Shown here: positions 1 through 64,000 of the stretch, one piece after another
How the letters are laid out: every line of letters begins with the position of its first letter
Position numbering within the stretch: position 1 is the stretch's first letter
Assembly (NCBI RefSeq): GCF_008831285.2
Contig: NC_045147.1
Location: 4,814,334-4,878,333 of the forward strand
Source: Nymphaea colorata
Taxonomy: Eukaryota > Streptophyta > Magnoliopsida > Nymphaeales > Nymphaeaceae
DNA: 64,000 bases
Direction: 5' to 3'
Notes under the pieces: generated by a model
The model's database searches: none
Seen by the model: only the letters and a program-made list of their open reading frames with translations
What the model was told of the DNA's origin: nothing
Translations under genes and position numbers: made by a program

Positions 1-3000
1 AGTGCTATTGGGATGAGCTAGCCTTTTATGACTCTCTGCCAATAAGTACCTATGGTGTGATGAAGAAATTTTCTTAAAAAATTAGATGAAGAAAAAGTGA
101 TTCAGTTTTTAATGTGTTTAAATGAGTCATTTAATACTGTTAAAGGACAGATACTCTTGGTAGATCCTCTTCCTTCTATTGGGAAGGTGTATTCCCTGAT
201 CCTACAAGAAGAAAAATGGAGATAAGCAAGGCTTTCTCTCTCAATACAGCATATGGGCTTTGCTGCTCTCAACTATGGTCCTCGTCAATATAGAGGCAAA
301 AATTAGAAACTTCCATCGTTGACCTGCTCATATTGCGAAGGAGTTGGACATACGAGAGGCCAATGCTTCAAGTTGCATGGTTACCCTAACAACTTTAAAG
401 GAGCTGCTACCGTACATGACAAGTTCAAGAATGATAAACAATCAAACACAGGAAAGGCTGCTGAAGATGTGAATGCCCTGGGTGCTGCCAACTCTCTCAG
501 TGCAAATCAAATCTGCAACCAGGGGTGTAGAATCCAATAAGGATGTCGCTCCAGTGGTAACCATGAAGGAGTAGTACAAATAGATTATGCAACTTGTCAA
601 CAAAAATCTCTCCCATTCACTTGCCAACTTTGCAGGTATTTCTGTATCGTTGTTTGACCACTGGCTCGTTGATAGTGGAGCCACCGATCATATGACCTCT
701 TCTTTGAATTTCATGACAAACACTCATAAACTTGAAAGGCCCTTTCCTATACGCATTCCTAAATGAAATTGTTTATGAAACTCACAAAGGACAAGTTAGT
801 CTTACACCTACTCTAATCTTGGAAGATATTTTCTACATTCCAAACTTCAAGTTTAACCTTTTGTTCGTTAGCCAATTAACAAAATCATTGAACTGCAAAC
901 TGATTTTTCATTCATCTGGTTGTGAAATACAGGACCAGAACTCCAAGATGATGATTGGACTCGGTGAGCTAAAGAATGGGGTATGTTGCTTTGCAAACTC
1001 CAACACCAAAGACCTTAAGACGTACCCAATCAATTATGTGACTTCAGTTTCTCTCGGGGTCTATTCAGCAATCCTTTACCCATGACATTTTGGTTTCAAT
1101 GAATGCAACCAGCTTACCTTTTGACATATAATAGGAATAAATTGTTTTCAAATTACTGCTCAGATATCATCTTTGCTAAATGCTCTTGTGAAGTGTGTCT
1201 TCTTGCTAAACAAAAGTGTAACCCATTTAGTATTAGTGAAATAACTTCATAGAAACCGTTTCAAATCATTCACTGTGGTATATGGGGGGCTTATTCAAGT
1301 TCTCCACTCACTGGAGCCCATTACTTTCTGAGTACAGTAGATGATTTTACCAGAAAAACATGGGTGTTTCTCATGTGTTACATGCAAGAAACCAGTTATT
1401 TGTTAAAACATTTTCAGTCTTGTCGACAAACAATTTTGTGCCAAAATTTTGAAAATGAGATCTGACAGTGGCATGGAGTTTGTATCTCATGAAGTGGAAT
1501 GATATCTACAAAAAAAGAGTCATTCATGAAAAAAGTTGTATATACACACCCCAGCAGAATAGGGTGATTGAAATAAAGCATAGACACTTGTTAAGTGTAG
1601 CTTGCGTCTCCTTTTTCAACCTAATCTGTCAGTTAAGTTTTGGGGTGAGAGTGTTTTAAAAGCAGCCTATTTAATAAATAGGAACCCAAGTCAGTTGCTC
1701 ATGGGAAAGACACCTTATGAAATGCTCTTTCAAAAGAAACCTAAATGCTCTCATACAAAAATGTTTGGTTGCTTATGTTACACAAAAAATCTAACACCAA
1801 AAGGAAATTTGATAGACGAGCTCATAAACGCATGTTTCTTGGGTATCCCTTTGAAAAGAAAGCATATTTATTGTATGATTTGAAAACTAACAAAACTTTT
1901 TTCAGTAGGCATTGTGTTATTTGAGGAAAATTTACCATTTTTTGAGCATAAATATGATATTAATTCTAATGTTCTCCCTTTATCGTTGAATGAACAACTT
2001 TTTGAAAACAATCAACTTCTAGAAAAGGAGAGGCAAACTCAGAAAAGTCACTTACTACCAAAACTCAGTTCAAACTTACCTTAAGACAGACCATCTAAAA
2101 ATTGTGTTACAGCACCAGAAGGTTTTGTCCATGACTCTCTTGAAAACACAAGCATTCATCATGACCTTGAACAAACAGAACATGAAACTGAACTATGAAG
2201 GTCATCCAGAATTAGAAAGCCTTCAATATTGCTAAAGGAGTCTTGTAATATGTCAAGTTCAAGCTCACTGGCACAATCACCTCCAAGAGTAAGGTCATCA
2301 ACTAGATACCCCTTATCAGATTTTGTGTCCTTCAACCATTTTATCATTTCTTCTTAATACTTTTCATCTGCCTAAACCGTCCTCCTACAGTGAAGTGAAA
2401 CAACATCATTGCTAGAGACAAGCCATGGAAGCTGAAATAAAGGCACTGGAAAAGAACAACACCTGGTCTCTCTCCACATTGTCCTTCTGGAGCTGCATCC
2501 ATAAGCTGAAAGTGGGAGTTCAAGACAAAGTATAGAGCAGATGAAGTGTTAAAAGGCACAAGGCATGGTTGGTAGCCAAAGGCTATGCACAGGTTGAAGC
2601 TCTGGACTATCAAGAGACTTTCAAACCTGTAGCTAAAATGACTACAATAAGATGTCTCTTAACGATTGAGTGCATTTTGGATGGCTACATCAGATGGACA
2701 TTCATAATGCCTTTTTACATGGTGATTTGCATTCTCATGTTTACATGGAACTGCCACCAGGTTATGGCAGAGAAGGGGAGACAAGGGTGTGTAAATTAAA
2801 TCAATCACTATATGGGCTGAAGCAGGCATCTAGGAGCTAGTTTGCAAAGTTATGTACAACATTGGAGGGATTCGGTTTTAAGCAATCAAAGGCTGACTAG
2901 TCACTCTTCACATTGAACAGAGGTACAATTTTATGTTTTGTTTTAGTCTAGTTTGACTTGATTCTTGCACAGAGCTCTCAAGAACAATTAAATAAGCTAA

Positions 3001-3900
3001 AGGAATACTTGGACAGTATATTTCACATGAAGGATCTTGGCAAATTGAAATATTTTTTGGGAATTGAATTGTCAAGGTGCAAGCAAGGCATTTACCTATC
3101 TCAACAAAAATATTGTCTTGAAATCCTTGAGGAAACTGGTTGTATTGTTGTTACGCTTATAGAAATACCTATGGAACAACAAAAATATATGGAATAGAGG
3201 ATGGTGAATTGCTGAAAGATCCTGCTACATATGGATGGCTTGTCCCAAGGCTAGTCTACCTTACAGTAACCCTACCAGACATCTTGTTCAGTGTGAATGT
3301 CCTCAGTAGATTTATGCATCAGCCAAGAACTAATCACTATGCAGTGGCCTTAAGAGTTATGTACTACCTCAAGAATAATCCAGGTCATGGAATATTTTTT
3401 TTCATCTGAAAATCAACTCCAATTGAAAGCCTTTGGTGATACAGATTGGAATGCATGCAGAGAGTCAAGAAAATCGATTTCTGGTTTTTGAGTTTGTTTG
3501 GAAAAAATATAATTTCTTGGAAGGCCAAGAAGCAACTGACTGTTTTCAAGTCTTCAGCAGAAGATGGATATCGTGCCCTCGCATATATGTCGTGAGAAAC
3601 TTTTTGGTTGAAGAATCTATTGAATGATTCAGGATAAAACAAACAGCTCCAGCTCAAGTTTTCTGTGATAACAAGGCAGCTCTCCATATAGCCGCCAATC
3701 CCATTTTCCGTGAACAGAGAAAGCTTATAGACATTGATTATCATCTGGTAAGTGACTTTATTAAAAAAGGTATGATTCAAACAGATTACATACCCTCAAA
3801 CAATCAAATAGCAGGTATATTTACAAAAGCACTTGGCAAGAAGCAATTTCAATTTCTTAAAAGCAAATTGGGAGTACATGATCTATACACTCTAGTTTGA
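1..3900 (+). pseudogene. decayed copia gag-pol polyprotein
   Basis: Domains are visible in pieces. Gag residues occupy the first 300 bases, and a CCHC zinc knuckle (CSYC-x5-HxxxxC) lies at about 325-375. The protease core (DSGATDHMTS) is near 670-705. Integrase core fragments (STVDDFTRK, TPQQNRVIE) run from about 1270 to 1900. Reverse transcriptase (VAKGYAQ near 2570, the 'MKDLGKLKYFLGIE' block near 3030) and RNase H (CDNKAALHIA near 3665) complete the set. The last block ends near 3900 with a VHDLYTLV-like terminus. Stops and frame changes separate almost every block, so no functional protein is possible. The order protease-integrase-RT-RNase H identifies copia and rules out gypsy. Confidence 0.88.
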
Positions 3901-4058
3901 AGGGAAAGGCACTCTAATCTACTGAAGTATTGATTTAATTTTAGAGTCATTTGAATCAAGTATTTTTGGAAGATGTAATACAATCCATCTCAAGGGTCCT
4001 TATCAGGTGGTTACGCTTTCTTCATGTGCATCAATTTCGTCAACATGAAGGAGTGGTG

Positions 4059-4248
4059 TGTTGTAACAAATTTGTTAAGCAATGATTCTTTTTAGAAATA
4101 TCTTCTTGTAATGTGTATAAATATCTCTCATCTGTTTAATAACAAAATAGAAGAGGAGTTCTACTCACAAAGTCTTTTGCTATCTCTATTTTTGTAGCTT
4201 TGTTTCTTCTTTCTTTCACCTTTCATTGCCTTGTTCTGCAATACAACA
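4059..4248 (+). repeat. 3' LTR of the first copia element (190 bp)
   Basis: The segment begins TGTTGTAAC and ends ATACAACA, giving the TG...CA ends and a short inverted repeat (TGTTG/CAACA). It follows the purine tract directly and contains a TATA-like GTGTATAAATATC segment. At 190 bp it is short for a copia LTR. No partner LTR is in the window for comparison. Confidence 0.7.
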
Positions 4249-4559
4249 GACCAGAGGTTTTGTTTTGTTTTTTCTACATTCCTTTTTTTTACACAGCAGT
4301 AAGTTTTAAAAATTTAATTTGTCTGGTTTCGATTTTCAAGTTGGTAATATCAATATGACATGTGAATTTTAATAAAATACACAAAGGAGAAAAGAGATTG
4401 TACCTCTTCATTAGATTTCTTCTCTATCCTTATTTCTTTCTTCATGTCCGCAACATGATTTTCATTAACATCCCCCTCAAGGAAGACAGGAGGGGACATA
4501 TGTATATCTTGTGACAGAGCAATCCAAACATTTCTCTTAACAATGGCTTCATCAGACCT

Positions 4560-5471
4560 CAATTATATATTTGATCCTTGGACTACAAATATTGAACTTT
4601 CACTATCTTTTTGGCAACTAGACATATTTTCAACATGTTTTGTTCTAGAATGAAATGTACTGACATTGTCATGCCATATTGTAAGGATCAACTTGGTTTG
4701 AGCCCCTAAAACAGCTAAAGGGTTTTGGATCCAAACTTCTTTTACAGCCGCATAATTGGCAATACCCTTCTATTCCGCTTACATGCTTGAATGAGAACCA
4801 ATATTTGTTTTTGAGAACTCCAAGATATCAAATTGTACATGTCTAAGAAAAATACATATCCTGCTATAGACTTTTCATCCATGGGACACCCAGCTCAGTT
4901 AGCATCATTATAGATATTGAGGAAAGTTGACATGACATTACATATAAACAATCCATGATTTGCCATAGCTTTTAAATACCTCAAAATTATTTTAACTGCA
5001 CCTCCATTGGTATGGGTGCCTCATAAATTGGAAAACTCCGTTGACATTGAAAGAGATGTGTCATGGCATATTAGAGTGCCCCAAAGGTATTGCAGAAAAG
5101 ACTTGAATATCCAAAACCAGTTCTATGATCTCCTTTTTGAAGCTTAGTTGTGGTAGCCATTAGCATCACCACAGGCTTAGCATCAAGCATATTTACTTTC
5201 TTCAATAGATCCCAAAACGTATTTCTTCTTAGACAAAAACATCCCTTCCTTGGTTTGGATGGCACAATACCAAGAAAGACACTTCACCTAAGTCCTTTAA
5301 AAAAAACTGCTTGCCAAGAAACTGGATTAAAAAGGAAACATGCCTAGCATCATTGTTAGTGATTAAAATGTCATCAACATAAATGAGAACATAAATTGAG
5401 ATATGCTGCTGATTGAGAAAAAAAGAGAGAAATCTGTTTTGGACTCTTTGAAGCCAAAGAATGCCATTCAA
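4560..5471 (-). pseudogene. copia reverse transcriptase/RNase H fragment
   Basis: Read on the minus strand, this holds a reverse transcriptase catalytic block (VLIYVDDILIT near 5370-5400). The 'LKDLGEVSFLVL' block and LLKKVNMLDAKPV (near 5190) follow. An RNase H region comes next, with a DANWAGCPMDEKSIAGY-like stretch near 4880 and a TKHVE motif near 4640. Frames are interrupted and neither LTR nor gag is recognisable. It is opposite in orientation to the adjoining copia element, so it is a separate older fragment. Confidence 0.75.
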
Positions 5472-7565
5472 ATATCATATGAAGACACCAAATCAAGGAA
5501 TTGAGTATGAATGGTTCAGTTAGGGAAGACAAAATTGATCCTACGAGGAGCATATCACATCTGCAACATTTAGAATATTCATGATGTGCAATGCCCACAA
5601 ATAGTTATTACATGTATTGTGCAAAAGAAGTGAATTGAAAATTAATGCTTAATTTTGCCAATTAGTATATGACTCTTTCTGTCCTAGCATAAGCAGTATA
5701 AAGGGTGTCTGCATAATTAATGAAAGGCATAATCTGTCCTAAGTAGTTATAAGATTCCAGATTCTAGTGTGAAACGACATATAGGTGTGACAACCCATCA
5801 AATATACTCATCATGTGGGCAGCTCATAATAAACATGCCATTTCATAGCCAGTCATTGCACAGTATATTATATATACAATAAACGCACACCCAAGCCAAA
5901 ACTATGAGGTGTTTGTACAGTAAATGCTCCAAGCCAAAAATAGACAATACATGATTCTAAGAAATAAGAATGGCATCAGTACCCCAAAAAACAATGCTTG
6001 CTATACAATAAACACACACCCAAGCCAAAATAATGAGGTGTTTGTACAGTAAATGCTCCATGCCAAAAAAAAAAAATTACAGGAGCCTAAAAAACAAGAA
6101 TGGCATCAGTACTCCAGAAACAACCCTTGCTCCAAGACAACTCACATGATCACTAGTCGCTACCATCCACATGATGAGAACCTAAGAGTAAAATTTAAGT
6201 AAAGTCAGGCTTCTTTGAGTATAGCTTAACTTCTAGCCCGTCGTGGGTTTAGTGAACATAAATGCAAGTTAAATCACACAATGTAACAGCAAGTGAGAAG
6301 GAAGCATATAAACAAAAGTCTCAATGTAGTAAAAAACTATATTAGTACATAAAGTTACATGAAAAACATATAACATCAACAAGTTCTGAATGCTGATAGA
6401 TGCGCCCCAAGAGGGTGAATGATGGAGGAGTTGGCGGCTGCTCCTATTCAATGGCCAATAGAAATAGAACAAATGTTGGGTCCCTGCACTACCCACTTAA
6501 TGCCTTGTACAGTGGGCTCAATTGGTAATCAACCAATCAGATAGATGATCTTCACAAAAAACAACATCCAGCCATAGGCCATTGACCAACACTTTTTCCA
6601 ATTTAGGTTGATAAACAAAGAAATTTATTCACCAGTTAGAATAAACTAGGCAACATAATAGTCAATTATCTACAATAGTGGGTAAACAGATGACGTGTCA
6701 TATAGTTGAGTAGTTGATATGTTCAATCCATAAGTATTCTAAGACACATAACGCAACCACATAAAAAGTCTCTTTTTTGCGTTATGGTATGCAAGCTTGA
6801 TATCAAATATGACATTTTCTGTCAAGAGGCCTATTAAAATTCATCCCAAATGACGTCATAAAGTAAATCATCTTTATCTCTTTCAAAATTTCTCAACAAT
6901 CTCATTCAACATAAAAAAAAATGGCAACTATGGATGAATCTTTTTTGGAGAAATAGATATTCTGCTAGCTAATGGAGAAAAAGATATTCGTTAACTGTTT
7001 GGAACCCCAAAGTGGTTTTATTGGAAATTTGACATTCATAAGAAGCAATCAAACAATGAGCATCCAGATTGATTAGATTCCCCTTATAAAATACAGCTAC
7101 ATGTCTTAGAGCTACTGGTGGATCATGGCAGTCTGAAGAGATTTTCTCACTGATAAGGGGAAAAAGGTGAGGGGGAAAAAGATGAGAAAAATAAAGGATC
7201 ACTGCAAACACAATGAGAAGCATCACTTCTATGGCTTTCTACATGTACTCTTGTTTATTTTTTAAGAACTTGGCTTTGCAAGCAATGAGAGCAATTGAAA
7301 ATAGATTATAGTGCCTATCATGAAAAGAGACTTGACAGCATACTTGTGGCTTGACCAATCATTTTACCACTCACATGAAGCTTTGAGGAATTTATCTTCA
7401 CAAGAACATTTAGTGTTTGAATGCAGCTAAGAGGATATCTGGATCAATTGACCTCAGCAAGTTGTTGAAATACTGAAAAAAAATTCTCATATTAAGTGGA
7501 AATATGAGGGCCAAAAATCACAAGATTAAGTATAAAAACAGTAAAATGCAAATAGTTTATATAGG
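5472..7565. other. intergenic stretch without a supported gene
   Basis: No open frame here resembles a known protein and no splice-bounded exon stands out. It contains the 129-bp tandem duplication described separately. The rest is AT-rich unique-looking sequence, probably old repeat debris. Confidence 0.5.
5875..6132. repeat. two-copy tandem repeat, 129-bp period
   Basis: The stretch starting TACAATAAACGCACACCCAA at 5875 recurs at 6004 as TACAATAAACACACACCCAA. Both copies share the internal blocks GAGGTGTTTGTACAGTAAAT and AAGAATGGCATCAGTAC in the same spacing. The copies differ by scattered substitutions and a poly(A) expansion in the second copy. Confidence 0.8.
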
Positions 7566-9540
7566 TGTTATCACCCCAAAATTTTCCAAAAAAAAAACTG
7601 CATTTCATTTTCACCCATACAAAATTCTCAGTTATGTGGATTTTAACTTTTAGACCCTAAGACAAATCCTAGACCCAAAATAAATTTGCAACTATTCGAT
7701 TCAAAATAAATTAATAAACCATTGTCTGAACCCAAGCACAAAATTCAAATTCAAAACTCAACTTCAGACGCGAGATTCAAATCCAACTCTCAGATCCAAA
7801 TTAGATCCAAAACCCAAGTTTAGACGAAATCGAGAATTTCAAGCTCAAAATCCAAAATTGAGAATAAAACAACAAAATTTAATGCTATTGAGCACCACGC
7901 GCGTGTGCACAAACCTTCCGTTTGTTTTATGCCTTGTCCCCATGCCAAAAATGTGTTTTCAAGCTTAAACCACTTAGTAGAACACGTTGACGACCAATCA
8001 AACATAATCTGGACATGAAATGAGACCGAAATCACTCGAAACAGAGTCGGCCCCCAAAAACCATTTTTACCCCTTTTTAATACATGATTAAAAATATGAT
8101 GTGCATGATTTTCTTATGTTATTTCATGAATGCCCCCATAAAAGGCAAGGGAAGCGAAACCCACCCCTTATTGTTCCAGACGAGACAATAATGGAGCATT
8201 TTGCACCCTTTTTTTGAAGAATTCGAATGGTGGAGCTGTGCTGGAGCCGCCGCGCTCGCCCAGCTGTGCGTGGCCATGCGCGACAATGAGCAATAGCATG
8301 CACTCGCATGCTGCAGTGCGCACTCACACAGCAACACGTGACAGTGCCTTGCCCACTAATGCGCTAGGCATAACAGCGCTCATCACGCTGCCGCGTGACA
8401 GGCACTACGCGCATGACCTTGGGTACGCAGCGCTGCGCAACCCCTATCCTTGGTCAAAAACCACCCCTTGGGGGTGGTTTTGGCCATGTTGGGTGGGCAT
8501 TAGCCTTGCCCACACCCGAAAGGAGTATTTACAGGGCTAATGGCCAATCCCACTTGGTCAAAACCTCTTTTTAAAAAAAATAAAAATTATTCAAAAATAC
8601 TTGGAATACGCATGAAAATCTTGTTAAATTAAAAAAAAATCAAATTTTGAGTGTTGGCTCCAAAACTCCCTATAAATGCCCTCACAATCTTCCTTCTTGG
8701 GCATGGGCTAACTTTTGGGGACCATCTAGTGCTTCTTCACTCGAAGAATTAGAGTTTTTCATGGCTTTGTATCTCCATTTCTTTCTTCTTTTCTTCTTCT
8801 TCTCCAAGTTCCAACTCTTCAAAAGAGCAAGCGCCATTTGAGGAAGCTTTGGGATCATCCAAAGGGGGAGATTCATTTTCTGAAAATCATTCTTATTAGA
8901 GGTATGTAATCAATAAACCAATCCATATATTTTCCTTACTTTCTTCCTTCTTCATCTCCCCATGGCCATATAAGATAGCTCTCAAATCCCCTCTTTGGAG
9001 TCAAGAGTTCTTCTTAATTGCACCGAGAGCATAAGAAGGTGAAATAAGATTTCATTTTAGGAGAGAAACATGTTTCTCTCTTCTCTTAAATGTTGCTTTG
9101 TTTTGAGATATTGTTCATACATAGTTGATTGATTTTTCTCATTTATATACGAATGAACGGTGAGAATGAGTGTTTGGGTTGGGATTTCTTTATTTTTATA
9201 TTGATTTTTGAGGTTGGGATTTGTCCAACTTGGTAAAACCCTTCACGAATATGTACCTGTGAAAATGCATCTTCATATCATTCTCATGTTTAATTTTTTT
9301 CTTAATCACCTGATTAGGGACCCCAATAAGTGTTTTATTACGTTGTTTGATTTCCTTCTATACCGAATGGTGGGAGAAACATATTCTCTTGTTACAAACA
9401 AAATAATCATGAGTTTATGTTCACATATAAAAATATTTGGAATCATGTTTTTCAAAAGATTTTCAAAAGCAAGAACTTCTTTAATGAGGCCTTAGAGACT
9501 TAGCTTAGGCTCTTGCATGAGTCGAAGTTCTGCTCCCGCC
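7566..9540 (+). repeat. LTR-like segment, possible solo LTR (boundaries uncertain)
   Basis: The left edge, TGTTATCACCCCAAAATTTTCC, resembles the start of many plant gypsy LTRs. About 1.1 kb inside, a TATA box (TATAAAT, 8671) lies in a CCCTATAAATGCCC context typical of LTR promoters. A GC-rich block with many GCGC and CpG sites sits just upstream (8240-8545). No flanking gag or pol matches gypsy and no clear target duplication was found. The right edge near 9540 is a guess. It could instead be an ordinary promoter with a noncoding transcript. Confidence 0.3.
8457..8481. repeat. perfect 11-bp stem hairpin
   Basis: AAAACCACCCC and its exact reverse complement GGGGTGGTTTT are separated by the 3-base loop TTG. 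The pairing extends outward imperfectly (GGTC/GGCC). It lies at the 3' edge of the GC-rich block of the LTR-like segment. No U-tract or known RNA family is recognised. Confidence 0.75.
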
Positions 9541-9829
9541 TACATAAAAAAATTCAAGTTGGATATTTTCAAGTTATTTCTTGACTTCAACTCTCATGAA
9601 AGCATATGCGTATATGCATGTTATATATGTATAAATGCACATAACTATCTCTTTTTGTCTTTCTCTCTTTATGATTTGGCATATTCTTTTACAAATTTTT
9701 ATACACATACATATAAGAATAAATATATAAACGTGTGTTCCACTTTATCTCTCTCTCTCTCTCTTTCTAAAATCTTCTTCTCCCTTTCCATTCAATTTAA
9801 TACTTCTTCTTCACAAGCTTTCATATAAG

Positions 9830-9847
9830 TATGTATGTATGTATGTA

Positions 9848-9886
<39 letters not shown>

Positions 9887-9957
9887 CTATATATATATAT
9901 ATATATATTTATATACTTATATATATACATAAGTACGTATATGTATATGTACCTCTC
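9830..9957. repeat. compound microsatellite (TATG/GT/TA)
   Basis: A run of TATG units passes into about 18 bases of GT, then interrupted TA repeats and a CT tail. Any reading frame across it is repeat-encoded and not a gene. Confidence 0.95.
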
Positions 9958-10211
9958 TCTCTTTCTTTTTAAAAATCTTTTATTTTGTGATTTTAAAATC
10001 TCTTTTTCTCTTTCCTTATCCATATCCTTCTCGGATTAAAGTATTTTCTCTTTTCTGTTCATCTGCATATTTTTCTCTTTAGATTTTTTCATTTGCTGAC
10101 TTCATCATGACCAAAATTCTCATGTTTGATGGTCTACAATCTCATTCCATTTTCAAAAGTCTTTTTTTCTTCATAAAATGTTTATAACAATTATTGAGAA
10201 ATTTAGATGCA

Positions 10212-10607
10212 TGTTGTTGCTCTAACTCCTGTCATGGAGATCATGGAGAATGTGAGAGTGGTTGTGCCGGTTCCAAATCACGGGTAGTTAAAGAGAAGTG
10301 GAGAACGTGAAGAGAACTTGAGAATGTGTGTGCGGTTCCCAAGATCATGAGTGGTTAAAGAGAAGTGTAGAAAATGGTGTGAGACTCTAGCTAAAGTGGA
10401 GGAGATCATGGGAACAACTAGTGGTTATTAACTTGAGGGTTAAGTTTTAGTTTTTTTTTTGTTTTCTTTAAATGATTTTTTCTTTATTTAGCTTATCATG
10501 TAGTTGAGAAGAGTACACCCAAAAGAAAGAAGAAGAGAAAGAAAAGTTTTCTCTTTTGCCGTGTGGTTCACCTCACTCTTCTCTCTCTCTCTCTCTCTTG
10601 TCGTCCT

Positions 10608-10639
<32 letters not shown>

Positions 10640-10753
10640 ACCCTTGTCGTACTTTGCTCCTCTGCATTCCCTCCTTGGTGCGTTGCAGCCTCTCTTCCTC
10701 ATTTTGCATTATCAGAAACGCGATTGAGTGTGAATCAAGGGAGTTCGCCAACA
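10212..10753 (+). repeat. candidate 5' LTR of a second copia element
   Basis: A primer-binding site lies at 10756, so an LTR should end at about 10753, where the sequence is GCCAACA. A matching start, TGTTGTTGC at 10212, gives TGTTG/CAACA ends and a 542-bp LTR. Inside are two CT-rich tracts and an internal imperfect duplication around GTGGTTAAAGAGAAGTG. The right boundary is well supported by the primer site; the left boundary is inference. No 3' LTR remains. Confidence 0.5.
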
Positions 10754-10755
10754 TT

Positions 10756-10767
10756 TGGTATCAGAGC
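10756..10767 (+). other. retrotransposon primer-binding site
   Basis: TGGTATCAGAGC is the classic plant copia primer-binding site, complementary to the 3' end of initiator tRNA-Met. It sits two bases after the candidate LTR end and about 40 bases before the gag start. Confidence 0.9.
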
Positions 10768-10805
10768 ATCCAGGTTGTATGCCAAAACTCCTTCGATTCA
10801 AGCCA

Positions 10806-12905
10806 ATGTCAATCACCACAAATGAAGTAGCGCAGAAGATCTCCAGTGGGACGTTCCAGTATCTGCTGCTCATGGCAGCCAACTATACCAGCTGGGTAAT
10901 TAGGGTCCAAGCCACGATGGAGGATCAAGGCGTCCGGGAAGTAGTCGAGCCGGTGGCCGATGTGGCTGTCGACACGAGGAAGGACAAGAAGGCGAAGTCA
11001 CATCTTCTCCAAGCCCTCCCGAAGGATCTCCTAATGCAGGTGGCAAAGAAGGCAACAGCTAAGGAGGTCTGGGATTGCCTCAAGACGAGATTCGTCGGGG
11101 CAGATCAACCAAGGGAGGAGATACCTGAGGTAGTAATTGAGTCAGAAAAGAGATGACACACGTTTCACAAGGAGGCTGGGAAATGGTGTACTTACCTGGC
11201 ACTGCCGCTGCTCATGAGGAATGCGCACCTGCAGATGTTGAAGATCGACTTTGACACCATGAAAATGCAGAAAGAAGAGTCGTTGGATCAATATGCGGGC
11301 AGGCTCACCAGGATGTCCATCAAGTATGCCAACTTGGGGGGAACCCTGAGTGACGCCGCCCTGGTGAAGAAGTTATTTGACACTATTCCAAATCAATTTC
11401 TCAGCATAATCGCTAGCATAGAGCAGTTTTGCTACCTTGACAATATGTTGTTTGAAGAGGCTGTGGGACGACTCAATACCTACGAAGAACACTCTCGTCC
11501 CCGAGCATTCGGAACCGGTGGCAACGGCGATGCTCAACTACTTCTCACTCAGGCCGAGTGGGAGGCACAACAGAAGAGAAGCGGCGGCGACCCGTCATTG
11601 ACCCGAAAGGAGAAGGCTCACGGGGAAGGAGGAGTTTGTAGTTGGGGTGGTCGTGGACGTGGCAGAAGGCATGGGGACTTCTCACTCAATGACAGAGTAG
11701 GTGGCTCTAGGGGTGGTGGTCGTGACAAGAGTCACATCTGTTGCTTCAATTGTGACAAATTAGGGCATTACACGAACCGATGCAAGGCTCCCAAGAAGAA
11801 GGAGGGGGCGCATCTCACACAAGCTGACGACACTGAGCCAGCCTTGCTACTTGCAGAGTTGGAAGAAATGGTGTCTGCAGCACTTGAACAACCAGAATGG
11901 CAGGATCGGTAGGATGTCGTCCTACTGAATGAAGAGCAGGTATGGCCGAAACTGCACGGGACCAAGCACGACATGGAAACTACTGACATTTGGTACCTAG
12001 ATAACGGTGCCAGCAACCACATGACTGGAGACAAAGTCAAGTTTCATGAGTTGGATGAGGCAATCACTGGCAAGATGAAGTTCGGCGATGGCTCATTAGT
12101 GCAGATCATGGGTACGAGTTCAATTCTCTTTAGATGCAAAAACGATGATCAATGGCTGCTCCAGCAAGTATATTATATCCTGAGGCTTTGCAGCAACATC
12201 GTGAGTCTTAGGCAACTCACCGAGGCAGGCCACAAGGTGGTTATGGATGAAGACGAACTGGAGGTGTTCGTCCAAAATCCATGGCAGCTGATCATGAAGG
12301 TGAGACACACACTTAATGGCTAGGCTGGTGTGCCTCCTGACAAATCTCGAATATCCGGCATGGCTTTGGCATGCTCGTCTCGGCCTTGTAAACTTTCAAT
12401 CAATGAAGATGCTTGTAAACAAGAAGATAGCAACTGGGGTACCGCCGATTACTCATCCCGCTAAGTTATGTCGGGAGTGCTTGGTGGCAAAGCAGACGAG
12501 ACCACTGTTCTCGTGGACAGCCAACTATCAAGCGAATGAACCACTCGAACTCTTGCATGCTGATCTCTTTGCGAACCGATCACACCACCCACCCCTGCTG
12601 GTAATAGTTATTTCTTACTATTCGTTGATGACTTCTATCATTGGATGTGGTTGTGTGTGCTCGTAACGAAAGACCAAGCATGCTCGGCTTTCATAAAGAT
12701 TAAGGTGCTAGCCGAGAAGACGTGTGGGTGTCGCGTCAAGAAGCTCAAGACCGATCGGAGAGGTGAGTTCCTATCTCTTGAATTTGCCAATGTGTGTGAA
12801 TAGGTTGGCATTGTGTGGGACCTCACCATGTCATACTCATCACAGCAAAACAGTGTGGTGGAGCGGAGGAACAGAACGGTGATGGCGATGGCAAGATCTC
12901 TGGTG
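10806..12905 (+). pseudogene. copia gag-pol, truncated in integrase
   Basis: Gag starts at the ATG at 10806 (MSITTNEV). It shows the LLMAANYTSWVIR and EVWDCLKTRFVGADQ blocks, then breaks into about 105 bases of foreign sequence with a stop. Gag resumes near 11212 and runs through LTRMSIKYANLGG to a CCHC knuckle (CCFNCDKLGHYTNRC, near 11740). Protease (DNGASNHMTG, near 12000), the pre-integrase zinc region (WHARLG and CRECLVAKQTRPLF, near 12370-12500) and the integrase core (FVDDFYHWMW, then QQNSVVERRNRTVMAMARS near 12850) follow. The element stops abruptly near 12905 where an opposite-strand copia fragment begins. RT, RNase H and 3' LTR are missing. Base composition in gag is more GC-rich than the surroundings. 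Confidence 0.85.
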
Positions 12906-14515
12906 TCATCTACATCTGTATTCCCACCATGTCTAACTTTTGATTCCTTTTGTACCAGAGTCCTTGTCTTGGAGAGCCTTTAATGTATCAAAAAATGCAG
13001 TCTACAACCTTCATGTGTAATTCGCTTGGATTTTGCATGTTCCTACTAATAACATTCACAACATAGGAGATGTTAGGTCTAGAAACAGATAGATAAATAA
13101 GCTTACTATTAGATGTTGGAATCTTTCCTTGCTGACCTCTGGTTCATTCTCACAAGGCCCTAGTTTGAGGTTTGCTTCAAAAGGAGTGTCACCAGGACAT
13201 ACATAAATCTTTACTATTTATTTTTTAATGTCTAGTGCATATTTTCTTTGATAATGGCAGATGCCTTTGTGTGACTGAGATTCCCAATTCCAATAAGTAT
13301 TTGAGGTTTCCCATATCTCATATCAAATGTAGTCTTCAAGTAATGTTTAAGATTTTGTATATTTCCAATGTCATCACCTGTCACAACTATGTCTTCAACA
13401 TAAATTAGCACAACAGTGGTGTGCTCTCCGTGCATCTTTATGAAAAAAGTGTTATTTGAGTGACACTTGTGATTTCCGATCCTTTCCAAAGCCTTGCTCA
13501 ATTTCAAGTACCACACTCTACATGACTATTTTAGGCCATAGATGGCTTTGTTAAGTTTACAAACATCATTTTTTCCTTCATAGGATGTCACAAGCTATAG
13601 ACAAGAGAATCCTCAAGGTATTCTTTTTTGCCACCTGTGCAAAGGTCGGGTCATAGTCAAGTCCCTTTGTTTGAGTTAACTCTTTGACTACAAGTTGGGC
13701 TTTATATCTTTTCAAGGAGCGGTCACTCTTGTACTTTACTTTATAGTGCCATTTACATCCAACTATATAGGAGTTTGGCCTCGTAACTACTTGCCAAGTT
13801 TTGTTGCATAAGGCCTCCAATTCTTCATCTATTGACTTTCTTCATTTTGAATCTTCCTTAGCTTCTTGAAACGTTTGTGACTCTCAAATTTTATCAAGAC
13901 TCATAATGAATTTGGCATGATTGGTGGGGATCTTGTTGTAAAAAACAAAGTTGTTGATAGGATAGTGACAAATGGAACATGTCTCATAATCAGCTAGATG
14001 AGAGGGAGCTCTTTGAGTACTTTCAAATCTTGTAAGTGGCATGTTAGATGTTTCATCATCTTTAGTTGAAGTGCTTGGTGCTTGATTTTCGGTGTGGCTC
14101 TTAGATTCTATTTGGTCTCTTGATTATTAGTGACCTACTCAATAATAATAGTAATAAATAAGTCATCAAAGTCATGCAACCTAGGTATTTAGACTCCTCA
14201 TGTCCTCTATCATTGTCACTGACATCAAAGTAGGGTTGTTTCTCATTTTAATTGAACATCATGAGATATGTAAGTTTTCGTAGAAGTAGGGTTGAAACAT
14301 ACATACCCTTTCCCTTGATAGTTGTACCCAATAAAAATGCATTGAATCGATTGATGACTTAGTTTGCCTCTTTTTGCATGATGAGGCCACACATGAACCA
14401 CACAACCAAATACATGTAGATGATGATTAAGTTTAAGCTCAGAACTTGTGGGTTTTTTCAATGGGACTAGCATAATTAAAATGCTTACTAGGGGTCCTGT
14501 TAGTGACATGGCATG
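12906..14515 (-). pseudogene. copia integrase C-terminus/RT/RNase H fragment
   Basis: On the minus strand, from 14509 downward, the integrase C-terminal block (HHLHVFGCVVHVWPHHAKRG, IQCIFIGYNYQGKGY) comes first. The RT start (YIVGCKWHYKVKYKSDRSL, LDYDPTFAQVAKKNTLRILL) lies near 13580-13820, and the RT core (VVLIYVEDIVVTGDD) near 13390. The RT C-terminus and RNase H beginning (YIKGSPRQGL-like) reach about 12910. Neither LTR is present. Both ends are cut: the left meets another copia fragment head to head, the right meets the hAT element. Many stops show it is dead. Confidence 0.8.
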
Positions 14516-15165
14516 TTTTCAATAATTTATTATAAAAAATTTAAAAATTTTATTAATTCTATGTAGTATTCAGATCCGGGTTCAAATTGGCCCTACCCCT
14601 ACCCGGATCGAACTCCAACTCCATGGCCCGCCCCACTTTTGTTTGCCCTAGGTTTTCAAAAAAGGAAAAACGCACGAGGGAGAGAAAACGAGAGATAAAG
14701 AGAGAAGAAGAGAGAAGAAGAGGGTCTGAGAGTGATAAAGAAAACCAGTGAGAGAAAAAGGGAGCACCGACTACCGCACTGAAGAAGGTCTGCAGCGTGA
14801 CGAAAAGGAAGAGACAAGAGGCGCTGAGCACGAGCACGCTGGTCGCTGCTGCCTGCTGGCTTCAAGAAGAGGTGGGGCCATTTCCTTACTTTCTTCTCTG
14901 TTCATTTTTGTTGCTTAGTGAAATATGGTGGGGCCGTTTTTTTCATTTAGTTTTTGTGTTTCTTTTTTGTTAACCTTGTCTGTCATTTTTCTTTTGTCTA
15001 TGGTGGACCGTGGGTTTCTAATTTCTATTATGCACATTATTTATTTTTTAACCTTGAATCTTAATCGTTCAAAGTTTCATCATTTTCCATGACTTTTCCT
15101 GCCGTGATTTATTTTTCCTAGTCTTAATTTCTAGGATTTTGACGTTTTGTGAACACAATCTTAAC

Positions 15166-15173
15166 GTGGCTTG
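15166..15173 (+). repeat. target-site duplication, left copy (GTGGCTTG)
   Basis: This octamer lies immediately before the CAGGGGCGGAG terminus of the inner hAT element and is repeated exactly at 20433-20440 after its other terminus. Eight base pairs is the hallmark duplication length of hAT transposition. The same octamer occurs uninterrupted inside the inner element (19728-19735, reverse complement), marking the equivalent empty site. Confidence 0.95.
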
Positions 15174-18100
15174 CAGGGGCGGAGCTAGGATTTTTTCTCA
15201 GGGCGGGCCGAACGGTTCAACTAACTGTAATACATTATATATATATATACTCACACACTTTAGACATTTGCAAACCATAGTGTATTAAAAGTGAACATAT
15301 GTCGTATAAAATTGCCCACATCATGAACGTGAAGCGCGACCTGTCCTACAGCACATTTTAATAATTGTTTGTGTCATTAGCACAAAACGCGATCTGTCCT
15401 AAACAGATAAGGTGCTCTATTTCTATTACAATGACGTAGGTGTGGACATAAAGTGGACATACAAACATCACAACAAAAATATAGCAAACAAAGACATCTA
15501 CAAACTAGAAAACCAAAATAAATATTACTTACCTAAAACAAGCAATTTTGCATTCTTTCTATACAATACAATCTGTTTTTGACTTTATTTTTATTGAAAA
15601 TAGTTCCATATCATCATTCATTCACCTGCACAATAAAATGTAAATAAAAAATATATAATTTATTATTGCAACTAAATAATAACTCAAATAAACATTAACA
15701 TAAAAAGGATGCAACAAAATACTTTACCTATTGTAATTGTGCTCTACGGCTTTTCATCTTATAAAAGGCATCAATGATATCATCTGAATCAAACATTTGA
15801 GCAATTTCTTTTCAATATACAAAAGTAGACAATCTGCAAAGAATTCATCCTCCATTTTGTTACGCAACCTTGTTTTAATAAGTTTCATAGCAGAGAATGC
15901 CCTTTCTGTGGTTGCAGTGGAGACAGGAAGTGTTAGAATGAGACTAAGCAACCTGTATACATAAGGATATTCTTTACTTTTTCTACTTCGTATCAATACT
16001 TCACATACATCTGATAGTGTACCCAAATTTTGAAAACTTGGATGATGACAAATATCATTCTTGTAATGTCTCAACTGATAATTTAAACTCATAAAATCTG
16101 AGTCAAAAAAATCTTCAGGATAGAACTTCTGTGCAAGAGTGTATGCATCTTGTGCATTAAACGACTCATATTGATCTCTAGGGTTGAATGTCGACATCGA
16201 ACGAAGTATTTCCATAGAATTCTCATTAAATCTATTATTCAACTCTACCAACTGAGAATCAATGGCAGCAATAAAAATATCAACATGATAATGATGTATC
16301 ACTGTAATGAAATTATGTTCATGACGAGAACGTGATCCTCTTACAAAATATTGAGCATCCATATCTGGAATAGGGATATCATATGTCATACAAAATGCCC
16401 CCACAGTATCTATAAATGAATCTCAACCAGTCTCTCTAAGTTCTTGTAGAAACTTTTTTGAATTACAAACCAAAACCATTGCATTTAGAATGTCTTGTCT
16501 TTCTCTCTGTAATGCCTGACAAAGAATATCACTCTGTCCCAAAATTTCTTGTACCAAATGCAAAATAAATACAAAGTCAAATGATGTTATCATTTGGTAA
16601 GCTGAATTACCTTCACCCCGTATTTGATATGTTGATCCATTATCTCTTAAATTTTCCAATACTACACATGCTGCATAGAACGTTTTTATCAAACTACACA
16701 CGGACGAAAAATGAGATCCCCATCTAGTATCACCAGACCGTTGTAGTGATCCAATTTGATTAAGTCTTCTTCCTGTCTGAAGTTCATCTGTAGCAATTCT
16801 AAATGCAATTTCGTTTGCTTGAACTTCGTGCAATTCATCATTGCGTTTACTGCTTGCACTAACAACATTAATTATATATGTCAACTGTTCAAAAAAGCTA
16901 TGAACATCAACAACTTCTCTTGAAGCTGCAACAAGTGCAAGTTGTAATCTATGAGCAAAACAATGAACATGATATGCATAAGGACATTCATTCAAAATTA
17001 ATGCTTGCAATCCATTCCATTCACCTCGCATATTAATGGCACCATCATATCCTTGACCTCCTATATCTTGAATACTGAGATTATGTTGAGACAACAAAGT
17101 GAAAACTGTATTCTTCAATGTAATTGCTGTAGTATCCCTCACATGCACAACATCTAAAAATCGCTCTTCAACTTGACCTTGCTTATTAACAAATCTAAGA
17201 ACAACAGCCATTTGCTCTCTCTTGGACTCATCTCGAGCTTCATCAATAATAATACAATATTTAGCATCACCAATTTCTTCTATAATTTTAGCTCTCACTT
17301 TACTTGCAAAAACATGTAAAATTTCTTTCTGAACTGTTGCTGATGTATATTTAGCATTTTTGAGGGCATTATCCAAAACAACTTGTGCAACATTGTCATT
17401 ATAATTAGCTAAAATTTTAATGAACTCAATAAAGTTACCTTGATTTAATGAACTTGAACTTTCATCATGGCCTCTAAAAGCACAAGCTTGGAACGCCAAC
17501 CAACGAACTGTGTCCACAGATGCCTTCAATCTCAAACGATTGTTGTAAACAAGCTCTGAACTTTGCTTTTCAATCATTTTATCTATGTGTATGCTTTGAC
17601 GACTTAAGTCATTAAATGCTCGCACATTCATATTATGAGGCGAATTTTGACTTGTCCCTTCATGACTACGAAAAGCACATGTTTTCTCACTACTACCCAC
17701 CCTCATCCAAGCTCTGAATCCTTCAGTAATAAATGGACTGTCATTTGAATGTGGAGTACTGAAAAGATAACACGGTAAACAATATGCACTATCTGTCTTT
17801 GGAGAATATTCTAACCATGAAAATCTTTGAAACCAAGAACTTTGAAATTTACGAGGATGACTTGAAGAACCTGACACTGGATATCTATGAAGCTTATGCT
17901 GATATGACCCATAATTGATATATGCTCGCCTAACTTCATCTCTCTTATTTATTGGTATCTCCCATATAGGACGTCACAACCCTGGATCACGCACGATGCT
18001 TTCTACAGTTTCAATTTTTGAATACTTAAAAGGTGGAGAATCTGAGTCAAAAAGAACCACATCAAGAGCTTTTGGACTAGAACAACCAGCATTTTGGTCT

Positions 18101-20432
18101 TCTCCTTCCTGATTTTCTCCCTCTTGGTTTTCTCTCACTTGATCAATAACTTGTTTCTTTTTGAAATAATCTTGTATACTTTTCTTCATTTTCTCAATAA
18201 GCTCACACAAAAAATCTGAAATTTAAAATAGACAATAAGATTTATACACAACGAAGAAAGTACTCAAATTTTAACTTGTGAAAAGCAGGAATTTAAAATC
18301 AACCACCTTATAAACAATAGATAAAGAAAATTTACCTGTTGAACCTCTTGCACTATGTAGAACAATGAAGAGTTGTTTTCGCCCCTCGCTAACTTGCTTT
18401 TCGAATTACCACAAGTGGAGTAAAGTCTGAAAAATAAAACAAAGAATGATTTTAGGCCTTTATGAAGCTACTTTTATAAATTCCTACAGATGCCATTTAA
18501 CTTTTTTCACTTCTCATCAAATCGCCATTTAACTTAGAACATTTAAGTGAAATGACGGATGCCAATCAACAAGTTCTTTCGCTGCTACTCTCCTATTTCA
18601 CCAAGTTCTCCTACTCTACTAAGTTCATCTTGATGTGTTGATCATATTGCTGACTTCATTTTCTCATCTTTAAGACTACTAATGTCAGATAGTGTGCCTA
18701 GTGTATCATTAAATCCAAGGACAAAATCTTGATGATGTGGATCTGGGTTGTCCTGCAACCTTGTGCTTCTTTGAGTAATACTATGGACTCCTCTATGATT
18801 CATCCACACACATCATTAATCAAGTTGCAGTGTCATGTAAATGCATTATGTCACCAACAGGGCAGATTCCCTGACTTTATTGTTGGTTTCTGACATGAAA
18901 TTGCCGTATCACTACTCCGTGAGAACAACACCAACAGGTTATACTGTGAAAAGAGTCATAAAGATCAAATTGTTGTTCTGTAATATAGCAAAAAGTCTGT
19001 CCAGCATTTACATGTGAAATCTGCCAATTTGGAGTTTTCCCTTTTCGTTAAAACAAGAGACAAGGAAAATCGAACAGTATTTTTGACGCCATTGATTTGG
19101 CTTATCTTTCTTTCTTCATTGTGGTCCAGACTCCAGAGAGATTAGATACAAGATTTTTACATTCAGCACACCCACCAACTCTTCTAACTGCATGTATTCC
19201 CTTTTAGAGAATTGAACTCAATTGGTTGCCTCTGCAGTGAATGATTTTTTTTTTTAAATTTTGTGTTGCAAAAATCCGTTGTGAAAGGTTCAATAGTGAT
19301 GACAATTGCTTGCCTATGATTTTTTTAGTGACAGAATACATATTTTATAACAATTTTTAGAAACACAAACTAAAAAGAAAAAAAAATTGTATTCGACTAG
19401 AGAGGCAACATGCTGATTTATCTTCCTCCTAAAATTTCAAGCAACTTTTCTTCCTCCTCAATTCACAGAAGTGGAAAATGCAACGTTTCTTTTTCCTTTG
19501 ACTTAAAACAAATTGCTGCAAGTCCCCTTTATAAGGAAGTTCCAATGTTAATTTTATCTATTCATGTGATTGTATGGGGTATTCCCAAATCCCACTTAAA
19601 GTAAAAAGAATGTCGTGGGTACTGGGTACTGAAAACATGACTGCAAAGTAAAAAACATGTGAGAACGGCAGCCATCAATGAAGCATTGAAGCCCATAAAC
19701 AGTTCGTGGATGCAGAGAAAAATCTGCCAAGCCACGTCAAGATTGTGTTCACAAAACGTCAAAATCCTAGAAATTAAGACTAGGAAAAATAAATCACGGC
19801 AGGAAAAGTCATGGAAAACGATGAAACTGTGAACGATTAAGATTCAAGGTTAAAAAATAAATAATGTGCATAATAGAAATTAGAAACCCACGGTCCACCA
19901 TAGACAAAAGAAAAATGACAGACAAGGTTAACAAAAAAGAAACACAAAAACTAAATGAAAAAAACGGCCCCACCATATTTCACTAAGCAACAAAAATGAA
20001 CAGAGAAGAAAGTCAGGAAATGGCCCCACCTCTTCTTGAAGCCAGCAGGCAGCAGCAACCAGCGTGCTCGTGCTCAGTGCCTCTTGTCTCTTCCTTTTCG
20101 TCACGCTGCAGACCTTATTCAGTGCGGTAGTCGGTGCTCCCTTTTTCTCTCACTGGTTTTCTTTATCACTCTCAGACCCTCTTATTCTCTCTTTATCTCT
20201 CGTTTTCTCTCCCTCGTGCGTTTTTCCTTTTTTGAAAACCTAGGGCAAACAAAAGTGGGGCGGGCCATGGAGTTGGAGTTGGATCCGGGTAGGGGTAGAG
20301 CCAATTTGAACCCGGATCTGAATACTACATAGAATTAATAAAATTTTTAAATTTTTATAATTAAATTTTTTTTTTCCTCCGCCGAGGGTAGGGCCATGGC
20401 CCAGGCGGCCCCCCCCCCTCCCTCCGCCACTG
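15174..20432 (-). mobile_element. inner, full-length Tip100-like hAT element (5,259 bp)
   Basis: The element begins CAGGGGCGGAG and ends with the complement of CAGTGGCGGAG, an 11-bp terminal inverted repeat with one mismatch. It is flanked by GTGGCTTG on both sides. It carries a TTF-zinc-finger/hATC transposase gene on the minus strand with a long 5' leader. Reading on the minus strand, it starts with a G-rich terminus, then an AT tract, a purine-rich leader, the transposase, and an AT-rich 3' end with a short TA repeat. The ends, duplication length and protein type match the Tip100 branch of the hAT superfamily. The element is structurally complete at both termini, but its transposase is broken, so movement would need help in trans. 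Confidence 0.93.
15728..18189 (-). pseudogene. hAT transposase (TTF zinc finger, DUF4371, hATC), inner copy
   Basis: The first ATG (18189) opens an acidic, glutamine- and glutamate-rich N-terminus. The TTF-type zinc-finger region follows (SWFQRFSWLEY then YCLPCYLFS), then a DUF4371-like catalytic region (IIDEARDESKREQM, GYDGAINMRGEWNG, HCFAHRLQLALVAA). It ends with the hATC dimerisation block (PVSTATTERAFSAMKLIKTR). Three lesions are visible against the outer copy. A TGA at 17974-17976 is shared with the outer copy. A TGA at 16423-16425 replaces a tryptophan. A one-base deletion near 15810 scrambles the last 30 or so residues. An AG acceptor (ATTTCAG) just upstream of the start suggests a 5' UTR intron. 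Family function: cut-and-paste DNA transposition in the nucleus. Confidence 0.9.
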
Positions 20433-20440
20433 GTGGCTTG
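20433..20440 (+). repeat. target-site duplication, right copy (GTGGCTTG)
   Basis: This is the exact repeat of 15166-15173, directly after the CCGCCACTG terminus of the inner hAT element. The sequence that follows (GCAGATTTTTC) resumes the outer element at the position homologous to 19727 in the inner copy. That confirms the outer element was the target. Confidence 0.95.
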
Positions 20441-21978
20441 GCAGATTTTTCTCTGCATCCACGAACTGTTTATGGGCTTCAATGCTTCATTGATGGCTGC
20501 CGTTCTCACATGTTTTTTACTTTGCAGTCATGTATTCAGTACCCAGTACCCACGGCATTCTTTTTACTTTAAGTGGGATTTGGGAATACCCCATACAATC
20601 ACATAAATAGATAAAATTAACATTGGAACTTCCTTATAAAGGGGACTTGCAGCAATTTGTTTTAAGTCAAAGTAAAAAGAAACGTTGCATTTTCCACTTC
20701 TGTGAATTGAGGAGGAAGAAAAGTTACTTGAAATTTCAGGAGGAAGACAAATCAGCATGTTGCCTCTCTAGTCGAATACGATTTTTTTTTCTTTTTAGTT
20801 TGTGTTTCTAAAAATTGTTATAAAATATGTATTCTGTCACTAAAAAAATCATAGGCAAGCAATTGTCATCACTATTGAACCTTTCACAACGGATTTTTGC
20901 AACACAAAATTTAAAAAAAAAAATCATTCACTGCAGAGGCAACCAATTGAGTTCAATTCTCTAAAAGGGAATACATGCAGTTAGAAGAGTTGGTGGGTGT
21001 GCTGAATGTAAAAATCTTGTATCTAATCTCTCTGGAGTCTGGACCACAATGAAGAAAGAAAGATAAGCCAAATCAATGGCGTCAAAAATACTGTTCGATT
21101 TTCCTTGTCTCTTGTTTTAACGAAAAGGGAAAACTCCAAATTGGCAGATTTCACATGTAAATGCTGGACAGACTTTTTGCTATATTACAGAACAACAATT
21201 TGATCTTTATGACTCTTTTCACAGTATAACCTGTTGGTGTTGTTCTCACGGAGTAGTGATACGGCAATTTCATGTCAGAAACCAACAATAAAGTCAGGGA
21301 ATCTGCCCTGTTGGTGACATAATGCATTTACATGACACTGCAACTTGATTAATGATGTGTGTGGATGAATCATAGAGGAGTCCATAGTATTACTCAAAGA
21401 AGCACAAGGTTGCAGGACAACCCAGATCCACATCATCAAGATTTTGTCCTTGGATTTAATGATACACTAGGCACACTATCTGACATTAGTAGTCTTAAAG
21501 ATGAGAAAATGAAGTCAGCAATATGATCAACACATCAAGATGAACTTAGTAGAGTAGGAGAACTTGGTGAAATAGGAGAGTAGCAGCGAAAGAACTTGTT
21601 GATTGGCATCCGTCATTTCACTTAAATGTTCTAAGTTAAATGGCGATTTGATGAGAAGTGAAAAAAGTTAAATGGCATCTGTAGGAATTTATAAAAGTAG
21701 CTTCATAAAGGCCTAAAATCATTCTTTGTTTTATTTTTCAGACTTTACTCCACTTGTGGTAATTCGAAAAGCAAGTTAGCGAGGGGCGAAAACAACTCTT
21801 CATTGTTCTACATAGTGCAAGAGGTTCAACAGGTAAATTTTCTTTATCTATTGTTTATAAGGTGGTTGATTTTAAATTCCTGCTTTTCACAAGTTAAAAT
21901 TTGAGTACTTTCTTCGTTGTGTATAAATCTTATTGTCTATTTTAAATTTCAGATTTTTTGTGTGAGCTTATTGAGAAA

Positions 21979-24441
21979 ATGAAGAAAAGTATACAAGATT
22001 ATTTCAAAAAGAAACAAGTTATTGATCAAGTGAGAGAAAACCAAGAGGGAGAAAATCAGGAAGGAGAAGACCAAAATGCTGGTTGTTCTAGTCCAAAAGC
22101 TCTTGATGTGGTTCTTTTTGACTCAGATTCTCCACCTTTTAAGTATTCAAAAATTGAAACTGTAGAAAGCATCGTGCGTGATCCAGGGTTGTGACGTCCT
22201 ATATGGGAGATACCAATAAATAAGAGAGATGAAGTTAGGCGAGCATATATCAATTATGGGTCATATCAGCATAAGCTTCATAGATATCCAGTGTCAGGTT
22301 CTTCAAGTCATCCTCGTAAATTTCAAAGTTCTTGGTTTCAAAGATTTTCATGGTTAGAATATTCTCCAAAGACAGATAGTGCATATTGTTTACCGTGTTA
22401 TCTTTTCAGTACTCCACATTCAAATGACAGTCCATTTATTACTGAAGGATTCAGAGCTTGGAAGAGGGTGGGTAGTAGTGAGAAAACATGTGCTTTTCGT
22501 AGTCATGAAGGGACAAGTCAAAATTCGCCTCATAATATGAATGTGCGAGCATTTAATGACTTAAGTCGTCAAAGCATACACATAGATAAAATGATTGAAA
22601 AGCAAAGTTCAGAGCTTGTTTACAACAATCGTTTGAGATTGAAGGCATCTGTGGACACAGTTCGTTGGTTGGCGTTCCAAGCTTGTGCTTTTAGAGGCCA
22701 TGATGAAAGTTCAAGTTCATTAAATCAAGGTAACTTTATTGAGTTCATTAAAATTTTAGCTAATTATAATGACAATGTTGCACAAGTTGTTTTGGATAAT
22801 GCCCTCAAAAATGCTAAATATACATCAGCAACAGTTCAGAAAGAAATTTTACATGTTTTTGCAAGTAAAGTGAGAGCTAAAATTATAGAAGAAATTGGTG
22901 ATGCTAAATATTGTATTATTATTGATGAAGCTCGAGATGAGTCCAAGAGAGAGCAAATGGCTGTTGTTCTTAGATTTGTTAATAAGCAAGGTCAAGTTGA
23001 AGAGCGATTTTTAGATGTTGTGCATGTGAGGGATACTACAGCAATTACATTGAAGAATACAGTTTTCACTTTGTTGTCTCAACATAATCTCAGTATTCAA
23101 GATATACGAGGTCAAGGATATGATGGTGCCAGTAATATGCGAGGTGAATGGAATGGATTGCAAGCATTAATTTTGAATGAATGTCCTTATGCATATCATG
23201 TTCATTGTTTTGCTCATAGATTACAACTTGCACTTGTTGCAGCTTCAAGAGAAGTTGTTGATGTTCATAGCTTTTTTGAACAGTTGACATATATAATTAA
23301 TGTTGTTAGTGCAAGCAGTAAACGCAATGATGAATTGCACGAAGCTCAAGCAAACGAAATTGCATTTAGAATTGCTGCAGATGAACTTCAGACATGAAGA
23401 GGACTTAATCAAATTGGATCACTACAACGGTCTGGTGATACTAGATGGGGATCTCATTTTTCGTCCGTGTGTAGTTTGATAAAAACGTTCTATGCAGCAT
23501 GTGTAGTATTGGAAAATTTAAGAGATAATGGATCAACATATCAAATACGGGGTGAAGGTAATTCAGCCTACAAAATGATAACATCATTTGACTTTGTATT
23601 TATTTTGCATTTGGTACAAGAAATTTTGGGACAGAGTGATATTCTTTGTCAGGCATTACAGAGAGAAAGACAAGACATTCTAAATGCAATAGTTTTGGTT
23701 TGTAATTCAAAAAAGTTTCTACAAGAACTTAGAGAGACTGGTTGGGATTCATTTATAGATACTGTGAGAGCATTTTGTATGACACATGATATCCCTATTC
23801 CAGATATGGATGCTCAATATTTTGTAAGAGGATCACGTTCTCGTCATGAACATAATTTCATTACAGTGAGACATCATTATCATGTTGATATTTTTATTGC
23901 TGCTATTGATTCTCAGTTGGTAGAGTTGAATAATAGATTTAATGAGAATTCTATGGAAATACTTCGTTCGATGTCGACATTCAACTCTAGAGATCAATAT
24001 GAGTCGTTTAATGCACAAGATGCATACACTCTTGCACAGAAGTTCTATCCTGAAGATTTTTTTGACTCAGATTTTATGAGTTTAAATTATCAGTTGAGAC
24101 ATTACAAGAATGATATTTGTCATCATCCAAGTTTTCAAAATTTGGGTACACTATCAGATGTATGTGAAGTATTGATACGAAGTAGAAAAAGTAAAGAATA
24201 TCCTTATGTATACAGGTTGCTTAGTCTCATTCTAACACTTCCTGTCTCCACTGCAACCACAGAAAGGGCATTCTCTGCTATGAAACTTATTAAAACAAGG
24301 TTGCGTAACAAAATGGAGGATGAATTCTTTGCAGATTGTCTACTTTTGTATATTGAAAAAGAAATTGCTCAAATGTTTGATTCGGATGATATCATTGATG
24401 CCTTTTATAAGATGAAAAGCCGTAGAGCACAATTACAATAG
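21979..24441 (+). pseudogene. hAT transposase (TTF zinc finger, DUF4371, hATC), outer copy
   Basis: This copy has the same architecture as the inner one. The ATG at 21979 lies about 27 bases after an AG acceptor (TTTAAATTTCAG). The TTF zinc finger is near 22310-22410, the DUF4371-like core at about 22560-23350, and hATC near 24230-24330. The C-terminus is intact (ending RRAQLQ). Two in-frame TGA codons break it. One at 22192-22194, where related proteins usually have Arg, is shared with the inner copy. One at 23395-23397 is private, where the inner copy has GGA. About ten amino-acid differences separate the two copies over roughly 770 positions, so they split recently. An older shared lesion plus private ones implies neither encoded the enzyme that moved it, unless the TGA is read through. 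Confidence 0.9.
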
Positions 24442-24999
24442 GTAAAGTATTTTGTTGCATCCTTTTTATGTTAATGTTTATTTGAGTTATTATTTAGTTG
24501 CAATAATAAATGATATATTTTTTATTTACATTTTATTGTGCATGTAAATAAATGATGATATGGAACTATTTTCAATAAAAATAAAGGCAAAAACAGATTG
24601 TATTGTATAGAAAGAATGCAAAATTGCTTGTTTTAGTTAAGTAATATTTATTTTGGTTTTCTAGTTTGTAGATGTCTTTGTTTGCTATATTTTTGTTGTG
24701 ATGTTTGTATGTCCACTTTATGTCCACACCTACGTCATTGTAATAGAAATAGAGCACCTTATCTGTTTAGGAGAGATCGCGTTTTGTGCTAATGACACAA
24801 ACAATTATTAAAATGTGTCGTAGGACAGGTCGCGCTTCACGTTCATGACGTGGGCAATTTTATACGACATATGTTCACTTTTAATACACTATGGTTTGCA
24901 AATGTCTAAAGTGTGTGAGTATATATATATATATATAATGTATTACAGTTAGTTGGACCGTTCGGCCCACCCTGAGAAAAAATCTTGGCTCCGCCCCTG

Positions 25000-27900
25000 C
25001 TCAGTCCCCATGTTGAAACCAAGCGACTCGAAGGATCTTCTTCAAGCAAATGGCTTTTTATCTTGAAGCTGTAGGGGCATTCAGACTTTAGTGAGTCTCT
25101 ATAGGATTCAAGAGGTGAACAATGTTGTACCATTGAGTCTTTTGTAATATCATTGTACTATAGTAATCTATGTTTATCTTGCTCAGTTTTTCCACGAATT
25201 GGTGGATATTTGCATATAATTGATCGGTCTAAAATAATCATTTGGATATTTTAAGACTGCTTAAATAATATCTTGTTCTTAAGTTGTGCCGTGGGCAATG
25301 GCAGCAGTGAGCCGTCAGAGTGGCTGCAGCTGCATCAGCCACCTGGTGGGTTGGTGGGATAGGAAAGGGACTTTTGCCGACACTTCAAGAGAGCTGGTCA
25401 TGGTGCTGTCGTCTCCCGCGCTCGCAGGCCGGAACTCAGCCCGGAACTCCTAACACGCGCATGCCCAACGCTGGTAAGCCGGGCATGACTTTTCCGGGCA
25501 TCTATTAAATGCGGAGAAATCCCAAAACTGGTGGTGTCCGTTGACATCAGGTTACGTATATCACTGCAACACCCCTGCGTTTCAGTATATCGTTAGCTAC
25601 CAGGCAAGGCCTGTATCTCTCTGTTGTCACATGATTGTAAGAGCCTTATATATGCCTTCTTAGAAGTTAAACCCTATGATCTTCTAGGTGTTGGGCAAAG
25701 GAGTGACATCCCAAGTTTTGTTTTCCGTGAAGAACCTTGAATTTTTTTTTTTTTTTTTATGCTTATGTGGTAAAGGCTTTTATTAAGCGGCCAGGTGTAC
25801 CTACTCAAAGGAATCAGTTAACCGATTCCTCGCCCAGAGCGGCATGATGATAGAAAGGATATAGATTATTGATCCAGACTTGGGCCCTCAAATGGAAATT
25901 GGAAGAAATATGAAATTGTCTTCTTTGATAACTTCGTCATGAAAGATAATTAACCTTACTGGTCCCAGCATAAACAAAGCACTTGAACCTCTTGGAAGAT
26001 GAATATACCAGAGGGCTGAACTAATTATCTCTTCTATTCGGTCTCTTTGGAGAGAATAACTGATAGAATGGTACTAAGAGGTTCGATCGCTTTTCCTTCC
26101 TCTCAGTGATGCTAGAACAAATGCCATACTGCTAAATGTATATTGCTGATTAAGACTCATTTTCTTACCTTCCAATATTTCCAAGGTGTTTTTCCTTAAT
26201 TTGAAGTTTTGTGATGACAGCTTGTTACTTAGAGGTTATAGCTACCACATCACTCTAAATGCATTTGAAGCATTAGCATGCAAGTCACTTCAAGAAGACG
26301 TGGTTCTTTCTTTATGGTCATTTAATGTACACGTAGGAGGTGTGAATCCTTTATCATTTCAAAAGTTGTCAAATAAATGATTTCTGTTTGTGGTATTATT
26401 ATTTGTTTCAAGGAATTACAGTCATTCGTATTGAGATTCAATCATGCTATAAAAAATTTGAAAATGTTCACGAACTTCACATTCTGATTTCAGAAGGAAA
26501 ATCTATGTATTTTTCTGAAAATCATTGATCTAAAATAATAGAATATAAACGTGTCCATCAATCAACCTAAGAGTCTCAAATCTCAACACACACACACACA
26601 CACATATAGAGAGAGAGTGAGAGAGGTTTGCCCAACCCTTTTAATGATTTGTCATCTTAAAATAAATCCTATTCTAATATTCTCTCCTAATAACCATGTA
26701 CAACGTTTTGGTGTCTACCCACCCCGAGATGGCTAACATTTGCGCATAGGGCCTGCTTAAGACCTTCAAGTTGAGGATGGTCAAGGGATCGATATCTGGG
26801 GTATGGTACCCTGCTTCAAGTCCAAGGTATGACTTTGACTTTCATAGTTGCCAGAGTACCTGATGTTCTGCATTTCATGTGCTCTTTGCTCCATCATTTA
26901 CTATTAAACAGGTACCATGGCTAAGGTGCACCAAGATCCGCATCTGGAGTTCAAAATTGGGCACAAGGCTGGCCCAATAAGTTAGGGGTCGGTCCAGGTT
27001 GGCCTGAGTAGGGCCCGACTTGGCCCAATAGCTTACTTTTAATATTATTCTATTGATTTATATATATAATAATTTATACATTATTTTATATTTAAAATAT
27101 ATATCTTTTAATTCTAATCAAGTTGGGCCGGGCCTGGGCCCAGGTTTTAAGTTGCCAAGCCAGCTGTGGGCTGCTGTCATGGGCTGTGGGTCGGACCGAG
27201 GCCGACTCTTTTATTGAGCTGCAGCAAACGCCAGCCCGATGCTCAGCTTTATTGGAGTTAGCACAACGAGAATTTAGTTTTCGATGAGAACTTGTCTTTG
27301 AATTAGGTGTATGATCAGTCTAGATTCTGTCTCATTATGTCCAATTCCTATACATTCATTCTAAACCGTCATTTTTTGAGTGAAACCTAATTCCTAGATG
27401 TGGCTCACAAGCATCTGGACTGAATGAGGCAAACCCTAAATCTGTTGGCTCAAATTCTTTCAGGATTGGCCTAAGCTCTATCACATATTTTTCATACAGG
27501 TCTTTGCAAAATGGCTCCTGTGTTGAAGCTTTTTTGACAAAAGCGACAAACGTATATTTGGTTTAGCAAAAACTTCCTCTGCTCTTAGTGATTTCCATGC
27601 AAGCCAGTTACATACAGGTCTGATTTTGCCTTTTTGGGTGCAGTTACAAGTCAAATTAAAACCCTAATTTTTTATGATTTTATCCAAGTGCGGATGCAGA
27701 TGCAGTCCAGTATCGATAAATGCATCACTATTGTACTTCATTTGGGTGTTTAAATTATATTTTATGACTTGTAAATTCTGGGAAGCATAGGTTGTTGAAT
27801 TTTTCAGTTACTACAGATTTCATTTCTACTCTAAATAAACTGGTCCAGGAGTAGATATTACATGCTTTCTATTGAAAATCAGATCCATGTGATTGGAATT

Positions 27901-28500
27901 TTGAGTGAATGCTTAAAAAATTTGATTTCTGTAATGCCTTTTCATTTCCTCGCTATGTTTAAATTGCAAATGAAGCATAATCAGCTACTTTGATGAATTG
28001 AGTATATAAGTAGCACTACACCTAACATTTGTGTTGACTGTTGAATGCTCTTCTTGAACTAACTGTCTCAACTCCTTCAATGTAAAATGGTCCTTTGTCA
28101 TTCATTTTGCCATGAAGAGGTGTGATGTTGGCTTTTAGCCCCATCAGCAGTTAGAAACATTTCCAAGTAGAGTCCTCCTCCAAGTCCATGAGTTCCTTAG
28201 TTATACCGAAGGAGAAAAATGTCTACATTATGTTCAGGCAATATTCCAGTCCTAACTGAGAGGTTTATTTATTTAATTATTTAAAAGTAAGGGGTTAGAG
28301 TGGCTAAGGGCCCCAGTAAAATGATGCCTCCAACTACGGGCATTGCTGAAAGATGATTTCTAAAGCCTATGAAAATGCACGTGATCTAAATATGAGCTCA
28401 AAACATTACCATTTAACAACTAAATGTTAATGTTTATGTCATGATATTGCGGTTATTTGCATGTGGCTCTTACCTAGTTTTTTTTTTCTTAATATTGCAG
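25000..28500. other. region without a confident gene; possible upstream part of the 28.5-kb gene
   Basis: I see no clear exon. A short GC-richer patch (25280-25510) contains an ATG-started frame of about 50 codons (25298, MAAVSRQSGCSC...) without recognisable homology. A possible poly(A)-tailed retroposon lies at 25743-26060. A compound AC/AT/AG microsatellite is at 26585-26626. A GGCCC-rich segment (26970-27230) flanks an AT-rich core and includes the palindrome CCTGGGCCCAGG (27133-27144), which resembles repeat debris. Introns or 5' exons of the terminal exon at 28501 could be here but I cannot place them. Confidence 0.4.
25743..26060 (-). mobile_element. possible poly(A)-tailed retroposon or LINE 3' end
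   Basis: On the minus strand the segment ends with a short A/T-rich tail region (AATAAAAGCC ... CATAAGCAT) followed by about 18 consecutive A residues at 25743-25760. This resembles the 3' end of a reverse-transcribed insert. No target duplication of the flank (GTGAAGAACCTTGAA) was found on the other side, and no endonuclease or RT coding is visible. The far boundary is a guess. Confidence 0.3.
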
Positions 28501-28644
28501 GAAGTCGTTAGCAAAGAATTAGAAATAAAGCATGCTCATGAATCGTTTTCGAGTGTACGTCTCTTACAAACTGCTTGTGAAGAAGTCAAGGGAAAAAAAA
28601 ATGGAAATTCAAGACTGTGGCTATATTTTGCTGTTGTGGTTTGA
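28501..28644 (+). CDS. 3'-terminal exon of an unidentified gene
   Basis: A strong splice acceptor (TTCTTAATATTGCAG) ends at 28500. It is followed by a 47-codon open frame in phase 0 to a TGA; the two other frames stop within 20 bases. The encoded tail is mostly charged and helical (EVVSKELEIKHAHESF) and ends in a short hydrophobic run (SRLWLYFAVVV). About 150 bases later a canonical AATAAA lies in a U-rich context. Together these look like a real last exon and 3' UTR. I do not recognise the family; a tail-anchored or membrane-associated protein is possible from the hydrophobic end. The upstream exons are not identified and may have been displaced by the nearby hAT insertion. Confidence 0.45.
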   Translation, partial: EVVSKELEIKHAHESFSSVRLLQTACEEVKGKKNGNSRLWLYFAVVV

Positions 28645-28792
28645 GATGTACCTGAAACTTATATTTGTTTATGAAGCCAATGTAGATCTATGTTTGTCAA
28701 TGTACTTGTGATAGTCCTTATAGAGCTTTTGGCTCTCTATATGATTTTGTATACTTTGTGGTACGATTAGACACATTTTTCAAGTTTTTAAT

Positions 28793-28798
28793 AATAAA
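28793..28798 (+). terminator. poly(A) signal AATAAA
   Basis: A canonical AATAAA within TTTTTAATAATAAAGTTTTG lies about 150 bases after the stop of the exon at 28501-28644. The spacing and U-rich surroundings fit a plant 3' UTR. Confidence 0.5.
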
Positions 28799-28841
28799 GT
28801 TTTGGCCTTAAGTTTTTTTTTGTTTTTGCTATCTATTTAAA

Positions 28842-28842
28842 G

Positions 28843-28903
<61 letters not shown>
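28842..28903. repeat. GT/TA microsatellite
   Basis: A short GT run passes into about 50 bases of uninterrupted TA dinucleotides. Confidence 0.95.
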
Positions 28904-28904
<1 letters not shown>

Positions 28905-28907
<3 letters not shown>

Positions 28908-29170
28908 AAGACGCAAGCTGGGATTGACACTACCATTGGCAACGGTAGTGGTTGTTCTCAATGTATTGGAATGCCTGTAGGGTCGATAGTAGCAAAAGAG
29001 CCCTTGCCAATAAAATTATTGGCAATCATCATCGTCCTTAGGAGAACTTAATGTCCATAAGGCAAATGGCAATGGCGCTAGCCTCAGCTATCTGTTAGGG
29101 TGAAGGTGGTTGCTAGTAATATCATTGAACATAAAGGCTATTGCCAATAGTACCTTTTGTCGTTGTGTAT
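28905..29170. repeat. transposon-end-like block with repeated TTGGCAA motifs
   Basis: The motif TTGGCAA or its complement TTGCCAA occurs at about 28936, 29004, 29019 and 29141. One pair forms the perfect inverted repeat TTGCCAATAA-AA-TTATTGGCAA (29004-29025). CACTACC (28928) and GGTAGTG (28944) form another small stem. Dense short inverted motifs like these are characteristic of subterminal regions of CACTA-type elements. No transposase and no defined ends were found. Confidence 0.35.
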
Positions 29171-29649
29171 GTGGACAGGTTCCAAGCGGCACTAAGAGAT
29201 TCTCCAAATGATTTGTGGGGACATAAGGGTTTGGCTCATTACACTACAAAAAACATGAGGTTTACTGATGGTATGATACAAAACCATCAGTAAAAACAAG
29301 TTTAACTAGTGAAGTCCAAGACCTGACAGTAAATCTGATTTTTACCAACGGTCTTGAAAGGTCATCAGAAAACTTTAATATTTACAGTTCCCCAAAAAGA
29401 AGTCAGCATAAAAGACCTAATATTTGCTTATGGTAGGACCTGTCATAGTATTGAAGTCAACATCTACTATAAGAAATTGTATGTTTGTCTCAAACTTTCA
29501 GAAAAATTGTGTTGCGATGCAAGGATTTCACATCCAATGAGTTTAAATTTCAAAGAAGAAGCAAAACAATCAACATGAAGTACCAACACAGTTGTGTACT
29601 CGTTGTTGCATAGACCTCTAGTTTCTCTAATTCAAGTGATAGAAATCAT

Positions 29650-30105
29650 GTGATTGGTGAAGTTGCCTACTACGGATTTGTCACAAACATTATACATGTC
29701 ACTTATACGGAGAATCTAAAGTTTGTTCTATTCAAATGTGACTGGTGAGATGTACTTAGTTTATATGATTGGAGCATTAAAGAAGACGAATTTGGATTTA
29801 CATATGAAAGATGAACCTTTCATTTTAGCATCACAAGCACAAGTTTTGTATGTAAAGGACTTGACAGAAAGTGATTGGCATATTATTATTAAACAAGACC
29901 TAGAGATATGTATGACAGTTTAGAAAGAGAAGTGGTTGACAATAATAATAATTTTAATATCGATCTAGACTTGCATAATGTGGCAGTTGTGATTGCTGAT
30001 AATGTGAATGATATTCTGACTTGGGTAAAAGAGGATGTACAAGACGTCGTTGTTAATGATCCTTTCAGAGATAGTTGGTATGGATTAAACATATACTATC
30101 ATTTA
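29650..30105 (+). pseudogene. CACTA DUF4216-like fragment
   Basis: The frames read VAYYGFVTNIIHVTY and FVLFKCDW, then DEPFILASQAQ and VLYVKDLTESDWHIIIK with a PRDMYD-like stretch. This matches the DUF4216 block (YYG..., VLFKCDW, PFI.A.Q..QVFYV.D...DW) found next to TNP2-type transposases of plant CACTA elements. Stops and frameshifts break it into at least three pieces. The acidic tail (NNNNFNIDLDLHNVAVV) follows. No function should remain. Confidence 0.7.
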
Positions 30106-30790
30106 TAAGGTTATGAATTGACATATACTCTTGTTTTGTTGTTTGGCATTGATAAATGATGTCATTATTTTGCATTGTAAAATGATGTCATTTTTATCCT
30201 ACATTTAATATTATATGACAACATATTCTCTTGTTGGATGACTTTGTAGCAATAGTATATATCATCAACATGTGAAAGTGAGAGTATGAAAGATGACACA
30301 TGGGATGAAGTTGGTTCAGGTAACATTCTTCATCAATTGCTAGTATTTAATTATAATCATTGAAGTTTGTATTCACTAACAATTATTCATACATATATTT
30401 GCTTGTTCGCAATCGCAAATTGGTGGCATGACCATAAACAAAATCTAAGTGTGACATCCTCGGAAAACCACTCGGGAGAAAAGCACAGTAGTTTACAACA
30501 TATATTTGAACACTAGCACAAAAACCAAAATCCATAACATTGATGTTCCACAACTGGTTGGAATTGCTTCATTCATTTAAAGTAAACCTTTAGAAACATG
30601 TGCAGGTTATTAATATTGTCTTCTTCTTAACATGTAAAAATACAATGTTATGCAATTTGTTCATAGTTATACATAATTCAATGTGTTCAAAATAGGAGAA
30701 ATTTGACGTTTCTAACGAGCATAAGTTTGTCGTATACAAGTGGGCATTACATAAATACACACTCCTATTTAGATCATAGAGGTATGAATT

Positions 30791-31500
30791 GTGGAAAGTG
30801 CACAAATGATTTCAGCTTTTGAATCTCGTAAAGCCCAACTTGCCAAGTATGAGATTCCAAATGATCAATTGGAATCTATGCTGAAACATTTTGATGATGA
30901 ATGGCAAAAGGTATGCATGCCACAAATTTGCTACGGATTAATTTCTACTATAAATATTATCATAAGTCAATGTAATAACATATATGATGTAATGATTTAT
31001 AGGAAGTTAGTGAAAAGAATACTCAAAATAGTACACAATTGAAGTACCAACAAACTATAGGTACAAAGAGCTTTGTCTGCTTTGAAGCAAAGAAGGTTAA
31101 TTATAAATTTACATTGATTTGAGTTCATATTTCTATTGAATAATATTGAACTGCACATATATCGACTTGTCAATTTGATATATTTCCTTATACAGTTTGG
31201 TGAAGATGGACTTAAGCATTCACGTGCTTAAGTTTTTATTGCTACTCGAAACAGCACTAATGCAAACTATTCTATCCTTGAAACCAGCAGTGCCATAATA
31301 GGTGGATGTCTTTAGTTTATTGTCATACAAGATTAGAGATGTTACTTTATACTAAGCATGTTTGTATGTAATGCATCAGGAAAAGCTAAATGAAATTACT
31401 TTGCCCGAGAGAGCCTCTAATTCATTTGGCAAGGTTGATGTGCTATCAGGAGTGATGGGAGAAGATAGCTATGGATGAATATGCACAATATGAATATTAG
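30791..31500 (+). pseudogene. CACTA Transposase_24-like fragment
   Basis: Short open blocks read FESRKAQLAKYEIPNDQLESM, then EVSEKNTQNSTQLKYQQTIGTKSF near 31005-31070. A further block, LNEITLPERASNSFGKVDVLSGVMGEDSYG, lies near 31385-31480. The order (NR-K-K-HT-GTKSF..., then a ...VMG...-YG block) matches the plant Ptta/En/Spm transposase family that accompanies TNP2. Introns or frameshifts separate the blocks. Assignment is by motif order only. Confidence 0.55.
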
Positions 31501-32409
31501 GTGCGAAACCTTCCCATTTTTCTACTAAAAACTTGAAGTACAAAATGCAGCATTGAAAGAGCAAGTTAGTACTTTACAAAGAAAGCTAGTTGTGTTTGAG
31601 TAGAAATGCACATGATATGATGAGCTCAAACAAATAGGTGCGTGAGTGCCTTAGCTGGAGGCAGCTTGTGCTAGGATCCCTGAGGTAGAGGCTAAATGTG
31701 TAAAGTTATATATGTTCAAAGACCATATAAATGAAATTATGGCTTTGCTTGTGGGATCATTCAGTTAAGTTTCAAATATATTATATGTTCAACTGTTTTC
31801 CATTTCTTATAACATACTTCTTTTTTGCAGGTTTGCCCACACCTCTCAATTTTCCCCATTGATGCATGTAAATCAAAGTTTAAGGTTCGATTAGTGTACT
31901 TCCTTTCTTGTATCATATTCAATGTCATGTACATGTACCATCTCAATATGGAAGATGAAATAAAGTTATCAAAAACTTTATTTACTGATTTCAGTTTGAA
32001 TGTATATCATAACAATTCGTTTGTATATGCAGCTTTGGTATGTTATATGTTCATTGCATGGGCTTGTTTGTGTACACATTATTTGGGTTGTATAATAAAC
32101 TAATGTAATATTTAAAAAAATATTACAATGTGTTCTAGTTTACTAACGGGATGCTTGTCAATATAGAGGCGCTAGTTTACCGATGGGGAGATTTCATCAA
32201 CAAAGGTTTACTAGTTATTGAGGAAAAAAGGTCGTAAGTAAATGTTTTGGAGTATATTGATGACAAAAGCCATCAGTGTGAATGCTTATATACTAACGGA
32301 TTGTCCTGCCGTCAGTTAAAGCTTCAACGACACCATATACAGTGACGGTTTGTCTATTTGTTCTGACATCATAATCCCGTCAGTAAAGCTCATATTTATT
32401 TTAGTGTTA

Positions 32410-34687
32410 CTAGCTTCACCCCTCATAGACGGAGCATAGCAGGTCCAGTTCATATCCAGCTGCAAGTGAAATTGGCTAAATCCAGAAACAAGAGAATATG
32501 GCATACTCCACCAAGGGCATGAGAGTTTCTAATGTAAAACAACGAGTGATCCCTATGGATGAGGAAACACTCTTCCCTAAGAACATTAAGTTCCGATGAA
32601 AATTTTGACAAGTTATTCTTTTATGCAAAATTTTAAGTTAAAATTTGATTAATGTGTTTCATTTATTAAATTTTGAATGAGTTCATAGTAAATAAGTGCT
32701 TAGCTTAAAGAGAATTTAGACGTCGTTCAAATTTTTGTTATTTAGAATGTATTCCCATTTTACAAATGAACCTTAGAAAGCGTCTATAAGTTTTATTGAA
32801 AAAATTAAATAAAGTGATCAATTTTTAAACATTTTTCGAATGTACAATTTTGTAAAATATTTCATCCATTCCTAAGTTTGTGACTTTTGTTGAGTTCTGA
32901 AAAAGGAAAAAAAAAAACATTTGAACTTTTAGACGTTGCCAAAGAACATATGGAGGCTCAAATCGACTTTAAATTGTCTGGCTATGACGAACATGTTTGG
33001 GCTAAAGCCATTAAAGGAGGCGTGTCCTCAAGAATTCATTTCTCGTCCAGGAAAGAAAAATGGGAATTCTCAAAAATTTAGGTGGTTGTTAATATATCAA
33101 AACTTTAAGCGCATTTTTATAATTAAAGAAAAGAATAAGGCAATTTCAATTTTTTTTTTTCCCTCACGGAGAAGAATGCTTGCATTAAGTTTCTTGCCTG
33201 CTGCGGCAGACGGCTGGGAAATTGGGGAATGCATGCTTTAGTTGCTTTGTGAAGTAAAGAAAAAGGGAAGGAATTGGACGGTGGGCCCCATCTCTTTCTG
33301 GGCAGAGACTTGGGAGGGAAGGTTTCTCTATTTGATGTGAGCGAAAGGTGGACGAGCTCCAGCCCAGCCGACCGGCCAACGGAAATAAATTGCTGCCGCC
33401 GTTTAGCCCCAACTACTCAGCTTATTCATTTAACGGGCGTGTTTGTCGAATATGCATTTCATGCTAAGGACGTTAACCATTCATTTTGGACAATGATATG
33501 TTTTAATTTGAATGTTGTGATCTTATTTTTTATTATGATCTTAGGTGGTAACATTGGTAAATAATGCAGGACAATCAAACGGGCAGTATTCAGGGGCAAA
33601 ACCAAGGTAGGGTTTGCATGGGTTGTCGATGCACTAAAATTTTTTTTTAAAAAATTTACATGTATATTTTACAAAAATTTACTTAGTTTGTAAAAAATAA
33701 TATTTTAACCCTAGTTAAAAGATAGAAACTTTAATTCAGTCTCCTCGTCGTGAAAATTTCTTGACAGTATCCCTTTTATGTGCTCTTCTACCCAACCATC
33801 CTACGCTCCTTTAAAAAAAAAAAAAAAAACATGAAGTTCACCACATATTCCACACTTACTTCCAACCCCACATATTTCAAATTACTTCCCTGGGGATTGC
33901 CCCTTGATTTTTTTTTATTATTATTATTAAGCTATAAAGGATACAACAACTAGAAGGAACGACAATATAAGCATACGCTAAGTGGAAGAGGGCTCGAAGA
34001 CATATTTCTGATGATTTAGTTGAAAAAAAAAAAAATCATGAAAATTTGGTGCTTGTTTCAATAATAACTGAAAAGATATTATCCTTCCTTCCCTTGCACA
34101 AGCTGTTTAAAGATAATTGTAAGTTAGAAGAAAGGGTTCATTATGCAGAGAATGAATTGAAACAAGTGCAAAATTAGCATTTTACGGGTTCCAAGTTCAA
34201 CAAAAGAACACTGCTGCCGCTTCGCTTGCAGTGCCCAATTGTTATGGAGCATTCTTAGCCAGACTTATAGGAATACGTATCAAATCAAAAGTCTTGGATG
34301 ATGGCTCCAAATCTCCCTGCGGCCGTAGGTTCGGTAGTAGCGTCGGGTCGCTCTTATTTTGGGAAAGGCTTGCGTTGCGTTGCGTTGCGTGCTTGCAATG
34401 AGGGACGGGGAAAGGTTTGTGATTAAATGGAAAAGAGGAGGACAGACATTTGATGCACGCCACGCTCCCCTCTTTCCTTTTTCACTTTACTTGACGGAGG
34501 GGGGAAGCTTTTACTTACCTGGTACAATAGTCGAGGCGACGCCTCCTTCCGTCTGCGGGCGTAACGCTTCGTTCTCTCTTGCGCGCGCCAATTTCTGCAA
34601 GGTTTCACAGCAGAAAGCAGCAGCAAGAGAGGGCAAAAGGAAAGGACAGAAGGAGAAAGAGAGGAATCGACTTGGAATGGGAGGGAG
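32410..34687. promoter_or_regulatory. upstream region and 5' UTR of the DEAH-RBR gene
   Basis: No protein-coding exon is supported here. The last 350 bases become GC-richer and include a short TTGCG tandem run near 34370 and a purine-rich leader (GGAAAGGACAGAAGGAGAAA) just before the start codon. A non-ATG frame overlapping the start is treated as a shadow. No unambiguous TATA box was seen, which fits a broadly expressed gene. Confidence 0.4.
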
Positions 34688-37600
34688 ATGAGGAGGATGG
34701 GTCCCTCACACTTTACTTCGGCCTACGGTCGGAGGGCGAGGCCGGAGTTCGAGGTTCAATTGGTGGCGTCGGGATGGAAAGGGTTTCGGGCATCGGAAAT
34801 CGATGAAGTGATTCTGGCATGCCCTCCTGCCGACGTCACGCGAGTTTGCCAGTCAGGCGTCGTAGCTGCACTGCTCGGATACCGGCAATGGGACGACGCA
34901 GCGCAGGCCGTCATAGCGATCTGGGTGGGCAGGCTTGCCGGGGGCCACTTTCTCACCCCTCAACTTCGTGCCTTTGGTTGCTCTACGGCCAACCGCGAGA
35001 AGCTTGCGTTGAGGCTGAAGTCGGTGTTCGTCTCGCACATTGATGGGCTTCTTGAGGGCGACGCAGTACAGAGGTGCAGGAAGAAGCTCGAGGTGGTGGA
35101 GAAGGAGGTGGCGGACGTTAAGACCGCGATGAAGGGGAGAAACGCTTTGGCAAGGTACAGGGCACTGCAGGAGAAGGTGGAAGGCCTCAATGTACAGAAG
35201 AATCAGATAGCGAAGCGGCTCGAGGAGTTCCAGAGTGCGATGCTCGCTGTGACGTCGTTTCTGGAGCTCTCGGGTGAGGATTCCATTGAGAGTGAGGCCG
35301 AATTATTCTTGCTCGGCGATGATCAGGAGCCTAATTGGGACAGGATTCACCACGTTCTGTTGAGGGAGTGCCGGAGGCTTCAAGAAGGGCTGCCTATCTA
35401 TTCCTGCAGGCGCCAAATTCTCAACCACATCCATTATCGACAGGTTGGTCTTCTCAATCTTTATTTTTCCCCCAATTTCAGTTTGTCTTTGTCGTTACCA
35501 AGTTTGAACCCTATTGATGTTATTGTTATCTCCTGTGAAGCCTTTTTCATATTATCCTGCTTGTAGGAGCGTCACTTGTTCATATGGACGACTGAAATAA
35601 TAAGAAACTGCCAAACGACGTGGTCCGCCTTGTCGCCTAGATGGATTCAGTTTAATCGCTTAAATTCTCTCGTGTTTGGTACTATATGACACTGTTTGAC
35701 AGTATTTTTCCTGGATCATGTATGCATCGTCTACATTGCTGGACAACTAGCAGACAGTGGATTGTATAAGGAGTGCGGTTTCTCGTGGGCCAGAATGGTG
35801 CCCCATGTCCTCAAATGCCTAACAAAAGTAAGAAGGAACGGTAAGAAAGGGAATTGTTTGGCTGATACTGCACACTATACAGTATGACAGATTTTCTTTT
35901 ACGAGCTGGAATCAGGCTGAAAGTTAATACCTGTGAAAGGTCGTCAGATAGCAGGATCAAATTGGGTAAGCTTTAACAGTCATTCAGAAGCTCACGCGGG
36001 TAAAAGATCCATGCCTACTGATAGATTTTCTCCACTCAATGGTCTGCTGTAAGTTGTTACCGTGACTTTCTCAGTCCAAGCTTAAGAAGATCTGTTACAG
36101 ACATGATTGTGTTCTTTTAGACCTTATGCAAAAGCATTTTGACTTGTTGCAGGCATGACTGTATTTTCTTATACCTAATGCAAAAGCATTTTATGTACAT
36201 AGGAACTGAAGATTTCTGCTGGAGATGTTCGTTTCTTAGCCGTTTGCATCTGTTCTGGATCAACTTGGGAGCCCAGACAAAAAGTTGAGCATTCTTGTGT
36301 ATGGATCCAAGTTCGTGGATGTTGAAAATGTAGCTGGGGTGTCTATCTGGCCACTGGGGTTGGCCAGCTTTTTCAACATTTTGAAGATTTTTTAGATGAA
36401 CCCTACAATATAGATGAATTTTACCTGTCCAAAAATGTAAGGTACAAAAATCACTAAAATCGGATATGTCGATTGGATTTTATAAGAATTTTGAAACCAA
36501 GGAAGGTATAGAGACAAGGCAGGTAAGTGCACAAGGCAGCGAATAGTTAGCCAAGTTGGAGCAGGGGAGCATGTGTGGGCTAAGGCTAAGCCTCTTACTG
36601 GATGTATAGGCTGTAATTGCAATTGCGTGGCTTGAGGTTGACCAAAGGGAAATTTCGGTATCAAGCAAGCAATTATTGCTGTTCTGCTTATGAGACAGTG
36701 ACAACTGGTCGATTGGGGATTGCTTCCCACAACAATCATCCTTCAATCATTTGGTTATCACAAAGGCATTTGATTGCATGAGTGTTTTGGTGCCTTGCGG
36801 TCATTGCGCATTTGATGGTCTTAAAATCTGTATGTTAGTTTGCTGAGTACCTAGAAGCACTCCTCTTTTGGTCCAACTTTTGGCACATCGGTTAAAAAGT
36901 TATCCCGTGACAACAATATGATTACATGTTTGACAGAACTAACTGTATGGATGAGATCTCCATGTTCCAAAAACATGGAATGGACAAAAACCTTTTGACG
37001 TATGTATTGGATATTGGAAGGGAAAAAGTTCAAGAGTTTGATTTGAAACCCTTGTACTAGTCAGAGAAAGGATGAGATTTTTTTTCTTCCCGTTCTTAGG
37101 TTTTTTAAACTTGGATACCACATCTGAATAGTTATTTTCATAAGAACCACATTTATAAGGAAAATGTTTAGCTATAATGGATTGAACTCAAGTAACAGTT
37201 TTCATATATTTGTGTGTGTTGTTGGTATGTTTAACTTTTTAGAAGATATATTTTTCGGCATATGCTTAGTTAGCTGGAGCTGTGAGTTGTGGGTCTGCGA
37301 CCAATCTTAGTTTGTACCGTTTTTTACTTATAAACTGATGTTTCTACTTTCTTTAGTTTTTACCATTTTTTCTTCTAAACTGAACTTTTCTAGTTTCTGT
37401 CTATTATTCTTATTATTGTTATTATTAATTTTTTTTTCACTGTGAACAAGCAGAAAAATTGTAGTTCTTTTTTTTCATTCTGTTGAATCAATAACGTAAA
37501 GAACAACAAATTTGAAAAGCTCTTGCCTTTCAGCAAATGACGTTGCAGTTAGTCTATCATGAATGCGCAAGCCTGCAAAACATTTATCAGATTTCATCCT

Positions 37601-40600
37601 TACTTCCAGAGATTGTATGCTGGACTGCTCCTTTATGATGGTTCAATATAGTCCTTTCCCTTGAATTATTAGTCTCACGTTGCTCAACAGGTTTTTGAAA
37701 CTTTTCAGAATACGGTTTTATCTTAATCTCTAATGTCTGATGGCTTTCACAAAACCATTCTTTATCATGCTATTCTTTTTTTTTTTTTTAATTCTCTATT
37801 TGCTTTCTTGGATTTGATTTTTCCTTCTTTTTGCTTCTTGTACATTCCTTTTAATCTTGTTGCATCTCAATCTGCTTGCAGGTTATGATTTTGACCGGGG
37901 AAACTGGCTGTGGCAAGAGTACTCAGTTAATTCAATATCTTGCAGATTCAGAGTTAACAAGGGATGGATCAGTTATATGCACCCAGCCTCGCAAGATTGC
38001 TGCTCTATCTTTGGCACAAAGGGTGGGAGAAGAATGCCGTGGGTGTTATATTGGGAAGTCTGTGATTTGCTATCCTTCTTACTCTTCTTTTCAACAGTTA
38101 AATACAAAGATAATCTATATGACAGATAATTGTCTCCTCCAGCATTTCATGCTTGACACAAACTTGTCCAGGGTTTCATTTATTGTTATAGATGAAGCTC
38201 ATGAAAGAAGCTTGAATACCGATCTTCTTTTGGCTTTGCTGAAAAAATTGCTGCTCCAAAGACCTGATCTTCGGCTCATTATAATGTCTGCAACAGCTGA
38301 TGCAAGGAAGCTCTCGGAGTACTTTTTCGGCTGTGACACATTTCATGTGACGGGAAGAACTTATCCTGTTGATATTAAGTATGTTCCAAGCTTGTTGGAA
38401 CCTTCAAACGCTAATTTTTCAAGTCTCAGTTCTCTAAGCTGCCCATATGTTATTGACGTTGTTAAGACAGCCAATAAAATTCACAAGACAGAGAAGGATG
38501 GGTCTATTCTTGCCTTTTTGACTTCACAGGCAGAAGTTGAGTGGGCTTGCGAAAATTTTCAGAACCCTTCTGCTGTTGCACTGGCATTGCATGGGAAACT
38601 GTCCTGTGATGAGCAAAGTCGTGTTTTTCAGGATTATCCAGACAAGAGGAAAGTCATCTTTGCAACCAATGTGGCAGAAACTTCTCTGACCATTCCAGGG
38701 GTGAAGTATGTGATTGATTCTGGTATGGTCAAAGAGAGCAGGTTTGATCCGAGAACTGGCACAAATGTACTAAATGTATGTAAGATCAGCCAAAGTTCTG
38801 CCAATCAACGATCCGGCCGTGCTGGGCGCACAGAACCGGGTAAATGTTACAGGCTTTATTCAGAGCAAGAGTTCCAGTCTATGCAATCACACCAAGATCC
38901 AGAGATCAGAAGGGTTCATCTTGGCATTGCTGTTCTGAAGATTGTTGCTCTTGGCATTACTAATGTGCTAGACTTTGAATTTGTAGATTCTCCCAGTCCA
39001 GAAGCAGTAGAACTGGCTATAAGAAATTTGGTTCATTTGGGTGCTGTGATCTGCAAGAATAACACATTGGAGTTGACAGATTGTGGCCATTGCCTTGTAA
39101 AACTGGGTATTGAGCCCCGACTTGGTAAACTTATTCTTTGTAGCTTTGACTATGGTCTACGCCGGGAAGGTGTTATTCTTGCTGCTGTAATGGCAAATGC
39201 AAGTAGCATATTTTGCAGAATTGGCAGTGCCGAGGAGAAAACAAGGTCTGATTGCCTCAAGCTTCAGTTCTGCCATCCTAATGGTGATCTATTCACTCTC
39301 CTTGCTGTTTATAAGGAATGGGAAGACGCACTCAAGTCTAGGAAGAATATATGGTGCTGGGAGAACAGTGTCAATGCTAAGTCCATGCGGAGATGCAAAG
39401 AAGCTGTAGTTGAATTAGAATACTGCCTCAGGCATGAGCTTAATATAATCATTCCCTCATATTGGTTATGGAAACCACATCTGCCTAGCAAGCATGATAA
39501 TATGCTAAAGATGGTTATACTTTCGTCTCTTTCAGAGAATGTTGCTGTGTTTAGTGGACATGACCGTCTTGGTTATGAAGTAGCAATGACAGGCCAACTA
39601 ATACAGCTCCATCCCTCATGTTCCCTTCTAGCATATGGCCAGAAGCCTAACTGGGTCGTTTATGGTGAGCTTCTGTCTGTTTCAAGGCAATATTTGGTTT
39701 GTGTAACTGCCATTGACCAAGAATGTCTTAGTGCCATTGAACCTCCTCCCTTGTTTGATGCTTTGGAACTGGGTAATCGGATAATGCAGAAGAAAATTGT
39801 TTCTGGAATTGGAAATAATATTTTGAGAAGATTGTGTGGAAAATCAAATTCTAATTTGCAATGTCTTATTTCACAAATTCAAAAGTCATGTGAAGATGAC
39901 CGAATTTCTGTTGATGTTGATTTTGACAGGAGAGAGGTCCAAGTATTTGCTTCTGTGAAATCCTTGGATAAGGCTTTTAACATGGTAAACTGTTCAATTG
40001 AGTGTGAAACAAAATGGAGTAAAAATGAATGCATTGAGAAATATTTGTTTCATGGAGTGCATGGTACCTCTCCTCCTTTTGCATTGTTTGGTTCAGGTGC
40101 TGAAGTAAAGCATTTGGAACTGGAGAAAAGGTTTCTAACAGTCGAAGTTTCTCATCCTAAGGTCAAGTGTCTTAATGATAAAGAACTGCTTATGTTGTTT
40201 GACAATTGTACGTCTAGTATAGCTAATTTTTACAAGTATCCTCCTGCTTCACAAGAAGGTGATAAATATGAAAAATGGGGGAAAGTAACGTTTCTTTCTC
40301 CGGAAGCTGCGGAAATGGCGGTCATCAAATTGAATGAAGTAGAACTGGATGGTTTTTCTCTAAAGGTGTTTCCTTTCAGGCCTGCCTTTGGTGTTGATCC
40401 TAAAGTATTTTCCTTTCCTGCAGTCAAGGCAAAGATTACATGGCCTCGCAGGCAAAGCAAGGGTGTTGCCATCATTAGATGTGCACCTAATGATGTCACT
40501 GTTGTCGCAGAAGAATGTTCGGCAATGCTGATTGGTGGAAGATATGTACATTGTGATGTTAGCACAAAATTTCCAGATTCTGCTGTCATAATGGGACTTA

Positions 40601-42365
40601 GTAAAGATGTTCTTGAAGCTGAAATTTGGGAGGCATTGAGAAATAGAACAACAAGGAAAATACTAGATGTTCACTTATTGCGAGGACAAGTAGTCCATCA
40701 GCCTTCTGGTACCGCTTGTGAGGAAGCTCTTCTTAAAGAAATCACTGATTTTGTACCTGGGGATAAGTGCCATGTCCATATGTTTAATTCTGAACCAAAA
40801 GATTATTTGATGAAGGCTTGGATTACTTTTGATGGAAATCTTCATCTCAGAGCAGCAATGGCTTTGGATCACCTTCATGGGAAAGTACTCTCTTGTTGCC
40901 TCCCTTGGCAAAGAGTACATTGTGAACACATATTCCAAAGCTTAGTCTCATGTCCTTCCTCTGTATATTTTGTCATCAAGAAGGACCTGGAGTCTTTGTT
41001 TGAGAAGATGAAATTTCAAAAAGGTGTCATGTTGCACTTAGTTCTTAATGTAATTCTGTTTTTTTTTCAATATCCTGTTTTGGTTGTTTGATGTTGGATA
41101 TTCTTGATATTCTGAACTGTTTTCTTTGTTTCTGTTTCGATTTTTTTTTTTTAGTGTTGAATTCCATCATCTTGCTAGACCTATTTTCTTCCCCTCAAAT
41201 TCCTATTTTCTTCCTAACCGTGTGTTTTAGTCAATCAATATGTGTCTTGCACAAGGGCTTGCTTGATAGGTGTTCACCCATTAGGTTGCCGTCTATGAGA
41301 TTGATTCCCTAGTTATACACTTTACTGGCATTAGTTGTGAACCATACAATTTTGTTCAGTATTTTTGACCTATGTCTATTTGTTAAGTGTGCTTTTCCTT
41401 GTGTTTGATGAGATTTCCTACTTTTATTATTTCCAACTTTGCTTAGATTTTTTTTTCTTTTTTTTGTTTTTTAGTTCATTCTTCATTGGATTGCCTTATT
41501 ATATACTTTATGGTTGATGAGTGTGAACCATGCATCTTTGTTCAGGTTTTCGCTTATGTTTGTCTATTTGTTTTGTGTTCTTTTCCTTTTTGGGTTTGAT
41601 GTGTTTCCGATATGAACATTGTGAAGTACTTCTTCCATCTTTTGTTTACTACTTCTCTTCTGTTTGACATCTTTTGGTTGCATAGTACCTTACTTTTAGG
41701 TTGAGTATAAACCTTTTGACGTAGGAGTATCAACATAAAGGCCAGTTCTTTGTTTGCAGTATTTCAGATTGTTGCCATCTTTGTGCTGCTGTGGTTGCAT
41801 AAAAACTAATATATGGAAGAAAAGAAGAGGGTGGGCGGTTGGGTCTACCATCTTCTTTTGTGTGTTGCCCTTAGTATTAGTCAAAAAGTGCCAGGCAGGT
41901 CTTAAAGAGGACCTAGGTGGGTCAAAAACAGTAAATTAAAGAAAGTGAAGAATAAGAGTAGAAAATAGAAAAAGAAGAAAAGGAATAAAGAAAGAAAAGT
42001 AGAAAAAGAACTTTTAGAATTTTTTGTTGGGTGCCTAGGCAGCCCAGCCCCTAGTCGAAGACTGTGTGCACGCTGCACATGCATATGTACATCTACACAA
42101 AAATAATATTCTGTTCTCTTAAGGTCCTTTTAAATTTTCAATGGTGAAGTGAGGATGCCTAGTAAATTTTCTTTTTTCTTTTTAAACTTCAATTATCTTT
42201 TGCTGCTTTTTTTTAGGGAAGGGAAACTTTTAATCTGTGACCTCTAAATATAGGTAATAATCTATTCGATCTCTGGTTGGTTTTCTTGATTGTGGGATTA
42301 TTTGATTAGTTTGGAAACTATATCCTACAATATCTGCTTAGTCCATACTTGATGGAAAATAGCAT

Positions 42366-42421
<56 letters not shown>

Positions 42422-44459
42422 GTAAAAACCAGGCACTGGTCAGGGACAAAAACCAAACCCTTTAATTTTTTGTTAAAAAATTATTTTAAATGAAATATAA
42501 ACATCCTAATATATTTATAGAAACTATTTTGATATAAAACATGCTTTGAGTCAGGTTGTTTTTATGAAAAATGTTGATTTTTTCTATTATCGAAAGGTTG
42601 GTGCTGTGAGAGCCATTCATTTTTGTTTATTATAAAAAGTTAAAAACACTATTCAAACCAAAAAAATGATCAACTTAATATATATTCAAACCAAAGGCAA
42701 CCATTTCCAGGCAGTATATCTGATATTGAACCCAAAATACTTTGGAATCTTGGATCTGTTGAATGACATGGATTACAGAAAATTCTTTGAAAATTCGACT
42801 TTCAAAGCTTCTGTAAAATTTATTGCGAAATCACTCCAACTCTCTTAATGTCATTTGGTGGGACATAATAAAGTTTCTGCAATGGTGTCGGACCAGCATT
42901 AGCATCAATTTGTTGATTCTATCTTGAAGCAGCATCCCCTTGCCTCCTAGACTTTCTTTTGAAAACTAATTGATTAGGGTTAAGATGTAAAGAAGAATTT
43001 TGGGCCCTTTATAGCTGAATTTGTTCATGAAAGAACCAAATGTGTGAGGGTTCACTTGTTATGTGGTCCAACCTTCTCTCACTTTCTTGGGTGATATATT
43101 ACTGCTGAATTTTCATGAAGAGCCAAATTTACTACTGCTTTATTGGGTGATATATTACTAGATCCAAACAAATTAAATTTAGTAGAGGGAACCTGAGGAC
43201 AAGCCTATGATATTCTAAAGATGTCTTGTTTTACTTGCTGCACAGATGCCGTTGTCAGTATGGAGAGAACTGGAAGTGGTTCCTTCAGAGTGAAAATAGT
43301 TGCTTCTGCATTGCGTACTGTTGCACAATGTCGGTTGTCTTTCGAGAAGCTAATGAAAGGAAAAACCATCACTCATGTGGATCTCACGGTTAGTGTGCTC
43401 CAAGTACTATTTACGCAAGTGGGTATCCAACTGTTGAAGTCATTGGAGAGAGAGACAGGGACATATATCTTATTTGACAGGCATAACCTCAGCTTAAAAG
43501 CTTTTGGACCTCAACAGGGAATTGCTGTAGCTGAGAAAAAATTGGTGGAATCTTTATTAGCTCTTCACAGAGAAAAGGAATGTGAAATCCACCTCCGTGG
43601 TGCTGAGATGCCACATAATCTGATGAAAGAGATAGTCCGCCTTTTTGGACCTGATTTGCATGGTCTCAAGCAGAAGGTGGCTGGGGTAGACTTCAAGCTC
43701 AATGTTCGTCGGCACATACTCTCATTTTCTGGGAGCAAGGAACAAAAACATCAAATCGAAAATATAATTGCTGGTATTGTACAGGATATGAGTGGTCGGC
43801 AAGTCAGAATGCACAATGACGAAGCCACATGCCCAATTTGTTTGAGTGAAGTTGAAGATGGTTTCAAGCTTGAGGCATGTGGGCATGAGTTCTGTAGGCT
43901 TTGTTTGATAGACCAAATCGAAGCTGCAATACACAGTCGGGATGGGTTTCCACTATGCTGCATTGACGAGGGATGTAAAATGCCATTTTTTTTGGTAGAT
44001 TTGAGGTCCCTTCTTTCTAGTGAGCAGTTAGACGAGCTATTCAGAGCATCTGTAGGGGCTTTTGTGGCTTCTAGTGGGGGTAAATACAGGTTTTGTCCAA
44101 CCCCTGATTGCCCGTCCGTGTACAAAGTTGCTGACCCTGAGTCGCCTGTTGGGTTGTTCATTTGTGGAGCATGTTCAGCAGAGATATGCACCAAGTGCCA
44201 CATAGAATCTCATCCTTTCATGACGTGTGAGCAATACAAGGAGTTCAAGGAGGACCCAGATAGATCACTGAAAGAGTGGAAGAGAGGAAAAGAACATGTA
44301 AAGAACTGCCTAGCCTGTGGATACACAATAGAGAAGGTGGACGGATGTAATCATGTGGAGTGTAAATGTGGGAATCACATCTGTTGGGTTTGTTTGGCAG
44401 GATTCCCTGCCAGTGATGATTGCTACGCACACATGAGATCTGTGCATCCTGCAGGATGA
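34688..44459 (+). CDS. DEAH-box RNA helicase fused to RING-IBR-RING ubiquitin ligase (DEAH11/12 type)
   Basis: Exons are 34688-35443, 37882-41023 and 43246-44459. They splice to 1,703 residues, slightly shorter than the roughly 1,780 I recall for Arabidopsis DEAH11/DEAH12. Residues 1-252 form the family N-terminus with a coiled-coil-like stretch. Walker A is GETGCGKST (258-266), the DEAH box 356-359, SAT 388-390 and the QRSGRAGRT arginine-finger motif 561-569. HA2- and OB-fold-like regions follow. RING1 begins CPIC near 1495, the IBR lies near 1570-1627, and RING2 starts NCLAC near 1653 with likely catalytic Cys1667 in DGCNH. ATPase and ligase signatures therefore both look intact. Family knowledge: plants have a distinct helicase subfamily of RBR ligases; RBR enzymes pass ubiquitin through a RING2 cysteine thioester. 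Substrates and subcellular site are not shown by the sequence. Introns are GT-AG: 2,438 bp (phase 0) and 2,222 bp (phase 1). The start is the first ATG of the open frame. Confidence 0.95.
35444..37881 (+). other. intron 1 of the DEAH-RBR gene
   Basis: The donor is CAG|GTTGGT and the acceptor TTGCTTGCAG|GTT. It splits the protein exactly before the helicase Walker A segment, separating the N-terminal module from the ATPase. It contains T-rich tracts, including one near 37770, but no recognisable transposon or additional exon. The spliced protein is continuous across it (HYRQ then VMILTGETG). Confidence 0.9.
41024..43245 (+). other. intron 2 of the DEAH-RBR gene
   Basis: The donor is AAAAG|GTGTCA and the acceptor GCTGCACAG|ATG. 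The split codon rejoins as GAT (Asp1300). It separates the helicase and RNA-binding-like part from the pre-RING/RBR part. It carries a compound AC/AT/AG microsatellite at 42366-42421. Reading through the donor would add about 22 residues and stop, yielding a helicase without a ligase. Confidence 0.85.
42366..42421. repeat. compound AC/AT/AG microsatellite in intron 2
   Basis: About 25 bases of CA repeat pass directly into TA and then GA repeats, in the same order seen at 26585 and 58098. Confidence 0.95.
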
Positions 44460-44591
44460 TGTTTATACTTTATATATGTATATAATACGTATAAGTCCAT
44501 GTCAAGATCAAGTTTAATATATATATATATATATACACGATATATGCTTCTTTCTTCTTCCATATGGTTGCATATTGTTTGCATGTTACTT

Positions 44592-45127
44592 TGACCATGT
44601 TGTTTAGCTTTATACTTGTTGTAAATGACTACCTCTCTTTGAGGTATAATACTGAACTTCCCCCCTCTTGAGCCGAGAGTTAGGATTCTGGAAATTGTCG
44701 ATGGGGCCCCTCGCTCCTAACTATCCCTCAGATTATGAATGAGAGTTAACTAATCCGACCTCTCTTTGGGGCGTCCATTACTACGACCCAAAGAGAGGTA
44801 GGATTAGTTAACTCTCATTCACTTATTTCGAGTTAGGATTATTGAAATTATTTTGGATTATGGTAATGACTAACTATCCATCTAATTATGAAGGAGAGTT
44901 AACTATTACTAACTCTCTGTACAAGTGGGTGTGGTGGCAGGTAGACCCCACCCACTTGTAGGGCATACAGCCCAGTCTGTGGGCGGCGTGGTAGGTAGAC
45001 CCCGCCCACTTGTGGGCTGTATGTCCGTCTGAGAGTTAGTAATAGTTAACTCTCCTTCACTTTTGAGTTAGAATTATGGCAAAATAAGTGTGACCATGTT
45101 GTTTAGCTTTATACTTGTTGTAAATGA
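44592..45127. repeat. double foldback flanked by 37-bp direct repeats
   Basis: A perfect 37-bp direct repeat (TGACCATGTTGTTTAGCTTT...) occurs at 44592-44628 and 45091-45127. Between them lie two foldbacks. The first has 35-bp arms with one mismatch (44736-44770 and 44787-44821). The second has perfect 29-bp arms (44889-44917 and 45031-45059) enclosing GC-rich nested repeats of CCCACTTG. Both arms share GAGAGTTAACTA, so they are related. The first copy of the direct repeat is about 130 bases after the DEAH-RBR stop codon and may be in its 3' UTR. Confidence 0.9.
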
Positions 45128-48100
45128 TCTCAGGATTCACTAGCCTGGTGCGTTGGTGATAGCTGGAGTGTCATGTTCAGGTAAACTTGGAGAGGTATGT
45201 GTTTGATCATGTCAGTCACCAGTAATATGTTTACAGTGCATGTTTTCTGTAGTACAGAAGCAATGCCCGCTGCAATTTCTGCGAGGCAATCGACGAATCG
45301 TGGAATTCATTAGTGTTGAGCAGAAGTGACCCTTATATTTTTTAAAGATTAAGAACAACGAGAATTTTCATAAGAATATCGTGGGACAAAGATCTTTTCA
45401 TTAATGTTTCTCTTGAATATGCATTCTGACCTCCGAGAAGGGTTTTCCTCTATATAATTTTTTGCTAAAGATACCATTTATTTCGTGGATAATTTGTTTA
45501 ATAGAAAATTCTTTCATCTTGGGTTGAAAATGCGCATCTCTCTCCTATTATTGCAAACGAGGAGTGGGCATTTTTCTGGTTCTCTTTCCAGGTGATTGAA
45601 AAGAAGCTCGAAGTGGGAAGCATGCTAGTCGGCAGCCCAAAAAGTGTTCAAGTTCGAATAAAAAAAAATTAGCAAATTGGAAACTTTAAACTGGGGAAAA
45701 GGAAACGAGTAAGACACTGGAGATGAAAATTTTCAATTTGTGCTCTCTCTCTCTCTCGGGGCAAGTATTTGGTACTGATGAAGGGACGAAATTATTGATG
45801 TTTGACTCACATCAACAGGCTCGCCAGTTCAGTCTTCTCTTTTCCTCCACATGTATGTACTCGTCAAGCATTGTGTATTATGCTTTTCTGACACTAAATA
45901 CAGTTCTTCTGTTCATTGATTCCTCTTTGAATTTGTAGCTTTGACTTATGAAGCTGTTGGATCATGCCATATGTGGCCCTCTAATTCTCTTTTACACAAC
46001 TATGTTCCGCACAAGAGAAAGAAGGGTCACGAAATTGTGGTGCGAGGAGCGACGGTTTTGTTCATTGATTCCCTTCCTCGTTGATCCCCAAGCATTTGTA
46101 CAAGCCATTTCTTGTTTATTTTCTTCCCTTTGCTTGGTAGCATGAAGTCGATTAGCTCTTTCCTTTTTTTGTGCTTGCAACAAGGATGCTTTCCCCCATC
46201 ACTTAGTGCATATTTGGTCGGCCCCTAACAAGTGAAAAAGCAAATCCTTTTGAGTCCCTACTATGTTGCAGTTTGAGAGGGACACATCATGGATTGGGAG
46301 CTTCCCCAACTGTCACTTTTGCCCGTTCCCCTTACCAAACGAGCTGAGCGCTTCCAGGCCGACGCCTTACATCTTTGTAACAGAATCCAGTGCACTCACC
46401 GAACTTTTTATGCGATTATTTATGAGCTGATGAAAGCAGTCCAGTTCATAACGTTCTCCTTTCTGAGTTGGGGCGAGTTTTGGCACCAACGAGAAGCTCA
46501 AGCAGCGTAATTGTATAATTGAAGTTTGATCCAGGTCTTCAAATTTGTGCCTTTCCCGTTCAGTGTATAATGTTTTTCTCTCAATCAGAGTTAAAAAAGG
46601 GAAATAAATAAATAACAAACATGCTTCCAGACAATTGCTTGGGCTTATCTATTCCGGGGTTGGCAGTGGTTCGTCATCTTTCTCAGTAGTTTTTTGCGTC
46701 TGAAAAATATACACACACACTCTCTCTCTCTGTCTCTCTCTTTCTCTCTCTAGACACACACACACACACTGCTCGATGCTATCATATCGAGAGCAAAAAT
46801 GGTACGAGAACGGGTCCCTATAAATACGAAAGCAAAACCAATACGAGCAGGGGTCCTAAAATATTCGCTCGTACCGAACCTGCAACAAAAAACATATTAA
46901 TAAAATTATTAATTGATTTTTTTCCCAGCGGGAACGCCCGGATACATGCCAATGTGTATATACTTTTAACGTTTAGTACCCCACTCCATAGGTTATAGAG
47001 TCTCTCATCCACGCTTCTGTGATGTCTTCCTTATTTGGTGAACCGCCCAAAACAATCATTTTTGCTCCACCGTTGGAAAGCCTTGGAAACAATGTCGACT
47101 CTTTCATCATATGAAACCGTTCCAACTCCCCCAAATCACAGTAATCAGCTTCCGGGCATGGTATCAACTTGAAATGCAAGGAGAATATTTAAGATTGATG
47201 CAATGGAAAGAGAACTGTTCTAACTCACAATTAAGCAGTAGAAAAATGAAACAAAAAAGAAATTAATTGAGCTAACGAGGGAGCTAAAACAAGAGTAATT
47301 GAGGTGTCTCAAAACCATCAACTAAAACTAAAAGAACAGGGGATGTATGGACTTTATATGCCACAATAAACACTAAATCCAAATAAAATACGTAGATCAA
47401 GGCCAGTTCTTGAAAGTTTTCAACATACATTTCCAGGCATAATCAAGTGGGTACGCCTAGATCTTTGTCTTCTAATCTTTTCTAGCATTTCAATGTTTTC
47501 ACTCTGGTTACATAGTGACTACTTAACTTCGCTGGTTTTAGTCCATAGAAACCATGGTATCACTAGCCCTTCATGGAGGCCGATGGGGATTTGGTGTGTT
47601 TTCCATAGTATCCATGCCAATTTCAGCTCGTTTTCAAGAATTGCGGCGCGTTGTTCTTCATGTTTAATGCTTTATCTCTGTGTCATTTGTAAGCTCTCCA
47701 ATATGGCTACTGCAATATCCTTGTCTTTCCTCATTCACATGAATTCATACAAAGGTTTGTGGATCTGATGTTGCGATCACAACGTTCCATCATTGTTCAT
47801 GCATGATAGAGTAACTGTTCTTTTCAAGCTTTTAATGTTATGGTTGTTATGAACATGTTATATTCAGTTTCCATGCATTCATGCATCATGAACTTGGTTC
47901 TTTTTCCACAAATCATGTTGATTCATGAATTGCTTGTTAGTCCAAGTATCTGAGTCTTGCTAGAAGCCCCCTTTTGCTTAGTTTATGCATTTTAAATACC
48001 TACATTACAATCTTATAGTAAAATTCAGTTTTCCATAAGTTCAAAACTTAGCCCTGTTTTAAGAACATACTTCTCCCAAACCATAGCATGTTTCTCTCTC

Positions 48101-49440
48101 ACCCTCTCGCCTTCTAAAGTTGCTGCCCAAAGCAAGGGTGGCCCTATTCAAGCTTGGGCCCACCCAGATCTAGGTGTCCCCTCTTGGTGGTTCCACCCAG
48201 TCTGGGTTTAGTTACACTAACTTAGATTATTAGTTAAATCTTAATCTTCATTAATTCTTCCTAGCTTCTACAAATTAATATATCACTAGTTGAGTGATTA
48301 GGGTCCTAACTACCCATTAAAGGATAATTAAGGAAGCTTAATCACAACTAAGGACCTTAATCATGGATTAAGCTTGTACTAATATACACATGGTCTCTAT
48401 CAAAATTTACACCCATGCCACTGCCTTAATTACCAATTTGGTCTTGCTTTCCCAAGTCAAGGATATCCATTACCCTTAGGTACGACTTGAGTCCTTGCCA
48501 AGCTTACTATGTCTATTTTATGCCACGTTTGAAGCACCAGGTAGCTCAGATGAGGCTCCTTCAAGAGGTGCTCGAATCCAAAGGGACACAACTTGATTGA
48601 TTTCAATGCCAATGAACCTATGTCGAGGTGATGGAATTACTAAAAAGCCATGTTAGGGCCAAAATTAGTGTTTTTGCAAGAAAATGAATGTTCCAAAATG
48701 CATATATACACACACACACACGCACACACACACACACAAAAGCAAATGGTTAGATATATACATGTATAAATTAGATGTTATAGGATTCCTAAAATTCAGA
48801 AATTTAGCTTTAATTTGGTGGATAAAATATGATCCAAACATCATATTTTCATGTTCTTTTTTTAACTTAAGCATTAGGAAGCACACATATGAAAAATGTT
48901 TCAAGAGGTGTATTATATTACTTTATCTAGGAGGAACAATACATCACTAGACACACATAAATTGAAGTTGTAACTGTAATATCAAGGGTTTTAGGCTTTA
49001 GCATCTAGAACTATAAGAAAGATAAGTTAGGATTTGTCCTCGATATGTTGTCCAAAATGAAGGCAGATATTTGTTCAAATACTTGTGGATTATGATAGTT
49101 GTTAAGAACTGATTGACTTCCATTTAGCTTTGTAGTTTCAAAGTGACTACTTTGCACTGCGAAACTAACAAGGCTATATCATTTAAACAAAGGATATATC
49201 ATTCAAATTGTCTCTCTTGCACACATTCTAAATATCGTCTCAAATTGTTATAATGATGGGCCCCAATAACAAAATGCATATATTTGTTATTTCATACACT
49301 ATTGTGAACATGAGAAGAGACAAATTTCACATCGCCAAAGGGTTGTAATTATAGATATCATTGTTGTTTGTATAGAGAAGTTTCTTAATTGATAAGAAAT
49401 GCTCTAGCTTTGATTGTGGTTTACTTTGAACTACGTATTT
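45128..49440. other. intergenic region without a supported gene
   Basis: Open frames here are short and none resembles a known protein. A CT/CA compound microsatellite lies at 46709-46769 and a CA repeat at 48708-48739. The segment 48120-48660 has a repeat-like look (CT-rich, GGGCCCACCC) but no diagnostic ends. The minus-strand frame near 46973-47179 is discussed under rejected items. Confidence 0.4.
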
Positions 49441-49628
49441 TGTTGACAGAAATAATGTTAGTTGGGTGGTTATTAGAATGTTAGAAAAGTGGAGTGAGTG
49501 CCTCTTAATAATTTCCTTTTATTATGTTGACTTTAGTGTAAATTGTTTGCAGGACATGTCTCTCTATTTTAAGAGAGGTTAGGGTTAATCAAAGGTCAAT
49601 TTTTTTTGTTCTGTTTCAAACAGTTGCA
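49441..49628 (+). repeat. 5' LTR (188 bp)
   Basis: It starts TGTTGACAG and ends CAGTTGCA, directly before the primer-binding site. It aligns along its whole length with 54195-54380, with scattered substitutions and small indels. The sequence is very short for a copia LTR. Confidence 0.9.
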
Positions 49629-50559
49629 TCATAGTATCAGAGCCACCAGCTCCTAGGAGGATTTGATACCATGCTTTTGGGATTCTTACTTCTTTCCCTC
49701 GTTCTCTTCTCTTCTCTTTTCTTCTCTTCTCCCATTTTTCTTCTTTAACTTGACTCCAAAATAAATATATTCTGAACACCACTCGAGTTCTAGTCATAAG
49801 ATTGGAAGTCTGATCCCTAATGGTAAAATAGGCCTAGGTGATTATAACCTCAAAATCTTCATTGTTGTGGATATTGATGACTGAATCACAACCTAGCTGA
49901 CGCTGTGGATGTTGAAGACATTTGCTACCTTTGTAAGAAGTAAATTCAAGAGATGTTGAAGTAATAAATCTTTGTTTTAGTCCAAGAATTGTTGAGGTTT
50001 ATGTGGAAGAGGTTTTTTCTCCTACCCAAAAATCATGAAATCAAATCCGATGTTGTTGGATCATCGGATTTGTAAGTTATTTAAAGTCAAAATATTGTGA
50101 ATGCAGTTGGACATTGTCGCATGTTTCTTATTATTTTCAACGATGTGAAGTGTTTAATGCCCTAAATTCCTTGACCTTTGTTCATTGCCTATCATGGAGT
50201 TACTACTACCAAATGTTTCTACTACTCATATTTGGGATTGATTACTACGTCTAGTTTTGGATTTTTGTATGTCATCAGCATGTGTGTGCTTATAATTGTC
50301 TTGCTGAAAATATTTTGATGGGAGTCGCATGTTTTGGTTCATGTTTGTGACATGTTCAGATATAAGATAATTCCTATTTGTGTTGTGGAAAGATTGCAGA
50401 ATATCTTCACATTATTTTTAGTATAACTACTTAATTCTTTGATATTATTTTGGATTCAAATCTAGTAAGGGTTGGTTTCCTGTAATCAGCCAATGAGTGA
50501 AGAATATGTCAAATACCAAAGGTGAACAAAATTCATATGTTTTAGTAGATCTAAGGCAT

Positions 50560-53500
50560 TCGCTAATCCCTTCTTGTATAAATTTTTAGTGAAGCTAGAT
50601 GATAATAGCTATAAATGCTGGTCTATTACCTTCATAATGTTGGTTTACATGTACCAATAAAGCTTTATCTTATTTGACTAAGCAATAGATAACTATACTA
50701 AATGGTGAAAAATCATGACAATGCTGTATCATGGATTATGAATGGCATGTGGCTACACATCGCAGATGGTCATGTTTATTATTCCGTTGTTAAAGAAATG
50801 TGGGACAACTTGAAGGTTACATTTTCCCAAGGTAAAAATGTTAATCGTGTTCATTAAGTCAAGTAGGAAATTTATAAGTTACAGCCAGATGATGAGAGTC
50901 TGGTACAATACTATGCATTAGTCAGTTGTGAGGGCTTCAATTCAGTTCATCCTCCTAACCAAGAGAAAACTATGATTGCATGATTCTTGTTGGGGCTTTC
51001 TCCAAACTTTGCAGTTGCCGAAGTCCAAATGCTCATAGGAGCTAATATTTATAATCTCATGAATGTAATAATAGGCTAAGTGGATTGGTCATTACTCTTT
51101 CAGATGCTTCTCCTCGTATTAATGTTTTCACTGTACTTTTGTTATTTCTGTAACTGCCTTTGGAGGACGTAGACATGGCATAGTAAAAAATGTTCAAGGT
51201 GGATGCGAACATGGAGGTGGTAGTAGAGGAAGATTGCGTTGTATCTATTGTGGGAAGCAATGACATATTGAGGATCAATTCTGGGACAAACATGGGAGAC
51301 CTTCTTTTGTATTGGCTCCTAACAAATCCACTGCTAAGGCAGTTACATCAGCCAAAAAGATAGTTTTTTTTTTCTTTTAATGGACTCTATCACCCTGAGC
51401 AGTGGTTATATGAAAAGTTAATATCCTAGGGTTCTTCATCAATGACTAATTCCATGGTGACGACTGTTGTAGCATGTTTTGTCTATAATATTAGGTCTCA
51501 TCCTACTAGGTCATGTATTATTAATTCAAGAGCCTCACGGCACTTTTGTGACAATGACAGCCAATTCACTAACTTGGCTCCTACCTCCTCATATCATAGT
51601 GTTACCTTCATTTTTGGTCGAGTTTTCTTACTGGTGGAAAGGGAGAAGTATCTTTATCTCCCAAATTCTTTATATGTGATGTTTTACATGTTTCTTTTTT
51701 TTTTTTTGCAAAAAATATTGGTTGTGAGTTGTCTCACTATAATCTTAATTGTTGTGTGATTCTTCGTCTTTTTTGTTGTCTGTTTGAGGATTTACTAATG
51801 AAAAGGATGCTTGGTTGAGGCCATGAGTTAGAGGGGGCTTCTTATCTCAATGAACCAGTTGGATCTACCTCATGCATTCATAGACTCTATATTTAGTCCA
51901 TTTTAGTGGCATCTTCGTATAGGCCATCTTTCATTGTCAATGATTTGTCCTGTTTTTCTTCATATTTCTTCTTTTACTTCCTTTTAGTGTGACACTTGTC
52001 AACTAGGAAAGGATCGTAGGAGTTCATTTCCATCTAGTCAAAGTCCACCGAGTCAGAGTTCTTTTTATTTAGTACATGTGGATATATGGGGTCTCAGTCA
52101 AGTCCTTAACGTCTCTTAACTCATTAGCAGAATGTCCTTTTTTGAAGCTTATATGTAGATAGTAGTTTGTTCTACACCTCCCCTAAAGTGTTTAGGTATG
52201 TTTGTTTTGTCGCAAGCTTGAGCCAAATAGAGATAAATTGTCTCCATAATCTATCAAGTGTGTATTTATTGGATACCCTGAGAATCAGTACGAATATTGT
52301 TGCTATGATCCTATTTTTATAAAAGTATGTCAGAGTAGACATTACCTTCTTTAGGTCGGTTTCAATTTTTTTTTATTGGTACTTGTATACATTCTGAAAT
52401 TGGTGACAATTTTCCTTTGTTTATCTCTCCTATCTCTTTAGAGTTGTGTGGCCCTTCTTCTCTTCTCCTTTTTCTTCTTTATTCCAAAATTCTCCATTGG
52501 TCTACTTTGGTAGCATACACCTACTCATGGTTTCTCAACATCATCTTCACCTAAGGTAAGTATTCCTAATTCACCTAAGAATTCTTCAATAAGTATGACT
52601 GTGGTAAAGGGGCTCTAGTCATAGACGATGACTTGTCTAGTGCACTTCCTAAAGGAACATGATAGTGTACACTACATCTCATCTCAAGATTAATGACTAT
52701 AATGAGGCTTGGCTAAAATATGCATACATTTCCTTACATTTTATATGCCACATCTAATTCATATGTGTTATCAACAAGCTCTTCAGAAGGGATACATGCC
52801 GTACTCCCTCTAGGTACAGGAGAATTGGTTTCTTCTCCTTTTTGATGCAGACATCATTGGTTGTAAGTGGGTCTATATTTTTAAATATCGTTTAGATGGT
52901 TTAGTGGAAAGATACAAAGCTTGTCTTATTGTTAAGGGCTACACTTAGGCTTATGTAGTTGTCTTTTTTGAGCTGTTTTTTCTTGTTGCATGACTATATA
53001 TAGCTAGTTGTTACGATAGCAGTGCACTATGCTAGATAAGGAAAATACATTTCATATGGTAATTTGTCTTGGACAACCTACATGCAACAACCACCTGCTT
53101 TTGAGCAATTGAGAGAGAGTGAAAATGTATCCAAGTAAAATAAAGCGGTATAAAGATATAAGTAAAGCTCAAGAGTGTGGTTTCAAAAGTTATATGAAGT
53201 GATGCTTGGAGTTGAATTTCAAGGATCTCCATCTGATCATTCTTTGTTTATCAAAAAACCTCAAAATGTTTATTAGTGATGGTGGTATATGTTCATTATA
53301 TTATTCTTACATTGACTCTAAAGAGGAGATTACTAGCACAAAAATGTATCTGCAAAAACATTTTGTTGCCAAAGAAGGTGTGGTTCTTTCTCGATAGAAA
53401 TTTGTTCTTGATTTACTCAAGGAGACAAGGATGCTTAGAGATAAGCAAGTGAATATTATTCTTATAAACCCATCACAATATATTAAAATCTATTAGACCG

Positions 53501-54140
53501 CAAATTATATAGTTCAGTGATTCGCAAGCACTTCTATGATATAATTACTTGACCAATTATATCTCTTGTTCTAGAAAAGTTAAGTCAATTTATGAATAAA
53601 CCAAGAAAAGTTCATTGGGAGGCAGTTATGATATTCATCAAGTATCTCAAGTCATCCTCTAAAAAGAGACTTTTGTTTAAAAAAAGTGATTATCTAGATG
53701 TTGTACCTTATTCAGATGCAGATTTTATAGGTGCAGATAGGTTTAGTTGTAGACAAAAAATGTACAACTAGGTATGACATCTTTGTGGGGAATAATTCGA
53801 TTACTTTGAGAGGCAAGAGACATGCGATAGTGGCAAGATATAGTGCAGAATTGTAGTATGGATGATGGCTTAAACAGCTACTAAGCTCATATGGATTAAA
53901 TCTTTGTTAACTTGTTTGAGAGTTAAAATTTCACCCCCAATGAAGATGATGTGCGACAATAAAGCAGCAATCTATATAGCCAATAATATGTTATTCTATG
54001 AGAGAACCAAACATATTGGAATTTATTGTCATTATATCCACAATATGCTTCAAGTTGAGAATGTCCACATAATTCGCGTTTTTACTAAAGAGCAAGTTAG
54101 ACACATGCTTACTAAACCAATATCTATATTTGAGTTATAA
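50560..54140 (+). pseudogene. decayed copia gag-pol of the 49.4-kb element
   Basis: Recognisable pieces in order are the gag stretch (FLLGLSPNFAVAEVQ, near 50985) and a damaged CCHC knuckle (CIYCGKQ-stop-HIEDQFWDKHG, near 51240). The protease region follows (CIINSRASRHFCDNDSQF, near 51510) and then the pre-integrase region (RIGHLS, CDTCQLGKDRRSSFPS, near 51920-52040). RT pieces include GCKWVYIFKYRLDGLVERYKA (near 52860). RNase H shows CDNKAAIYIANNMLFYERTKHI (near 53950). The integrase catalytic core is largely missing between about 52090 and 52200. Frequent stops make it nonfunctional. Confidence 0.85.
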
Positions 54141-54194
54141 AATATTGTAACAAGCTCAGCATGATAGATATATTTGCTCTAGTTTAAGGAGGAT

Positions 54195-54380
54195 TGTTGA
54201 CAGAAATAATGTTAGTTTGGTGGCTATTAGAATATTGAAATGGTGGAATGAGTTTATTTTAATAATTTCCTTTTATTATGTGGACTTAAGTGTAAATTGT
54301 TTATTGTGCACCTCTCTCTATTTAAGAAAAGTTAGGGTTAATCAAATGTCGTTTTTTCTGTTCTCTCTCAAACGGGTGCA
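54195..54380 (+). repeat. 3' LTR (186 bp)
   Basis: It begins TGTTGACAGAAATAATGTTAG directly after the purine tract and ends ACGGGTGCA. It contains a TATTTAAG promoter-like segment, as the 5' LTR does (TATTTTAAG). Differences from the 5' LTR are numerous enough to suggest an old insertion. Confidence 0.9.
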
Positions 54381-57189
54381 TTCGATTTAAATAGTTGGAA
54401 GTCACTAATTAGGTTTACACCAAAGTCTCTAGAACAATTGCATTATAATTCATGCAATTCAATCATTTAATTATAAATAGGTCAATTGGACACAATTTTT
54501 GGAGGTGTTTCAACCTGGAAATCAAGCAGTCACTTGGAGCCATTATTACAAGACCAAGTGATGAAAAGACCTTCTTAGCTAAAAAAAAGTGAGTATCAAG
54601 TTTTGTTTCCGTAGGATGATTGAGATGGAACATAGTACAAATGTGCACTTGTTAGAATGAAGCAATGATGTAAACGGTTCAGATTCAAGTCAGATCCAAC
54701 CTTAAGTGGATTCAACTTAACTGGATTAATCTTTGTAATCAGACTGAGATTTAGAATACCAAAATTGGATTCAACTAGCATAATATCCAGTGTATTTATG
54801 CAATGACGTTGGGTCTTTACTAGATTGCAGTCCAATATCAAATTATGGTTCATTTATGAAACAGCATATCAAACTGAAATCTGATTATTGGATCTAGATT
54901 TCTTCACCAGATTGGGTTAATAGATTCAAAATTGGATCTGCAAACAGATATGCTTGATCCATTTACTTCTCTACATAAACCTTCAGACTTGGGGGGATGT
55001 GAAGTTGGCCCCTGTTTGGAGCTACACACACCAAATGCCTTAACTAATCGCGGCTGGTATTACCAGATCCAGGCTTCGGCTCAAAGTTAGATATATGCAT
55101 GTGAAATTGGATCCATGTTTCTCTCGCTAGCCTGAGATGAGTTTTTCATGCATAAGGAATCAGATTTTTTAGTTAAATTTGGATATGGATTTGTATTTAT
55201 AGTTGCAGAAAAAAAAGAAAAAAAAATCCTCTGCCAGGCCTAACTCGATTGAGGTCCAATGTTAAGACCACTACTCCACTAGATTGACGCTGGTTGATCA
55301 GTGGGGCAAATATAGTCACCTATAAATGGGTTGGATTTTAAACCCTTGACAGTTGATTGTAGGCTGCCGGAAAATAAGCAGAAATGAGCATTTGATGGAA
55401 AAGGACAGGAGCATTTATCTTTTCCTCTTCTCTCAGATTCGAGGTCGCAGAAAAAAGAACCCACCACAGTGACCTGACCATAGGGGAAGAGAAATCTTGG
55501 GCTGATATATGAGGTCGCCCTTGCCTGCCACCAAAGTAAGAGTACATCCAGCTTTGACCTTGCGACAAAGAACCGGCGGGAGGTGTCTAATTCCTGCCTC
55601 GTGTGGTCAATTTGGTGACTTTTACAGGTGAATAAAGATGGTAGGCAGCGTTATCTGAAAAGGAGATTTTTTTTGTTTTTTTTTTTACTAAAAAGCAAAT
55701 TTCAGTGAATAAAAGGAAGTTTTTTGATGCAGATGAAAAGGAAAATTTTGGAAAAAGAATAAATGCTGAAAGAAAATTTGTTCAGAAAGTAGTAAAGGTG
55801 AGACAATGAAGAAGTTGGTCTTGCGATCCGTCTTGAATACGCCCCAATATGACATGAACCTGATTCTCCCAAAAGATCCCCAATAAATAAAAGCCTTTCT
55901 TTTCATGTATCTTTTTGGACAAATTTTTTTTCATGTTTTGCACGAGCTTTTCTTGGTCAAGGCATGGCGGCCAAGTGACCGCACGTCTAAACAAAGTCTG
56001 GGATCCTTCTGTGGGAAAATTTGAATTTTAGTTTCTGGAACTCTTCTCTTCTACGTTTCCTTTAAAAAGATCGTATAAGTCAAAATAATAAACTCTTACA
56101 TACGTAAATGTCAAGTATATGTGTGTGTGTGTGTGTGTCTCTCTCTCAATATATATATATATTAAAACGTGTCAATCACATACATAATTTTAAAGAAATG
56201 ATTCTATATATTTTATATGATCTTAATTTTCAGATAGACATGCTTTTTTGAAATGCAGTGCTAATAATATTTGCTTGTAGCAACTAAACATAAACATACA
56301 CCGACTGGTTGCCTTAGCCAGCCTTGCAAATCCATCGCCAATATAATCAATAGTCAGTATAGAACACTTGTTTAATTTAACTAATTTGGTTTTCAAGTAA
56401 ATAGGTATAATGCATTTTCGGTCTCGTGTCAATGCATTTCTATTAAAATCTAAGTGTCAAAATTTTATCAACGGAACTTATCATGCCTAAAAACTGAAGC
56501 ATGTCTTGAGCTCGTCAAACCTCGGTTTGCCAAATCACACATAAGAAAGAGAGACAGGCGTGTTGCCAATTGCACCGTAACGAGCATTTCCAAAGTGCAT
56601 GGAGTCGATCACTAAAAGCACGTAGAGGCTAAGGGCAAAAGCGTTTGGGGGTGGACAACTACTTAACCGCATGTGCATGCTTTGGCGTCTTCAAATCCAT
56701 CACCAGCTTTTACTCACTCGGCACTACAGTCTACAGCTTGCATTTTATGTGGAATATATAGATAGATTTACTCAAACACGTCTACAAAGTGCACCTTCTA
56801 GAACTGATCACTAGATTTATTCGCGCACAACCATCGCTTGTGAGTGAAGCGCATCACTAAATAAGATATATACTGACACCATCGAGCAAGTGCTTGGATT
56901 CGATCACGAGACCTACGCACTATGGTGCTAAATGACATGGAGCAAGAGAAAGAGACTGACATGTACCATCTCTCTTCGTTAAATATGACAAAAATTACAT
57001 GGAACAACGACGAGGACGACCAAGACACGACACGAAACATCATCTTCTGCGACCCAAAATCCCGCGTAACACTACTCTAAACCCACCTTCCGTCCCCCAT
57101 TTTCCACTACCATCAATCAAAAAAATGATCCACCGTTTCCTTCTAAAAGTGAACAAAGCATGTGTATCTATAACCTCCCTCTCCCTGTC
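54381..57189. other. intergenic region, downstream of the HD-Zip gene
   Basis: No supported gene. A GT/CT/TA compound microsatellite occurs at 56118-56162. The last few hundred bases are the probable 3' UTR and flank of the minus-strand HD-Zip gene; I did not find a clear poly(A) signal. Confidence 0.4.
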
Positions 57190-58110
57190 TCACGAGGCAT
57201 CAGTGGGCTGCTGCCGAGAGGACTGCTGATAAAACCGAGCCTTACTGGTTGAGAGAGGAAAGCCAGATCCCGGGGCAGCCGGTGTTGTTGCCTTGTTGGT
57301 GCTGCTGTTATCGGCTGCTGCTGCAGAGGCAACCCTCTCGCAGGAAGGGCACATTGTTAACGTCGTCGCCGGCAGCTGCATGTAGAAGGGCTGCGCCGTC
57401 TTCAGCGCCCTCAGCTCCTGCAGCTCCCTCTGCAGCCTCCGGTTCTCCTCCGTCAGCGTCTCACAGCACCTCTTCAAGTACTCGCAATCCACCTCCGTCT
57501 GCTTCAGCTTCGTCCTTCATGCACATTCCATTACACCAACCCCATCACAAGACAAATTAAATTCATCCACTTTCATTTCATCTAAACTTCCTTAGCAAAT
57601 TTTCCAGCACCAAGAAAAAAAAAAAAACAACAGATAGAAAGAGAAGTCCCGCAATAGTTTATCTATAGGCTTTCGAACTGCTCATCTATTCATACATCTA
57701 TGGACGCATTCAAAAAAGGCCAAGAGCTGACATAGCCATTGTGATTAAAATAGTGCCCGTGAAAAATATGCGGTACCGAGCTACAGGGCCACAAAAAGGA
57801 ATTCTATACAGGATAACCGACAATGCAAAATGTTAAAAAAATAAAAATCTAAACAAATGAACCTCTCTAGCTACTTGTACTTAATCCAGACCTACAGAAG
57901 CATTCTCTATTGAATGCTAAATTAACAAAAGTATCCATTATTTTAAATCGGGGGAAGAAAAGAACTTCATCTCATAAAGATTTTGACGCCATGTCAGCTC
58001 TTCCCTTTCGAGTGACATTTGAACAACAAAATTGCTTTGAAGACATTTAAGAAGTACTTAGAAAGAGAAAGAGGGTGCAGACGAGAACACAAAAACAGAC
58101 ACACACACAC

Positions 58111-58200
<90 letters not shown>

Positions 58201-59122
58201 TTGAGCCTTACCTTGCTCTTCTGTTCTGAAACCAGACTTCGACCTGACGGGGTCTAAGATTCAACTGTTTTGCCAAGGCAAGCTTCTGTTTCTGAAATTA
58301 TTAATGAACAAAAAGTAAGGGGAAAAAATCAAACTACAAAAACAAATGAATAGTCTAGACAAGAATAAGACAAAGAAATAACTGGTCGAAAAGAAGAAAG
58401 ATTTGCTTCCCCACAAACCGGATTCAAGGTGTTGTGCTCTCTGAAGCTTTCTTCCAGAAACGCGGATTGCTCCTTGGTGAGCCTCAGCTTCTTCCTGGTC
58501 AACCCGTTCTCCTCTTCGTCGCTGGCCCTCGACGACGCCCTTTCCCCCTCCCCCACGTTGTGAACGCCATCTGGATCCCTTCTGCTCTGAGGAAGCACGC
58601 CAAAGTCCATGTGAAACGAAGAAACCGTGCTGTTGGGCGAAGAAACCGCAGCCTCCTCCTCCAAATCTCCGCCGAAAGGTGCTCTGTTCACATCGAATCC
58701 CCTCGTCGACGCCACCTCTGCCTCAGAATTCCCTGCACAGGAAAAGCCCACGGAAGATTCTCAAAATCACTCCGGATTCACACCACCACCACCCAACATA
58801 CTTAAGATTTCACTTTTCCGGGAAACCAGATGCCACAGACCAGTATCTCACCGTTCTCGGATGGCCACGGAAAACCAGATTGGTGAGCCTGATGCTGATG
58901 AGAAATAGGAAGGAGAGGGAGAAGGTCGAGTTGAACGGGAGGGTCCGTCGAACTCCTTTCTTCTTCATCGTCTTCAACATGAATCCTCCCCTCTTCTGCT
59001 TCGCCATGCCCTTCTTTTGTGTCTAAGGATAGTCCCATCTTGAACCCTACGCTGTTGTGGCTGGTCTTTGCCATGAAACGGAAGGGCTTTGCTGAGTCCC
59101 CCAAACTCAAAGCCAAGTCCAT
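57190..59122 (-). CDS. class II HD-Zip transcription factor (HAT14-like)
   Basis: Minus-strand exons are 59122-58852, 58732-58419, 58291-58212 and 57514-57190, giving 329 residues, near the family size. The N-terminus holds an LxLxL (EAR-type) motif at residues 3-7, typical of repressors. The homeodomain spans about 167-226 ([18 protein letters not shown], then WFQNRRAR at 215-222). A leucine zipper follows directly (about 228-262, [18 protein letters not shown]). The class II CPSCE motif is at 277-281. Exon 3 is only 80 bp and encodes homeodomain helix 3, a usual split in this family. Family knowledge: these proteins bind pseudopalindromic CAATNATTG sites as dimers in the nucleus and repress transcription, often in shade and auxin responses; CPSCE is linked to redox sensitivity. 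Introns are GT-AG (119, 127 and 697 bp). The start is the first ATG (MDLALSLGD). Confidence 0.96.
58098..58200. repeat. long AC/AT/AG microsatellite in HD-Zip intron 3
   Basis: ACACAC passes into about 60 bases of TA and then about 26 of GA. On the gene's strand the CT part begins about 11 bases after the intron 3 donor (AAG|GTAAGG at 58211). Length is likely to vary between individuals. Confidence 0.95.
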
Positions 59123-60585
59123 ATTCAATCGAAAACTCGAATAATACCCACTTCAGAAATCGAACCACAGGCGAATAAGAAGGTAAACTATATATGGTGC
59201 AACGTACAGAGGCTTCAATATACAAAGCCGCAGCGGGCAAGCGAGATAGAGAGAGAGGGAGAGAGAGAGAAAGAAGTTATGAAGAGGTGAAGAAACGAAC
59301 CGCTATCTTAATTCTTATCTACACCAGAAGAAGTTGATCTTTTTCTTTTTTTTTTTTTTTCTTTTTTTTTTTTTTTACCATCCCCCACGTTTACACCTTT
59401 GTGTGGAGAGAGAGAAAGCGTTTGAATGACAATAACCAGTTGACAAAGTGGAGAGAAAAAGGTGGTAAAAGTGGTAGGATTTACCCAACGACCATGCGTT
59501 ATGATTTGACCAAAGTACCCCTCGACCCTGCTTTGGCGCCGGGAAGGCTGTTAGCCTCAGCCGGGTCCGTGATGGGAGATGGCGACTAGAGATGGCTGAG
59601 CCATTTGACTCTCAGACACCGCCATTACCCTTCATGTATTTTCCTCGCAAAAAAAAAAAAAAAAAAAACTAAGCACATTTATATGTACTCACTCACGGTT
59701 GTAACTTTGCACTGCCACTGTTTAGTCGCAGTCTCGAGACGCTTTTAACTTGGAAACTGTTGTTGACCCATGCACCAGCAGAAAAGGTTTCTGCGCATTC
59801 TTTAGCCAAATTACAAGCATCAACTCTCCTCCTGTGTGGCTACAAATTTTGAAACTAAGCTTTTCCTGTTAATTTAACGGAAAAAAATCCTACATAATAG
59901 AAAAGAGATATACGAAGGAAAAAAAGTATCATTGTTTCCTTTGTCAAAGCCAGATAACGTTGGGAAAAGGATTGAGCTGCAAAATGTTACCTCTCCATAT
60001 GGTTGTGAAAAGACTAATAGAAAAAGGATAAGCAGAAAACTATGTGGTTTTGCGTTGATAATATGTTCTTTACTATTCTTTTAGGCTAAAAACAAAAAAA
60101 AAAAAAAAATTTGCGACCCTTTCTTTTGGTGAGTTTTTTTATTTCTCAACAAATAGGACCCCACGCATGTACGATCCCGTCAACTCGACATTAACAAGTC
60201 GATTAACTATCTTGCCATCGGACTCCAAACAGCGACAGAAGATGTATAGCTTCGTTAATATGTTGTGGTGTGAATGGTAGTATGGTAACTTGAGTTAACA
60301 AGTCAAACAGAACGGAGAAAAGCGAATTAAAAGGGGAGCCATGGAAAAAGCGAGGAAGCTCTGCCTCCTGCTCACGCTCTGTTGAGTCTTTCCTTTTCAT
60401 CATCATCTGTTTTTCCACGATAAACAGGGAGAATGAGATCAACTAGAAAGACATATTTATTAATGGAGGCAGGCAGACTTTACAGTAATTGCTCTCTCCT
60501 AAATTCGCAAGCCACACGTCGCCGCCGCTCTCTCTCTCTCTCTCGCTTCCTTCATCTCGATTGAATCGCCATTTCATCCTGGACG
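59123..60585. promoter_or_regulatory. HD-Zip upstream region and 5' UTR, possibly bidirectional
   Basis: On the minus strand, a CT-rich leader (complement of 59240-59275) and a TATA-like CATATATAG (about 59190) lie within 160 bases of the start codon. Long T tracts (59345-59376) and A tracts (59650-59668, 60091-60108) are present. The opposite end at about 60500-60585 has CT-rich leader sequence reading toward the candidate exon at 60586, so both directions may be transcribed. Confidence 0.4.
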
Positions 60586-60659
60586 ATGGAGGTGCTTTCG
60601 TCTCCTCGGGAGCGAGGAATTGCCGAGTTGACCTCCATATTCATCTGTAAACTGCTTAC
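60586..60659 (+). CDS. candidate first exon of an unidentified gene
   Basis: An ATG in good context (GGACGATGGAGG) follows a CT-rich, GC-richer leader with CGCCGCCGCT. The frame reads MEVLSSPRERGIAELTSIFI and reaches a donor-like CTTAC|GTACGTGCG at about 60660. Without splicing it would run to a stop near 60747 as a 53-residue peptide. I do not recognise the product and could not find a matching downstream exon. It may be a real first exon, a short peptide gene or chance. Confidence 0.3.
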
Positions 60660-60749
60660 GTACGTGCGTTGTCTTCTCGTTTACTCTGCTTTCGGGGTTT
60701 TTTCTAACACATTTTTAAATGATTTTAGTTGCTTTTTCTTTTTGTAGTT

Positions 60750-63700
60750 GTTCTCCTCCTAATTGTACTACTGCGACGCAGTCAAGAGCAAACACTTTGA
60801 AACAAGAGAAAGGAGACCTCCAGTCCTCCCTTTTTATGTTATGAAGGAGGGAGAATTGACCGAGCAGTCTTGTAGGGGATTTCTTGCAGGCACGCCTGCT
60901 GTCTCCTGTATCACCATCACTCTCTCCCTCTCTCTCTCTCTCTTCAGAGATCATTGCAATTATTGAAGTCACGCAGGAATTAATGATAGGTGAGAGAGGG
61001 AGATACAGTATACATGGGAAAGGTATGAATATGGCATAGGTGTCTTTCTCTCTCCTTTCCTCTGTCTAAAAGTGCTAGATTGGTATTTTAATACTAAGTT
61101 AAACTTGAAAGACAAAAGAAAAAAAAATGAAGGAGAAAAAGAAAGATCCTCAGTCTGGCGTTTGGCGAGCAGAGCAGCCATGATGAAAAAGTTGGGGAGG
61201 GCAGTTATTGATGTCTGATAGTTTGGAATGGAACATGAACATGCACTGGGGGATGTGGTCTTGACCGGCCGGCCTCCTCCCTCTCTTTACCTGGTCACTC
61301 TAGCTAGCAATTGTTCCCACTGTGTATTAATCATTAATGTGTTTCGTTGTATTTCTCCATTTGCCAGTTCAGGTCCCGACAAACAGTTCCGGGGGCGTCG
61401 GCTAAGAATAAAGAAAACTCGATCTAAACAAAACAAGAATTTTTAAAAAGAAATGAAAAACTTGGTCTTCTTTAGGTTATTCAAAAAACCAGCTTTTAAT
61501 ATTTCACCCCAAAAAAAAAGCTTGGTTTTTTTATAAAAGTTAATTTTTACAAAATTAGGTTAAAAAAGGGTGTCATCCAAACGCCCCTTTAAATTATTTA
61601 TAAATCCGTTTAACCAAGTTGGAATCGGCCAATCTTGGCCGGATTTTTGACTTAAAGTCTTCATGGGAAAATAAAGTGGATACTAGTCAATTAATAAAAT
61701 ACATGAGTCTCAGATTCGATCACACAGATTACGTTCTTTTAAAACAAGCTCGACCTGCCCAAGTTAATGTTTGTTTGAGCCTTTGAGGAGCGTTTATGCT
61801 TGAGCAGAAGTTACAGATTGGAGGCGGGTTTACGTTACAGATATTGAGAGATGTCTAGATCCCTGCTTCCTCCGCCCCGCGTAAGCATAGTATTAGATGA
61901 TGGGAACTTTTTTATCTTTCATTGGAAGGATCGCCTTAAGTTAATAGGGCGAATGGGAAACGCAACGGTTCTTGCATGTTGTGTGAAACGCGGCTTGAGA
62001 ATTTATTTTTTATGTACGTGGTTTTTTTCTTATGAAGGCTTCCTGTTGTGGGAGAAGTGAGGGAAACAGAGCGCAGAAGACATGGTGGGAGACTGCAACT
62101 GCTTCTTCGTCTCCAAATCAAACGGCTGTTTGGTCCATCTAGTCAGACGCCAACCATTGGAGCAGGCGAAGGAAACGAGAGGCGGAACTGGAATCACGTC
62201 AAAAATCGGGCGTTCCGGTCAAACGCCCTAAAATATCCTAGAGAGAGAGATTAACAGATTTAGTGAGAGAGGAGGTACGAAGCTCTTCCTTGGGTGACCC
62301 GTCACGTGACAGCCGATTAAGTGGCGGAGACCCATTGGCGAGAAGGCTGAGGTGGACCAATGGGGATTGGCTCAGCGATCTGGGCCCACAGGAGCTGCTG
62401 CAGCTGCCTGGCTGGAGGGAACATATCTACAGGCGCAATCATTAGTACGGCGGCTCCCTTACTCCCTCGTGGGGGCCACCCTCCCCCTCCCCCCGCCATT
62501 TCGCAATTATTATGGGCTGATTGAATCATCCTGCCATCGCCCCAATCCTCTTTTTTTTTTTTTTTTTTTTTTTACTTGTTTTTTTTTTCTCTTAAAAAAA
62601 AAATCAAATTGGTGTACAGGAGGAAAGGATTGATGGGGAGCGGCATTGCCCGGTCCTCTTCAACTGGCTTTGATATCTTATAACTGTTAAGTTTATTTAA
62701 TTCAAAAATTATAGAAACATCGTCCTCACATAGTCTAAATATTTTATGTATACATGTAGACCGCATCTAATGTTTATTCGGTAGCCCTAAGTTTCTTGTC
62801 AAATAAGTTAAATCTTCGTAATGAAGTCAATTAAAGGATGGGTAAACAAAATTCTACATCAAAATCCAATTTTTACAAGTATCTAAAACCCATCCATAAA
62901 TGATAAAATTAGAAACAAATTCGAGTCAACAAACCCTCCCTTGCTATGGATGTGAAAGTTCACTTGACCAATACTAGTTTAAGCCCAAACCAAACCAATA
63001 GGAGGGCTTATGAGACGCTGTCGTCGGTTCAAATTGGAAGACGCCAAGTTTCATTCTCCATGCTTTTCGTCATTTGCCATGAGGCCCGGTCAGGCAGTCC
63101 TGACTGACAACATCTGGGTTTGTGGTTAAACGGCTCTAGGAATTTTGGGTTGAAGGGCAATAATTAACTAGAAAAGTCACACATCTTAAAGGGCAAAGCT
63201 TTATATAAATGAGTAAACTTTTAAAATGTAAATATGGAACTAAAGAGTTGTTGTGGGGCTGCCTGCCCACACTTCCCTACACGTGGCTCTCTCTCTACAC
63301 TTAGTGAGGTTGGATTTAACAGGAACAGTATTCCTAGTTCTATAGGCTTTGGTGTGAAAGGAAAGGAAGTAGTATTACTGGAAAACTTTGCGCCAAGTAT
63401 GACTAAAATAGTGCATTTTAAAAATTTAATGTTCCTCTTTCATTTGAAACGAAAAATTAGGAGGAGGTCAGCCCTTGCTTTAGTCATCTAGGTCCTAGAC
63501 GGGTACTTGTCAATATCCTATGCAAAGACAAAAACATAAAAAAGGCCAACAATATCAACAACCTCTTGGCCGAAAAAATATGCCTAAAAGTTGGGAATTT
63601 ATCCTATTCCACTGCCAAGCCGTACAAGTTTTTATACACAATAGAGTAAGTCAATGACCTATAATTTCATGATGATGTAAGTCAGTGGCCCCTAACATTG

Positions 63701-64000
63701 TAAATATTATTCAATGAGAAGATACTGAGAGAAAATAGATGAAGGACTTTAATGGTTAACAACCGTGCCAGGTAATTTCACTCTGCTTATGTGTGTTGTA
63801 ATTTATTAAAATTTAGTTTATTGCAACTTAATTCCGGAATCATGCAAACATAAGGTAAAACTTTCATTTGGGTGATCAAACCAAGTTTGCGCAATTGAAT
63901 AACGCAGGTAAAGTCTTCCAACCATGTTTGTTTTCCTCCGTGTTGTGGCATGTACAGTTAGTTATTATCATTTGAAATATTTAGGTAGGAGGCGTTTGAA
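60750..64000. other. terminal region without a supported gene
   Basis: Open frames are short and do not resemble known proteins. Noteworthy local sequence includes a GC-rich patch at 62240-62530 with a palindromic G-box (GTCACGTGAC near 62302) and two facing CCAAT-type motifs (ACCAATGGGGATTGG near 62355). These look promoter-like. A short ATG frame at about 62081 (MVGDCNCFFVSKSNG) precedes that patch. Long homopolymer T and A runs lie at 62550-62605. The rest is AT-rich and featureless to me. Confidence 0.35.

Follow-up and report, generated by a model that had tools for sequence, protein, structure and literature searches.

A reverse-oriented hAT transposon nested within a truncated copy of its own family in Nymphaea colorata

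The window analysed is a 64,000-nt stretch of Nymphaea colorata DNA (contig NC_045147.1, positions 4,814,334 to 4,878,333, forward strand), and all positions below count from its first letter. Between 14521 and 24999 it carries two copies of one hAT element, one lying inside the other. Left of this nest, a broken copia-type retrotransposon remnant (10734–12666, plus strand) has gag matches flanking an in-frame stop; of these, one exceeds the Pfam cut-off, and the next frame is integrase-like by eye only. To the right, a large host gene resembling a DEAH11/DEAH12 helicase occupies 34565–44459 (plus strand), with helicase, RRM, KH, RING and IBR domains; the Pfam scan of this gene covered 37855–41088 and 43197–44456, and membership of the frame at 34565–35566 is a guess. 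The N-terminus of an HD-ZIP protein was detected by Pfam scan at 58329–58757 on the minus strand (E = 6.3e-9). The DEAH11-like helicase with its IBR domain, the HD-ZIP N-terminus and the copia gag all suggest a plant host.

The nest is built from two interleaved inverted pairs, identified by a BLASTN self-match of the window. The long pair aligns 20433–25000 with 19735–15173 over 4,568 columns (99.0% identity, 40 mismatches; arm of 4.57 kb), and the short pair aligns 19728–20370 with 15173–14521 over 654 columns (96.5% identity, 11 mismatches; arm of 0.65 kb). A second self-comparison, which returned these arms in five ungapped pieces, placed 697 nt between the long ones. The inner copy is 5,259 bp long and lies on the minus strand at 15174–20432, with its 3′ end at 15174 and its 5′ end at 20432. 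The outer copy lies on the plus strand as a left, 5′-side part (14521–15173) and a right part (20433–24999). The 697-bp spacer at 19736–20432 includes the 5′ end of the inner element and would form the loop of any hairpin RNA.

The insertion junctions are well preserved. The octamer GTGGCTTG occurs on the plus strand immediately to either side of the inner copy (15166–15173 and 20433–20440), an agreement reached by the flanking octamers of only 4 in 200,000 spans of 5,259 bp drawn at random from the window, and its reverse complement stands uninterrupted within the inner copy at 19728–19735 (minus strand). When 40 bp from each flank of the inner element were joined, 79 of the 80 positions matched the uninterrupted inner copy. 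The inner element starts with CAGGGGCGGAG and, on the other strand, with CAGTGGCGGAG; its two ends agree at 10 of 11 terminal bases. A scan for the terminal inverted repeat (TIR) pattern that allowed up to one mismatch returned three sites in the window, all perfect (15174–15185, 20421–20432 and 24988–24999), against a mean of 0.33 expected; three or more matches were seen in 1 of 100 shuffles. The duplication, the inverted arms and the match of the joined flanks together establish that the inner hAT element is a reversed insertion inside another copy of its own family. A sequence-only reading of this stretch had proposed such a self-insertion in opposite orientation, with a perfect 8-bp duplication at both junctions, the same octamer marking the empty site in the inner copy and two interleaved inverted repeats, and all of these features are borne out.

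Membership in the hAT superfamily is supported by three features: the 8-bp duplication, the short TIRs and a C-terminal dimerisation domain. Within the superfamily, the family is probably Tip100-like, the label given to it in the sequence-only reading. These three features are also the likeness to the Tip group, which is defined in PMC3942097; the hAT size of 2.5–5 kb quoted there is slightly exceeded by the inner element, at 5.26 kb. Relatives of a 516-aa piece of the inner transposase were sought in collections of viral, prokaryote and solved-structure sequences, which are uninformative on plants and for which a null result is expected of a plant transposon: viral contigs gave four pattern matches and prokaryote genome contigs 18, none of them confirmed, and PDB sequences gave none at E up to 1.

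The outer copy is incomplete. Its right TIR is kept (24988–24999), and the terminal ~60 bp of its 5′ side, with the TIR, are lost: the first 62 bp of the inner copy, which hold the TIR and a G-rich block, align with nothing in the outer copy. Homology at the left border ends at about 14521, its securely matched, ungapped part starting at 14535; to the eye, a weak AT-rich resemblance may reach ~13 bp beyond that limit on the left. The earlier description of an element nested in another copy of the same element therefore stands for the inner copy, which has both TIRs, and needs amending for the outer one, which is not whole. The 5′ loss may have come before or after the nesting. A target duplication belonging to the outer copy was also considered and dropped: its right flank, CTCAGTCC, is not repeated exactly around the left border, which makes such a duplication not demonstrable, and with up to one mismatch it matches 29 times in the window, where 33 matches are expected by chance.

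Neither copy can encode a whole transposase. The outer frame (21979–24441, plus strand; 820 codons and a stop) is broken by TGA at codon 72 (22192–22194) and codon 473 (23395–23397). The inner frame (15728–18189, minus strand, its end set at the position of the stop equivalent to that of the outer copy, as read off the sequence) is broken by TGA at codon 72 (17974–17976) and codon 589 (16423–16425), and one base is missing near the C-terminus. A Pfam scan of ten proteins from the window found DUF4371 and Dimer_Tnp_hAT domains in both copies. Four of the proteins are large hAT pieces: both N-terminal pieces carry DUF4371, and both C-terminal pieces carry the dimerisation domain (PF05699; E = 1.1e-11 in the outer and 4e-12 in the inner copy, both over the curated cut-off). 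The outer copy's N-terminal piece of 71 aa had no Pfam match. A hairpin RNA from the locus had been said to contain the whole transposase sequence, which is right as to length, but both frames are broken. Comparison of the 791 codons ahead of the frameshift showed 16 that differ between the copies, 14 of them by a residue change or a stop, where 76% would be expected without selection.

Differences between the copies are clustered. Substitutions occupy 55 columns of the gapped alignment; five in the AT-rich border (inner positions 65–76) were excluded, leaving 50 at inner positions 77–5259. By segment, there are 10 at 77–705, 8 at 706–1045, none at 1046–2243, 1 at 2244–3371, 17 at 3372–4694 and 14 at 4695–5259, the boundary at 4694 being a rough guess at the frame end (actually 4705) with no substitution falling in between. 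A near-identical tract at inner positions 1046–3371 thus has one substitution in 2,326 bp; it spans 17062–19387 on the inner side (minus strand) and 20781–23106 on the outer side (plus strand), the latter coordinates being derived from the alignment, which is gap-free across these positions. Segments outside the tract differ by 1.3–2.5%, or ~1.7% overall (49 of 2,857 positions), and all three indels between the copies, the missing end aside, fall outside it. The longest gap free of differences, 1,683 bp, was not reached in any of 200,000 uniform shuffles, and after merging of neighbours within 20 bp into 38 events it was reached in 3 of 200,000. From the divergence outside the tract, either the inner and outer copies were already distinct family members when they nested or the nest is not very young.

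This clustering suggests, as its most natural reading, gene conversion from arm to arm over ~2.3 kb. Purifying selection on the protein is an unlikely cause, since about half of the tract (1,198 of 2,326 bp, with no substitution) precedes the ATG, and of the 16 codons that differ, 14 are replacements or stops. The tract could instead have been inherited from a mosaic source copy, or it could be the product of assembly homogenisation in the central part of an inverted repeat. Assembly artefacts are known to include long inverted repeats, and the almost identical middle of the arms would also suit a palindrome that is false altogether, made by a chimeric or fold-back read. A fold-back would not, however, make TIR-bounded junctions, an 8-bp duplication and an intact site in the inner copy, nor would it give 1.3–2.5% differences and indels outside the tract, and we find an artefact of this sort barely credible. 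The shared stop at codon 72, which we had considered as proof of a dead common source, falls inside the near-identical tract and so does not show that the source copy was already dead; that argument was dropped. Long inverted arms with excess identity are likewise found in the sex-chromosome palindromes of mammals and willow, and gene conversion is stated for the mammalian ones in PMC7023750. Those palindromes bear genes, whereas the present one is a transposon nest in which conversion is our interpretation of the uneven divergence. That unevenness offers a way of testing whether the arms of a transposon palindrome convert each other.

Both copies share splice-like signals, assessed by eye, that suggest a 5′ gene structure. 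Predicted intron 1 of the outer gene has a weak donor (AG|GTGGGG) and a better acceptor (ATTTTTCAG); predicted exon 1 would end near 14871, exon 2 would span 21742–21832 and exon 3 would begin at 21953, ahead of the ATG at 21979. On this layout the inner element probably lies within the 5′ intron of the outer gene (now 14872–21741, plus strand), antisense to that gene.

This position bears on a silencing role of the kind attributed to maize Mu killer, whose design the sequence-only reading had invoked. In such a role, RNA transcribed rightward from the outer copy's own promoter would carry first the inner transposase in antisense, next the 697-nt loop and then the outer transposase in sense; it would fold into a ~4.5-kb duplex, be diced and silence the family in trans. 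Arm length, near identity and the antisense–loop–sense order all follow from the coordinates, and broken coding frames would not prevent the role. Against it, splicing would take out one arm if the inner copy is intronic, as it probably is; the rightward transcript would have to cross the entire inner element, where AATAAA occurs 12 times on that strand (a raw count, taken without a chance control); and the outer 5′ terminus, a possible promoter site, is gone. Mu killer is described in PMC3440606 as a MuDR element with an internal deletion and a partial duplication, by which MuDR is silenced. Plants in which it silences are reported there to have antisense transcripts of 0.65 and 0.74 kb that start at a promoter within Mu killer itself; these short transcripts, which accompanied silencing, are unable to form large hairpins (PMC3440606). 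In the authors' account, this internal origin disproves antisense read-through from flanking genes; read-through from a flanking gene yielded sense transcripts, and did so in plants where silencing failed. They still allow that longer transcripts, present as a minor class, contribute as long hairpins (PMC3440606). With its short antisense transcripts and possible longer hairpins, Mu killer itself is not settled as a simple hairpin case. The likeness to it is one of architecture only: an inverted duplication of DNA-transposon transposase sequence is present here too, whereas the cause here is a nested hAT insertion. We regard a hairpin silencer at this locus as unlikely.

Maize double Ds, in which a hAT element sits reversed inside another member of its family, with an 8-bp duplication and directly oriented 5′ and 3′ ends, was not mentioned in the earlier comparison. 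By analogy of structure it is the closer parallel for this nest, and Mu killer the less exact one: the reverse-orientation insertion into the same family, with its target duplication, is found here as well. The present nest differs in that the outer 5′ ~60 bp are missing, where a double Ds has both outer ends, leaving one of two directly oriented end pairs, and in that each copy has a long transposase frame, now broken, which measures 2.46 kb in the outer one. Nesting is described as rarer for Ds types in a maize Ac/Ds survey, with one case of Ds-l4 within Ds-l3 (PMC3260210). The same survey suggests that nested Ds elements break chromosomes and are selected against, and its account of B73 records no chromosome-breaking double Ds (PMC3260210). 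A surviving inverted nest of another hAT, with one outer end gone, raises the question of whether loss of ends or of transposase is what allows such nests to persist. Among the literature matches listed, the titles and opening lines of abstracts mention no inverted self-nest in a Tip-type hAT, which does not prove that none has been reported.

The remaining end pair, the inner 5′ end at 20432 and the outer 3′ end at 24999, has the geometry linked to Ds breakage: the two are directly oriented and 4.57 kb apart. An active transposase of the family could, on the double Ds model, join them between sister chromatids, and the locus would then be a site of bridges, breaks, deletions or inverted duplications. 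Bridges and breaks can arise where 5′ and 3′ ends of Ac/Ds lie in direct orientation on sister chromatids (PMC3744419), and nested Ds elements are said to gain chromosome-breaking properties (PMC3260210). Such activity requires a living transposase of the family, however, and both local ones are broken; it presumes Ac/Ds-like behaviour of the present hAT group; and the ~1.7% divergence beyond the tract, if it arose in place, means that the locus has survived for a long time. A chromosome-breaking site strikes us as decidedly improbable. Less probable again is a combination of these ideas, a persisting double Ds-type nest outside Ac/Ds that was tamed by the loss of one outer end and whose converting arms and hairpin RNA silence its own family; we give it very little weight.

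We consider it likely that the locus is a double Ds-type self-nest that has undergone truncation, frame decay and arm conversion and is now inert. Inertness would follow from the lack of a whole transposase product and from the outer copy's loss of an end without which it could not move as a unit. In this proposed history, a plant hAT member, probably Tip100-like, jumped by ordinary cut-and-paste into the 5′ non-coding region of a same-family copy, probably into intron 1, and came to lie there in reverse orientation, with an 8-bp duplication resulting. Before or after this insertion the outer 5′ terminus was lost and the two transposase frames decayed, and the long inverted arms later seem to have exchanged ~2.3 kb of sequence by gene conversion. 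An inert relic requires nothing beyond hAT transposition and decay.

Two smaller repeats lie elsewhere in the window: a tandem repeat of two copies at 5873–6131 (129-bp unit, 86% matches), and a ~190-bp direct repeat at 49440–49629 and 54194–54381 (83% identity), possibly a small dispersed element.
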